From Eutreptiella sp. 'Long Island Sound 2002' (taxonomy: Eukaryota > Euglenozoa > Euglenophyceae > Eutreptiales > Eutreptiaceae): 64,000 nucleotides of DNA. Below the pieces are notes generated by a model. The model was not told the DNA's origin, made no database searches, and saw nothing but the letters and a program-made list of their open reading frames with translations. Of this stretch, positions 1 through 64,000 are shown piece after piece; position 1 is the stretch's first letter, and every line of letters starts with the position of its first letter. The stretch spans positions 54,867,995 to 54,931,994 of the forward strand of contig OZ038378.1 in assembly GCA_964036045.1 (NCBI GenBank). Direction: 5' to 3'. The position numbers and the translations under genes were made by a program.

Positions 1-345
1 GGTCCGACCGGTCTCTGGACAAAGTGATCTAAAGTGGACCGGTCCGAACGGTTTAGAGTAGTTTGCAAAGACCGGTCCGACCGGCCCTGGACAAAGTGAT
101 CTAAAGTGAAGCGGTCTGAACGGTTTAGGGTAGTTTGCCGGTTTGGGAGCAAAGAAAGTCTAAAGTGTACTAAAGTGTGCTAAAGTGAAGCGGTCCGAAC
201 GGTTTAGAGTAGTTTGCAAAGACCGGTCCGACCGGTCTCTGGACAAAGTGAGCTAAAGTGGACCGGTCCGAACGGTTTAGAGTAGTTTGCAAAGACCGGT
301 CCGACCGGTCTCTGGACAAAGTGATCTAAAGTGAAGCGGTCTGGT
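1..345. repeat. 73-bp subterminal tandem repeats 5' of the piggyBac-like transposase
   Basis: Units begin with GGTCCGACCGG at 1, 74, 225 and 298. The 1-73 and 225-297 units are 73 bp, and 74-224 is two diverged units plus 5 bp. Each unit holds AAAGTGATCTAAAGTG and CGGTTTAGAGTAGTTTGC. The same words recur at 1,871-2,070 beyond the transposase, as expected for transposase-binding subterminal repeats at both ends of one element. The outer 5' end lies before the window, so no terminal inverted repeat or TTAA can be shown here. Confidence 0.7.
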
Positions 346-379
346 CAGCAAAAGCTTGTATTCTGTTTTTTTTTCAGGC

Positions 380-1741
380 ATGCCTGCGGCTACACCATGG
401 GAACCAAGACCCCTGGCCCCCCTAGAGGCCCAATGGGATTTTGGAGATGAACTCCGCAAAGGGCGCAGCCTCTTGGAGGGCACCGAGGATGGCAAGACCC
501 CCGTTGCCGTCTGGAACTTTATGTTTCGGCCAATTTTGGAGGCCATGACGCTGTGTTTGGAAGAGGCCAACCGGTTAGACCTTGTGGACCTTCTTCCGCG
601 GTACGTGCTCTTTCGAGTTGGCTTGGGCATGCTGCAGCCGCGCAGAATAGATGATGTGTGGGACAAAGAGAGTATGCACTACAATGCATACATGGCGGAA
701 CTGTTTCCCAGCAGGCGACAGTTTTATGTGCTGCAGCGACTTGCGGATCCGGATGCGGATGCGTTGATTGAGTTGTGCACGATGCACTGGCAAGGCGGAT
801 GGGAACTAGGTGACGTGGTGTGCGGGGATGAGACCGTGGTCCCCCACAAGGGGTTGTTTGTCATCCGGCAGTTCATACCGCGCAAGCCTCACCCCACCGG
901 TGTGAAACTGTACGCGTTGTGCGACGCACAAAGCCATTACATTTGGCATGTGTATTTGTACCGTGGTGCAGCCCCTCGTGTGGGTCCGGAGTCCCGGAGC
1001 CGGTTTGCAGGACACTACAATGCGTTTGAGATTGTGCAACTTTGGAATGATGTGACTCCACCCGGAAAGGTGCTTGTGGCGGATTCATTCTTTGGGTCTC
1101 ATGATGCGGCGGCGATGCTAAGTGCACAAGAGCGTCCGTTCTTGATGCTCACTTCCACAAGTGCTTTGGTGCAAGATGGGAACGTTGGACTAGACCCGGG
1201 GGATGTGAACACGGTGGTGCACAAGGAACATCGGTATGCACTCTCGGTATACAAAAACCCCAAAGTGGGGCGCAAGCCGGCAAAGGTGGTACCACTACTA
1301 ACCAATTGCCTAACCGGAGGTTCGCTCCCACACCGAAGTGGACGATACCACCTACCGGGGATAATTGCCAACTACCGTAGGTTTGCCCCGGGGGTGGATA
1401 CGTTTAACCAAATGTGCTTACAACACCGGGAAGAGCACCGGTTTCAATCATGGTGGAAGGCACTTGGGGGGATGGTGTTAAGGATAGCGGCAACAAATGC
1501 ATTTACGTCATGCCAAGCGTTGCGTCTTAGTCCGGGGGGTGAAACAATGTTTGACTGGCAATGGAGGTTGATGAGATACATGTTTCCGGCAAGGCAAATT
1601 CAGGTGGTGGACAAGCATGTACCAATAGTGGTTGGGAAGCGGGGCTTTTGTGTACATTGTGGGATGGGCACCACCCGATACAAGTGCAAAGCATGTGGGT
1701 GCTATCTACACGTTGAATGCTTTGCGGACCATCATGAATGA
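380..1741 (+). CDS. piggyBac-like (DDE_Tnp_1_7) transposase
   Basis: Cut-and-paste transposase of the piggyBac/PGBD family, acting in the nucleus on its own element ends. Counting from the ATG at 380 (453 aa), the catalytic triad appears as D150 in a DE..V..KG context, D235 in VADSFFGS and D340 in GVDTFNQM, each at the family position. The C-terminus, from about residue 423, is a Cys/His-rich domain (CxxC, CKAC, HVEC...HH) like the piggyBac end-binding zinc domain. The tract TTCTGTTTTTTTTTCAG ends at 377, a good splice acceptor just before the ATG, so an upstream exon outside the window is possible. The frame is intact to a TGA stop. Subterminal repeats flank the gene on both sides. The family call is firm; the exact N-terminus is not. 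Confidence 0.9.
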   Translation: MPAATPWEPRPLAPLEAQWDFGDELRKGRSLLEGTEDGKTPVAVWNFMFRPILEAMTLCLEEANRLDLVDLLPRYVLFRVGLGMLQPRRIDDVWDKESMHYNAYMAELFPSRRQFYVLQRLADPDADALIELCTMHWQGGWELGDVVCGDETVVPHKGLFVIRQFIPRKPHPTGVKLYALCDAQSHYIWHVYLYRGAAPRVGPESRSRFAGHYNAFEIVQLWNDVTPPGKVLVADSFFGSHDAAAMLSAQERPFLMLTSTSALVQDGNVGLDPGDVNTVVHKEHRYALSVYKNPKVGRKPAKVVPLLTNCLTGGSLPHRSGRYHLPGIIANYRRFAPGVDTFNQMCLQHREEHRFQSWWKALGGMVLRIAATNAFTSCQALRLSPGGETMFDWQWRLMRYMFPARQIQVVDKHVPIVVGKRGFCVHCGMGTTRYKCKACGCYLHVECFADHHE

Positions 1742-1799
1742 ACCATGAATACATGTCTTGTGAGGATTGACTCCCATGCATTGCAATGCCTGTGCAAAG

Positions 1800-1872
1800 G
1801 TGTGAACACGCACAACACAGCACACGCACACACACAACACACACATGCGGACACACACACTACACACGCATC
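1800..1872. repeat. CA-rich microsatellite
   Basis: Irregular (CA)n tract directly downstream of the transposase stop, repeated at about 5,111-5,183 in the duplicated copy. It has no coding content. Confidence 0.8.
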
Positions 1873-2075
1873 ACCAAGTGCTCCAAAGTGTGCTAAAGTG
1901 TGCTAAAATGGTCCGGTCCGTTCAGTTTGCAAAGACCGGTCGGACCGGTCCGACCGGTCTCCCCGAACTAACCGGTTCGCTACAGAAAGCTAAAGTGGCG
2001 CGAAACGGTCTCAACTGAACAGTTGGTGATTTTGCCTAGTCGAAACGGTGAGTTAACGAAGACCGGTGGACCGGT
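1873..2075. repeat. 3' subterminal repeats of the piggyBac-like element
   Basis: Contains GTGCTAAAGTG, GGTCCGGTCC, GTTTGCAAAGACCGGTC and ACCGGT words shared with 1-345. This marks the 3' end region of the element. A TTAA lies at 2,053-2,056, but ACCGGT words continue past it, so I cannot call the true end. The copy at 5,184-5,386 belongs to the duplicated unit. Confidence 0.6.
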
Positions 2076-2336
2076 TGTGAAAATATTCGCGTATGGTAGC
2101 CAAAGGAATATGATTGATATGCCTCCATGGCCCCCAGTTTTGAGCTACGGCTCCACAATGTATACTACATCAGGAGCACATCTCTTGCACATTGTTTTAC
2201 ACATTCTTTTGCACATTCCTCAAAAAAAGATGGAACAATGCTTTCTTCGTGCCAAGTGTGCAAGGGCAGGTGATCGACGGAATTTCCAGTGACAACAATA
2301 GTGTGCAAGTCGATGGTTGGATCGGTGGGGGGACAT

Positions 2337-2416
2337 TTGGCGCGCGCCAAGTCCAGACTTGGCGCGCCAACTCGGGAGTTGGCGCGCGCCAACTTGCGAC
2401 TTGGCCCGCCGACTTG
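2337..2416. repeat. cluster of GC-rich perfect hairpins
   Basis: Adjacent inverted repeats: CGCGCCAAGTC-CA-GACTTGGCGCG, then CCAACTC-GG-GAGTTGG, then GGCGCGCGCC. Strong stem-loop potential in DNA or RNA, about 600 bp downstream of the transposase stop. The duplicate is at 5,648-5,727. Function unknown. Confidence 0.75.
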
Positions 2417-2419
2417 TGA

Positions 2420-3188
2420 ATTTGCGCGAGCCCAGGCCCGGGGAGCCGACTTTGGGACTTTTTTACCGTGCAGGAGTGTTTTCAGCACGAGAGGGGCATG
2501 AAACCCGGGGTTTTTCAGGGTAAAAATTTTCCATTTACACCAAAAAGGAGGAAAAAATCCCTAGGTAGCCAGTGCATACCTGCCGTCCCTGGCACATCAA
2601 TCTGTGTGGCATGCGACGACTCTGCCGGAAGTGTTGCAGAATTTTCGGTCAATCTTTATGGGTGTTGGCGCCCTAGACTACCCTGATGCCTGGTGGAAGC
2701 AAACACTAAAATCTGCAATTAGGACACTGCACCTTGGGGACCACATCACGGTCTCCATGTGGACTTCCTGGGTCCAGCTGGGCCGGCACTGGACTGTGCT
2801 GTGGTCCAGCCACAGGTATGCATGTTACCCTGCACTGCCCGCTGCACATGCATGCAACGGACTGACGGAGGGAGGGTGGGTGGGAGTCAGTCCTAGTGAA
2901 ATTATGAGCTGAGGTTGCCATTGGACGAAAGGTTGGGGTACAGACAAAGCCATATCCAGTGTACTAGCAGTTTGGCGTTGCTGTAGCTTATTGCTTGTCA
3001 CTGTTGTCTCAGACCTCAACATGCTTCACTGATTTGTTTGCTTTTGCTTTGTTGTGATCAGTCCGTGTCTTCGTCCTCAACTCTTCCCTAAGTAACAGCA
3101 TAATAGACACCCGCCATGATTTGGCTGCATTCCGAAGCAAGTTGGCGAATGTCTCTTGGCTTCGTAGTTACATACACCCCTCTGCAAT
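2420..3188. other. non-coding downstream flank, unassigned
   Basis: Short open frames only, with no recognisable domain on either strand. The duplicated equivalent is 5,731-6,499. I see no RNA gene or repeat here beyond membership of the tandem duplication. Confidence 0.5.
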
Positions 3189-3565
3189 GGGTGTAGGGCC
3201 ATGCGGTGATTATTTGAAGGGTCCAGATCCTCCAAGGTATCAACACATGGCATCCACACCCCTGTACAAGGGGTCTCAGGCCATATGTCGCTTACTTGAA
3301 GGGTCTAGTCCCTCAAAACAATCAACGCCGGGCGTCTACCCCCCCCTACCCTGGGTTTAGGGCCATGTGTTGATTATTTGAAGAGTCTGGACCCTTCAAG
3401 AAATGAACAAATCTACTCCCCTCTACAAGGGCATAAGGGCACACATGGATTATTTGAAGGGTCCAGACCCTTCAAGGAATCAATGCATGGAGCCTACTCC
3501 CCTCTGCATTCGGTATAAGGCCATGCACTGATTATTTGAAGGGTCTGAACCTTCACTTCTTCATT
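3189..3565. repeat. ~80-bp minisatellite, about five units
   Basis: Units start near 3,189, 3,270, 3,353, 3,429 and 3,511 (76-83 bp apart). Each has GGG(T/C)NTAGGGCCATG, GATTATTTGAAGGGTC and TACTCCCCTCTACAAGG. The core TTGAAGGGTC-CA-GACCCTTCAA is a perfect hairpin (3,454-3,475). The array is repeated at 6,500-6,876, and single diverged units occur near 7,395-7,480 and 21,020-21,090, so the word is dispersed in this genome. Confidence 0.85.
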
Positions 3566-3858
3566 CGAGAACCCTAAAGGAAAAGGCGCACTTGGTCACT
3601 AAGGTTTTAACATTTGTACAAGGGGGTTTGGCACAATAATCCGAAGCCGACTGATGTGGATTTCATGCATACGATGAGTGTGGTGGGATATATTAACATT
3701 GAAGTGAAGCACCTACTGAGCGAATGCTGCCCGGTGGGCCTGGCGCGGCACCGAAGAAGCAAGCAATTGTTGGTCTGTGGTCCGTCTTTCCATGCCTCTG
3801 CATGTCATAGGGCAATCAAGGCTTTCGCCTTTTGGCGAATCACAACATTCAACCCAAA

Positions 3859-5052
3859 ATGCACCCACCTCTTCGCTACTTGTTGTACAGTGTTTGTAAA
3901 TTTCGCCCCCGCCCAACCTCCTTGACACACATTGACACTTGGCTACAACCGCGCAGAATAGATGATGTGTGGGACAAAGAGAGTATGCACTACAATGCAT
4001 ACATGGCGGAACTGTTTCCCAGCAGGCGACAGTTTTATGTGCTGCAGCGACTTGCGGATCCGGATGCGGATGCGTTGATTGAGTTGTGCACGATGCACTG
4101 GCAAGGCGGATGGGAACTAGGTGACGTGGTGTGCGGGGATGAGACCGTGGTCCCCCACAAGGGGTTGTTTGTCATCCGGCAGTTCATACCGCGCAAGCCT
4201 CACCCCACCGGTGTGAAACTGTACGCGTTGTGCGACGCACAAAGCCATTACATTTGGCATGTGTATTTGTACCGTGGTGCAGCCCCTCGTGTGGGTCCGG
4301 AGTCCCGGAGCCGGTTTGCAGGACACTACAATGCGTTTGAGATTGTGCAACTTTGGAATGATGTGACTCCACCCGGAAAGGTGCTTGTGGCGGATTCATT
4401 CTTTGGGTCTCATGATGCGGCGGCGATGCTAAGTGCACAAGAGCGTCCGTTCTTGATGCTCACTTCCACAAGTGCTTTGGTGCAAGATGGGAACGTTGGA
4501 CTAGACCCGGGGGATGTGAACACGGTGGTGCACAAGGAACATCGGTATGCACTCTCGGTATACAAAAACCCCAAAGTGGGGCGCAAGCCGGCAAAGGTGG
4601 TACCACTACTAACCAATTGCCTAACCGGAGGTTCGCTCCCACACCGAAGTGGACGATACCACCTACCGGGGATAATTGCCAACTACCGTAGGTTTGCCCC
4701 GGGGGTGGATACGTTTAACCAAATGTGCTTACAACACCGGGAAGAGCACCGGTTTCAATCATGGTGGAAGGCACTTGGGGGGATGGTGTTAAGGATAGCG
4801 GCAACAAATGCATTTACGTCATGCCAAGCGTTGCGTCTTAGTCCGGGGGGTGAAACAATGTTTGACTGGCAATGGAGGTTGATGAGATACATGTTTCCGG
4901 CAAGGCAAATTCAGGTGGTGGACAAGCATGTACCAATAGTGGTTGGGAAGCGGGGCTTTTGTGTACATTGTGGGATGGGCACCACCCGATACAAGTGCAA
5001 AGCATGTGGGTGCTATCTACACGTTGAATGCTTTGCGGACCATCATGAATGA
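3859..5052 (+). pseudogene. 5'-truncated second copy of the piggyBac-like transposase
   Basis: From 3,949 on the sequence repeats the first transposase from its codon 87 to the same TGA stop, including all three catalytic aspartates and the C-terminal Cys/His domain. The first 86 residues are gone. They are replaced by about 30 in-frame codons of former 3' flanking sequence starting at an ATG at 3,859. This makes a 397-aa chimeric open frame created by the tandem duplication. It has no 5' subterminal repeats of its own. It could still be translated, but is most likely a non-functional by-product. There are no frameshifts. Confidence 0.85.
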
Positions 5053-7259
5053 ACCATGAATACATGTCTTGTGAGGATTGACTCCCATGCATTGCAATGC
5101 CTGTGCAAAGGTGTGAACACGCACAACACAGCACACGCACACACACAACACACACATGCGGACACACACACTACACACGCATCACCAAGTGCTCCAAAGT
5201 GTGCTAAAGTGTGCTAAAATGGTCCGGTCCGTTCAGTTTGCAAAGACCGGTCGGACCGGTCCGACCGGTCTCCCCGAACTAACCGGTTCGCTACAGAAAG
5301 CTAAAGTGGCGCGAAACGGTCTCAACTGAACAGTTGGTGATTTTGCCTAGTCGAAACGGTGAGTTAACGAAGACCGGTGGACCGGTTGTGAAAATATTCG
5401 CGTATGGTAGCCAAAGGAATATGATTGATATGCCTCCATGGCCCCCAGTTTTGAGCTACGGCTCCACAATGTATACTACATCAGGAGCACATCTCTTGCA
5501 CATTGTTTTACACATTCTTTTGCACATTCCTCAAAAAAAGATGGAACAATGCTTTCTTCGTGCCAAGTGTGCAAGGGCAGGTGATCGACGGAATTTCCAG
5601 TGACAACAATAGTGTGCAAGTCGATGGTTGGATCGGTGGGGGGACATTTGGCGCGCGCCAAGTCCAGACTTGGCGCGCCAACTCGGGAGTTGGCGCGCGC
5701 CAACTTGCGACTTGGCCCGCCGACTTGTGAATTTGCGCGAGCCCAGGCCCGGGGAGCCAACTTTGGGACTTTTTTACCGTGCAGGAGTGTTTTCAGCACG
5801 AGAGGGGCATGAAACCCGGGGTTTTTCAGGGTAAAAAGTTTCCATTTACACCAAAAAGGAGGAAAAAATCCCTAGGTAGCCAGTGCATACCTGCCGTCCC
5901 TGGCACATCAATCTGTGTGGCATGCGACGACTCTGCCGGAAGTGTTGCAGAATTTTCGGTCAATCTTTATGGGTGTTGGCGCCCTAGACTACCCTGATGC
6001 CTGGTGGAAGCAAACACTAAAATCTGCAATTAGGACACTGCACCTTGGGGACCACATCACGGTCTCCATGTGGACTTCCTGGGTCCAGCTGGGCCGGCAC
6101 TGGACTGTGCTGTGGTCCAGCCACAGGTATGCATGTTACCCTGCACTGCCCGCTGCACATGCATGCAACGGACTGACGGAGGGAGGGTGGGTGGGAGTCA
6201 GTCCTAGTGAAATTATGAGCTGAGGTTGCCATTGGACGAAAGGTTGGGGTACAGACAAAGCCATATCCAGTGTACTAGCAGTTTGGCGTTGCTGTAGCTT
6301 ATTGCTTGTCACTGTTGTCTCAGACCTCAACATGCTTCACTGATTTGTTTGCTTTTGCTTTGTTGTGATCAGTCCGTGTCTTCGTCCTCAACTCTTCCCT
6401 AAGTAACAGCATAATAGACACCCGCCATGATTTGGCTGCATTCCGAAGCAAGTTGGCGAATGTCTCTTGGCTTCGTAGTTACATACACCCCTCTGCAATG
6501 GGTGTAGGGCCATGCGGTGATTATTTGAAGGGTCCAGATCCTCCAAGGTATCAACACATGGCATCCACACCCCTGTACAAGGGGTCTCAGGCCATATGTC
6601 GCTTACTTGAAGGGTCTAGTCCCTCAAAACAATCAACGCCGGGCGTCTACCCCCCCCTACCCTGGGTTTAGGGCCATGTGTTGATTATTTGAAGAGTCTG
6701 GACCCTTCAAGAAATGAACAAATCTACTCCCCTCTACAAGGGTATAAGGGCACGCATGGATTATTTGAAGGGTCCAGACCCTTCAAGGAATCAATGCATG
6801 GAGCCTACTCCCCTCTGCATTCGGTATAAGGCCATGCACTGATTATTTGAAGGGTCTGAACCTTCACTTCTTCATTCGAGAACCCTAAAGGAAAAGGCGC
6901 ACTTGGTCACTAAGGTTTTAACATTTGTACAAGGGGGTTTGGCACAATAATCCGAAGCCGACTGATGTGGATTTCATGCATACGATGAGTGTGGTGGGAT
7001 ATATTAACATTGAAGTGAAGCACCTACTGAGCGAATGCTGCCCGGTGGGCCTGGCGCGGCACCGAAGAAGCAAGCAATTGTTGGTCTGTGGTCTGTCTTT
7101 CCATGCCTCTGCATGTCATTGGGCAATCAAGGCTTTCGCCTTTTGGCGAATCACAACATTCAACCCAAAATGCACCCACCTCTTCGCTACTTGTTGTACA
7201 GTGTTTGTAAATTTCGCCCCCGCCCAACCTCCTTGACACACATTGACACTTGGCTACAA
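3949..7259. repeat. tandem duplication, unit B (3,311 bp)
   Basis: Second copy of 638-3,948. It contains the truncated transposase, CA tract, subterminal words (5,184-5,386), hairpin cluster (5,648-5,727), unassigned flank and minisatellite (6,500-6,876). It ends in CTACAACC, after which 7,262 onward is unique sequence continuing the original flank. Confidence 0.95.
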
Positions 7260-7261
7260 CC

Positions 7262-8119
7262 GATGATGACTAGCACGGAGAAGTGTTCGATAGAGCCCCA
7301 GCATAATGGACTAACACCAATGAAGAAGCAAGCAACTCTTGTTGTGTTGTGTGTTACACACTGTTTCTATACCTTTGCATGTCAAAATGTTCGGGGGGAA
7401 TCTACTCTCCTGTACAGAGGGTGTAGGGCCACGCGTTGATGATTTGAAGAGTCCACACCCTCCGAGGAATCAACGCATGGTGCAGTAGGCATAGGGAGGG
7501 GGGGGGGGTCGGAATCTCTGTGTGCCGCCCTGTTTTGTGCTGTGCCGTGCCGTGCCGTGCCGCCTATTGGGGGGGGGGGGGGCAAAGAGGCCTTGTGCCG
7601 TGCCGTGCCAAGTGTTCCTACCCAACAAGATCCTTTGTAGAGGCACACATGTATCAGTGGTTCAGATTTGGACGGCATGTTGCTCTTTTTCGTGACTGTT
7701 GCATTTGCAACTTTTTGTGTGTTGTCTCTTGGTGTTGCACCATGTGTTTTCCAACCCATTCATGACTTCAATTCAATTATTAATTAATGTGACTCAAATG
7801 TGATCATTGCATGTTGTTGTTGAAGATGTGAGATGGTTCATGTTGCTAAATTCGGAATTGTCATAGTGGGACGCAAAATTTTTTTCAAGAAGTTTGCATG
7901 GATCATTGGGTTGCTTTTCCTTGCATGTCTTTCCATGTCACTTTGTGCCATTTGACGAATATTTTGGAACGATTCAGATTTTTGGGCCCGAGACATGAAA
8001 ACAAATGCATTGGGCCCATATGTATGTGACTGGCACTCCATAGTGGTCGTCTCTAAGGGCCCGTTCCGGGTAGGGTCGGGCGAGGTAGGAATAGGGAGGG
8101 GGGGGGGGTCGGGAGATCA
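7262..8119. other. unassigned flank with poly-G tracts
   Basis: No credible gene. Contains one diverged ~80-bp minisatellite unit (7,395-7,480), poly-G runs near 7,498, 7,570 and 8,097, and CCGTGCCGTGCC repeats. The 7,505-7,600 part (GTGTGCCGCCCTGTTTTGTG ...) matches 20,928-21,005 in the same orientation. The phrase GAGGTAGGAATAGGGAGG occurs near 8,084, with a similar phrase near 7,485. Confidence 0.6.
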
Positions 8120-8122
8120 GGC

Positions 8123-8233
8123 GTGTTAACACGGCCGGCCAACACAGAGGTAGAAAGTACCCCCCCACCCCCTCCTGTGTTGTGTTAACACAGGCCCAAC
8201 ACGGACCTGAAAAGTACCCCCCCCCCCCTCTGT
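8123..8233. repeat. ~110-bp direct repeat, left copy
   Basis: GTGTTAACACGGCC, AAAGTACCCCCCCACCCCCT, TGTGTTGTGTTAACAC and AACACGGACCTGAAAAGTAC occur in the same order at 20,804-20,909. The two copies bracket the microsatellites and the P and M elements, about 12.6 kb apart. They probably belong to the same dispersed repeat that carries the microsatellite. Confidence 0.85.
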
Positions 8234-8265
8234 CCCCCCTATGGCAACACACGAACCCGCAGATT

Positions 8266-8392
8266 TTGTGTTGTGTTGTGTTGTGTTGTGTTGTGTTGTG
8301 TTGTGTTGTGTTGTGTTGTGTTGTGTTGTGTTGTGTTGCGTTGTGTTGTGTTGTGTTGTGTTGTGTTGTGTTGTGTTGTGTTGTGTTGTGTT
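8266..8392. repeat. (TTGTG)n pentanucleotide microsatellite
   Basis: About 25 nearly perfect TTGTG units with one TTGCG variant. It is the reverse complement of the (CAACA)n tracts at 8,624-8,698 and 20,384 onward, so the two left tracts could fold on each other across about 230 nt. Long reading frames through it on both strands are artefacts of the repeat. Confidence 0.95.
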
Positions 8393-8623
8393 TGCAATGG
8401 AGACACGCAAAGGTAGTGCAACAATTGCTTGACCACTTATGCACGTATGACATATTGTACCCAAAGACAGCGGGTTCAGTCATCTGTAGCAACCCGAGAG
8501 TGCTCATGCAACATGACACAGGAACCTACAAACCTACAGATTGTCCACAGAATACTCCGACACTTGGTCATACAATTTTTTTGTCATCACCAAATAGGGT
8601 CCCTGACGAGTGTGTTCAAGGGG

Positions 8624-8698
8624 CACAACACAACTCAACTCAACACAACACAACACAACACAACACAACACAACACAACACAACACAACACAACACAA
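8624..8698. repeat. (CAACA)n microsatellite, left part
   Basis: Pentanucleotide run ending exactly where the terminal CCCTGTGTGCGCGC of element P begins. The run resumes at 20,384 right after the other P end, so this is one microsatellite split by insertion. Confidence 0.9.
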
Positions 8699-8856
8699 CC
8701 CTGTGTGCGCGCTACAGGGTATTGCCGCGCGATGGCTCAGTGCGCACTACAAAACTATAGCGCGCAGCATAGCGCGCGCTATGACTCGGGGTCTTGGGTT
8801 TGTAACCCCATGTCCTAATAAGCAGGGCAAAAACGCCTATTTTTCTAAAGTTTCAG

Positions 8857-9140
8857 ATTCTTCCGGCACCGCATCTGACGCTGTTAATGTCAGGGAAGAT
8901 TGCAAACATTTTGGGCCCCCACTATGGGTGGTCCCTGTGGAAGAACGAGGACCTTTTGGCGGACCTAGTTGAGTTTTTTTGCTCAGGGTCTGCCGTCCAA
9001 CGGTCTTTGTGGGCCAGGTTGGAAAAAAGGGTCCCCGTGTCTGAAGCAGAGAAGAAGCGTCGCAGGACCGAGGCTGCCAACGCCGTCACACCCCTGTCGG
9101 TGGTGGACTTGGTCCTGCTCCTGAAGATTCCAAGAAGAAG
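8857..9140 (+). CDS. P-element transposase-like gene, exon 1
   Basis: The open frame follows a splice acceptor (TTTTCTAAAGTTTCAG ending at 8,856). The first ATG in frame is 8,887. It encodes a basic, helical N-terminal region with a cluster of Lys/Arg near 9,050-9,070. The donor is AAG|GTATTA at 9,141. Splicing 9,140 to 9,254 keeps the frame. An earlier exon upstream is possible but I could not identify one. This is the N-terminal part of the protein described in the next exon entry. Confidence 0.5.
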
Positions 9141-9253
9141 GTATTATTGCGCGCGCTTTGCATGTGACATTGCGCGCACTTCCGCTCATAGCACGAACTT
9201 CGTTGACTTCTGCGCGCGCTACGTCCCCATGTTGCGCGCGCTATTTTACTCAG
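9141..9253 (+). other. intron of P transposase-like gene, carrying GCGCGC repeats
   Basis: GTATTATTGCGCGCG ... TTTTACTCAG. It contains four copies of a TGCGCGC(G/A)CT word in 113 bp. Removing it joins exons at 9,140/9,254 in frame (phase 2). The neighbouring exons lack the word. Confidence 0.6.
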
Positions 9254-9816
9254 GTACAAAGATTTGATTACTTGGACGAGAAGTAAGGTCCCCACACACC
9301 TTTTTTCTCTCCCCTCCTATGCTAGTTTCGCCACAGAATGGAACCAGCTTGCAAGTAGGCAGCATTTAGAGGTTGCCGTGCACACAGATGGGGTCACAGT
9401 CTTTTCGCAGTGGCCCCTGCAGCACTTTTTTGACTATATATTTTCCTTTGATTCCATTGTTTCTAACCTCCAATACCCCAGGGAGTGCCAAGGAGAGCTG
9501 TGGATCATTGTGAGGGGGGATGGGTTGCCTTGTGGGGGGGAATCGTGGTGCCAGATGTCCATTTCCTTTGCCAACCATGGTCACTTGGCAAGGACGTTGT
9601 CCTACCACTGGACTGTTAACGTCGCCCTTTGTGGTGAGAAGTCCACCTCTGTGTTGTCCCAGGTCTGGGCTAACAATCTTGCTTTTCTGCAAAGTGCCCT
9701 TGACACTGGTGTGCTTCCCATCTGGGGTGCATCCAGACGCTGTAGGATTTTCTGCGGTGGGGATAGCCCTTGGCTGCGTCGGTTGTCGGGTGTCACTACA
9801 CATTGGATGGCAGGTA
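9254..9816 (+). CDS. P-element transposase-like gene, exon 2 left part (interrupted by element M)
   Basis: The residues look like a divergent KDZ-type or related DDE/RNase-H-fold transposase. An HTDGVTVF segment leads in, a RGDG..CGG motif is a candidate first acidic residue, and a long alpha/beta stretch leads to FCGGDSPWL, which parallels the TGDGKGM motif of the M transposase. Reading is open until the exact M insertion point (TA at 9,815-9,816). Deleting M plus one TA joins GGT-A to GT-CTG and restores the same frame into 16,929. The part after the junction (YMTWCK) lies where related transposases have a Cys-containing motif. The family assignment is by motif resemblance only. Confidence 0.55.
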
Positions 9817-9852
9817 TGGGATGCAGCGTTCTAGGGCGTGGTGCGGAACCCC
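9817..9852 (+). repeat. element M left terminal inverted repeat
   Basis: 36 bp, identical to the reverse complement of 16,891-16,926. Preceded by target-site TA at 9,815-9,816. The first bases TGGGATGCAG and last bases GGAACCCC are shared, and similarity fades after 9,852. Confidence 0.92.
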
Positions 9853-10004
9853 TAGTTAGAACGCAATTTCTGGAACACCCACCTACCCTCAATTTTGGGG
9901 CAAACCACCTAAAAAAATGGATTCAGCACCCTCAAAAACCCCCCATCCCCTTTCTTTCCCCACATAACCCGCATCATGGGGGTGGTTTTTGGGGGGGGGG
10001 TCAA

Positions 10005-10130
10005 AGAGTTAGAGCACAGTTAGAACAGAGTTAGAACGCAGTTAGAGCACCTTGCTCTAACTAGTTATCGCGCTAGTTATCGCGCGATAACTCAGTTATC
10101 GCGCAGTTATCGCGGGTAGCTATCGCGCAC
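10005..10130. repeat. left subterminal repeats of M
   Basis: Several copies of AGTTAGAACR/AGTTAGAGCAC followed by five or six AGTTATCGCG words. The orientation is mostly opposite to the GCGATAAC blocks near the right end, as expected for subterminal transposase sites. The block lies downstream of the transposase stop at 10,198. Confidence 0.8.
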
Positions 10131-10197
10131 CCCTCCTCCCTCCCTCCCTAGGACAAACAACACAAAACACTTGGCACAAAGCATCTGTGGTCGTTTT

Positions 10198-11856
10198 TCA
10201 TACAAAGTCATCAATGTCTGAGGCCTTGGCTGCCTCCAGTCCCAAAAGCCCTTGCTCCAGGGCGTTCATGGACATGCAATGGTGCATGTGGCGGAGGGAC
10301 ATACTTGGCCTCACCAAAGACCAACCCTTAAAACAATTTTTGAGCCTCCTCTTGTAAGGCCCATGCCGATACTCCGTTGGGATGGAGGAAAACTGAAAAA
10401 TGTTCCTCCATTTCTCGGCAAAAAAGGTGGAATGTGCCAAGCACCAATGGATCCACCTGGTGGGGGACCAACCTGAGTCTCCCCACGCTTTTGAAAATTT
10501 TGTGGTCAACGCACGGTGGCGTTCCACTTGGGTTAGAGTGTACAACTCCCTCACCCTCCAAAGCTCATACAAACCCTCAATGCATTTCACCATGACATGC
10601 ACAACAACCCATAACATAGGTCCCCCAGGGGTCCTCACTGTGGGGACATGCTCTTTGAGGCATTCCACAAATTGCCTTTGGAAGGGGGGGGAGGTTAGGA
10701 AAACTTTGGTGCTGGTTAGATCGAAATCTTTTTCTGTGGCCCTCGAGGCCGAAGGGAGGCGTTCCCTAAGAGGGATGCCTGCGGTCTCATCCTTGAGGGC
10801 TTGTTTGAAGGCCTGCAAAGCTGCAAGAGCTTGGGCCTTACCAGGGGTACTAGGGGGGAGGGCCTGGAGGGTGGTCTCAATGCGCTTTGCAATGCCGTTT
10901 AGGATGCGGCATGCTGCATGTTGGTAGTCCCCCGGCCGCCTATCAGGGGTCACACTTCTCAAGAATGACCCCCATCTTGAGGTGGACTCCACCCCCATTT
11001 GCTCAACAATCCCATTGGGGTCTTTGCACAACCAACACTTAGACCCAGCCCCCCCCATTGCTTGCATCCCCTTCCCATCCCCTGTCAAAATGACAGTGCA
11101 AGTCAAAAATTGGTTTTGAAAGAGGACAACGTCCTCTTCCACATCCCTCACCTCTTGGTTGAGGTTGGCGGAGATGTCAAGGCTTCTCAAAAAAGCCTGT
11201 TCATCCCCGCCATCCATGCAAAACCATGAGGCCCATAGCTTCACCTTCGAAGCATATTTTGCCCCCCCCCATACATTAACCCATACATCCGCACGGGTGG
11301 AGGATGCCTTCCACAAGGAAGTCGCATCAACTGAAATAACAATAATGGCAACGCCACTAGGGGGGGGTTTCCCAATAACTCGGGCCATAGATATTGCATT
11401 TTGCACAATTGATTGCAAAGGCACATGGGCAGCTGCCCTATTGCGGCCTGTGGTAGACTTTACAATGGTGGTTTGGGGAAAGTAGGGCATGATCCGTTGC
11501 CGAACGGTCCTTAGGTCCCGTTGTGTGCAACGGCGGGGCATTCGCAAAAGGGCCCGTTGGGAGAGATGCATGCTGCATGCCATGCGTAGCATGCTCAGGG
11601 CCTCATGCTCCTGAGCTGTTAATGCAAGATGGCCGCCAAGTGGGCCAGACAGGGCAGTGCACGCCCCACCACTTAAACAAACTTCGCGTTTGGTGTTGGT
11701 GCCACACACGACGTCTGGGTCACCCAATAGAACTCGCACCAGCCGCTGAACCGCCTTCAAACGCCGCCGCCGGGCCTTGGGGCACTGCAGATCGGTGTAC
11801 CGCCGCAGGTTGGCTGTGTTGAGAGCCCGCAGGGCCTCATTGACAGCATTGTCCAT
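10198..11856 (-). CDS. KDZ-like DDE transposase (552 aa)
   Basis: Predicted nuclear transposase of element M. Motifs in order: D177 in a VISVDATSLW strand, followed by the K..LW..W element; D260 in LTGDGKGMQAMGG; C274-x2-C277 (KCWLCK) just after it; and E495 in PTEYRHGPYKRR with a following H and K. This spacing, with a Cys pair after the second Asp and an E..H..K helix far downstream, is characteristic of the Kyakuja-Dileera-Zisupton group. The N-terminal 100 residues are basic. I chose the ATG at 11,856. The frame is open a little further upstream without an ATG, and a CAG at 11,871 could be a splice acceptor. It ends in TGA, with no frameshift seen. It is the first minus-strand gene from the left end, separated from the oxygenase gene by repeats. 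Confidence 0.8.
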   Translation of the reverse strand: MDNAVNEALRALNTANLRRYTDLQCPKARRRRLKAVQRLVRVLLGDPDVVCGTNTKREVCLSGGACTALSGPLGGHLALTAQEHEALSMLRMACSMHLSQRALLRMPRRCTQRDLRTVRQRIMPYFPQTTIVKSTTGRNRAAAHVPLQSIVQNAISMARVIGKPPPSGVAIIVISVDATSLWKASSTRADVWVNVWGGAKYASKVKLWASWFCMDGGDEQAFLRSLDISANLNQEVRDVEEDVVLFQNQFLTCTVILTGDGKGMQAMGGAGSKCWLCKDPNGIVEQMGVESTSRWGSFLRSVTPDRRPGDYQHAACRILNGIAKRIETTLQALPPSTPGKAQALAALQAFKQALKDETAGIPLRERLPSASRATEKDFDLTSTKVFLTSPPFQRQFVECLKEHVPTVRTPGGPMLWVVVHVMVKCIEGLYELWRVRELYTLTQVERHRALTTKFSKAWGDSGWSPTRWIHWCLAHSTFFAEKWRNIFQFSSIPTEYRHGPYKRRLKNCFKGWSLVRPSMSLRHMHHCMSMNALEQGLLGLEAAKASDIDDFV

Positions 11857-11909
11857 GAAGAATAAGAGGACCTGGGCGCGAAATGAGGGAGGGTTTTGAA
11901 GCAAGGGCC

Positions 11910-12115
11910 CAAAAAACACACGCGATAACCCACGCGATAACCCCCGCGATAACTAGGTTATCGCGCGATAACCCCCGCGATAACCCCCCGCGATAACTAG
12001 TTAGAGCGCGATAACCCCCCGCGATAACTAGTTAGAGCACCCAGTTAGAGCGCGATAACCCCCGCGATAACTAGTTAGAGCAGGGGTTAGTGCGCACTAA
12101 CTGGTGGTGTTAGAG
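11910..12115. repeat. GCGATAAC/TAGTTAGAGC repeat block upstream of the M transposase
   Basis: About ten GCGATAAC words separated mostly by CCC(C)C, with TAGTTATCGC/TAGTTAGAGC interspersed. It lies in the 0.5-kb spacer between the oxygenase gene end (12,348) and the transposase start (11,856), where promoter or 5' untranslated sequence would be. The rest of the spacer (12,116-12,347) shows nothing recognisable. Confidence 0.85.
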
Positions 12116-12347
12116 CAAGCGTTGGGCACCCTAAAACCTTCACAAACGTTGATTTTGCACCCAGGAAACCTTGGAGATGTCAACAATGTGCAGGCACGGG
12201 GTACATGGCGCCACAATCACAAATTCAAATCAGTCACACAGTCTTTTGGATGATTTGGATAGGGTGCCTCTCAAATCAGTCAAATGGACATGTTCCGGGC
12301 TAGACAGTAATAGAAATAGTGAACAATAATCGAATCAGCTGGAGGGG

Positions 12348-12956
12348 TTAGAGGACCCTAAAACCCATGGACAGCAGCTGCTGCCGCCACACAGGCGTGC
12401 AGTGCAGAACCCCCCCCGCACTATAAAAAATCACGCTCCATCGCTCGCCCTCCCATGACAATGGAGCGTGTAGTGCCCTGGTGTTGAACAACACCGGGGC
12501 TTGGGGGGTGGCGGTGCATGCCCAACCCTCCACCGCCCTACCCTTGCACACACGGGTGTGCCGCTTTTTTTCCCTCAAGGAGGGATTCAGCAGGCCACCA
12601 CTCTCCACCCAAAACTCACCCCCCGTGAAAGACCCCACACACACAATAAGCGCCATGGGCGCCCCATCCCGCAAATGGGAGTGGAGGCCCATGGTGTCCG
12701 TCCCTTGGGGGCGAACAATTTGGATGCTACACCATGTGAACCATGGTGGAGCATTGGAGGTGCAATACCCATTGAGGTCTGCTACCAAGGGGGTGAGGGC
12801 AGGCCTGAGGGTAGCAGCGGCCATGTGGGTCGCCCTAAAATTAGAGGGGTTGGGGTTTCCACTTCCCACGAGGCCAAAGTGGCACATGTCCACTTGGGCC
12901 CCATATCGCTCCTCCCCACGAAAAATGCCCTTGGGCAACCCCCTGAGCAAATCCAC
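12348..12956 (-). CDS. TET/JBP-like 2OG-Fe(II) oxygenase domain, in frame with the upstream coiled-coil exon across a TGA
   Basis: Double-stranded beta-helix oxygenase signature. A LHSHL metal motif (His codons 12,681-12,683 and 12,675-12,677) is followed by GSFTGGEFWV, then RALHAPLSWEGERWSV with distal His at 12,468-12,470 and Arg at 12,441-12,443. The GxFxGGxxWV and H-x8-R spacing resembles TET/JBP-type enzymes, which oxidise methylated pyrimidines in DNA. The usual HxD is HxH here, so activity is uncertain. The frame is the same as the exon ending at 12,960: a single TGA (12,960-12,962) separates them and translation would continue with no shift. The earliest own ATG is at about the 24th codon (MCHFGLV), which still keeps the beta-helix. 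It could therefore be the C-terminal part of one large protein or a separate gene. Confidence 0.6.
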   Translation of the reverse strand: MDLLRGLPKGIFRGEERYGAQVDMCHFGLVGSGNPNPSNFRATHMAAATLRPALTPLVADLNGYCTSNAPPWFTWCSIQIVRPQGTDTMGLHSHLRDGAPMALIVCVGSFTGGEFWVESGGLLNPSLREKKRHTRVCKGRAVEGWACTATPQAPVLFNTRALHAPLSWEGERWSVIFYSAGGVLHCTPVWRQQLLSMGFRVL

Positions 12957-12959
12957 TAG

Positions 12960-14168
12960 TCATTGGCTCCCACTCCTACTCCCGCTACCCTGACTCTGCA
13001 ACCCTTGCGGCGCCAGCCCCTGCTGGGCCTGCTGCGCCCCGAAGGAGGCACAGAGGGTGGAGGTGAGGCTGCGCACCTGCGCCTCAGCCACCCCCAAGCG
13101 CTGCCCAAGGTCATCCCCCCTCCTCCGCTGCCCCTCCACCTCCACCCTAAGCTGGGCCACCTCCACCTCCGCCTTCCGCCTCCCCTCCTGGGCCTCCCTC
13201 AGGGCCTCCCTCATCGCCTCCACCTCCTCCCCCCTCTTGGCGGCCAGGTTGAGGGCCTGGTCCAGGGCACGCTGGGTGTTGCCCTGGGCCTTTTCGGCCT
13301 TTGCCAAGGCCGACCTGTGGTCGGCCGACCGACCCTTGGCCAGTGCGGCCTCGACCCCCGTGGCGGCCGCCTGCTCCACCAAAACCTGGCAAGCGTCCGT
13401 CACGTGGGTGGCCACACTGGCCCCCAAGGCCTCCACGTCCAGGGCCTCATGGGGGGGCTGGGCTGCCGCCACCTTTGCCACCTTCGATGGCTTGGGGGAG
13501 GGCTTGGGGGCGGGGGTTTGGCCCTTACCCCTAAGGGGGGGGGGGGCATCCGGCTCAACCACCACCACGTCTGGTCCCCGCTTCGTCTGGCCTTTTCCCG
13601 GCCTTCCCCCCTTGGGTGCATACTGCCGAACCCAATCGGCAGTGGCGTCCCCCACAGAAGGGGGGGGGTCATACCCACCAACCTGGTGGATGTCCCCCCC
13701 CCTGTGCAGCTTCTGCCACACTTCCCTCCCCGTATACTCCCCCTCCCACAAAAAACACACCCTCAAAAGGAAATAAGATTTCCTTTGGGGGGGGTCGCTC
13801 ATCCCAAACAAACACAAAAAAGCCGCAACCGTTTCCCCCTCTGCGGCTTGCGGCCACTTGGCCGTTTCCCCCCCAACCCACACATAGGAGGGGAGGGTGA
13901 GGTTGGTCTTCCTCTCCACCCCCCCCTCCTTCTCTGTGATGGTGACCTGCCGGTACCATCCCGTCCCCCCCATCCTGCAGGCCTCATCCCCAGGCTCCCC
14001 AAACCGCCACGACGCCCCCTCCGGCAGCCTCTTCTCCCCCTCCAGCTCCAACCGGGCCGCCACCGGCTTGGCGGGCCGTGCCCCCGCTGCTGCTGCCGCT
14101 CCGCCCGCTGCGTCGGCTGCCTGGGCGTCGTCCTTGACGAAGATGCGGGGCAGCTGCAAGATGGTGGC
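12960..14168 (-). CDS. double-oxygenase gene, exon 2: BAH-like region plus coiled coil
   Basis: Begins after a strong acceptor (poly-pyrimidine then CAG, complement of 14,169-14,171) and is in frame (phase 0) with exon 1. It has no ATG of its own near the start, so it must be an internal exon. The first 150 residues (SYVWVGGET ... GETVAAFLCLFG ... YFLLRVCFLWEGEYTG ... EVWQKLHRGG) have the rhythm of a BAH chromatin-reader domain; this is a resemblance, not a firm call. A Pro/Lys linker follows. The last 140 residues are Ala/Glu/Arg-rich heptads predicted to form a coiled coil, ending Gln/Ser/Gly-rich at TGA 12,960-12,962. A 46-nt GT...AG pair around the TGA exists but would break the frame. 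Confidence 0.6.
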   Translation of the reverse strand, partial: ATILQLPRIFVKDDAQAADAAGGAAAAAGARPAKPVAARLELEGEKRLPEGASWRFGEPGDEACRMGGTGWYRQVTITEKEGGVERKTNLTLPSYVWVGGETAKWPQAAEGETVAAFLCLFGMSDPPQRKSYFLLRVCFLWEGEYTGREVWQKLHRGGDIHQVGGYDPPPSVGDATADWVRQYAPKGGRPGKGQTKRGPDVVVVEPDAPPPLRGKGQTPAPKPSPKPSKVAKVAAAQPPHEALDVEALGASVATHVTDACQVLVEQAAATGVEAALAKGRSADHRSALAKAEKAQGNTQRALDQALNLAAKRGEEVEAMREALREAQEGRRKAEVEVAQLRVEVEGQRRRGDDLGQRLGVAEAQVRSLTSTLCASFGAQQAQQGLAPQGLQSQGSGSRSGSQ

Positions 14169-14410
14169 CTGAAAAAAACAAAAGAAACAAAAAAAAAACA
14201 CGCGATAACCCGCGCGATAACCCCCGCGATAACTAGGTTATCGCGCGATAACCCCCGCGATAACCCCCCGCGATAACCCCGCGATAACTAGTTAGAACGC
14301 GATAACCTAGCGCGATAACTAGTTAGAGCACCTAGTTAGAACGCGATAACCTAGCGCGATAACTAGTTAGAGCAGGGGTTAGAGCAGGGTGTTGTGGGAG
14401 GTTTTCACAC
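14169..14410 (-). other. intron of the M double-oxygenase gene, filled with GCGATAAC repeats
   Basis: Read on the minus strand the donor is CAG|GTGTGAAAAC and the acceptor TTTTTTTTCAG. The 242-bp intron holds about ten GCGATAAC words and several TAGTTAGAGC words between 14,200 and 14,380. Both splice junctions fall on codon boundaries, so removal joins exon 1 and exon 2 in frame. Confidence 0.7.
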
Positions 14411-16540
14411 CTGGTGACATGGACACATGCCTTGGCCCTCCTTCTTGGCGTCGTCCAGCACCAGGCCCAGCCTCCGCAGCCACACGAAGTCCGTGACGGC
14501 CGCATACTCACCCACCTGCCGCCACTCCACCACCTGGGCCTCCCCCTCCGCCTCAGGGGCCACCCTTGCCACTCCCCCATACAACCCCCTCCTCACCACC
14601 AAAATGGTGCCCGCCGGCACCTTCATCCCAACATGCCCTTGCAGGGTGGGCCAGGGCAGTGCCTCCCCATGGCACACCTTGGCCAAGGGGCACTGATCGG
14701 GGTGGCCTGCGACCGCCCCCGCCTCCTCATTAGTGAGGGGGGCAATCACCTCCCTCCCAACCCCCCACCCCGACAACAAAAAATGCCCTGTGGTTGTTCC
14801 CACCGGGAGCAAGCACTGAGCAGATTGCTCAATGCTGACCCCATTGGGGTCCACCACCACCTCCTCCTCCTCCCCCCCCTCCACCTCCTCCCCCTCCTGG
14901 CATGGCACACAAAGGCCATCTTTGTGGGCGGTGCACAAAATCAGCCGATTGCATCCGTAGCAATTGGCTACCACCTTCCCCCTACACCTAACCGCCCCAT
15001 CACACTGGACTGTCCTGGCCACCCGGCCACCAGGTGCCCCCAGCTGGGGCCTCTTAATGGACTGGGTCACGTGCAGGTTGGGGAATCGAAGATTCCCCCC
15101 CACGGTAAGCTCAATGGCAAAACATGCCATGAGGCGGGGGTGGGACACCCCCGTGGGGGAGGCCTTGGGAATCCCCGACCCCCTGTGGACATCAAGGGCA
15201 TTAAAAAAAAAGGCAGTGCCCCTCTTGAATGGCACAGCCCTCTCCACCCAAGGGTCAGGGAACCCCGAACTGCTGGAGGGCACAAAAAGAAAATGTGACC
15301 CATCCTCCTCCTCATGATTATGGGTTAGCATAATAAGGCAATTGACAATCAATGTGCCTTCAGGAATGGTGTAGGGGGGGGCGTCGCGATGGAGGTGCTG
15401 GGGGGTGTGGTCATAGCTCGAAATTTCGGCCATGTCAAGGATGGTGCAGCTCCATCCAACCCCCCCCACCACAGTCTTCTTCGCCGTCTCAAGCACACGA
15501 TCTGCCACCCTTTTGAGGACTGGCAGATCATGGAGCTTGTGGGGGTTGTGCCTGTGGTGGTTGGCACCCCCATAGTTGCCGTACAATGTACGGCGGGTCC
15601 CAGAATCTTGGGGCCTGCCGACAATGGGGGGGTTCTCATTGAAAATGGGTGCCTTCTCTGAGAGAGGCACCCTATCCAAATCATCCAAAAGACTTTGGAG
15701 CTGCACATCACTCAAAAAATCGTGCTCCAGGAGGTGGTTGACCACCAGCTTCCCCCCCACCGTGAGCACAAGGTCATTGGGGTCCCTATTAAAGGCCCCC
15801 AAGGGCTCGGCGGCAACCACCTCCTCCGCCTCCCCAATAAGGGGGGGTGTTGCCCCAAATGGAAAAAGAATCACCCCCTGCCCCGAAACAATGTTGGGAG
15901 TGGTGACCCCATACCACTCACGCTCCCACTCCCTTGTGGGGCAAAGGGAGTGCATGGGGAGCTTGTTTTCGGGGTCGTCAGTGCAGACCCGGCGGGTGTT
16001 GTGGGTGAGGGGTTGGGGGAACCAACCATCCGACTGCCCCTTCCCCTTACCCGGTCGGATCCTTACCTTCTGGACACTAATCATGAGGGGGTTGTGGGGC
16101 TTCTCCTTCCTCCCCCCAGCCCCCACCCCCCCCGCATCCTCCTCCTCCTCCTCCACTTCCTCCACTTCCTCCTCCTCCTCCTCCTGACCCACATAGAGGG
16201 TCGTCTTCGTCCCCGCACCCTTCTCGGCATGGGCGGTGACGGACTCCACCACCGCGTCCACATCGTCCGGATGAAGCTGGATCAAAAATCCAGCAACCCC
16301 TGGATTTACCTCTAGCAACTCGAAGATGTAGTTGCTGAGAACCAGGGGGTCTCGGTCGTCCGCCATGAAGGGGGACTTATGGACAAGGAGTCCAAAGTCC
16401 ACACCATGTTCAAAGCGGGTCGCCACAGGGCGCCTCACATTGGCATCACCCATCGTAAACCCCTCAGGACCGCCAAGGCGACGGACCCCAAGGAGCTTTT
16501 GATGGTGCTCGCACCAAGCGTGGGCAGCAGCAAGGGCCAT
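14411..16540 (-). CDS. double-oxygenase gene, exon 1: 2OG-Fe(II) oxygenase with acidic tract and Cys-rich region
   Basis: Exon of 710 codons from the ATG at 16,540; an upstream in-frame TTG was not used. The oxygenase core has H384-x-D386 (HLHRD), distal H452 (DVHRG) and the 2-oxoglutarate-binding R469 (HPRLMACFA), the classic non-haem iron dioxygenase set. An acidic Glu run sits near residues 120-140. A Cys cluster (CDGAVRC, CYGC, CTAHKDGLCVPC) at roughly 515-560 may bind zinc. Reading would end in GMCPCHQV and a stop just inside the intron if unspliced; splicing at 14,411 links it to exon 2. The substrate is unknown. Context inside a KDZ-type element suggests modification of nucleic acid or chromatin (inference). 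Confidence 0.72.
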
Positions 16541-16594
16541 TATCAAAGAATACGAAGGCTTTGAGAGCTAAAGCGAAAAGGGGAAACATAAAAT

Positions 16595-16750
16595 GAAGCG
16601 CGATAACCCACGCGATAACCCACGCGATAACTAGTTATCGCGCGATAACCCCCGCGATAACCCCCGCGATAACTAGGTTATCGCGCGATAACCCACGCGA
16701 TAACTAGTGCTCTAACCCCGTTCTAACCCCGCGATAACTAGTTAGAGCAC
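16595..16750. repeat. right subterminal GCGATAAC block of M
   Basis: About nine GCGATAAC words with TAGTTATCGC and TAGTTAGAGC, lying upstream of the oxygenase gene and 140 bp inside the right inverted repeat. It mirrors the left block in opposite orientation. 16,751-16,890 between this block and the inverted repeat has no gene. Confidence 0.85.
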
Positions 16751-16890
16751 ACAAAGATCAAATCGCAAAAAGTGCAAAACGGGCAATATCGAGCAAACAA
16801 TACATGGAAGGCACATTGTTGCATCATAGTGCACCCTTGTAACATGTGAAATTCCGGGTTCCAACCATATTAACAACACCCAAAATTGGG

Positions 16891-16926
16891 GGGGTTCCGC
16901 ACCACGCCCTAGAACGCTGCATCCCA
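16891..16926 (-). repeat. element M right terminal inverted repeat
   Basis: Reverse complement of 9,817-9,852 over all 36 bp, followed by TA at 16,927-16,928, the second copy of the target duplication. Beyond it the P-element exon resumes. Confidence 0.92.
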
Positions 16927-16928
16927 TA

Positions 16929-17122
16929 GTCTGTTCACTTACATGACGTGGTGCAAGTCCCTGGTGTCGCGCCGCATTAAGATGCTCAGGCAGGTTAATG
17001 AGCGTCTGTTCCTGTACTTTGAAGTACCAAGGTGGAATGGCAACTCCAGAAGCAACCTGTGCAATGCACAAAAATTGGCTGACGAGGTTCGGGCATATTT
17101 TGCGGATGAGGAACTGTGGTAG
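16929..17122 (+). CDS. P-element transposase-like gene, exon 2 right part
   Basis: Continues the reading frame of 9,254-9,816 once M and one TA are subtracted. The open frame runs through TYMTWCK, a basic stretch (SRRIKMLRQ) and ADEELW to TAG at 17,120-17,122. Alternatively G|GTAGCG at 17,119 is a donor into a GCGCGC-rich intron. The protein as assembled is short (about 350 aa) for a DDE transposase, so more exons, or degeneration, are possible. Confidence 0.5.
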
Positions 17123-17418
17123 CGCGCGCTATTTGTTTTTTAGCGCGCGCTACATGTTATCTAGTGCGCGCAATGATCACTATCGCGCGCGCTATGCTGT
17201 TTTCAAGCGCCGGAACCCTTGAAATCGCGATATATAGTCGGAAGTAGCGTGCTATGACTACGCACTTAAAGCGTTTGGAATGCATTGATTGGAATTTGGA
17301 ATGCATTGATTTGTTACTTTTGGTCCGTTTGTTTTGGTGCTTTCGATATTTTTGTTACTGCATTTTCCTTTTTGTATTACTGCTGGAACAGGGGTACTTT
17401 AATGTAACCCTCTTGCCC
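17123..17418. repeat. GCGCGC-repeat spacer in P
   Basis: Five GCGCGC(G)CTA-type words between 17,123 and 17,200, then AT-rich sequence with a pyrimidine tract. It probably separates the transposase-like gene from the next gene and may hold its promoter. Confidence 0.6.
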
Positions 17419-17577
17419 ATGCAGCCCGTGGGCTGGGGGTATCCGCCTCCTGCAGCACCGCCAACAACTGCTGCAGGGGCCACAGGAGCAGGTGCGACAC
17501 CGCAACCACCGCCACATGCAGCTGTACAACCGGGACTGCAGCAGCCGTCGACGACGCCGTGGAGCATGCAGCCACAG
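17419..17577 (+). CDS. P-element Q-rich/coiled-coil gene, exon 1
   Basis: ATG at 17,419 opens a Gly/Pro/Ala-rich segment (VGWGYPPPAAPP ...) that ends CAG at 17,577, followed by the donor GTACTT. The pyrimidine-rich tract just upstream ends in CAG at 17,424, so 17,425 could instead be an acceptor in the same frame. It is the first of four exons of a protein of unknown function. All four are linked by introns packed with GCGCGC words. Confidence 0.55.
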
Positions 17578-17720
17578 GTACTTGCCGTGCGCACTACTGT
17601 TTCCGTTGCGCGCACTACTGTTTCCGTTGCGCGTGCTACGCTCTTATTGTGCGTGCTAGCTGTCTCGTTGTGCGCACTACGCACGTCCTGGTTGCGCGTG
17701 CTTTGTCCTGTTTTCCGCAG
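17578..17720 (+). other. intron with GCGCGC repeats (P gene 2, intron 1)
   Basis: Donor CAG|GTACTTG, acceptor GTTTTCCGCAG at 17,720. Holds about seven copies of a TGCGC(G)(C/T)(A/G)CTA word, including CACTACTGTTTCCGTTGCGC twice. Splicing is phase 0. Confidence 0.65.
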
Positions 17721-18219
17721 ACGCTGTCCCAGCAGCTGACCCAGTTCTCCCCAACTCAGCCTCTGTGGCTCGCGCCGCAGTCCCCGTTACGAGGTGCCTC
17801 ACAGCAGCTGTCTCCCATGCTGTTCCCCGGTGGGTCGCCCACCTTGGGCTCCCCAGTGCGCGGCAGTCTTCCAGTGGGCCAAGTGCAACAAGTGCTCTTC
17901 GGCCCACTGCCAGTGCAGCAGCAGCAGCAAATGCAGCAGCAGCAAGTGCAGGCTGCGGCCCAGCAAGTCGGCAGCCCAGAACAGCAGCAGCAGCAGCAGC
18001 AGCAGCAGGTCAAACCAAGACAGCAGCAACCCCAAGTGCAAGCACAGTTTCAGTCTCCCCCACCCGGGCCACGTCAGGGCTTCGCCTTCAGCAGCGACTT
18101 CAAGAACCGAATCTGGCCCAACCGTGCAGCAGGCAACACTGCAGCTGCTCCAGCAGCAGCAGCGGGTGCACATGGCCCAGCAACAGCAGCAACAACAACA
18201 ACAACTGGCACAGCCACAG
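17721..18219 (+). CDS. P-element Q-rich gene, exon 2 (contains a frameshift)
   Basis: Encodes Gln-rich low-complexity sequence: TLSQQLTQFSPTQ, then poly-Gln runs, then LAQPQ at the exon end. The first two thirds read in frame with exon 1, but the end, where AQQQQ runs up to the donor, reads one frame later. The shift lies between about 18,090 and 18,130. Only the shifted frame splices in phase into exon 3. It may be a one-base indel, a sequencing error or decay. CAG runs on the opposite strands give spurious long frames. Confidence 0.55.
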
Positions 18220-18344
18220 GTACGCGCTATGTTTGCCATTGCGCGCGCTTTCGACATTGTTGCGCGCGCTTCATTTGTTGTAGCACGCGCGATTTGATTG
18301 TTTGCGCGCGCTACGGCCCTACCTTCTGTCCCATTGTCACGTAG
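18220..18344 (+). other. intron with GCGCGC repeats (P gene 2, intron 2)
   Basis: Donor CAG|GTACGCG, acceptor TTGTCACGTAG at 18,344. About five (T)GCGCGCGCT(A/T) words within 125 bp. Confidence 0.65.
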
Positions 18345-18923
18345 GTGGGCAGCTTCGAGCAGCTTCTGTGCCTGGGATCCCGCAGAGGGCCGTTGATGAT
18401 CAGCGTGCCCGCGGACATTGCCGGGCAGTCCAAGCATGCGGCCGACTGGCTTGACGGACGGAAGGAGCAAGGCCCCTCCCCGGTGCTGGCCCGGGCTAAG
18501 CGGCAGCTGGAGGAGCTGGAGGTGGAATGGGCCGACGCCTTTGCCGTGCCGGAGACGGAATCCGTGACAGTCCCAAGGCCCAAGAAGAAGCGTACCGAGG
18601 AGCCAGCAGCCACCAGCCACCTACCACCAGCCATCTCCGCCTCCCACACCGCTAAGCCCCCCCACCCGCCTGGAAAGGTCCTTGCCCAGAAGACCGCCGA
18701 CGAGCAGCTGATGGCACAGGCGGCACAGAGAGTCCAACGTCAGGCGGAACAGGCCAAGAAGAAAGAGGACGAAGCAAAGAAGAAGAAGAAGGAAGAGGAC
18801 GAAAAGAGGAAGAAGAAGGAGAAGGATGAGGAGGAAAAGAGGAAGAAGAAGGAAAGGGAGAAGAAGGAGAAGGAAGAGGAGGAGAAGAGACGGAAGAAAG
18901 CAGAGGAGGAGAAAGCAGAAAAG
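18345..18923 (+). CDS. P-element gene 2, exon 3: charged coiled coil
   Basis: 193 codons. A short ordered segment (SFEQLLCLGSRRGPLMISVP) and a region rich in Glu/Leu precede a PKKKR nuclear-localisation-like motif. The exon ends in a long run of alternating Lys and Glu (single alpha-helix or coiled coil). The donor AAG|GTAATG follows at 18,924. I do not recognise a family. The KKKR patch suggests nuclear location. Confidence 0.6.
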
Positions 18924-19038
18924 GTAATGCAGCGCGCGCTATCGTCGTCATTGCACGTGCTATGCATCTCGTCGCGCGTGCTATGTTCCGTATTGCGCGT
19001 GCTATGCCTGTGCTATGCCTCCGCGCTACTCTTTCCAG
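18924..19038 (+). other. intron with GCGCGC repeats (P gene 2, intron 3)
   Basis: Donor AAG|GTAATG, acceptor TCTTTCCAG at 19,038. Five GCGCG(C/T)GCTAT-type words. Phase 0 splicing. Confidence 0.65.
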
Positions 19039-20034
19039 GCAAGCAAGACGGCACCGCAGCAGGCACCCCAGCCGCAGCTCGCATCAAAGCCAGCACCGAA
19101 GCAGCCTGTCCCAGTCCCAGACCAGCCACAAGAACAAGGAGGTCCGTGCGGTTCCACCCCACCCAGTACGGCTCCCAAGGCCAAGCAGCAGAGCAGAGCC
19201 GACGCGGACAAGGAGGCAAGAGATGAGCTCATGCAGCGCCGAGATTGGTCCTACAAAGACGGCTACAAGCCTCGGTGGATCATCTACTGCACCACTGCGA
19301 TCGCGCCGATGATTGTGGAGGGAGCCGAAATCAAGCCAGCAGGCGCCAGGAGGGCCCCTCAGGACCACGTGGCCGTCATCATCCCCAACGATCAGTGGAG
19401 CCCCAGCCAACAAGGGGAGGAGGAGGAGGAAGAGGACGACTGGTCGGAGTTCATGCCCAGCTGCCAGGTGTTCTCCGCCAAAAGCAAAGCGTATGAGGAG
19501 TTGGGCAAGTGGCAGTCGTGGTGGGAGACGTACGAGGCCGATGAGATTGAGGACCTCTGCCCCGACCCAAAGACCATGAGGATGTCCCCGTCCAAGCCAC
19601 CAACCCCAAAGAAGAAGAAGCCCCAAGGAGACCCACCAGCCCAGCCACCAGCCCCCCCACAAGGAGACAAGGGACCTGCCGAAGCTGCAGCACCAGCAGA
19701 AGCACCAGCAGCAGCTGCACAAGAAGAAGAGGCACCAGCCCCAGCAGCAGCAGCAGCAGCACAAGAAGACGACGCACCAGCCCCACCACAAGAAGAAGAG
19801 GCACCAGCGGCCACGCCACGAGAAGGAGAAGGAGCAGCCCCGAAAGAAGAAGAGGCACCAGAAGGAGCAACCCCAGAAGGCGACCCAAGCCCACAAGAAG
19901 AAGGGGATGCAGCCCCAGCTGCCACTGGGGCAGAAGACCACAGACCCGAATGGGAGAAGGAGTGGGAGGCCGAAGTGGTGGTCCAAACCATTAAGGATAT
20001 CACTGAAAGACAGCGCGCGCTATACCTGGTATAG
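19039..20034 (+). CDS. P-element gene 2, last exon: unknown domain plus Pro/Ala/Glu tail
   Basis: After an Ala/Pro/Gln linker comes an ordered stretch of about 120 residues (WSYKDGYKPRWIIYCTT ... VAVIIPNDQW ... FMPSCQVFSAKSKAYEELGKWQSWWETY) with several Trp and Tyr. I cannot assign it to a family. A long Pro/Ala/Glu-rich disordered tail with repeated EEEAP words follows. Reading stops at TAG 20,032-20,034 inside a GCGCGCTA word. A donor G|GTATAG at 20,029 with an acceptor CCTTTCAG at 20,139 is an alternative end. It may be an accessory protein of the P transposon. Confidence 0.6.
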   Translation, partial: ASKTAPQQAPQPQLASKPAPKQPVPVPDQPQEQGGPCGSTPPSTAPKAKQQSRADADKEARDELMQRRDWSYKDGYKPRWIIYCTTAIAPMIVEGAEIKPAGARRAPQDHVAVIIPNDQWSPSQQGEEEEEEDDWSEFMPSCQVFSAKSKAYEELGKWQSWWETYEADEIEDLCPDPKTMRMSPSKPPTPKKKKPQGDPPAQPPAPPQGDKGPAEAAAPAEAPAAAAQEEEAPAPAAAAAAQEDDAPAPPQEEEAPAATPREGEGAAPKEEEAPEGATPEGDPSPQEEGDAAPAATGAEDHRPEWEKEWEAEVVVQTIKDITERQRALYLV

Positions 20035-20383
20035 CGCGCGCCATAAGGCTCCTAGCGCGCGCTCTAAATATGTTGCGCGCGCTACACTGTTTTCGTCCGT
20101 GAGGACCTGTACTGTTGCACACTTTTCTGACCTTTCAGACAGTGTTTTTGCATGTGTCTTGGGTTGGATGAGCAACAGGGAATGTTTTTGAAAAGCAAGG
20201 GGTTTTCGAGAAACGCAGGACACTAGAAAAAGCATGGTTTTGAAACATTTTCCGGTTTTGAAAAATTTGAAAAACGGGACAATATAGCGCGGTAGAGCGC
20301 GCGCAATAGGCGCGCTATAAAGGTCGTATTTTTGAAAATTTGCGCGCACTATGGAAAAAATGCAACATTGCGCGCACGCAGGG
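20035..20383. repeat. P-element right subterminal region with GCGCGC words
   Basis: Repeats at 20,033-20,095 and 20,285-20,383 (GCGCGCTA, GCGCGCACTA), ending in the inverted terminal GCGCGCACGCAGGG. The middle, 20,100-20,280, shows nothing recognisable. Confidence 0.65.
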
Positions 20384-20783
20384 AACACAACACAACACAC
20401 CACAACACAACCAAACCCAACACAACCCAACCCAACCCAGCACAACACAACACAACACAACACAACACAACACAACACAACACAACACAACACAACACAA
20501 CACAACACAACACAACACAACACAACACAACACAACACAAAACAACACAACACAACACAACACAACACAACACAACATAACACAAAACAACACAACACAA
20601 CACAACACAACACAACACAACACAACACAACACAACACAACACAACACAACAAAAAAAAAACAAGAACACTGCACAAAATGACACAAGAAAAAAACCCAA
20701 AACAAAACAAGGAATGACACAACACAACACAACACAACACAACGTAACACAAAAGGAAAACAACACAACACAACACACAACAC
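20384..20783. repeat. (CAACA)n microsatellite, right part
   Basis: Long pentanucleotide run with a degenerate middle (20,651-20,720). Continuation of the tract at 8,624-8,698 that was split by element P. Apparent long reading frames on both strands are repeat artefacts. Confidence 0.92.
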
Positions 20784-20803
20784 GTACCACGTACCTATTG
20801 GAC

Positions 20804-20909
20804 GTGTTAACACGGCCCCAACACAGGCGGTGAAAAGTACCCCCCCACCCCCTCATGTGTTGTGTTAACACGGGCCCAACACGGACCTGAAAAGTACCCC
20901 CCCCCCCCC
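20804..20909. repeat. ~110-bp direct repeat, right copy
   Basis: Same order of words as 8,123-8,233. It is followed by GTGTGCCGCCCTGTTTTGTG and a poly-G run (20,935-20,990) that match 7,518-7,600. Confidence 0.85.
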
Positions 20910-21010
20910 GCCTATTCTCCTCGGAATCTCCGTGTGCCGCCCTGTTTTGTGCCGTGCCGTGCCGTGCTGCCATGGGGGGGGGGGGGCAACGAGGCCTTGT
21001 GCCACGGAAC

Positions 21011-23929
21011 GCCTACTGCACATGATGGCTACTCCCTTGTACAAAGAGTGGAGCCATGCGTTGATTATGTGAAGGGTGTACACCAAGCGTACAAGCTGGT
21101 CTAGCAGACATGATTACGTTCATGAATGGTGCTATTTGTGCCATGCACCGTGGTGGCATGAGAGGGTGTCATGGTTTCATATGGTGTTCCAAATTTTTTT
21201 GCCCAACACCGTATTCTACGTTGTACACTCGGAAGGCACGGCACGTTTTCAATGGGTTGTTACCACAAAGTGTACGTGGCAATCTAAAGGAATACCTCGC
21301 TAGATAATGACACCCTCCATGTCAGTGCACGAAAGCTATCCATTGAGTGGAATGCTGCACGGTCTCTTCATTTCTTGTGACAAAATAGAAACTGTTGGCG
21401 ACACGCTGTCATAGGCCAACTCTGAATTGGGCCTACTTTTGCCAAGTGGAGCCTACCAAGTACAAGGCGCTGAGGGTTCATTTGGATCTGAGAAGTACTG
21501 GGGTTACAAAGTGATTCACAGTTTAATAATGTAGAGGAAAAACGCAAATGTAAAATGTAAATGTTAGAAAAAAATAATCTGGCCGAAAAATGGACAATGT
21601 AAAATGTTAATTTTTAATGGACAGGTGTCTTGGATAATGTAATTGGATATTTTTCTCAATTTTTGCTTTGGCGCCTTCCGCGCCCAATGTGGACTCCCTC
21701 CCACGGAAGAAGTAGAAGAGAGGAGGGGGTTGGGAGTTTGGAGGGGGGGGCAGTTGGATGAACCCCCAGTTTGTCAGCCTTTCAGCCTACGGCGATATGC
21801 CAAACGCCGGCCGAAATGAAACTCTATAGATCGAGATCCAGGCTACTCATCAATGAAAAATCCCAGATTTGGTGCCAGATTGACAGTTTTATAGGCCGGG
21901 AAGGTGAGATCTAAAGTGATCTAAGGTGAGGGCTAAAATTGCCATTTGCCAAATGACGGCTCAAAATCAAAGGCGCCTCTGCAGCGCAAGTGTTATCCGG
22001 AGAAACGCGTTTTCTCCTGATAAGGGCTTATCCGGGGATGGTTAAGCAGATATGACCTCTTAAGGGAAAACCCCGCTAACTTGGACTGAACCGCGACGCG
22101 CAGAGTTTTGAGATTTTCTCGAAATTTTTGGCAGATGAAAGGTTGAGACGCTGGGAATGTCTTTTTCAGGTGTCTGTTTACCAGGTGAGCTATCTGTAAT
22201 GTCGTCGAGTCGTCGATTTCGCAGTGTAATTTGGTCAAACTTTCAGACACTTAGAGGACCACTTTTTACCCCAACCCCACTAACTTGGACTGAGTTGTAT
22301 GTAGACGCATTTGAATAACTTTGTGCCACTGTTTGCGTTCGAAGTGGTGTTTTTTGCATTGGACAGCTTGCAGCTGTCTAGTCATGTCGAAAACGTGGTT
22401 TGAGTTGTCTTTTGGTTGGTCCTGTGTTGTACTTGTTGGGGGTTTGTTCCCTTAAAGTGAAACTTTGGTCATTGGTCATGTACTCTGAGCATGCCATGTC
22501 CTTGAGACATGATGGGTTGGATCTCGACATGTCCCATGTTTCGAGTTTAGAAGTTCGTTTTTGGGTGTTTGGCCACAGGGTGACGTACGTTTTATGGGTT
22601 TAACTCGCGGTTAGGGTCCCTTTCCATAGGTCACAAGTTCGTGGTTCGGCCGTTGGGGTGTTTGGACCAATTCTGCACATGTTGGTTGGGAGGGAGATGT
22701 GCAATTGTGAAGATTGTTTGCTTTTGCCACCAAAATGTGGCTTGCATCTGCCTGCACAAGGTAAGTCATGGTCATTCAACACGTTTCTAAGTGCTTTTGA
22801 TGTTTACAACACAAGGCTGGCTTGGGGATGTGTTGTAATTATAGCATTTGTTGGTTGCCTATCATCAAGGGTGGCAAATTGGTGTGGTACAATGTTGTAG
22901 TGACCAACTTTTGCTCCAACTTTTGTTGCAAAACCACTAGAAGCAGAGAGAATACACATTATTTGTTGACATACGTTGTGGGTTGTGGAGTGGTCTCACA
23001 GCACTTGTGGTGCTTTAGTGCTTGGGTGGCACACTATGCGGCGGTGTTGGGGTGCTACAAACCACCTCTAGGGGTGTCACTCCACGACCCCTCATAGAGT
23101 ACAAGTTAGTGTCAACCTAACAAGTTAGTGTCAACCTATATTGGTTACCATTGCACTTCAATATCTCTGCATAATAGCTCACGGGGCTTCAAGCTCCAAG
23201 CTATCCTTTCCTTATGCACCCAAACACTTTTTATTGTAGGATATAGCTAGAGTTGGTACTCTAGGGTGCCACTTTTCTACCCCCCCACTCTTGTGGTAAG
23301 ATGTACTCTTGTGGTAAGGTGTGATATGGGGTGTTCTTTTTGTGTTCAAGAGGTCTTTGTAGCACCAAAAGGCACCGGTGACCAAGGAAGGCTCACACTA
23401 AGGCCCACACAAAAGTCCTTGGAGGTCTTGGAGTGGCACACTTTGGGAACAACAAACCACCTCAAAAAGTGGCCACTCCGAGCTACACCAACGACTACAA
23501 ACGAGTGCCAACCTTACTTGGTCACCATTTTTGTTTGATACCTTTCCTTGTTATGGAAAGGGGCGTCAATATGGAAAACAAGCTTTCCAAAGGTGCACAC
23601 TATCCTTACTTTGTGTTGCCAAACACTTGTTGCCACCAAGAAGTAGCCATTCAAAAGAGGGTCACTTTTCTACCCCTCCACCCTTAGGCTAAGGTCTGAC
23701 CATCCCTAGGGCCGTGACGGATAGGGTGTGTTCTTTTTGTGTTAAGAAGGTCTTCCGAACTCAAAAAAGTTCCAAGGAAAACTCACCTTTGGGGCAAAGT
23801 TTTGGCCCAAGCACCTCTTTGGCCCCTCCCTTCACCATTAGGCTCAATGATGGAGATGGGCCAATGATTGTGCACAATGTGACCGAAAGTGGTCAAGTTT
23901 GTAACTCAACCGAGGTGCCCGGGGGGCCC
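21011..23929. other. unassigned non-coding repeat DNA
   Basis: One diverged ~80-bp minisatellite unit at 21,020-21,090. 22,040-22,340 (TTAAGGGAAAACC, TTTTCTCGAAATTTTTGGCA, TTGGTCAAACTTT, TAACTTTGTGCCACTGTTT) is paralleled by 24,225-24,510, a diverged copy. GTGTTCTTTTTGTGTTAAGAAGG-like phrases recur near 23,330 and 23,730. No protein domain or intact gene is seen on either strand. Confidence 0.5.
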
Positions 23930-24245
23930 AGGGGCCGTCGACAACCTCGGCGCATGGCTGGGAAAAGCCAGCAGCCGCCGGCTTCGGCCGGTGGCTTGGT
24001 TTTTTTTAAAAAATTTCGTCGGAGGGACTAAATCCATAAATAATATTTTCGGATGGTGTTGCAGGCAAACCAATGGCCCAATGGGTAAAGCCGGGCATGT
24101 ACTCGTAGGAGGGAGCACTCCTGCCATGCTTCCTTTTTTCCGTTTGGGGGGACTGGCGCGCAGTCAGATTTCGGCGCGCATCGGCGCGCGCCAGTCCAAC
24201 AGGCGGGGTAATCTAAGTCGCGGGGTTTTCCCTTAAGGGAAAACC
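23930..24245 (+). repeat. SINE-like repeat copy 1
   Basis: CGGCTTCGGCCGGTGGC, then T8/A6 and TTTCGTCGGAGGGACTAAATC. Next comes a tRNA-like segment (CCAATGGCCCAATGGGTAAAGC as a degenerate A box; the B box is eroded) and TGGGGGGACTGGCGCGCAG. The order matches 25,750-26,040. Probably a decayed tRNA-derived SINE. Confidence 0.4.
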
Positions 24246-25749
24246 TCGGCAAATGAGACTCGCGCGCGGGCTCTGGAGTTTTGCAAATTTCTCGAAATTT
24301 TTGGCAGATTGAAAGGCGAGGAGCTGGGAACGTGTTTTTCAACTGTTGGTCCACCCGGTGCACTGTTTAGATTTACGTCAAATCGATTCCAGGTAGTTGA
24401 TTTTTGGTCAAACTTTTGGGTGTTCCAGAGTGCTGTTTTTGGTGCTTACCTCAGCAAATGAGACTGAGTGTCAAAACCTCCTGTTCAACAACTTTGTACC
24501 ACTGTTTTGGTTTTCAGTGAAGTTTGTTGCTTTAGAGGCCTATGAGGTAGGTCTAGCAAGTGGTAAAGGGTCCTAGCACTGTTCTTAGCCTTTGTTCCTT
24601 GTTTGTTTGGGTGGGGGGAGTTTACGCCGAAAACAATCTTTGTTATGCAAGTTAGGTGTGTTAGCATTGCTCATTTAGGCTCTCCGGCCATTTTCTAGTG
24701 ACGAGGAGAGTAATGGGGTGTTACGATGGTGTTCTTAGGTGTATGATCACCAGGTGCAGTGGTTTTTTGGTCTTCATCTCCAGTTTAAACTTGTTCAACA
24801 GCAGTTCGTTGTCTTTGTTGTTTGTGTTTGCTTGTAGCATTTGAGCATTCTTGCAGCCATTCCACGTTGATGGGACATGGCATTCCCAAGTCAAATTGCG
24901 GAATGCTTGCCAAAGGAAGTTCCCACACCACTTTTCTTGTGAAGGGAACCAACTTTGGGGTCGAAGTTGGTCATTTTGAGTGTTGTAGTGTCCGGTTTCC
25001 CTTCTTTTTGAGTGGTTTTGGGTTGCCTTAGTGAGGTCATTTTGTGCCATCATCGTGGCCACCCTTGCCGTTTTGGGCCTGGGATTGAGCTTCAAGAGTA
25101 CTTTTTGTGACGTTTGTAGGCCCTTGACCTTGACCATAAAAGAACAGACGTGCCTTGAAGGCAGTGGAGAGTTGACACCACACTTTGGTGACACTTTTGC
25201 CCACTCTAGGCGCACTTTTCCGCTGCCATACACTACCTCAAAAACAGCCACCCACACAACCCCCAACCACTAGAAGGTAATGTCTAGCTGCCCTGACACA
25301 GCTTTAGGTTTCACACTTTGTTGAGGAAGGAAAGGGCTTTCAAATACAAAAGGAACCAACCTGAAACTCACCCTTACACCCAAGATATGACTCTTCTACC
25401 TTGGTGGTACTTTAGTGGTGCATTTGTAAACACTGTTCCCAAAAGTGTCTTTTTTCTACCCCTCCAAGACAAAACACTTATGTGGCCGTGTTTTGGCCCA
25501 TAACGGATATTGGTTGTTGTGTTGGTCATAAAAAGGGCTTTCAAACAGAAACAAACTTCTCCAAAAACTCACCACTAAGACTTAGTTATGGCTCCTACAC
25601 TTCACGGCCCTCCCCTGAATGTCATGTCCCAATGGTGCTCATTTGTTACAATGAGCCAACAAATGGGACATGTTTGGTTGTTCCACCGGTTTCCGAGCCA
25701 TCCATTGGTCGCCGACATGTCGGCTGTGTGTTCGTAATGTTTGTAGTGG
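24246..25749. other. unassigned non-coding repeat DNA
   Basis: Starts with the second copy of the TCTCGAAATTTTTGGCAGAT module (24,291 onward). No coding features or RNA genes recognised. Phrases near 25,490-25,600 weakly resemble 23,690-23,800, suggesting two diverged ~1.8-kb repeats in tandem (about 22.0-23.9 and 24.2-26.0 kb). Confidence 0.45.
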
Positions 25750-26040
25750 TGCTGGCTTCGGCCGGCACCCCTTTTTTTTTAAAATTTTCGTTCCGGTGGG
25801 ACAAATCTATATTGTATGATTCCGCCGGCGACAGCAGGCGCTACCAGTACAGCTGGTTAACGCATCTCCCCCCAGGGGACGGGCCTTCGTCACATCGCTG
25901 GTTCGATGCCCCGTGCATCCGTTTTTGCACTTGGGGGGAGCTGGCGCAGCCAAATCGCAGCACGCGCCGCCGCATTTTTTGCGCGCGCCAGTCTCACTAG
26001 TGAGGTAGTCTCACGGGCGAGGTTTTCCCTTAAGACAGAT
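25750..26040 (+). repeat. SINE-like repeat copy 2 with tRNA-type pol III boxes
   Basis: TGGCTTCGGCCGGCACC, T-run, AAAATTTTCGTTCCGGTGGG, then a tRNA-like part with A-box-like AGTACAGCTGGTTAACGCA (25,846-25,864) and B-box GGTTCGATGCC (25,900-25,910), about 50 bp apart as in tRNA genes. CTTGGGGGGAGCTGGCGC follows. The pol III boxes suggest a tRNA-derived SINE. It is not a functional tRNA, since no acceptor stem pairs. Confidence 0.5.
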
Positions 26041-26114
26041 CGGTCAGATCGGCTGAGCAGATCGGTCAGATACGAGCCGCGCGATGAGCATCTGGCGTCG
26101 CAACTGTGCGCGAC

Positions 26115-26981
26115 CACTGTGAAACTGCTCGCTGCTGCAATTAAAATCAGTGAATTGCTTGATTTTGTGGGATCTGCAGCAGCATATTAATTTCTTTTAC
26201 CTGTCGTAGTCGCTCCTTGCAATACTTCAGGTAATGCTTGAACCATGACCTCCAACAGTGTGTATTTACTTTATGGAGTAAGATTAGATTGCAGAAAAAG
26301 ACAAGATTAAAATCACAAGGAAAGTATGTACGTCACATGCAAGCTATCGCAGAATGCTCTATGCAGTAAAGAACATGCCTTTGTTCCCCCTTCACTATTT
26401 TTTTTTTACACTCTATGAGATATGATCGGATGCGAAAGAATGAAAGAATTCAATCAAATGGATACTATGTAAGGTAAATTACCTTATGTCATTTTGCATA
26501 AATGCTATTGTCGAGCAATGTAAGCGGTAAAGATCATGCCTTTGTTCCTTGCCCAAACTGTGTGAAGATTATAGGATTGGGAAAAAAGAAAGGAATTTCA
26601 CCAAATAGATAGTAAATTTGTCACCTAGCATGAATGCTAATGCAGAGGGCTCTAAGGACTAAGGAACATGCCTTTTTTCCTTTTCCAACAACGTGTTTCT
26701 ATAACCTTTCTGGAATATGATCGGATTGGAGAGAAAGACAGAGATTCCGCAAATGGAAAGTATGTATGTCACTTTGTATGAATGCTATTGCAAAGCGTTG
26801 TAAAGAGTAAAGGACATGCTTTTGTTCCTGCTACTTCAAAACCATCCATTTCCATTTTTCTTCACGCTCTTTGTCTTGTCTAAAATACATTTTTAATAGA
26901 GCGAAGATATGCTTCTTGTTTTTCTACCACTTTTCCCTCCAGATCTTTGCATTTTTTATTCGCCTCTCTCTCGTCTAGCTT
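26115..26981 (-). repeat. left member of a long inverted repeat pair
   Basis: Reverse-complement match to 61,717-62,244 with shared phrases such as CACTGTGAAA(C/T)GCTCGCTGC, CAGTGAA(T/A)TGCTTGATTTTG and ATTCGCCTCTCTCTCGTCTA. The left copy is longer because a ~170-bp unit (tgaatgctattg ... ggaacatgcctttgttcc) is repeated three or four times at 26,330-26,850. It encodes a conserved tail frame at its inner end. Confidence 0.8.
26880..26981 (-). pseudogene. conserved 33-codon C-terminal coding tail (left copy)
   Basis: Read leftward: KLDEREAN ... KCKDLEG ... SIKNVF and a TAA stop. The right inverted copy (61,717-61,818) keeps the same frame and stop with 27 of 33 residues identical. Charged and helical. 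No upstream gene body can be recognised, so it is probably the last exon of a decayed element gene. Confidence 0.4.
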
Positions 26982-27689
26982 CTGAACAACATCAAAGAAA
27001 GCCTTCCATTTTCTTATGCGTGTGTTTCCGAAAACCAATGCTGTATTTTTTGACAACAAGAGCACCGCAAACACACATGTGTGCCTGTATGTGGCTCCTC
27101 CGCGTGGCCTACCCTATACCCCCGGGCTCCATGTTGTCTCATGGGGGCGGGTGCACCCATGCATTCACGTGGCCTTAGGTCCCTCAGAGTTTTTCTCTAC
27201 GTGGGAGCGCAGGTCGCCTCTACCCTTAATCGAAACGCACAGCCTTCTTCTCCTCAACCCAGACAACAAGATACAAAGAACCAACAGCAGAGCTTGTTGA
27301 AGGAAAAAAATGCTAAGGTATGCGCACATGTGCGCATGTGCGCCGTGGGCTGAAAAAACCCCATCCCCCGTTTCGATTCTGACAGTTTTTGTCAACATTT
27401 CTAAAAAGCGGTACCAAGGAGGGGCGTGCAGCAGTCACATGCGCGCCTGAAGCGCTTACCGCGTGCATGCAGATGGAAATGTCGACAAACTCAGATTGTG
27501 AATCGATGCATGAATGCTTTGTATGTTCTTATACTTGAAAATACATTTCATTTGTTTGTAGGCACTATGAAAGGTCCTACAGCGAAATCAGTGTGACTTG
27601 CTTTTGTGCCTGTGCATGCAGTGGTCCGCTGGCCTGCTACAACGGTTTTCTTCTGCAACAATTGGGTGTTGAAAAACATTGCTCTTCCC
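26982..27689. other. unassigned sequence
   Basis: No convincing coding region, RNA gene or repeat recognised. Contains TGTGCGCA words near 27,320. Confidence 0.4.
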
Positions 27690-28585
27690 GAATCAATTTT
27701 GACTGTCCACAAAGGAAATTCAACTCCCTCCTACTCAATTTCAACTCCCTCCTACTCAAAGTTCACTCCCTCCTGCTCAATTTGATCTCTCTCCGAATGA
27801 AAATCAAATCTCTCCTACTCAATCTTGACTCCTTCTTAGTCAATTTCAACTCCCTCCTTCTCAAGTTTGACTGTACCCAAATGAAAACCAACCCTCTCCT
27901 AATCAATTTCAAATTCCTCCTACTCAATTACAACTCTCTCCAAATGAAAATTAACTCCTTTCTACCCCATTTCAACTCCCTCCTAGTCAATTTCAACTCC
28001 CTCTTACTCAGGTTTCACCTCCTCCTGCTCAGTTTGAACTGTGTCGAAATGAAAATACACAACTACCTCGTACTGAACTTTACCTCGTTCCAAGTCAGTT
28101 TCAACTCACTCTGAGGCAATTTCAACTGCCTCTTACTCATTTTCACCTCTACCCAAATGAAAATCAACACTCTCCTACTCAATTTCAACTCCCTCCAACT
28201 CAATTTCAACTCTTTCTAAATGACAATCATCTCCGTCCTACTCAATTTCAACTCCCTCTTATTCAATTTCAACTCTGTCGTACTCAATTTTCACTTCCTC
28301 CATCTCAATTTGAACTCTTTCCAAATGAAAATCAACTCCCTGAATCTTAATTCCCTCCTACTCAATTTCAACTCCCTCCTCCTCAATTTCAACTCCTTCC
28401 TACTCAGCTTTTACTCCCTTCTGCTCTATTTGAACTTCCTCCAAATGAAAATAAACTCCCTCCAATTTGAACCCCCTCTTGGTCAATTGTAACTCCTCCT
28501 TGCTCAATTTGAACCCCCTCCTACTCAATTGAACTCCCTCCTAGTCAACTCCAACGCCCTCCTCCTCAATTTCAACTCCCTCGTT
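27690..28585. repeat. 21-bp minisatellite (about 40 diverged units)
   Basis: Consensus CTCAATTTCAACTCCCTCCTA. Because 21 is divisible by 3, the plus strand reads as a leaky heptad NFNSLLL over long open stretches (27,593-28,114 and 28,220-28,492). Some units carry AAATGAAAA(T/C)CAA variants in a semi-regular alternation. It is broken by stops and has no start context, so I treat it as satellite DNA rather than a gene. Confidence 0.88.
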
Positions 28586-29655
28586 GGTGGTGGCGGCCCT
28601 GAAACACTTTTTAAATGGCTTCAATGGTATGCACCACATCTTTTTTTAAGTCCAGCACCCTCAAAAATAAGCAGGGGGGCACAAACTAACCACCCGGACC
28701 CAGAAAAAACTGATTTGGGCTAAAAATTGGCATTTTTTGGCCATTTTTGGGTGAAAAATGATGTTTTTTTGGTGGTGGCGGCCCTGAAACACTTGTTCAA
28801 TGGCTTCAATGCCACGCGGCACATCTTTTTCTGAGTCCAGCACCCTCAAAATAGGGTAGGGGGGGGACCAACTGACCAGCCGGACCCAAAAAACCCTGAT
28901 TTGGCTAAAAATTGGCATTTTTTTGCCATTTTCCGGCGAAAAATGTTTTTTTTTGGTGTTGGCGCCCCCGAAACACGTGTGCAATGGCACCAATGGCATG
29001 CAACACATCTTTTTTTTAGTCCAGCACCCTCAAAATAGGCATGGGGGGCACAAACTAACCACCCGGACCCAGAAAATACTGATTTGGGCTAAAAATTGGC
29101 ATTTTTTTTGCCATTTTTGGGTGAAAAATGGTGTTTTTTTGGTGCCGGCGGCCCTGAATAACTTGTTCAATGGCTTAAATGGCATGCAGCACATCTTTTT
29201 CTGATTCCAGCACCCTCAAAATAGGGTAGGGGGGGGACCAACTGACCAGCCAGACCCAGAAAACCCTGATTTGGGCTAAAAATTGGCATTTTTTGGCCAT
29301 TTTCCGGCGAAAAATGTTTTTTTTTGGTGGTGACGCCCCTGCAACACGCGTGCATTGGCTTCAATGGCATGAAAGACATCTTTTTCTGAGTTCAGCACCC
29401 TCAAAATAGGGTAGCAGGGGCACGAGTTGACCACCCAGACCCAGAAAACCCTGATTTGGGCCCAAAATTGGCATTTTTTGGCCATTTTTGGGTGAAAAAT
29501 GGTGTTTTTTCGTGGTGGCGGCCTTGAAACACTTGTTAAATGGCTTAAACGGCATGCAACACATCTTTTTTTTGGTCCGGCACCCTCAAAATAGGCTAGG
29601 GGGGGGCCGAACTGACCACCCGTACCCAGAAAACACTGATTTGGGCTAAAAATAT
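28586..29655. repeat. 185-bp satellite, six units in strict A/B alternation
   Basis: Units start near 28,586, 28,771, 28,955, 29,141, 29,326 and 29,511 (184-186 bp). Each has GGCGGCCCTGAAACACTTGT, TCCAGCACCCTCAAAATAGG, CCCAGAAAA and GATTTGGGCTAAAAATTGGC. The tails alternate between TTTTTGGGTGAAAAATG and TTTTCCGGCGAAAAATG, giving a ~370-bp higher-order unit. The last unit is truncated. Confidence 0.92.
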
Positions 29656-31588
29656 GACAATGACAGTATCTGAGCGGTGGCTGAGGCGCACAGGACTGGA
29701 AGCATGCACATGGGGCGCAATCCAGTTCAGATGGCCGCACATCGATTTCACAATGCCCAGGGTGGCGTGAAATTGTCTGAAAAGTGCACGCAAGCCACTC
29801 AGCCCGCTTTAACCCACCAAAGCTGCAGATCCTGGGTACGCAACCACCCTCTGACACCACCCCCGTACGCGGAAGCGAAGGGGACCTCCCAAATCAACGA
29901 CAGATTTGAAAGCAGGATGTGGGGCAGAGAACGGGGGCAGGGCTGGAAGTGCAGAGGCCAGCTTCGGCTGCAGCCCTTTTGTGCAGGCAGGTTTCACGTC
30001 TTGTGTGCGCACTTTGCTTCGACTGCATTGTTTGTCTTGGATCTGGACTGCTCTGTGAAAACATTGCTGTGGACCTTAAGTCTGGCCTTGCGATCGGTTT
30101 GCAAACATATTGTGCATGCGTGGCAGCAAATTCCTTCCCCACCTCCTACATTCCTCGAGGTGTGGGTGCGATCTGGGATCCTGAGCGGATGTTGGAACCC
30201 TGAAGCCACTCTTCTCTCAAATCGCTGCATAAAAAAAACACAGGTAGTCCGCATGACATGGGGCACGGGGCCTGCACATGTGGAACTACCTTGAAGCCGC
30301 GCTGCATCGAATTGCATGCATTCAGCGGCGCGGCGGCGCATGTAGACGGGCAATCGAGTCAATCATATGCACTGGTACGGCAGCAGAAGCTTGTTGATCC
30401 CAACAATTGTGAGGATTTCTCGGGCGCTTTGTTTGCCACACCCGTTCAACAGCGCGTATCACACTGTCAGTAATTGCGTCGTTCACTGTAGTTTCACAAA
30501 CTTCTCAATTGCATCCGCCATGCCTGGTGTCCACTGCCTATATTTCAGCAACCACCGCCCGTCCCCTTCTTGGTATCGTATACATTCGGCACATTCGGCT
30601 AGCAGGCTGCCTGCCCGGCATCCTCAGCAGCGGCTGTGTCACCGAGGGCATACAGGACTGCTTCATGGGCAACACCCACGTGGGAGGAGTACAAACGCCG
30701 AGCCAGTGTCCCCAGCTCCTTTTGTGCAACCTTGATATCCCCTGAGCAGAGAGAATAATTGTGCACAATCGTCCGCAGCGGACATGAATAAGTGTTTAGC
30801 GCCCAGCCCAACCCTCGTTGCTTTGTGTTTACCTGCACATGTCTGCTACTCGCCGAGTCTTGTTGCTTGCAATTACAGAGCTACATGTTGCTGACTGCCC
30901 GCTGCTGCGTGCCGCTTGTTTACATCGGAAAACAAGTAGAAGGATGTGAGCAATTGGGGAAGAGAAACAACACATGGCAGGTCTCAGTAAGAGGCGTGTG
31001 CATGAAACGGCGTCTGAACACTCTGCATTTGGCTGCTGCTTGCTCAATGCTGCAGGCGCGCGGCGCTTGCTGGGCTTGTGTGGCCGCCACCGCCACATGT
31101 GTTGGGCGGGCTGGGCGATATTTGCTGGTGCCCATGGTGCAGCTGACAAAGCTGCTTGTTGCCACCTTCCTGCTGTGCTGCATATTGGCTGCTCGCTCAG
31201 CGTGCCACTGGCTGTTCGTTGCGTGCGGGTTCATTGTGCGATTGTCGACATGTCTTGGAAAAAACAGAGGGCAACCACACCTTTCTCCTGCCCCACACCA
31301 CCCCAAACCATCCGGCACCACGGAGGTAAGTTCCCGGTGCATCTAACCAAAGATCGGCAACGGCCATTCATCACACCCCATGTGCAGCCTGTTGGCCCTT
31401 GTGCGTGGCCCCACCCCATCAACTCAGAGGCACATTCAACAAACCACTGCCTTCGCACACTGAGGTGCGGAGAGGCCTCAGGAAAATTTTTCGCAATTTG
31501 ATGGGCAAGAAGGAGACGCCTCCCGCAGCTTACCCAACAAAGAGAGACAAACAAAGGCATCACTACAGTTAAAAACAATGTTGCAAAG
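29656..31588. other. unassigned sequence between two satellites
   Basis: Several medium open frames overlap on both strands with none showing a domain. Base composition is balanced. I see no RNA gene, inverted end or repeat here. Confidence 0.4.
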
Positions 31589-32815
31589 GGCACATACTAT
31601 TGGGTGGTAGCAGCACAACGCGGCCACCCACATTTCTTGTGGAGCACATACTGTTGGGTGGTAGCAGCACAACGCGACCATGCCCTTTGATTTTTTCTAA
31701 TTGCCCATGATCCAAACACCATCCATCTGTGAATGAGACCATGGCTTTTTCTTCAAAGATTAGCCTGAGATGCTTGCACCTGACTATGTGCATGCTCTCC
31801 CACCTTCCCACCCACATTTCTTGTGGAGCACATACTGTTGGGTGGTAGCAGCACAACGCGGCCATCCCCTTTGATTTTTTCTCTCTGCCAAAGATGCAAA
31901 CACCATCAATCTGTCAATGAGACCATGGCTTTTTCTTCAAAGATTAGCCTGAAATGCTTGCACTTGACTATGTGCATGCTCTCCCACCTCCCCACCCACA
32001 TTTCTTGTGGAGCACATACTGTTGAGTGGTAGCAGCACAACGCGACCATCCCCTTTGATTTTTTCTAATTGCCCATGATCCAAACGCCATCAATCTTTGA
32101 ATGAGACCATGGCTTTTTCATCAAAGATTAGCCTGAACCGCTTGCACTTGAGTATGTGCATGCTCTCCCACCTCCCCACCCACATTTCTTGTGGAGCACA
32201 TACTGTTGGGTGGTAGCAGCACAACGCGGCCATTCCATTTGATTTTTTCTCATTGCCAATGATCAAAATACCATCAATCTTTGAATGAGACCATGGCTTT
32301 TTCTTCAAAGATTAGCCTGAAATGCTTGCACTTGACTATGTGCATGCTCTCCCACCGCCCCACCCACATTTCTTGTGGAGCACATACTGTTGGGTGGTAG
32401 CAGCACAACGCGGCCATCCGCTTTGATTTTTTCTCATTGCCAATGATCCAAACGCCATCAATCTGTGAATGAGACCATGGCTTTTTCTTCAAAGATTAGC
32501 CTGAAATGCTTTGTACTTGACTATGTGCATGCCCTCCCACGTCCGCACCAACATTTGTTGTGGAGCACATACTGTTGGGTGGTAATACCACAACGCGACC
32601 ATCCCCTTTGATTTTTTCTAATTGCCAATGATCCAAACACCATCAATCTGTGAATGAGACCATGGCTTTTTCTTCAAAGATTAGCCTAAAATGCTTTGTA
32701 CTTGCCTATGTGCATGCCCTCCCACCTCCCCTCCCACGTTTCTTGTGGAGGACATACTGTTGGGTGGTAGCAACACAATGCGGCCATCCCCTTTGATTTT
32801 TTCTAATGTCTTTCC
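31589..32815. repeat. 184-bp satellite, about seven units
   Basis: Units recur at about 31,627, 31,810, 31,995, 32,179, 32,363, 32,548 and 32,732, with a short partial unit before. Each has CCCACATTTCTTGTGGAGCA, GGTGGTAGCAGCACAACGCG, CCTTTGATTTTTTCT and CATGGCTTTTTCTTCAAAGA. Unrelated in sequence to the 185-bp satellite 2 kb upstream but almost the same period. Confidence 0.92.
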
Positions 32816-33106
32816 CATATTGTCCCTTCATTGCTCGACATCATGGCTCCCGTAGATGCAATTCGTACCAAAATTTCCCGGATTTGGACAATCACCCGTG
32901 GTTCACAACTTGAACTCCTATGCGATTGTGAGCGCGACCCTTCACCTTGCGAAACGTTGCATTGTCGCTTGCACAATTCGCAGTTCCAATTGAAACCCTC
33001 AGAACCAACTCAACGACACGGCGCATTGGTTGGGCCAGAAGAAGACAAACACTCGCAGGCATTCGCATACCACTTTTCTCGAAAACTATAATCCTCAGGA
33101 CCGTGC
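32816..33106. other. left flank of Ty3/gypsy element 1
   Basis: Unique sequence ending in GTGC (33,103-33,106), which is repeated at 58,444-58,447 as the target duplication. Joined to 58,448 this would be the pre-insertion site. No gene recognised. Confidence 0.5.
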
Positions 33107-35474
33107 TGAAGCCGGTTCGGACCCCTGTGGCCATCTTTGGGTCACTTGGGGTGTGTATCTATGTGCCGGCAAGCCGCCATTGGCTGATATCATACTCTCC
33201 CATCCACCTGACCTAACCCCGATGTGATAGTGTGATAGGTTTGGCCATTCCGGCTATGAGCGGCCATATTCAGTACCGAGGCGCCGCCAGCTGAGATTTA
33301 TATATCAGAATATCAGGAATCAACAGGGTTTTTTTATCATAATGTTTCCGTAATTTTTCCGCCTTCCGTTCTGATGGTCAATGTATCGGTGACTGTCAGT
33401 TGGCTCGCGATTTTGCGGTAACCGAATGGTTAACTGTTATTTACAGATATTTTGGCGGAAACCCCCATGAAGGGTCAGATTTCATCAGTAAAGGGTTCGT
33501 TGCTTCCGCATTTTTCATAATATACACTCGCAAAATTAATCCGATTTTTTCAGACCTTCAGAATCGGATTTTGGACTTCGACATCGCCGCACTTGATATG
33601 ATGAATCTCGAGTGGTCATACATTTTTCCCCGATCACGAATCATCCTTTCTTTTGTTGTGCCCTTCATTTTGCTCGGAGTTATAGTCGAAACAAAAGTGA
33701 TTCGTGAGACCACTTTGAAGAATCATATCTCCGGCTCACGGCGGGGAATATCAATTTTGAGAATTGGGTTGGAATCGCCTTGGTCTCAACTTAATTCAGG
33801 AAGCATCAAACGCTTTTGGTGTGTACACATGCCCGGTATAGCAAGGGATAATGGTCAAGAGGGTAGAAAGTGATATATAACTCTTGGACCGTGCAACCGA
33901 ATATTTTATTGCGACTTTCGAGTGTACCGCATGAGTGTTGGGGTTGCATAGCAACTTTCCTTGGGTTCCTACGTATTTTTAACGTGAAGTTATGTCCACG
34001 GAGGGACATGGCATATCATGGTGGGAGCCACCTTTTGAGGGTATGTGTTATATGCATGGTATGTGCTTCGATATGTTCACGCCCATGTTATATATCTCCG
34101 TTTGTAGGAAGATATATGGAGTCATACGTGGCAAGGGCTTCGCCCATGTCCCAATGGTGAACTCCATAGCGCTAGACTAAGTCTACCGCTCATATAGTGC
34201 ATGTGGGAGGGCTTACGGGGCGACCCACAAGCGCCAATATCAATTTTCCCATTTTCGTGGTGCGTGTTGGGAGGAGGTCCGAAGGTGTCCCTATGCGTCC
34301 ATGTGGGGATCCAAGTGGGGGGATTGTTTGCAAATGGTCCCAAGCAGGTCTGTTTTGAATCATAGGTTGATACCATGGGTGAGCGAAGTTATATACTATT
34401 GTAATTATCTTGAATTTGGCATTATTTGCATGTTTTTGACCTCATTTTATGCTCATTTTTGTATTTTATGTGCTCAACTGGTCGGCTAACAGTAAAGTGC
34501 CTAGAGATCTGTGAACTATGGTATGTTGCTTATATGTTGGCATATGCTTCGGTGTTGTACCTCACCATATGCCGGATCACATGGTCACTTTGGCGTGGCA
34601 CACGAGGCCTCACGAAATTAGGTCTCAAATTCATGAGTTGACTTGTGAAGCATGTCATGTACATAACCGGAGGGGTTTTGGAGCCAATGATGGGATATTC
34701 TTGGGCATGGACCTTTGGTCTATATCACCCTTGTATATTACGTTTCGGTTTGACACATGCATGGAGCATTTGGGTATTTGCCGTATGCATTTTTGAGTAT
34801 ATAATTGAATATTGGGCACTATGGTGTGTTTTGCCTGATTTTGTTAGGTTGTGAGGTCATCTTCATGGGGCAGTTCTCCAAGCCCATTCGACTCCAAGTC
34901 CAACCAAGGTTATGTCAGGGTAGGGCATGGTCCTGAGTGCCACTCTAGGCCATGACACGCCACCTCCCCTATTGGGCTAGGATTTAGAGGCTTGGGAGTG
35001 AACACATTTTTGGGGTTTATGTAGTGACTTTTGACACATGGCATTTAGCCATCCTATTTGACTGGGTTCAGGGCAACATGTTGGCGAGTCAAGGGAAGGT
35101 CTTGAGTCCAGGGAATGAGGGGTCTATGGCTGTGATTGTGTACGTTTCCATCTTTCCCCAACTTTGCTTTATTTGTGTTCATATGCCAATTTCAGGGCTT
35201 TCCTCTTTGGTGCAATTCTTGTACATGCCCGCCACCGTGAGACGACCGGTGTGCTGAACGGCAGCCCGCAGTGTGGATTGGACTGTGAATTGGGTTATTG
35301 TTGTATTTGTGGGATGTGGTTGCTGTTCAGGGTTGAAGGAGGATTTTATTTTCTATATTTTTGGATTTTGGACCCTGGATTTTGAGGAATGCAATCGCTG
35401 ATCAGGAGCAAGTCAGCAGGGGTGACAGGCGGAAGGGGCACAGCGGGGGCCGGTCCTGGTAGGGACCTTCTTTA
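33107..35474 (+). repeat. Ty3/gypsy element 1, 5' LTR (2,368 bp)
   Basis: Starts TGAAGCCGG and ends ACCTTCTTTA directly before the primer-binding site. Matches 43,967-45,330 plus 57,439-58,443 (2,369 bp) with a few percent divergence by eye. AT-rich segments at 33,297 (ATTTATATATCAG) and 33,872 (GATATATAAC) are candidate TATA boxes. A 157-codon frame without an ATG start (33,400-33,873) is open in both LTRs but has no recognised domain. Confidence 0.93.
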
Positions 35475-35486
35475 TGGTAGCAGAGG
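35475..35486 (+). promoter_or_regulatory. primer-binding site, initiator Met-tRNA type
   Basis: TGGTAGCAGAGG lies immediately after the 5' LTR. It is complementary to a tRNA 3' end CCTCTGCTACCA, the end found on eukaryotic initiator Met-tRNA. This fixes the LTR boundary. Confidence 0.85.
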
Positions 35487-35862
35487 CGTACCTGCTGCCC
35501 CTACCTACCGCCGACCCGGGGACTCTGGCCCCTATGAGCCCTGCCCAAGTACGCCCCGGGTGCGTATTGTGGAGTCGGTGGAGACCACGCCGGAGATTGG
35601 AGCCAGAGAAGAGCCGAGATGCTCAGGAGCATGGCGAACTCCGGAAGCTGAAGCCCGAAGAGAAGCACGACGTTCGGGAAGAGGAGGACTTGACAGGGAG
35701 GACCTGGTCTCCATGTGCGAGCGTCGCTGCCGAAAGGCATGCAACCTCCGCTCCGCCGCGGAGGACTCTGAGGAGACCTGCCATTGAGGCAGCAGTGGAG
35801 GACGGGCCCGGCGCTACCGGAAGTGCGGGTCACCCAAGCCCGCGGCAGGGGACGCCGGGGCT

Positions 35863-38505
35863 ATGTATACGGACCCTAGCCCGGTCAGGCTATGGGACTC
35901 CGAGGGGCACTCCGAGGGCTATCGGACGGCCTATGAGCAACCTTCGGAGTCGGAGGAGACGGCCAGACCGCCCACAAGGGCGAACACGGCCCCAGAACCC
36001 AGCCTGGAGCATGACGCCGACGCGTTGGAGAGGCCCGCCAGAGCCAGAACGGCGCCTGTGGCCCGGCACACGGAGCCAACATGGGATAGCATGGGCGACA
36101 CACCCATTGCGGAGGAGTCCGGGGCGCCGGGAATCGCGGGATGCGCCGGATCAGGTGGAAAGCACGCTGAGTGCCACTGCGAGCACGTGTCCTTCCTCAT
36201 GGGCAAGTACCCAAAGATGGGGATGGACGCCAACGTGCATCGCCTCGACAGCCTGGACAACGCGAAGGACGGCCTAGAGGAGGACGTCGCCGGGATCCTG
36301 GATGACCAGTCGGCCGCGGAGAGAGACATGGCGGAGCTGCGAGCGGAACGGGACTGGTACCGGGAGAATCTGGAGCTGGCCCTGGAGAAGCAGCAGCGAG
36401 TGGGGGACAGCCTCCTCCACCTGGTGGAGGACATGTCGGGACGCCTGAAAAGGCTAGAGGAGCTACAGCCCCTCGCCTCGGGTCCGGAGCTCCCGGCAAA
36501 GCCGGCCGCGGCAGAGCTGGTGGAGCGGGTTAAGACCCTCAGGAGCGCCATGGACAAACCCATGGGCGGCCCTGCAGAGGCACCCTACGCGCCTCCGCGT
36601 ATTGACCCGGGTGCGCTGCCGTTTGTTCTCATGTTCAGCGAATCCACAATGCTCGGGGAACACACGGCACCGGCTGGGTCCATGCGGGAAGGGCACGTAA
36701 CCACGGACCCGAGGAGCCTGACGGTACAAATATCCCATGCCGCCCAGGATCTACCGATCACTACGACTGCCCATGCAGTTTATGCGGAAGAGGAGATCCA
36801 GAGCCAGACCATGCAGGGGTGAACCATGGGAAGCGCCGACGGATATGGTCGAGGTCATCCAGGCGGAAACCTGTGGGCGAAGGACCCCAATACGGGGATA
36901 TGGACGGCCGGTGGAGCAAGTCCTTCCCGCATTCCAAACCCCATGGGTTCAGGCCCAACTGGACCGCACTCCGTGGAGGAGAGGGATGTACGGGGAGTGT
37001 ACTCATACCCCCCGGCCACAGGTGGTATCTGTCTCGGTGGAGTGGTGGCTGGTGACGTCGAAGACGCCATCAGGATTGACGACCTCAGGGGAATCAAAAT
37101 CCCCTACTATGATGGCAACCCCTCCAACCTGGACGACTTCATCCTGGATTGGGAGGACTTCGCCGAGGAGGTCGTTGGCGAGATGCGGGGAGCGCCGCGG
37201 GACAAGTGGGTATGTCGGACATTCCCACACCGGCTGGCGCAGGACCTGAAGGAGGAGCTGCGGGATCAGATCCGGGAAGGATTGATCCATACGGAGCAGG
37301 CCTGCCTCCAGTGGTTGGAGGATAATGAGCGGGTGGACACTGCGAATCAGAAGCTGGAGGACTTGTGGTCCATCCCGCTGCAGCTGGACCGCGGTGAGTT
37401 GCGGGTCCGGGAGTGGAACCGGTATCTGCTGAAGTACCCACGGAGCCTCAAGCTGGTTGAGGACTGGAACGAGTCCAGCGAGATCCGCCACCTGCTGAAG
37501 GACATCCTGCCCGGCCACTGGAAGAGGTGAGTGGAGGACGAGGAAAAGAAGCGAGCCAAGAAGCGGGTGGCGCTGAGGATCATGGCGGCGGAGGATACCC
37601 ATGCGGGTATCATGGAGTTCTTCAGGAGGAACCTGGGCGAGCCCAACCGGATGTTGGGACTGAAGAACGCCGTGTACGTGGAGGTATTTGGAGACACCAT
37701 GGGGCAAAGGTTGCTGCGCCTCAACAACGTGGAGTGGAGACGCGGGGAGCCGCTGATGATGCAGGTCATCTTCGCCCGCATGAGCCTGGACGGGATCGTG
37801 AAGTACATCACGGTGGAGTTGAAGCTCAATGCGAAGAACGAGGCCCACGTGCAGGATCGACATGGTCATGGATAACGAGGACACCGAGAAGACCGCCATC
37901 ATCGGGAGATCCAGGAGGACACGGCCAACTCCGCGGAGGATGGTAGTGGAACTGGCCAAGACCACTGGACCGGGTCCCGGGAGGATCAAGAGGAGGCCCA
38001 TTTCTTCGCGTTTGTGGCGCACAACGTGAGAGAACATGGGCAGGATCGGTCCAGATGGAACCGGATGGGACCCGAGAGGAGCAAAGGGCCAAGGAGGATC
38101 GGGAACCCACCGCTCTCGTTCCGGCAGTACAGGTCTCAGCACGACGGGTGCTGGGTCTGTTATGGCAAGGGAAACAACCATGCACACGACCACCGTCCGT
38201 GCAAGGTGTATGAGGCGGACAAGAAGGCCTACTTCGCCGCCCACCGGGAGAAGAAGCCGAAGGAGCAGCGGATTGCCGATTGGAAGGCGAAGGGCGGAGC
38301 CGGGGAAAAAGGCCAAGGCAAAGGCCAAAAGAAAGGCGGAGGAAGAGGCTATGGTGGTGGACCTGGCCAAGACCGGCGAGTGAGGTCGATCGAGGAGGTT
38401 GCTGAGGACATGTTGAGGACGTTGGAGGAACTCAAAGCCCAGCAACGTGGTGGACAAAGACCTGGCGGATCGCAGCCGGAAGGGGCTGCGGGAAGTCAAG
38501 TCTAG
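35863..38505 (+). pseudogene. element 1 gag region, one frame broken by four stops
   Basis: A single frame from the ATG at 35,863 shows: an N-terminal charged region; a coiled-coil stretch (residues around 36,270-36,480); a capsid-like section (IRIDDLRGIKIPYYDG ... DDFILDWEDF); and a nucleocapsid knuckle CWVC ... H ... C at 38,149-38,202 followed by a Lys/Gly-rich tail. It is interrupted by TGA 36,820-36,822, TGA 37,528-37,530, TAA 37,873-37,875 and TAG 38,503-38,505, after each of which the same frame continues with sensible protein. All four are one C-to-T change from CGA, CAA or CAG. The last lies at the gag-pol junction and could alternatively be a readthrough stop. Confidence 0.75.
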
Positions 38506-41500
38506 AGGAGCCCCCACGGGAGTGGGACCTCGGAGGTCTCTCCTCCGAAAATCAGTGGAATCCCCGAGGAATCAGAGGCACATCGGGTGCGGAAGAAGGC
38601 ATCGGAAGAGCCAAAACCACTGAGCTTCGCCACTCCCAACCCCTGGAGCGCCCTGCCAAGGGAAGTACATGTGGGTACGGGACATGGCAAGAAGGAAGGA
38701 GCGACCACGGAGAGCCCCGTGGATGGGCAGGACCAGCCCAAGATCTACACCATCCGTGACCATACCCTTGAAGTCCTGATGCACCCGGACGTGCTAGATA
38801 TTCATGCCGTGAGAGTCGTCCATACGCCTCATGGTGACGAGCGGCAGTTGCACTTGAAAGTGCGAGTACGGTGCGGACGAGAGGAGAAGGTGGTGGATGT
38901 GTTGGTGGATACGGGTGCCCAGGTGAGCCTGGTCCGGAGAGGGTTGTTCAAGGAGGAACTCCTGCAGCCCAGCCGGAGACCGGTCCGCCTGAAGGTCGCC
39001 AACGGAGAGATCATGGGTGGGGGCACCCATGAGGCCACTATCAGTATGGAGTTCTGGGAACATGAGCGCTTGAACCGCCCTGAACTGGCGAAGAGAAGCA
39101 CTCTATCCGGGAACTTCTATGTGGCCGACATTACAGATTGGGATATGATCATGGGGTATGACTTCATGGTGGCAAACGCCTTTGGAGCCCTTCCCCATCG
39201 TGCAACGCTGGTCCGGGAGGATGATGAATGCCTCACATGGCTGTCCACGGACTATGCATGCGGATCATCCCAATGGAATGCTGAGGAAGAGGATCGGATC
39301 GTCCAAGCGGTGCAAGCTGTGGGTGCCAAGTCCAGAGGAGACCGTGGAGTTCAGCTCACGGAGTATGGAATGGCGCCGCAGGTGTATGCCAGGATGATCC
39401 AGACGCTGGGAGCCGAAGCGCCTGAGACGGACGTCTTCGCTTCCCGGGCTGCCCCACTTTTGCCGAAGTGTAGGAGGCATTGGCATCGAGGAGACTCAGC
39501 CTGGCACAGGCATTGGGGTTTGAAGGAGTGGGGGCCCATGTATTGGCATGGCTCCCTGGACAATACCAGACGTACGGTGGAGAAGATCGTCGCGGATAGG
39601 GCGAAGGGGATCCTGGTCATAACCGGCATAGGATCCACCCCATGTCCGCTGGAGGGTCTCAAGTCGACGCTGGACTCCATCACCCTGAACGAGATGTCAT
39701 TCGGGCCACAGGAGGACTTGTTCATCGACGCCAAGGGTGTATCAATGCCCTCCCCGGGTCAAGCGTGGGGTACCAAGGCTTTCCTGGTGGATGGGGCGCA
39801 AGCCGAGCCCACGGGTGATGAAGCATTCATCCGTAGGGTGGAGGCGGTGCCCATGAAGGTCATGTTTGAGCCCAAGGAGGGGACGGATCAGCCTATTGAT
39901 GGCATTGACATCCTGTCCCACTCCGAGATCGACGACGTCGTCAACTACATGCGGATGGGGATGCACGACCGTGTGGCAGCCAAGAAGAGGCAGGCCATGG
40001 TCACATCTCCGCATTGGTGGGATGACAAGATGTTGGTCACCGGCAAGTACGAGAAGGATGAGTTCGTGGCGAGGGTCATGGATCACATCGCAGACCAATA
40101 TGATGGTCCGGTTGGGTCGGACCCGCCGACGTGGGATTTTCCAAGAATGGGGGCCGAGAGCGACAAGAACCAGCCCGATGCCGCAAATTTTCGAAGATTA
40201 TCGGTGGGAAGCGCGCCCCACGACGATGAAGACGGCATATCGGACGAGGAGAAGCCGGACTCGGACCCGGAAGAGGCCTATACCGCAGTGCGGTCGGTTG
40301 TATCGATACCGGAGCAAGCGGCTGAAGAGGCCCAGGAGAACCCGAAGGTCGCCGAGCTGAAGGAGAGGCTGATCAATGCCTATCCGCGGCTATTCAGTGG
40401 CGTCGCCAACAAGAACCCTCCAGATCGTGGGAGGTTTGGCACAAAGAGGATCAAGCTGAAGCCGAACCCCAAGATCTATCGTCATCGGGATTACCAACTT
40501 CAGGGCGATCGGGCCGAGGCCATGAAGAAGCTGTTGGCCGAGTTCATTGAGCGGGGATGGATCGAACCCTCCGACAGTGAGTGGGCCAGCCCAGCCTTCA
40601 TCGTGCCCAAGAAGGAGAAGGGCGAGTGGAGGTTGGTGGTTGATTACAGAGGTTTGAACGAGCAGACCGAGCACGACGCGTACTCGCTTCCCCTGATCGA
40701 CTCCATCCTCCAAAAAACAACAGAAAAAGCGGATTTTCACGGTGTTAGACCTGAAACACGGCTATGGCCAGATGCCGCTACACCCGGACTCCAGGCCCTG
40801 CACAGCGATGTCAATGCCGCTGGGGCGCATGCAGTGGAAAGTGGTGCCTATGGGCGCCAAGAATGGCAACGCCGCTTTCCAGCGCATGATGGAGGACCTA
40901 CTCGGTCCGGTCCGGGACTGTGCCGACCCTTTTGTGGATGACATCATCATCGGGTCCGGCACGGAAAATATGACGGAGGACGAGCTCATCGAAGCGCATG
41001 AGAAGGATCTGCGCCGAGTGCTCAGTGAGCTGGACAAGCACAACATGGTGTGCAAGCCCACCAAAGCCTCACTCTTCTTGAAGGAAGTGGAGTTCGCGGG
41101 TCACGTGGTTAATCACGGGCAATGCCGTCCCATGCCTGGGAAGCTGGCGTCCCTGCACCATTGGGAAAAGCCCCAGACCATCAGCGAACTCCGGTCCTTC
41201 ATGGGGTTCTGCAATTACTATTCGGGCTATGTCCGGATGTATGCAGAACTCTCGGGGCCGCTGCACAAGATGCTGCAGGTGGGCAAGTTCGATGGCCGGA
41301 AGGGGAGCAAGAGGAAGCTTGCCTGGACCCCTGAGGCTGAGGATGCGTTCAACCGCCTGAGGGAGCAACTCCTGGGGCAGTTGGGGCTGTTCCTGGTGGA
41401 CCCGGACAAGGGATTCGTGCTACGAACAGACGCCTCGGACTACGCCGTGGGGGCAGTCCTCGAGCAAGTCCGGGACGACGGGACTCATGTTCCCGTGGCG

Positions 41501-43523
41501 TTTTGGAGCAGGATCCTGGCCGAGGGCCAACGCCGAACATGGACCGCGAGGGAGAAGGAGACATACGCCATTGTATGTGCGCTCAGGAAGTGGTCTGGCC
41601 ACATCGGACTGCAGCCGGTGGTGGTTTGCACGGACCACCAGTCCCTACAGAGCTGGCACAAGGAGCATGTCGACACCCCCTCAGGACCAGCGGCTAGGAG
41701 GGCCCGATGGCACGAGACGTTCGCCAAGTTGGACCTCAGCGTCGTGTACGTCCCAGGGGAAGGACAACACTGTGGCAGATTACCTCAGTCGCTGGGCTTA
41801 CCCCGCGGGCAAGGCGTGGATGGACATATCCAGCCATGGCGACGCCGAGGAGACCGAGGAGGCCAAGCGCATCATCGAGATGGAGAAGGCCATGGAGCAA
41901 GAGAGCGTCAAGTGTTTTGTGGTGATGGCAAACCGTACAGACCTGGCCAAGTTCCGGGGCGCCCGAGTCCAGGCTATTCGAGAGGAAACCCTCGAGCAAT
42001 GGATGGTGGCCCCTGTAGAGCTAGTCAGGTCGGTGCTCACAGAGGACTGGTCGGAAGACTATGCGGCATCCGAGCACTGGAGCAAGTACTGGAATGCCGT
42101 GAGCGCCCCGTCGGACGACGAATGGCCCGAGGGCTCAACCGAGGATGGGGACAGGTTGTTCCTCAAGGACAAGCTGCTGGTGCCCGAGAGCCGAGTGGAG
42201 GAGCTCATTCACCATTGGCACAACGCCCAGCTCATGCACCCTGGCCGAGACAAGATGCAGCAGGACCTCGAGTGGCGTTTCAAGTTCCCTCCGGGGTACT
42301 ACGCCATCCTGGATAGGTACTGCAGCGACTGTGCCGTGTGTCGGGCCACGAAGAGTCCCAACCACTCCACAGCGGGCAACCCGGTGTATACGGCTATACC
42401 GGAGGCCCCTATGCGGTCCGTGGCCATGGATGTATTCGCCATGCCTGAGGTCACTGTGGAAGGAGAGACCTACGACTGTGTCATCCTGGCGGTGGATAGG
42501 CACAGTGGGTATATCGTGGCGGTCCCTGGCAAGAAGTCCAAGAAGAAGGACGAGAAGGACAAGCATGGAGTGGGGCTGCAGGCCAAGACCGTCGCTAATG
42601 CCATGATCAGGCATGGGCTGACGATTTTCGATGTCCCAGCTGTCATCTGCAGCGATCGGGGCAGTCAGTTTGTGGGGACGTGGTTCGAGACGATGTGCAA
42701 GCACATGGGGATTCGGCACGCCAAGACCGTGGCGTACCACAGCCGGTCGAATGGCCGGGCTGAGGTGGCCGGGCGGCAGATGTTCGAAAAGTTCCGCCAG
42801 CTGCACATCGACGAACCGGGCCGGAATTGCTACAATTCGCTGTGGAGAGTACTCCAGGCGTACCATGACCTTCCGGGACCCACTGGACTGTCGCCCCATC
42901 GTATCCTGTTCCTGCGGGATCGAGTGTCACGCACTCTCCCGTGGTTGAACCATGGCAAAGTGGCCCGGGATGCGAACGCTATGATGGCTGAGGCGGACGA
43001 CACGGCGGCCAAGGTGTGCAAAGCACTTCAGGACGAGCATGACAAGAGGGCCAAGTACTTCAAGCAGGGAAAAGTCCAGAAGTATGCTCTCCAAGACACC
43101 GTGTGGGTGGAGCGGCACCACAAGGATGTCCTGTCCAGGCATCGGCAGGCATCTTGGTATGTGCCGGGGGTAATCGCGCGGAAGGTCGGGCAGGATGTGT
43201 ATGCGGTTTGTGTGGGGGATAACAAGATCCTGGACCGCGACCATACCCAGCTTCGTCCCCGAGCACCAGACCCCAGCGGACGTCCCGTCACCTTCGAGTT
43301 CACGGCCTGCGATGTGGACTCGGACGACGAGGGTGAGGACAACGACTTCACCGCCGAGAGGATCCTGGCGGACAAGCCGGACCCGGGGACGCCTGGGGGT
43401 AGGCTTTATAAAGTCCGTTGGAAGGGATTCGCCGCATCCAGGGATTCGTGGGAGCCTCCGAGCAGTTTCGTGCCGAGTTACGCCACGGTCTGGATGGACT
43501 ATCTGAAGAAAAAGAACATTTAG
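38506..43523 (+). pseudogene. element 1 pol: protease, RT, RNase H, integrase, chromodomain (two frameshifts)
   Basis: In frame with gag after TAG 38,503. Aspartic protease VDTGAQ at 38,905-38,922. A linker domain (39,420-39,720, starting DVFASR) resembles the methyltransferase-like module of element 2 but has lost NPPF. Reverse transcriptase has WRLVVDYRGLN (40,627-40,659) and FVDD (40,931-40,942). RNase H has TDASDYA and TDHQS. The integrase zinc HHCC is near 42,200-42,350, and the catalytic D (42,429), D (42,654) and E (42,762) follow. The chromodomain (LYKVRWKGF...DSWEP) is at about 43,345-43,470, before TAG at 43,521. One extra T in a T4 run near 40,734 and one extra G in the run at 41,756-41,759 shift the frame. 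Both are homopolymers, so sequencing error is possible. Confidence 0.9.
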
Positions 43524-43955
43524 TTGGATGTCAAGGACGTGTTGGTCCATTTGGTTGCTGCAGTAGGACCGTAATGGATCCCCCTTGGCATTTTTGTTTG
43601 TCTTTGTGCTTGGGAGATGGGTGAGGGCGTTCATCCGGGAATTTTTGGCCCTTGATTGGCCGTATACCCCCTTCACTCGATCTCCACATATATATTTCAT
43701 TGTGGTATACTTATTTAGGTCGACCGACGACGTTTTTCTATCTTTGATCCCCTTCGTCCATGTTGTAGATCAAGAGGAGACCGGATATGGCGTAGAACAC
43801 CGATTATGAGTGTCCTCACCCCTCCCTTGGGGCGTGGGGGACGCCTACGACGTGTGTGGGGCCTCCATGTGTCCTTGGGACATGGGGGGGGGGGTTGGAG
43901 CCCATTGGGGTCCACCCGTCCTCTCTTCAATGACTTCCGAGCGGTAACAACGCTC
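43524..43955. other. element 1 3' untranslated internal region
   Basis: Between the pol stop and the polypurine tract. No coding content; includes a G9 run near 43,890. Confidence 0.7.
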
Positions 43956-43966
43956 TGAGAAGGGGG
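43956..43966 (+). promoter_or_regulatory. polypurine tract of element 1
   Basis: GAGAAGGGGGG immediately before TGAAGCC of the 3' LTR, the expected site for plus-strand priming. Confidence 0.85.
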
Positions 43967-45330
43967 GTGAAGCCGGTTCGGACCCCCGTGGCCATCTTTG
44001 GGTCACTTGGGGTGTGTATCTATGTGCCGGCAAGCCGCCATTGGCTGATATCATACTCTCCCATCCACCTGACCTAACCCCGATGTGATAGTGTGATAGG
44101 TTTGGCCATTCGGGCTATGGGCGGCCATATTCAGTACCGAGGCGCCGCCAGCTGAGATTTATATATCAGAATATCAGGAATCAACAGGGTTTTTTTATCA
44201 TAATGTTTCCGTAATTTTTCCGCCTTCCGTTCTGATGGTCAATGTATCGGCGACTGTCAGTTGGCTCGCGATTTTGCGGTAACCGAATGGTTAACTGTTA
44301 TTTACAGATATTTTGGCGGAAACCCCGATGAAGGGTCAGATTTCATCAGTAAAGCGTTCGTTGCTTCCGCATTTTTCATATTATACACTCGCAAAATTAA
44401 TCCGATTTTTTCAGACCTTCAGAATCGGATTTTGGACTTCGACATCGCCGCACTTGATATGATGAATCTCGAGTGGTCATACATTTTTCCCCGATCACGA
44501 ATAAATTCTCCTTTTGTTGTGCCCTTCATTTTGCTTCGAGTTATAGTCGAAACAAAAGTGATTCGTGAGACCACTTTGAAAGGTCATCTCTCCGGCTCAC
44601 GGCGGGGAACATCAATTTTGAAAATTGGGTTGGAATTGCCTTGGTCTCAACTTAATTTAGGAAGCATCAAACGCCTTTGGTGTGTACACATGCCCGGTAC
44701 AGCAAGGGATAATGGTCAAGAGGGTAGAAAGTGATATATAACTCTTGGACCGTGCAACCGAATATTTTGTTGCGACTTTCGAGTGTACCGCATGAGTGTT
44801 GAGGTTGCATAGCAACTTTCCTTGGGTTCCTACGTATTTTTAACGTGAAGTTATGTCCATGCAGGGGCATGGCATACCATGGTGGGAGCCACCTTTTGAG
44901 GGTATGTGTTATATGCATGGTATGTGCTTCGATATGTTCACGCCCATGTTATATATCTCCGTTTGTAGGAAGATATATGGACTCATACGTGGCCAGGGCT
45001 TTGCCCATGTCCCAATGGTGAACTCCATAGCGCTAGACTAAGTCTACCGCTCATATAGTGCATGTGGGAGGGCTTACGGAGCGCCCCACAAGCGCCAATA
45101 TCAATTTTTCCATTTTCGTGGTGCGTGTTGGGAGGAGGTCTGAAGGTGTCCCTATGCGTCCATGTGGGTATTCAAGTGGGGGGATTGTCTGCAAATGGTC
45201 CCAAGCAAGTGTGCTTTGAATCATAGGTTGATACCATGGGTGAGCGAAGTTATATACTATTGTAATTATCTTGAATTTGGCATTATTTGCATGTTTTTGA
45301 CCTCATTTTATGCTCATTTTTGTATTTTAT
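43967..45330 (+). repeat. element 1, 3' LTR, left fragment
   Basis: Matches 33,107-34,469 to the point where GTATTTTAT is followed by element 2. The fragment ends in the TTTAT target duplication (45,326-45,330). Confidence 0.93.
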
Positions 45331-46039
45331 GAGTAAGAAAAAGTCACTGCCATGTCTTTCTTGGAGGACTTGATCCAGGCCAAGCCCCCCTTAAAACCCT
45401 TTTGTTGATGCTAAGACAAACTTAAGTGTTTTTATCTCTCTTTTGTTGCCTAAAGTACACTTTCTCAAAGTAACTAGGGTTGTGACCCTAGCCCCCCATG
45501 AAGTTCACCCCTACCACTCAACTCAGCGGAGGTACCTTCCTTCATGGAGGATATACCGAAATAAAATAGGCATTACATGCTTTAGGCATTGGAGGTTAAG
45601 CCTAGTGGTCTCCCACCCCAAGACCCCTATACTCAATTGTTTCTACCACTTATTGTGGTCCTACTTTGTAACTGTTTCTGAATGCAGTTGCTTGGCCAAG
45701 TCATTTTCTGCGTGGTCCTGACATCTATGCCCCACATTCCTAACCAGCACCATTTCACCCAAAAGAGTGCACATGAAGTGCCTATTGCAATCTCTGAGGC
45801 AAGAGTCAGACCAATTTTCATATAAAATCTTTTGTATTATCCATTTGTGATTGAATCTTTGTGTATAAGCCTGCTTTGTCTATCTGCAGCCCTTCTGTGT
45901 TACACTGGATTCCAAAACCAAGCATTGATTCGATCCACATCCTGTTCTTGCTCTACTTGCTGCTTTGGTTTGGGTTTACAACTACAAAACCTGCAGGATT
46001 TCATCAAAATATCTAGGGCATAAATCAAGGACATCTTTC
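45331..46039 (+). repeat. Ty3/gypsy element 2, 5' LTR (709 bp)
   Basis: GAGTAAGAAAAAGTCACTGC ... GGACATCTTTC. Same length as the 3' LTR (56,725-57,433), with roughly two dozen differences by eye (about 3%). It lacks the usual TG...CA ends. The boundary is set by the TTTAT duplication and by GGTAGCAGAG following at 46,041. Confidence 0.92.
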
Positions 46040-46040
46040 C

Positions 46041-46050
46041 GGTAGCAGAG
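46041..46050 (+). promoter_or_regulatory. primer-binding site of element 2
   Basis: GGTAGCAGAG directly after the 5' LTR, the core of the same Met-tRNA-type site used by element 1, with the first base changed (C in place of T). Confidence 0.65.
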
Positions 46051-46122
46051 ACAGTCCCTTGTGACCTTTTGAACCGAACCTGAGAAGAAGTGCAGCACAA
46101 AAAGCTCAACAACAAGTTCATC

Positions 46123-48329
46123 ATGTCCACGCCAAGTGTCAGGACCTGGCCCATCAGAACTGTCCAAGTGCAAATGGGCAGCATGGCCCACCCTATGAGT
46201 GAACCACCTTACCGAGCTCCACAACATCTCAGTGGCGCATCTGGGTCCCAAGGAGATCCACAACGCAGAAGGGCGGAAGAAAATAAAGGCCTTACCACCG
46301 AGGCCTTAGCAGCCCACGGTGGAGACAGCTGCAGTCATCTCCACAGACGTGTAGCTGCCTCAGTATCCAGATCCAACTGTCCGGCTTCATCCTCAACAGC
46401 GATTGAAGGCCCTGAGGAGTATGAGGAACTGAGGAAGAAGATGGATGAATACATCCTACATGAGGAGTACTACAAATCCATTCGTGGAGAAGACGCAGAG
46501 GAGCCATTGGCAGTACATGGATCCAGACCACGTACAGACCTAGGGTCCTACGCGCACTCTGGCCCGCCGTCGGACAGAGCCGAGACTGCATCCCTGCCAA
46601 GACGACCAAGACCTGAGTATCCAAGAGCATGTTGTCCAACCCCAAGGGCTCCCGAAGTGGGCCCGACTCCAGTTGAAGAACAACATCATCCAAGGCCAAT
46701 TTACGGTGCCCTGGACCATACGGCCGAGCTGTTGGCCAAACTCCTGTCTGGATCAGAAGATCCAGATGTGACGGCCCTATCGGAGGCCATTAAGGCTAAA
46801 CTGGGTATTGCTGAACCCTTACCCAAGCCAGAGTTACCCTCTCTCTCTCCAGGACTGAGTACCCTGGCCGAAGATCTTAAGAGATCAAGGGTCTCAAGGC
46901 TGTTGCCTAAGGTCACCTGCCCCAGCCCCTTTCACCCCCGTGCCAGGACAGTGCCTATGGCTGATCTACAGGACGTGCCTGTCACAGAGATTGAGAGAAG
47001 AGGGCTGTCAGCAGTGGCACCTCTTGCCGGCGTGTCGCCTTCAGGCCTAACTCCGGGGGGTGGGAAGACGGGCAGACCTATTGCCCAGGCGAACATCCAG
47101 CCGGAACTGTTGGAGTTCGACCCCAAAAATCTGCCCGAATGGGCAGAAGAATTTGCAGAGTTCCTTTTGCTGACTGGCCAATCCCATGTGGATGTGGCCA
47201 CCAAATGTTCACTGCTGAAACGCTCATGCAAATTTTTTTTTTGCAAAAACAGGTGAAACAGATTGTGAAAACCTGTTCTACCTGGGCAGAGGTACTCCTG
47301 AGGTTGGAGAAAACATTCCCAGTCTATGAGACTGACCTCAGCGTACGCACACAGATCGAGGAGCTACCTATGCTCCCTGAGTTTCCATCCGCTGCGCGAA
47401 TTTCTGAATATGTGTGCGACTTGGAGTACTTGTTTTCGAGGATGAACGTGGGCTCCTACGGAGCCACTGAGCCCCACCTGTGGCTCATGAGTAAGATCCC
47501 CCAACGTACGTGGGATGATTGCCGCTCCACCTCTGAGAGGAAGAGCAGGACCCACTCGTACGATGAACTGGTGGATCTCTTGATTGAGCTAGCTCTTGAG
47601 AGAGAGAATGACTCCCACATGGAGAAATTCCTCAAGAAGCATTTGGGACGAGGTGGTACCCCTACCCCCGAACGTGGCGAAGGGAAAGGGCATAAAAATC
47701 CCACTAACGCCAACCAGAGAGGTGGTAAAGGGAGGGGTAACCTACGTGCCATGAATGAGGTTAAGCCCGATGCAGGTACACCCCCCCTGTTCTACTGCAA
47801 ACCTGTCAATGACAAGGGGGGACCTTGTCATGCCTCTGACTGCGACCTCCGCAGTGGCTGTATGCTGCAGATGAAACGTCAGCAGCATACCAAAGATGGG
47901 GAACCTGTGACCCATCAGGACCATTTCGGGTGTACCATCACCTGTGGTTACTGTGGCAAACGTCGTCACTACGAGGACGAATGCCACATCAAGAAACGCG
48001 AGAGTGACAAACTCAAGCGTCAGGAGGCGGAACGCCAGAAGACCCAAACGCCCGCCAGAAATCCCCCGAATGGGGATAAAGGTGGTAAAGGAGGTGGCAA
48101 GGGGGGAGGCAAAAATGGACCCCCTAACCCGCAGAGGCGCTCATCAGCGCCCGTTGATACACCCACTTCTGCTGCTACACCCGCTCCTGCCGCAGGTGAC
48201 CCCAAGAAGCGCCCCCAAGGGGATAACGCTACCCCTGAGGGGAATAATTCCAAGAAGAGGCGCTTGGCCTGGATGGCCAAGTCCCTCATTGCTGCAGGGG
48301 TGGATGTGAAGTTCCCTGATGAGGAGTAG
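46123..48329 (+). pseudogene. element 2 gag (one frameshift)
   Basis: ATG at 46,123 (MSTPSVRTW) opens an unordered N-terminal half, then a capsid-like helical region (QPELLEFDPKNLPEWAEEFA). At a run of ten T (47,233-47,242) the frame shifts and continues (VKQIVKTCSTWAEVLLRLEK ...) to a canonical zinc knuckle CGYCGKRRHYEDEC and a Gly/Lys-rich basic tail. It ends PDEE-TAG at 48,327-48,329, with the protease following in the same frame. The T10 shift is either a homopolymer error or mutation, or less likely programmed slippage. Confidence 0.8.
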
Positions 48330-49979
48330 GGGGGCGGCTCCGAAGAGGAGGACTTGGTTTTCTGGATCCTCGTGAAAATCGGGGATCAGGTTTTTCGAGC
48401 GGTGCTTGACACCGGTGCAACACTTTGCATAGTGGCCCGGCGCCTGCTAAAGACTTTCAAGAAAACTAAGACCGTGGCCATAAGAGTAGGGGATGGGCGT
48501 ACCATCCATTCCTTGGGGGGGGTCGATGTGACTATATGTCTGGGCGACGAAACCGTGACCCAACACTGCAGAGTGCTGGACACCGACGCCTTTGACATAG
48601 TCATTGGCACCGACTTCCTAAGAAGAAACCTCCAGGTAAAAATGCTGTCCCTCCAGCGCCCCTATTCTTTGCACTGCGACTTTGGCAGTGGGCTATTCTC
48701 CGTACCTTTGGAGCTGTCAGGACGAAAAGAGTCTGGGCTGCGCTACGCATCCAAGACTAACTATGGTACTGAAAACTACCAATTGGCCCGTCACCTTCTT
48801 GAAAATGGACTGGCGGCCCTACAGGTAAACCTGGATGAGATCCAGGTGGAATTGTTTGCGAGCCAACAACAGCACATCATGCAGTTGTACTGCTCGAAAC
48901 AACTGAACAATGCTTTCCGTTTCTTCTGGAAAGCAATGGGCCTAGCGTATGCTAACCCTCCCTTCTCCCTGCTCGCGAAGGTTCTAACCAAAATCGCTTA
49001 TGAGGGAGGAAGGGTTGTTATGTGCACCCCTGACTGGGGCTGCTCTGGTGAACATGCTTTCTGGCGCCGTATGCTAGATCGAATGACCGTGGGAAGAGTG
49101 CAACTCCCCGACAGCCCCATCTACGTGCCTGAGGACTCATACACAGCTATGCAGGCCCCTGAGTGGGCTAGTTTCCTGTCCATCGTCGATGGATCTCTCA
49201 ATCCTGTACCCCTGTGTGACCTAGACCAGGTGCTACTGAAAGAGGTCATGGCCGAAAATCGTGGCCTGACCCTTTATGATCTCAAAAATCGATCTCCTGA
49301 GCACCTATCTGCCACACTTACAGGGTGTGAGTCTCCCGATGACTATCTGGAACATGCAGCTGTAAAAGAGGATGCTGACGACCAACTGTCTGAGATCGCC
49401 AGCACTATTCCTTCTGTTGATCCCAGCTGTGTTGACCTAAAACATAGTGCCTTCCTAGCCCAGCTGTTGCTAGAGGAGGTAGATCTAGAGTCAACCTCTG
49501 AACCCGCTTCCCCTGTTGGGGAGCCAGTACTACACATGCAGCCTATGCACACAGGTGAACCCGTGGCCCGGAGTGCTGATGCTCTGGCGCGGCCTGCTGC
49601 TAATAACATGCCATTGTCTGAGCATGACACTCAGGAACTCTGGCGGCTGTTGTACCTGAAGGCCGAAGGTATTGAGCGCCAAGAGCGGCTGCAATACCTC
49701 AGACAGACCTGGAAATCCTCCGTCTGGTCTGAGGAGGACGATGAGTCCTATACGCTGCCTGATCCTGAGATACCTCTAGTGTATTCTCTGCACTATGGGC
49801 AGCAATGTCCCCCTGAGTGGGACGAGGGTTCTGTGCCTGCCGAAACTGCTGATCGGCAGAAAAAGAAAGAACATGGAAAAAGCAACCTCCATGCTGAGGA
49901 GGATTTCCTTCAGAAACTCGAGAGTCTTAACCTTGACCCCCGCCTGAAGAAACTGCTTATAACCTATGAGGAGGTGTAA
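48330..49979 (+). pseudogene. element 2 pol N-terminal part: protease and methyltransferase-like domain
   Basis: In frame with gag across TAG 48,327. Aspartic protease FRAVLDTGATLC (DTG at 48,408-48,416) and IGTDFL at the domain end. Next comes a domain beginning VELFAS with NPPF at 48,954-48,965 and VVMCTPDWGC, the pattern of an N6-adenine (Dam-like) methyltransferase fold, here probably a degenerate, non-catalytic module. A long acidic linker follows. The frame ends TAA at 49,977, where a shift leads into the reverse transcriptase frame at about 49,966. Confidence 0.75.
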
Positions 49980-52953
49980 GCACGGGAACTATCCCCATCA
50001 CTGCACTCCCTGTTTCCTTGTTGCCAAACCAGGGTCAACTGCCCTACGTCTGGTTGTAGACTATGGTGAGGTCAACAAGAAAACCCAGAACCACTCAGGG
50101 AGTATCCCTAACATGGAAAACACCCTGGAGCGTATTGCCAAATGCAGGTATAAGACCAAAATGGACAAACGCTCTGGTTTCTGGCAGGTGGACCTAACCG
50201 CCGCAGCTCAGGAGCTGTTGGCCTTTATAACCCCTAAGGGTCGTGTCTTCAAGTGGAAGGTTATGCCTTTCGGGGTGGCTAATGCCCCAGCGCTCTTCCA
50301 GGAGCTTATGAACAAAATTTTGTACATACTGAGGCGCAGGCCTCTAGTACAAGAGTTGATTTCTCGGGGTGCAGAAATGGAGGCTCACATCGACGACGTG
50401 AGTTTGGGTACTAATACCAAAGAGGACCACGTCCTTCACCTCCGTGAATTTTTCATTGTCTGTCAAGAAAACCATCTCCGAATCAAACTCGAAAAATGTG
50501 AGTTTATGAAAGAGGAGATGGAGTATTTGGGTTTCGACGTGGGGTATGGCTGGTGGAAACCAGCCGCGTCTAAGATGCAGCCCCTACAGGACATGCAGAT
50601 TCGCGATGACCCTAAGAAGGGCCTACACGATGTGAGGAGTTTTGTGGGCGCCTGTAATTTCTATCGGCGTCACATCCACAATTTTACTTACTCCTCTGCA
50701 CCCCTCACTGACCTAATCAAGAAAACTACTCCCTGGAGGTGGACCTCTGGAGAGGAAGAGTGTTTCCAGGAGTTGAAGAAGAAGATTGCCTCCTCCAACT
50801 GCCTTGGAGTGCCCCGCCCTGAGGGCGAGATAGTCCTGATCACTGATGCCAGTGATGTAGGGGGGGGTGGTACGATCTACCAATGGCAGGAGCTTAACCC
50901 CGCTGAACTAACCCACTGCCATTGTCGTACTACAGGACTGAACCGTGATGGTTCGTTGAAACATGACTATTCTACCAGTGAGTGGCAACTGGTACCACTA
51001 GGACACTGAAATTCGAAATGGAACCAAGCGCGTTCCAACTACAGCACCTATGACCAGGAACTCCTGGCCGGTATGTTGGTGCTATCGTCATAATCCCGAC
51101 TCCTGGGATCTAACCCTATTGTCTGGCTGTGTGACCAGGAGCCTGTGAAGTCTTTTCAGAAGGGCCCACCACCAGAAAAAGCAAAGCTAAAACGGTGGTG
51201 GACTTACCTGAGCCAGCTCAGGCTGACAGTGCATCATATCCCCGGGATTAAGAATGAACTGTCTGACTATATATCGCGCAACAACTTCGATGCGCTTATT
51301 GGTGAGAGCTCTGAGGCGCTCGCCAAAGAGGCTTTCCAGTGTATGGATGTCCAGCTTGACCTGTCCATCCGCACTGCTGGAATCCTGGAGGGTTGGAGTC
51401 TAACCGACTATCAGTCAGAGTATGAAGAAATTCTCCAAACCCTCAGCACTGGTCTCGAACCCAGTGTCATTGACGGGCACCAGTGGTATAAAAACAATTA
51501 GTACCTCTTCTATGAGGACCGAATTGTGGTGCCTGAGGCACGACTGAATGGGTGCCTACAGTGGTCCCATCTCAGTTCTGGTCAGACTGGCGCTAATCGC
51601 TCAGTGGACTTCTTCCGTGAGTGTTTCTACTCTAGTCTAACCCTGACTGAACTGAGGTCGCGTATGCAGACGATTGTGGATGCTTGTGGCTGTCATGCCA
51701 GCAAGCAGAGCGACAGTAGGGATAGGGGCCTGATCTCCAGCTTACCCATACCCTATTGTGCTAACTGTCTTCTCTACGTGGATTTTATCCACGGCCTACC
51801 ACGCTTTGGCGTCTATGATAGGTGCCTCGTGGTCACCTGTGGTCTGTCTCGCTTCACCCGTGTGTTCCCTTGCAATAAGAAAATCACGGGTGAGCAAACT
51901 GTGAAAATGTTGGTCGAACAATGGTTCGAACCCTATGGAGCACCTAAGCAGGTGCACTCTGATGAGGATGTACGCATCCGCAGTAACACTGGGTGGTACA
52001 AACGAGTGCTAAATGCCCTCAACGTGGAGGTAACCACAGGTGTGCCCTATACCCACACGTCTAACCCTCTCTGTGAGAGACAGAACCGTGTGGTGGAGCA
52101 AAACTTAAGAATCCTGATGAAACAGGAGCGCACTAAGGACTGGGTACGCCTAGTGCCCTGGGCAGTGCTGTCCATGAACTCACAGCGGAGCTCTTCTACG
52201 GGTTTCACCCCCCATGAACTGTTCCATGGAGCACGACCTGCTTGGTTCTTTAAAACCCCCTTTCCTGAGGACTTCAAGAGCCCTGTGGGAGATTGGCTGG
52301 AACACAAGCAGTCTCTGGCTAACCAGGCTGGTACTAACCTGAGACACATTCGTGACCGTGAACAGAGCCGACGGAACCGCCTACGGCGACCTGCCAGCTT
52401 CAAGGTTGGTGACCTTGTTTTGGTACACCATTCACGCCTACCCTCCTGGCCAGGTAACTGCCTACAGGACCCTTACTTTGGACCCTATCGTATCATCAGG
52501 ATAGATGGATCCAAGATCCATGTCAGGTGCGGTCCACGTCTAGGTGGTGAACTGCTGTGTGCACCTAAGCAGTTGAGGCACTATCACTCCCCTGACGACT
52601 TGTCTTGGGATGAGTGGCGCCTCAGCGACAGTGAGGTTGAACGTATAGACCTAGAGAACGCTGCCAGTCCAGAGGAGGCAGACGAACTGAAAGAGATGAC
52701 TGCCGATGAGATGGCAGTCGATGGTTACTACGTGGTTGCAGGTATTGCTCGCCACGAGTATAAACAGGGCTGGAGATTCCTAACCCTGTGGGATGGCTAT
52801 GGGTTATCCGAGGCGACCTGGGAACGTATGTCAGCCTTCATACAACAAGATGGGAGTATCAACCCCATCTTCCGCACTTACCTCGTTGAGAACAACGAGG
52901 GGCAGCTCCTAACCCGTGCTGAGACTATGTCCAAGCGTAAGAAGCGAAACTAA
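49966..52953 (+). pseudogene. element 2 pol C-terminal part: RT, RNase H, integrase, chromodomain-like tail
   Basis: One frame throughout. RT shows LRLVVDYGEVNK, MPFGVANAPALFQ and a HIDD active-site variant of YxDD (50,386-50,397). RNase H shows ITDASD, YSTYDQELLAG and DQEPVKSF. Integrase has a Cys/His N-terminal region, D (51,781), D (51,961) and E (52,075). A GPYR module and a chromodomain-like end (FLTLWDGYGLSEATWE) follow, to TAA 52,951. Internal stops TGA 51,007, TAA 51,091 and TAG 51,499 are each explained by one transition (TGG, CAA and CAG are the likely ancestral codons). Length and order are otherwise complete. Confidence 0.9.
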
Positions 52954-55900
52954 TTTCCCTGTGTCAGTCTACTGACAGGTGCAGTGAGCAATCTTCTGCA
53001 GACGTGCCTGTGTATGGGTGTAAGAGCAGTTGTCACAGTTGCCCCGCATTGCATCGCAGGACAGGACCGTTAGCCCCCCGTGACAAGCACTCCCTGGCCG
53101 AAGGCCATTGGTTTTTTCACAGACTACTGCTTACTGAGCACTGCACTGACCCTGTCTGTGCCCTGCAGACCCATGCCTATGGTTTCCAGCGTGAGCCAGG
53201 TGGCCGCTTATCAGGATTGCAGCCACCCGGCGAGTGTATGCCTTTTTGACCATGTGTTGCATGAGTACTGCCCTAATGTAATGACCTTGGAGAGCCAACG
53301 AAGAACGGTGGCTTACTACACCAGGGGGGAATGACAAGCAAGGTGTTATGAGGCAATGTGTGTCTTCCCTCCTTGGGGACAAGCGAACCCACAGTTAGGA
53401 CCCCTGACTGGTCCAGACCCATGGGGTTCTACCCATCCTTACAGGGTTTACCATACCCCTATGTGTGCTACGTATGTCTGTGTGTGTCTCACTTCTCTCC
53501 CCGGCGTGGCTCCCGGAGACCGGGCTTCGCTGACGTCGGACCGAAGGTCCTAATCAGGTACTATTACCACTCCTATGGCGCCCAATTTCTGTGCTGGGGC
53601 CTATCCTTGGGGGAAGACGGCAAAAGCCCTACATACTAGAGGGAAGGGGTGGTCAAGTGTGCTAAGGGCATACAAAACGTCCATTTTTGCTACAGGCCAA
53701 AAGCTAACGCACTCCCCTGCCAACGAGGAAAAGCACGCGGGACAGGAGACACCACTATACTATACTCACTAACGCCAGCACCGGCCTTCGAAAGCAGGGT
53801 GAGCACTCATCACTTGCACTCCACTCCTGCCAGGCCTGCTGACCCTAACCCCTACACACGCTACTTGGTGCTGCTGTCGAAGAAGTCTCGGGCCCTAATG
53901 GCCCTCCTGTGAAGAAGACAAGAGAACACAGCGCTGCTAAGCAACTGTGGCCTAACAGGGGACGCCACAACGCGTTTCCCCTGCTAGGGCTTGGAGGGAA
54001 GGGGTGCTCTCGTTGCGTGCACAGCGCAGATGTTGTTGAAGTCCAACTGCCCTCGCCAGTCCTGGCTGAGGCACAGTCATTTGATTCGTGATCAGCGCCC
54101 CTGTTTTGCTGGGGCAGAGAAATGGATAGCCGCCGAAGGCAGCTGCTGCATGCACCAATCACCCTGAACCTCTCCCACGTGTACAACAGAGGCAAATGAA
54201 GGGGTGTTTGCGGCGGAGGAACCAAGCCACACTCCACGTATTATACGCTTCTCAGTGTGACCTATAATACATTGTCCGCAAACACGCTGAAGGATCAGCT
54301 CCCCTGTCAAGCAAGCAAGCGTTAAGAGACTCCTCAGGTTCTCTTAAAGAACGTACCGAGGAGCCCCTGGGTAACCTAAACAAGGTTTACCGTGCGCAAT
54401 TCGCGTGGCCTACCCTTTAATGCATCCACCTTTGATTTTACCGGGCACAAAATGGCCAAAACCCGGATTCTATCCAAATGGTTGACAAAATTGACACATC
54501 TTTGTTGTGCATTAAGCTTGTTTTGAAATTTTTGTGGTTTTCGCTTATCATTCATGATAACAGTTGACGCATGGCTCATTTTGAGTGCCAAGATGTCATG
54601 CACATCCAATATTTCGGGCAAAACAAAAACTCAATTTGTGTGGAGAAATGAATTACTTACTTGTCCAACACAATACAAAATGGAAACCATTGCAATGTAT
54701 GTAGACAACATAGATTGACCCTGATCTACACACGATTCACATTGTGCTTGTGCTTTTTGTCTTGCACCATGCAGTTATAATGTGATATGCTCGTCAATAC
54801 CCCAACTTTTCATAACAAACATTTCACTAAAAAAATCATACAAATGCCCAATCATTTGCTTCACCCAATGTCTAGCAACCGATCACTGCACCTACCAACT
54901 GTCGTCAACCTTGTACGCCGCCCTAAACTCTGACCAAAACTGATCTTCTTGCAGTCTCTGCCTCGCATGCGTTTTATTACTTCAAATGTTGCAAAATCAA
55001 TCCTTGCCAAGCATGCAATGGGTTGTTGCACTTCACAGGGTTGCGTAATCGTAATATGCAAACTGATTCTCGCACATGCAAAATCGCTCGCTGTATGTCA
55101 GCATGGCAGCAACAACTAATGGATGCAGCAAATGCCTGTGCTGCCATCAATCCTTGCCAAGCATGCAGTGGGTTTAGCAGTCAATAGCCGGAAATGTCCG
55201 GATCGATCTGCACTACAGCTGAGCAGCACAAAAACAGCAGAACAACAATATTAAAACGACTTTTGGCAGGCATCTTTAGATTCAACCACAGCATTGTAAT
55301 GTTCTGACACATCCACACTTTTGTGCCAAGGAATCAAATGTATTCAAGCAATGGATTTTGCAAAAATTCATGTTTGAAAGACAAATTTTTGGCACCGCGG
55401 CCGTTTCAGGTCCGTTGGGCCGTTTCAGATCCAGTGCGGTAGCGTAAATGCGGTTTTGGCCGCAGAATGCCCCACAAAATCATAGGTGCATGTGCACGCA
55501 GGGAAGGGAGGCAGGATCGTTTCCACACTGACTCAACCAGGAGGTGAGCTCCTCCTGGGCTAACCTACCTTACTCACCATGCATCGTGTGAATGCCAAAT
55601 GAAGCGAACACAAGGCAAGCCTAAGCGTTTTAAGCAACCCTACTTTAACACCACGGCCACACACGGACAAACACTTTCTTTACCAACCTGTGAAGAAGAA
55701 AACAAGGGTGAATTTGGGGTACAGGGAAAGCGTCACAGCGTGTGAATGCCTCGATTAGGCACATGCATCGCGAGCACAGCGCATATTCTAACCCTACGTG
55801 CGCGCTGCGCGCTCCATTCGCATCGCATACCTTTCATTCCTGTTTTGACCTGTGCAGAGCACGAGGAAGGAACACCCGAACCCCCAACGAACACAGCGTT

Positions 55901-56404
55901 GACAACCCTAACGTTTTGACAAAGAAACCAACACGAACGCACTGCATGCGTGTCAGATGACACTGACATACCTGAGAGGTGGGTTGTTGACCTGCTTTGT
56001 GGTGTGGGTTGAATTTGAATACTTTTCTCTGGAGTTTATAAAAATTTTGATGCAACTGTGCAAAATTTTCCTTTAAAACTCTAAAAACTACGGCTCATAC
56101 CTTCTTTTTCAAAAGCCGTTTACCCTTGCGCAACCCTTTTCTTGGAGTCTGCTCCCTTTGCGGTTGTCTGCGACTTTGAGTTATGTGTAAAAACGACGAT
56201 TTCCCGCGTGGTTTCGTCGATTTTTAACGATTTCACTTGCTAAATCGCAACCCCTTCCGCTAAACCGCAGGAATCACTCCCTGCCGGTTACATTTTCTAT
56301 TTTTTCCAGCTCCTGGAGGTTTGTGTCCTCCATTGGGAGTATTGCTCTGCCCTGGCCCTTGGTCAGGACGTTTACTAAAACGCTGTTTATACAGCGATAG
56401 CCGT
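52954..56404. other. element 2 long 3' non-coding region
   Basis: About 3.8 kb lies between the pol stop and the 3' LTR, unusually long. No domain-bearing frame. CCTTGCCAAGCATGCA(A/G)TGG occurs twice (54,996 and 55,151). The first 1.4 kb is pol-like in base composition and 54,420 onward is AT-richer, suggesting an older insertion or captured DNA whose borders I cannot define. Confidence 0.55.
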
Positions 56405-56492
56405 CCGCATTAGAGCGTTCGACTGTACCCTAGTGGGCAAGCATATGTGCTCTAGGGAGGGAGTCCTGGGTTCAAACCCCACTACCCCCAAA
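56405..56492 (+). repeat. tRNA-like segment with A and B boxes
   Basis: CCCTAGTGGGCAAGCA (A-box-like, 56,428-56,443) and GGTTCAAACCC (perfect B box, 56,469-56,479) with near-tRNA spacing, followed by CACTACCCCCA. The T-arm pairs at four of five positions, but no acceptor stem forms. It is a tRNA-derived SINE head or pseudo-tRNA rather than a gene. Confidence 0.45.
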
Positions 56493-56724
56493 CTTTTTCC
56501 AAAAGTTTTCGCCGCACGCCGGCGACTTTTGAGGAATGCCCCATCGAAGGGACATCATTCACGGTACATTACACTGTTTCTCAAGGGTACCTACAGTGTG
56601 ATAGGCTTCTATAAACTGATGAGAATGTTTTTGGTAAGTTTCATGCATTTTCTGAGGTAATTTTGGGAATATTTGAGCCTTTTTCCTTGGTCCTACTAGC
56701 TTAGCTAACTAGTACTCCAGGGGG

Positions 56725-57433
56725 GAGTAAGAAAAAGTCACTGCCATGTCTTTCTTGGAGGACTTGATCCAGGCCAAGCCCCCCTTAAAACCCTTTTGTT
56801 GATGCTAAGACAAACTTAAGTGTTTTTATCTCTCTTTTGTTACCTAAAGTAAACCTTCTCAAAGTAACTAGGGTTGTGACCATAGCCCCCCATGAAGTTC
56901 ACCCCTACCACTCAACTGAGCGGAGGTACCTTCCTTCATGGAGGATATACCGAAATAAAATAGGCATTACATGCTTTAGGCCTTGGAGGTTAAGCCTAGT
57001 GGTCTCCCACCCCAAGGTCCCTATACTCAATTGTTTCTACCACTTATTGTGGTCCTACTTTGTAACTGTTTCTGAATGCAGTTGCTTGGCCAAGTCATGT
57101 TCTGTGTGGTCCTGACACCTATGCCCCACATTCCTAACCAGCACCATTTCACCCAAAAGAGTGCACATGAAGTGCCTATTGCAATCTCTGAGGCAGGAGT
57201 CAGACCAATTTTCATATAAAATTATTTGTATTATATATTTATGATTGAATCTTTGTGTATAAACCTGCTTTGTCTATCTGCAGCCCTTCTGTGTTACACT
57301 GGATTCCAAAACCAATCATTGATTCAATCCACATCCTCTTCTTGCTCTACTTGCTGCTTTGGTTTGGGTTTACAGCTACAAAACCTGCAGGATTTCATCA
57401 AAATATTTACGGCATAAATCAAGGACATCTTTC
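56725..57433 (+). repeat. element 2, 3' LTR (709 bp)
   Basis: Preceded by CCAGGGGG, the polypurine tract. Ends GGACATCTTTC and is followed by the TTTAT duplication. The G of GAGTAAG may belong to the purine tract, so the boundary is uncertain by one base. Confidence 0.92.
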
Positions 57434-57438
57434 TTTAT

Positions 57439-58443
57439 GTGCTCAACTGGCCGGCTAACAGTAAAGTGCCTAGAGATCTGTGAACTATGGTATGTTGCTT
57501 ATATGTTGGCATATGCTTCGGTGTTGTACCTCACCATATGCCGGATCACATGGTCACTTTGGCGTGGCACACGAGGCCTCACAAAATTAGTTCTCAAATT
57601 CATGAGTTGACTTGTGAAGCATGTCATGTACATAACCGGAGGGGTTTCGGAGGCAATGATGGGATATTCTTGGGCATTGACCTTTGGTCTATATCACCCT
57701 TGTATATTACTTTCCGGTTTGACACATGCATGGAGCATTTGGGTATTTGCCGTATGCATTTTTGAGTATATAACTGAATATTGGGCACTATGGTGTGTTT
57801 TGCCTGATTTTCTTAGGTTGTGAGGCCATCTTCATGGGGCAGTTCTCCAAACCCATTCCACTCCAAGTCCAACCAAGGCTATGTCAGGGTAGGGCATGGT
57901 CCTGAGTGCCACTCTAGGCCATGACACGCCACCTCCCCTATTGGGCTAGGATTTGGAGGCTTGGGAGTGAACACATTTTTGGGGTTTATGTAGTGACCTT
58001 TGACACATGGCATTTAGCCATCCTATTTGACTGGGTTCAGGGCAACATGTTGGCGAGTCAAGGGAAGGTCTTGAGTCCAGGGAATGAGGGGTCTATGGCT
58101 GTGATTGTGTATGTTTCCATTTTTTTCCAACTTTGCTTTATTTGTGTTCATATGCCTATTTCAGGGCTTTCCTCTTTGGTGCAATTCTTGTACATGCCCG
58201 CCACCGTGAGACGACCGGTGTGCTGAACGGAAGCCCGCAGTGTGGATTGGACTGTGAATTGGGTTATTGTTGTATTTGTGGGATCTGGTTGCTGTTCAGG
58301 GTTGAAGGAGGATTTTATTTTCTATATTTTTGGATTTTGGACCCTGCATTTTGAGGAATGCAATCGCTGATCAGGAGCAAGTCAGCAGGGGTGACAGGTG
58401 GAAGGGGCACAGCGAGGGCCGGTCCTGGTAGGGACCTTCTTTA
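57439..58443 (+). repeat. element 1, 3' LTR, right fragment
   Basis: Continues the LTR sequence interrupted at 45,330 (GTGCTCAACTGG...) and ends ACCTTCTTTA. GTGC follows as the element-1 target duplication. Confidence 0.93.
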
Positions 58444-61400
58444 GTGCCGCCATATTGTGTGAAGATGTGGTATAACGTGTCGCACTCCACTGGATGGTTG
58501 CAGATGGTGATCGTGACAAGCAATACGGGGGATGTCCGGCTTATGTTTGGCTGTTGGAAAAATGGAATGAGGCAGCTCAGGCCGTACATCAAGGTAGCGT
58601 CGCCGGTATGCGGCTAGCACACCATGGCAATTCGAGAGAGACACTGCAATATCGTGGCATGCAACCATGCAACCATGCATTCCAAACATTGCACCATATC
58701 TCGACCCTTGCCTTTAGAAGGGCTAATCGGTAGCCCTACCCTTCCGGACACAAGAGGGCAGTGTACTCTCCGGGACACAAGAGGGTAGTGTACCCTGTAG
58801 GGGCCGTCAGAAGTACGAGTGCACGTGCAATGCTCCACATAATCTGATACAAACAATCCCAAACCATAAGCAGCGTGTGGTTGGTGCACATGAGCAACAA
58901 TGTGACTTCTTTGACTCGGAGCGAATCGTGCAACGCATGGGACAACCAAAAAGGTAGCATTTGCCGCCAAACCGAACAACGCACGGGTGGATTGGACTAC
59001 GCCCTTGTCATCGGGGTTTCTGCCATTGGACAAGCGGATGGGGCAACCCTAAGATCAACGAGAGTGCGCATCCACACCATGGGAGTGGCGTTCGCCGGCT
59101 TCGTAATGTGGCTACGAGTGGAAAGCTTGATGTCCACCATTTGGCCCCTACAATTACTAGGTGCATAAAGACGGGGTGACCATGATTGAGGCACGATGGG
59201 TTCTATATGGGACACATTGGGAACCACGATGAGCGCTCATCATTGACTGTAAGGCAATCAAGAGAGGTAAAGGCGGCATAGCATTATGACACACCGGATT
59301 GTCGGCGGTTGGCCTTGGTAATAATGGTAACAACTTGCAGCCAATTGCACAGAGTAAAACTCGATGAAGCCGAGGTCTCGGATCGGAACATTGAGCACAT
59401 TGACGACGCTGGTACACGTGGACATGCGCGTGCGTGTGCGAATAGGTTGCCAACCGCCACGTCTATGTGCAATAAGACCTTTCGTAAATGATCCTATTCT
59501 TCTTGAAATCTTAAAAAAATCAAGGAAAAGAAAACCCAAAGGATAATTGAATGATACAAACCCAAAAATCAAATGTAAACTCCAATGCTTTTCCCAAAAG
59601 ACAACTGCCCTCAAGTCACCCAACACCAAGATGCAAGGCAACAAAACAAACAACACTAAACTGTGTATGAACCTGAAGTGAGGGTCTCCGTGAGGCTGCT
59701 TCACTTATTGAATCTCCATATTATTGAATCTCCATGTTATGTAATTTGATTCCCAAATATTCAATCCGCAAGACCCTGAGAGAGGGCGAGAAAGAAGCAT
59801 GCCAAAAGAAGATGCAAAATGATGTATGCATATGTGCATGTTCGAAACCAAACATGTGTGCATGAATGCACGGACGAGTGACATTTACCGACGCATGAAC
59901 CATTGACTCTCTCTTCTTTCTATAATACCACACCACACATATGTTCTCCCTACTTTAATTATGTGCACATAATCGCAACAAGGACATGCAAATAAAATGG
60001 TATGTACATTCGAAGTAACTACATATATGTGGCGAAGGCAAACAAAAGAATCAATAGCAATTGGGCAAAGTGGCGACATTCAATGAGCAATTTCCATAAA
60101 TCCATAGAGACAAGGCAATGAGGACACATGTGATATGAGATGCAAAAAAGAAAATTGGAAAATTGTAAAAACGACTCACTAAATCAGAGTGGACCCCTGT
60201 ACGAGTGAAACACATGTAGCCAGGGAGTCGCTCGCATCGTCCAATATCACATGCAGTGAAACTATATTAATGCACGGCGCTGACTACGAAGCAAAGACAT
60301 GTTGCAGTGCAACAACCAATTTTCCTCCACCCGTAGTGCGCCTATCTATGCTTTCGCATGACAGATCTAACACTATTAGCACTACGGTGGTACTCTGTTG
60401 GCTGGCCTGCATTACAGCGCGACCCAACAGACAGCGCACGCACAGCCAGCTTGATAATCCCTCCTGTAAGATGTCACAATATCACCACAGACAAACCTGT
60501 TCTGTGTATTATTGTGTACAGAGATTCGACATATGTACAGGCCTCACTAACAGGTCTGGTGTGCCTAAGGCCACATCCCTCCTGTGTTTACCCTTGGTCT
60601 GTCGTCGCTCTGTGGTCCTATTACACTATGGTCACCAAGTGGGCACAACCGTTATTGGGGCAATTGGCAAGACCCACAATCCACCAATCTCAACTTGTGG
60701 GGGCGGTGGAACCCAAGCAATGCATGCGCTAAGCGAATTGGTTCGGCAAAACAAATTTCAATTCTTCAATTAGCTGTGTCATCAAATAGCGCGGCACACA
60801 ACACGCTATGACGGTGAGAAGCACAATCAAGGAGGTTGTTTGCATCGGCATAATGGATCATTGCGTATATTGCGGTCGTCCCGAAAAAGCCCGCTTGTAG
60901 GCATCCCAAAGGTGCATCGCTGCCAATTGTGTAAGGGAAGCTTGAAAGCAAGTTTACGAAGTTGCGGAGTAGTTCAACTACTTTAAGATGACAAAAGATC
61001 ACGGACGTACAAAACCCGCACACAACAACTCGTGGCGGAATGAATTGATTTCGGACCAAAGAAATGGACGCAAATGATGGCGTCTTGGCTAGTCTCCGCC
61101 CCCATGGGAGAAACTTCGGGCGCTACGACAAAGAAGGCTCGTCGCTTGAAAACTTTATGGGGCGCAAGAAGGGGGCATTTTGAGCCCGAAACCTCTCATA
61201 TGTTGTCGATGTATCCCCATGTCAGTACAGGCACGAGTTTTTCACCGCGATCAAATCACTACGACATGCAAAGAGTGATACTTCCCAAAGGGTTGCGCGA
61301 AAAGTTGCAAATCAAATTTGATGCAAAATTGAGGCAATTGGCGCACGAAGAGCACGTTGGTGGCATCATCGATTGTAACGGGCTCCGCCCCATTGGTTGT

Positions 61401-61716
61401 CGTTGGTTGGGCTTGGGCTTGGGCCATCTAACATTTAAAGAACAAGAGAATGCGACACTCGCCAAAAAGTGCCTCTTCACCTCTTCAACAGGGCAACTAT
61501 TTGAGCGAAATTTGCATCCCCCTTCCTAATTCCAAATCCCAAACTTGAAGCATTCACCCGTTAGTTAAGCACGACGCAATTCATGCCAAGAGGCTACACC
61601 AAAAATGAAGCGTGACTGGTGTTCTGAAACATTGCAATCCATGTGTTTAGTTGACGCCTTGGGATCATGTGATATGCACAGCACCTTCATGTTTGCTCCG
61701 TGATGCTAGACGCTGG
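58444..61716. other. unassigned sequence right of element 1
   Basis: Overlapping short frames, the longest 151 codons (61,074-61,529, plus strand), none with a recognised domain. There is no splice structure I would defend. It lies inside the inverted repeat pair and may be the body of the older element whose ends these repeats mark. Confidence 0.4.
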
Positions 61717-61818
61717 AAGCTAGACGAGAGAGAGGCGAATGAAAAATGCAAAGATTTGGAGGGAGAAGTGCATGAAAAACAAGATGCATATGTTCCTTCT
61801 ATTAAAAATGTATTTTAG
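61717..61818 (+). pseudogene. conserved 33-codon C-terminal coding tail (right copy)
   Basis: Same frame and length as the left copy at 26,880-26,981, in inverted orientation, ending SIKNVF and TAG. A WK codon pair precedes it in frame (DARRWKLDERE), after which similarity to the left copy is lost. Confidence 0.4.
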
Positions 61819-62244
61819 ACAAGAAAAAGGACTCGATGAAAAATGGAAATGGATGGTTTTCATGTAGCAGGCATGTAACAAAGGCATGTCCTTTACTCTT
61901 TAAAACACTTTGCAATAGCATTCATACAAAGTGACATACATACTCTCCATTTGCGGAATCTCTGCCTTTCTCTCCAATCCGATCATATTCCAGAAAGGTT
62001 ATGGAAACACGCTGTCGGAAGAGGAACAAAGGCATGTTCCTTAATCCTTGTGACGTACATACTCTCCATTTCATTGAGTTCCTGTCTTTTTCTGCAATCT
62101 AAGTGTTGGAGGTCGTGGTTCAAGCATTACCTGAAATATGCAAGCAGCTACCATGAGAGGTAAAAGAAATCAGTCGGCTGCTGCAGATCCCACAAAATCA
62201 AGCATTTCACTGATTTTAATTGCAGCAGCGAGCATTTCACAGTG
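61717..62244 (+). repeat. right member of the long inverted repeat pair
   Basis: Reverse complement of the 26,115-26,981 family with fewer internal ~170-bp units. The outer ends (CACTGTGAAA at 26,115 and TTTCACAGTG at 62,235-62,244) are exact complements. Confidence 0.8.
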
Positions 62245-62479
62245 TCAGTGGCTGCCTACCAGCGGCTGTTAATAGATTTATAGCCGCGTTCAAATTTTGG
62301 GGTTTGTTCTTGGCTGCCGCCGAGTTTTGGGGTCGGACTTGGACGCCGTGGCAGCTGCACTGATGGGGAATGGGATCCGAGGTGGGGGGAGAGAGGATTT
62401 GCCAGGGGGCCCTAGATTTAGCTGCCTGAAGTAGACGCATTTTGCGGCTGCGTCAAATTTTCATTGTAAAAAACTTTAC

Positions 62480-62695
62480 ACTTTGTTCAAAAATTGAGAA
62501 AATCTCTGCGCCGGCGCCGCCAATCGAGTGCGCCCGCACTGGGGATGGAACCAACGCCTGCTGGCTGCGATTCCAGCGCTCAGACCGCTGGAGCAGCACC
62601 GCCGCTGGCTCTAGTGCTGGCGGTTTCGTTTATGGCTTTGTATTAGTTTTTTCGAAATTTTTTAAAAAACAAGGCCGGGCGGGCGCCCTGGCTCG
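62480..62695 (-). repeat. SINE-like repeat copy 3 (inverted)
   Basis: On the minus strand: GGGCGCCCGCCCGGCC, T/A tract TTTTTTAAAAAATTTCGAA, A-box-like GCTCCAGCGGTCTGAGCGC, B box GGTTCCATCCC (62,543-62,553 complement). Same module order as 25,750-26,040. Confidence 0.45.
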
Positions 62696-64000
62696 AGAAC
62701 CTTACCAATTATCAATCAGTGTGCCCTGGGGCATCAACGGGCACATGCACGCATCAAAGATTGGGCTGGAAAGCCCACATAGGCGGCATTATACCACCAA
62801 CTTACCTAAAACTCACCAAGTGCACACGTGCATACAAAGTCACATGCGTCCACTGCCCAAAAATCATAACTTGGTTCCACTGACGCGTTCCCGTGGGGGG
62901 CCGGCCACGGGACGCTGCGGTGACACGCACAGGTGAGCAGGCAGGCAAAGCACTACGCTCACAAGGGCATCAATACGCTCGTGTCATGTGACAAAGCGTT
63001 TCAGGATCCTTGCCACTCTGCAACAAGGGAACGAAAGTATGTACAGCAACACATCAGGATATGTACACATGGGGTTAAGACTCGACTGGGGTAAGGGCAT
63101 CACAGGACAATAGACACTCTAACCTAACTTCTATCCCAATCCCAGGTCCGACCCTCTCAGTGGCTGGTGGGGGCGGGGGCTCAAACACAACCCATGCCCT
63201 GCTCAGTCCGGACCCTGAAACCCTGCCAATGGGGGAGGTGTCCCGCCCAGCCACAGGCGAGTTCCTGGGAACCAAGCAGCTGCAAGGCCAACCGACAGTC
63301 GCGTCCCATGCTCCCTTAACAGCAGGTTCCAGCTCTGCTCTGAGGCAGAGATATGGCTCCGCCATTATCCCCTAGGAGTTGGTAGCTGAAAATGGGCTGT
63401 TTCAGCCCAAACTGATATTAGCTCCAAAATCTCCAAAATTGACCCCTCGTCCGGACCCGCCAGAGGTAGGGACGAGGCAACTGACCCTATGCCCTTTGAG
63501 TACGCACTCTCTGGAGCCCTCACCCAACTTGGTTCCCTCTGAGGTCCCTGCATCAGGGCACCACGTGTTCGTCAAGTGGGGTCATGATGCCAAAATCACC
63601 AAAATTGGCGTCATTCCCACGCGCGGCTCGCCCGGCCAGGGCAACGCCAATGGCTCACAGGTTAGGAGGCAGGACCTAGGACTTCTATCTGAGTGTACAA
63701 CTTGAAATTAGGTCCGGGCTCCATTTGGGCAAAGAGGAATGGGGCCGCCAATTGACCACACGGAGGGGTGAAATTGGGGTCCCAAAATGGGGTCATTTTG
63801 GCTGCTGGACATGAGCCAAAATTCGGGGTACGCCCAATAGCATATCTCCACGCCGGCTTGGAGATCGGATCCGCCATTCCATACGAAGTCCACGGGGAGT
63901 CAAACAGAGACTCCCATGCCCTTGGCTCTCAAAAATCTCCATGCCACTTGGCGTGGTGACGATCCCAATTGGGTCCACAAATGCCAAAATGGCAAAATTG
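62696..64000. other. unassigned sequence at right edge
   Basis: No coding region with a domain and no RNA gene. Several phrases recur loosely (CCAAAATNGNC... near 63,430, 63,590, 63,785 and 63,980), suggesting an old degenerate repeat. Confidence 0.35.

Follow-up and report, generated by a model that had tools for sequence, protein, structure and literature searches.

A single DNA transposon carries, besides its transposase gene, a second gene for a predicted 2OG oxygenase in the window analysed here, a 64,000-nucleotide stretch of Eutreptiella sp. 'Long Island Sound 2002' (contig OZ038378.1; Table 1). We read it as a high-copy transposon with a transposase signature of RAG1/Transib type, whose predicted oxygenase probably takes a silencing mark off its own element or changes that mark, a reading to which we assign a probability of roughly one half; service to the element against silencing would be the best explanation of why the gene is carried. 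Complete transposons with TET/JBP genes, ESTA included, were characterised in fungi in 2025, and the role of these genes in the element life cycle is stated there not to have been validated (Kojima, PMC12730594). To these the present transposon adds an oxygenase built differently, the signature of a RAG1-type transposase, defined candidate target sites and protein copies by the hundreds; whether such enzymes shield the element that carries them, and by what route they reach it, would become directly testable.

Table 1. Coordinates in the window of the transposon, its genes, its repeat arrays and its insertion site.
Feature	Position	Strand	Basis
Whole transposon, 7,110 bp	9817..16926	.	Perfect terminal inverted repeats, TA duplication, restored empty-site frame
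TA target-site duplication, left	9815..9816	.	Sequence
TA target-site duplication, right	16927..16928	.	Sequence
36-bp terminal inverted repeat, left, begins TGGG	9817..9852	+	100% complementary to right end
36-bp terminal inverted repeat, right	16891..16926	-	Inverted pair I3, 36/36 bp
Host reading frame split by the element, 267 aa	9207..17122	+	Pieces 9207-9816 and 16929-17122
Transposase, 552 aa	10198..11856	-	Motif residues, alignment with relatives, RAG/Transib structural rows
Transposase residue D177	11326-11328	-	Sequence
Transposase residue D260	11077-11079	-	Sequence
Transposase residue E495	10372-10374	-	Sequence
Oxygenase exon 1, up to 710 aa, 2OG domain then Cys/His cluster	14411..16540	-	Sequence, Pfam, alignments
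Predicted GT-AG intron, 242 nt, phase 0, long T-rich tract, 12 CGCGATAAC	14169..14410	-	Sequence
Exon 2, 402 aa, predicted coiled coil, ends in TGA 12960-12962	12960..14168	-	Sequence, model
In-frame continuation past TGA, 203 aa	12348..12959	-	Sequence, alignments
Array upstream of oxygenase gene, 11 CGCGATAAC	16599..16738	+	Motif count
Intron array, 12 CGCGATAAC	14201..14363	+	Motif count
Array upstream of transposase, 11 CGCGATAAC	11921..12071	+	Motif count
Array downstream of transposase, 5 CGCGATAAC, 4/5 on the minus strand	10064..10114	-	Motif count

The insertion is fixed to the base, because the flanks, once the element and one TA are deleted, read as one 267-aa frame in which ...HWMAG is directly followed by SLFTYMTW...; the left piece of this interrupted frame has no Pfam match. 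The ends, which pair over 36/36 bp between TA on either side and read TGGG..CCCA, bear out the original prediction of perfect inverted ends with TA flanks; its view of one transposon with a predicted 2OG oxygenase gene of its own is also supported. That prediction mentioned neither the in-frame stop and the H(4)H motif nor the number of copies and the 39 CGCGATAAC repeats.

The transposase contains D177, D260, C274-x2-C277, H470-x4-H475 and E495, so that the D, D, CxxC and E set predicted earlier is complete, and its H-H and H-E spacing is that of RAG1. Across the window protein and three relatives (33-37% identity), the D, D, H, H and E positions and both C columns are invariant, as is a further H (314 in alignment numbering) between the motifs; cysteine spacing is C(4)C in the relative P0039 and C(2)C in P0033 and P0037. 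The best 31 structural rows are all RAG, BbRAGL or Transib, but what aligns in them is just the helical insertion, in a model of low confidence, while neither Foldseek alone with the model (for RAG/Transib) nor a PDB profile search with the sequence (for RAG1/Transib) returned a match. With RAG1, BbRAGL (ProtoRAG) and Transib the element shares D, D, C(2)C, H(4)H and E, the RAG1 H-H and H-E spacing and an aligning helical insertion; it differs from them in its TA duplication, in showing no RAG2-like partner and in having no PDB profile match. The target duplication of RAG1, BbRAGL and Transib is 5 bp. Transposases of the CMCT (CACTA/Transib/RAG1) clade are described as having 2C and 3H in all cases, a 2-5 bp target duplication, and CA..TG termini 'in most cases', which are hence not strictly defining (PMC12730594). 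The TA duplication falls inside that range and is the one of ESTA, and the termini are not of the CA..TG type. Given the motif set with RAG1 H-to-E spacing, the TA duplication and the RAG/BbRAGL/Transib structural rows, sequence and model together point to a CMCT-clade, ESTA-like transposase. ESTA, as far as its description goes, has in common with the element the TA duplication, a RAG1-like transposase with C(2)C and H(3-4)H, and a carried oxygenase gene, but its dioxygenase is a PU-type TET/JBP enzyme, whereas here a long two-exon protein combines a PhyH/Oxy_3-like domain with a coiled coil, and a stop separates both from a further part that is 2OG-like.

This placing replaces the KDZ-like transposase of the original prediction, which saw a KDZ transposon carrying a TET/JBP enzyme. 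Although D, D, E and CxxC occur in the transposase, its H(4)H at RAG1 spacing and its RAG/Transib structural rows speak against that reading, as does the lack of any Pfam KDZ or Tet_JBP match in 10 transposase, 14 exon 1 and 27 C-terminal members, searched with a library that presumably includes a KDZ family model. Fungal KDZ elements (Kyakuja, Dileera, Zisupton) do resemble the element in carrying oxygenase genes, in their case TET/JBP genes, but the families described have duplications of 8 bp (Dileera) or 7 bp (Kyakuja) rather than TA, and those Kyakuja are without terminal inverted repeats (PMC12730594). In view of the TA duplication, the H(4)H spacing and the structural rows we reject the KDZ label as unsupported, and a KDZ transposon with a TET/JBP enzyme is extremely improbable.

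Database proteins, clustered at 90% identity, give 43 clusters for the transposase (625 summed members) and 33 for exon 1 (752), both counted among the best-ranked candidates, and 120 for the C-terminal part (667); the sums are rough, as fusions are counted repeatedly, in different lists, and more than one assembly may have contributed members. Judged from these proteins, the element is a member of a high-copy family. Nearly all matching clusters lie on long contigs, and the transposase relatives P0033, P0037 and P0039 sit on contigs of 1.9-3.3 kb, which indicates that relatives exist elsewhere. In 15 of the 24 proteins examined, exon 1 is fused to the transposase through 15 different junctions, always in the same order and on the same strand, so that both genes travel together; P0034, with a transposase match preceding exon 1 and a weak exon 1 score, was left out of this count. 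Read manually against the window sequence, P0001 and P0012 have junctions that no GT-AG splice would produce, and the fusion proteins look like internal-deletion copies. P0154, P0157 and P0164 (16, 7 and 16 members) are copies of exon 2 plus the C-terminal part; their ends look similar to a same-strand frame in the right terminal region of the element, and they may represent a derivative that was rearranged and amplified. Relatives were found neither in viral contigs nor in prokaryote genome contigs, a PHROGs search gave weak, unrelated rows only, and Rfam gave no match at gathering scores.

The large database clusters start exon 1 of the oxygenase gene at Met 16453, and the predicted splice joins CAG|GTGTGA to ...TTTTTTTCAG|GCC in phase 0 on both sides. 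The HxD/H/R motif foreseen by the original prediction lies at 384 and 386 (HRD), H452 and R469; in 14 aligned rows, some of them decayed or truncated, it is kept as H in 11, D in 9, H in 10 and R in 8. No 2OG family reaches its curated cut-off with exon 1 (PhyH, 15.8 against 22 bits; 2OG-FeII_Oxy_3, 14.4 against 27 bits), and sub-threshold matches over one shared stretch recur in 3/14 members for PhyH and 4/14 for 2OG-FeII_Oxy_3. The Tet_JBP model matched none of the 14 exon 1 members; PE-type fungal TET/JBP enzymes are likewise reported to be very distant in sequence, and a related enzyme, CcTET, is described as oxidising methylated DNA. A Cys/His cluster follows the 2OG domain from residue 513, and the coiled-coil middle expected in exon 2 appears as helices 245-382 of the predicted structure. 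For a BAH-like middle, proposed for the same region, domain searches gave no supporting match, and a chromatin reader in this protein is unproven. A 36-bp inverted near-copy (97%) of exon 1 coding sequence 15662-15697 lies at 12237-12272, between the C-terminal frame and the transposase.

Every one of the 39 copies of CGCGATAAC in the window lies inside the element, and coding sequence contains none. For the arrays the observed/expected ratio of CpG is 1.6-2.0, for much of which the CGCGATAAC motif itself accounts, while both flanks give 0.68 and the element outside the arrays 0.46; the TpG/CpA value of the element body (1.30) is similar to those of the flanks (1.39 and 1.26). From these ratios the whole region looks CpG-depleted, the element body more so and the arrays not. 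VANDALs of Arabidopsis use a MuDR-type transposase and their VANC is not an oxygenase, yet VANDAL21 resembles the element in the tandem short-motif arrays that its accessory-gene introns and the region before its transposase contain, and in encoding an anti-silencing factor, which here is predicted. VANC21 has a 9-bp motif in tandem repeats within the VANC21 and VANB21 introns and upstream of VANA21, and VANC is described as lowering methylation (PMC5735166). The 39 repeats in four non-coding arrays show the same layout, with a tandem motif in the accessory-gene intron and upstream of the transposase. Spm is a CACTA-type element whose subterminal repeats are transposase-binding sites, and we know of no oxygenase domain in its TnpA. 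In maize, TnpA is reported to activate its element along with DNA demethylation (PMC10398659).

The Spm repeats suggest that the CGCGATAAC arrays might serve as transposase-binding sites only, unrelated to the oxygenase. The arrays near the two ends are mostly in opposite orientation (11 at the right; 5 at the left, 4 of them inverted; inverted pair I1), but 23/39 repeats, those of the intron and those preceding the transposase gene, are remote from either end, and we regard this explanation as possible though doubtful. Under the oxygenase reading that we prefer, the non-2OG parts of the protein, namely the coiled coil and the Cys/His cluster, would lead it to the CpG-rich arrays, which precede both genes, occupy the intron of its own gene and lie close to either end. 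At these sites the HxD/H/R domain might oxidise either a chromatin protein or a methyl mark, 5mC or 6mA, and promoters and ends would thereby stay accessible to transcription and to binding by the transposase. The nearest Pfam models, PhyH and 2OG-FeII_Oxy_3 rather than Tet_JBP, would also suit an enzyme that spares DNA marks and instead modifies protein or RNA, or directly helps transposition. We think this rather unlikely, since the array layout parallels VANC, TET/JBP genes occur in fungal transposons (PMC12730594), and CpG is scarcer in the element body than in the flanks (0.46 versus 0.68).

The oxygenase frame is interrupted behind exon 2 by a stop that reads CAA TGA CTA G, after which the same frame stays open for 203 further codons. 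UGA CUA G is reported as a high-readthrough context (PMC4359377 and PMC12233894). TGA followed by CTAG accounts for 1/100 TGAs on the element minus strand and 6/2000 on both window strands. Among the C-terminal clusters, 37/120, with 429/667 members, start at the codon right behind TGA CTA (P0087, which begins with unrelated residues, was dropped from the count); we read the Met at those starts as the gene caller's rendering of GTG, and a stop would then lie just upstream in these copies too. Such starts are spread across the tree, most forks of which are weak. The first ATG lies 24 codons behind the stop. In 45 usable rows of 120, mean identity to the window is 88% over the 22 residues compared between stop and ATG versus 83% further on, and in 27 more divergent rows 84% versus 77%; residues before the first ATG are thus as conserved as the rest, which would not be expected of an untranslated leader. 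Apparently the C-terminal part can be reached only by reading past the stop. A minor share of ribosomes would then read through UGA CUAG and add the C-terminal 2OG-like part in a rarer long form, and the leaky stop, if used, could let the element meter an accessory domain.

A serious possibility, somewhat short of even odds, is that the stop is the true end, that the working protein consists of exon 1 and exon 2, and that the 203-aa frame is the relic of an old nonsense mutation hitch-hiking in an amplified lineage. A sense residue replaces the stop in four divergent singletons (R, R, R and W in P0077, P0084, P0141 and P0155), which form no group on a tree with mostly weak forks; a single change separates TGA from both TGG (W) and CGA (R), and TGA could come from CGA through CpG loss. 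P0112 also has W there, but the residues before it are unrelated. Many copies are decayed, HxH replaces HxD in the C-terminal part, and that part has no 2OG family or fold match, all of which would fit a relic. Such a history sits less well with a frame that is open in the large clusters P0067 (69 members) and P0068 (235), with residues just behind the stop that are on average conserved like the rest (in P0109, 65% each), with starts behind the stop across the tree, and with a stop context that is the leaky one. Alternative splicing round the stop could also join the C-terminal part, as 23 in-frame GT-AG candidates of 18-198 nt span the TGA, among them one of 168 nt ending in TCTAATTTTAG; but this one would delete the conserved residues just behind the stop, no candidate has the long T-rich tract of the predicted 242-nt intron, and we consider splicing very unlikely.

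The original prediction counted the C-terminal part as a second, TET/JBP-like oxygenase within one gene, from which the in-frame TGA now cuts it off. Its pattern GSFTGGEFW...ALHAPLSWEGERWS, also written GSFTGGEFWVE...FNTRALHAPLSWEGERWS, is reminiscent of 2OG enzymes, but the window has H-S-H where the HxD/HxE iron motif is expected, and 21 aligned rows comprise 10 HxH, 1 HxD (P0128) and 10 other or gapped. No 2OG family matched in 27 C-terminal members with a program that drops most matches above E 0.1; the sole match in the PDB search was a WD-repeat protein (E 0.2), a phage tblastn search gave one match at E 7, and a profile comparison with exon 1 gave nothing. The listed structure rows for the exon 2/C-terminal model include no 2OG enzyme, which says little, because model confidence is low there (pLDDT mostly <50 in the C-terminal part). 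With HSH in place of HxD and a fold confirmed by no tool, a second TET/JBP domain is an unproven resemblance. The most far-reaching version of our reading is an unlikely one: a RAG1-lineage transposon whose self-targeting anti-silencing protein has two unlike 2OG domains, the second added solely by programmed UGA CUAG readthrough, and would be steered to the 39 CpG-rich CGCGATAAC sites in the element's promoters, intron and ends, where a single enzyme family would erase the silencing of hundreds of copies in trans. The literature matches listed for transposon-carried oxygenases include no element of the same architecture, and relative to those matches the new features here are the longer architecture, the leaky surroundings of the stop, and an oxygenase combined with this layout of arrays.

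The surroundings of the transposon hold further repeats. The host flank at 17120-17200 contains TAGCGCGCGCTA-type repeats unlike the element's own arrays, and long simple repeats at about 8250-8700, left of the element, appear as CVVLC/TTQHN runs in translated frames. Two transposase frames on the plus strand, 335-1741 and 3811-5052, match DDE_Tnp_1_7 (E about 1e-21), which we take to be a piggyBac-type model. Two Gypsy-like retroelement regions, also on the plus strand (38506-43523 and 46084-52953), match protease, reverse transcriptase, RNase H and integrase, and a chromodomain ends the first of them.
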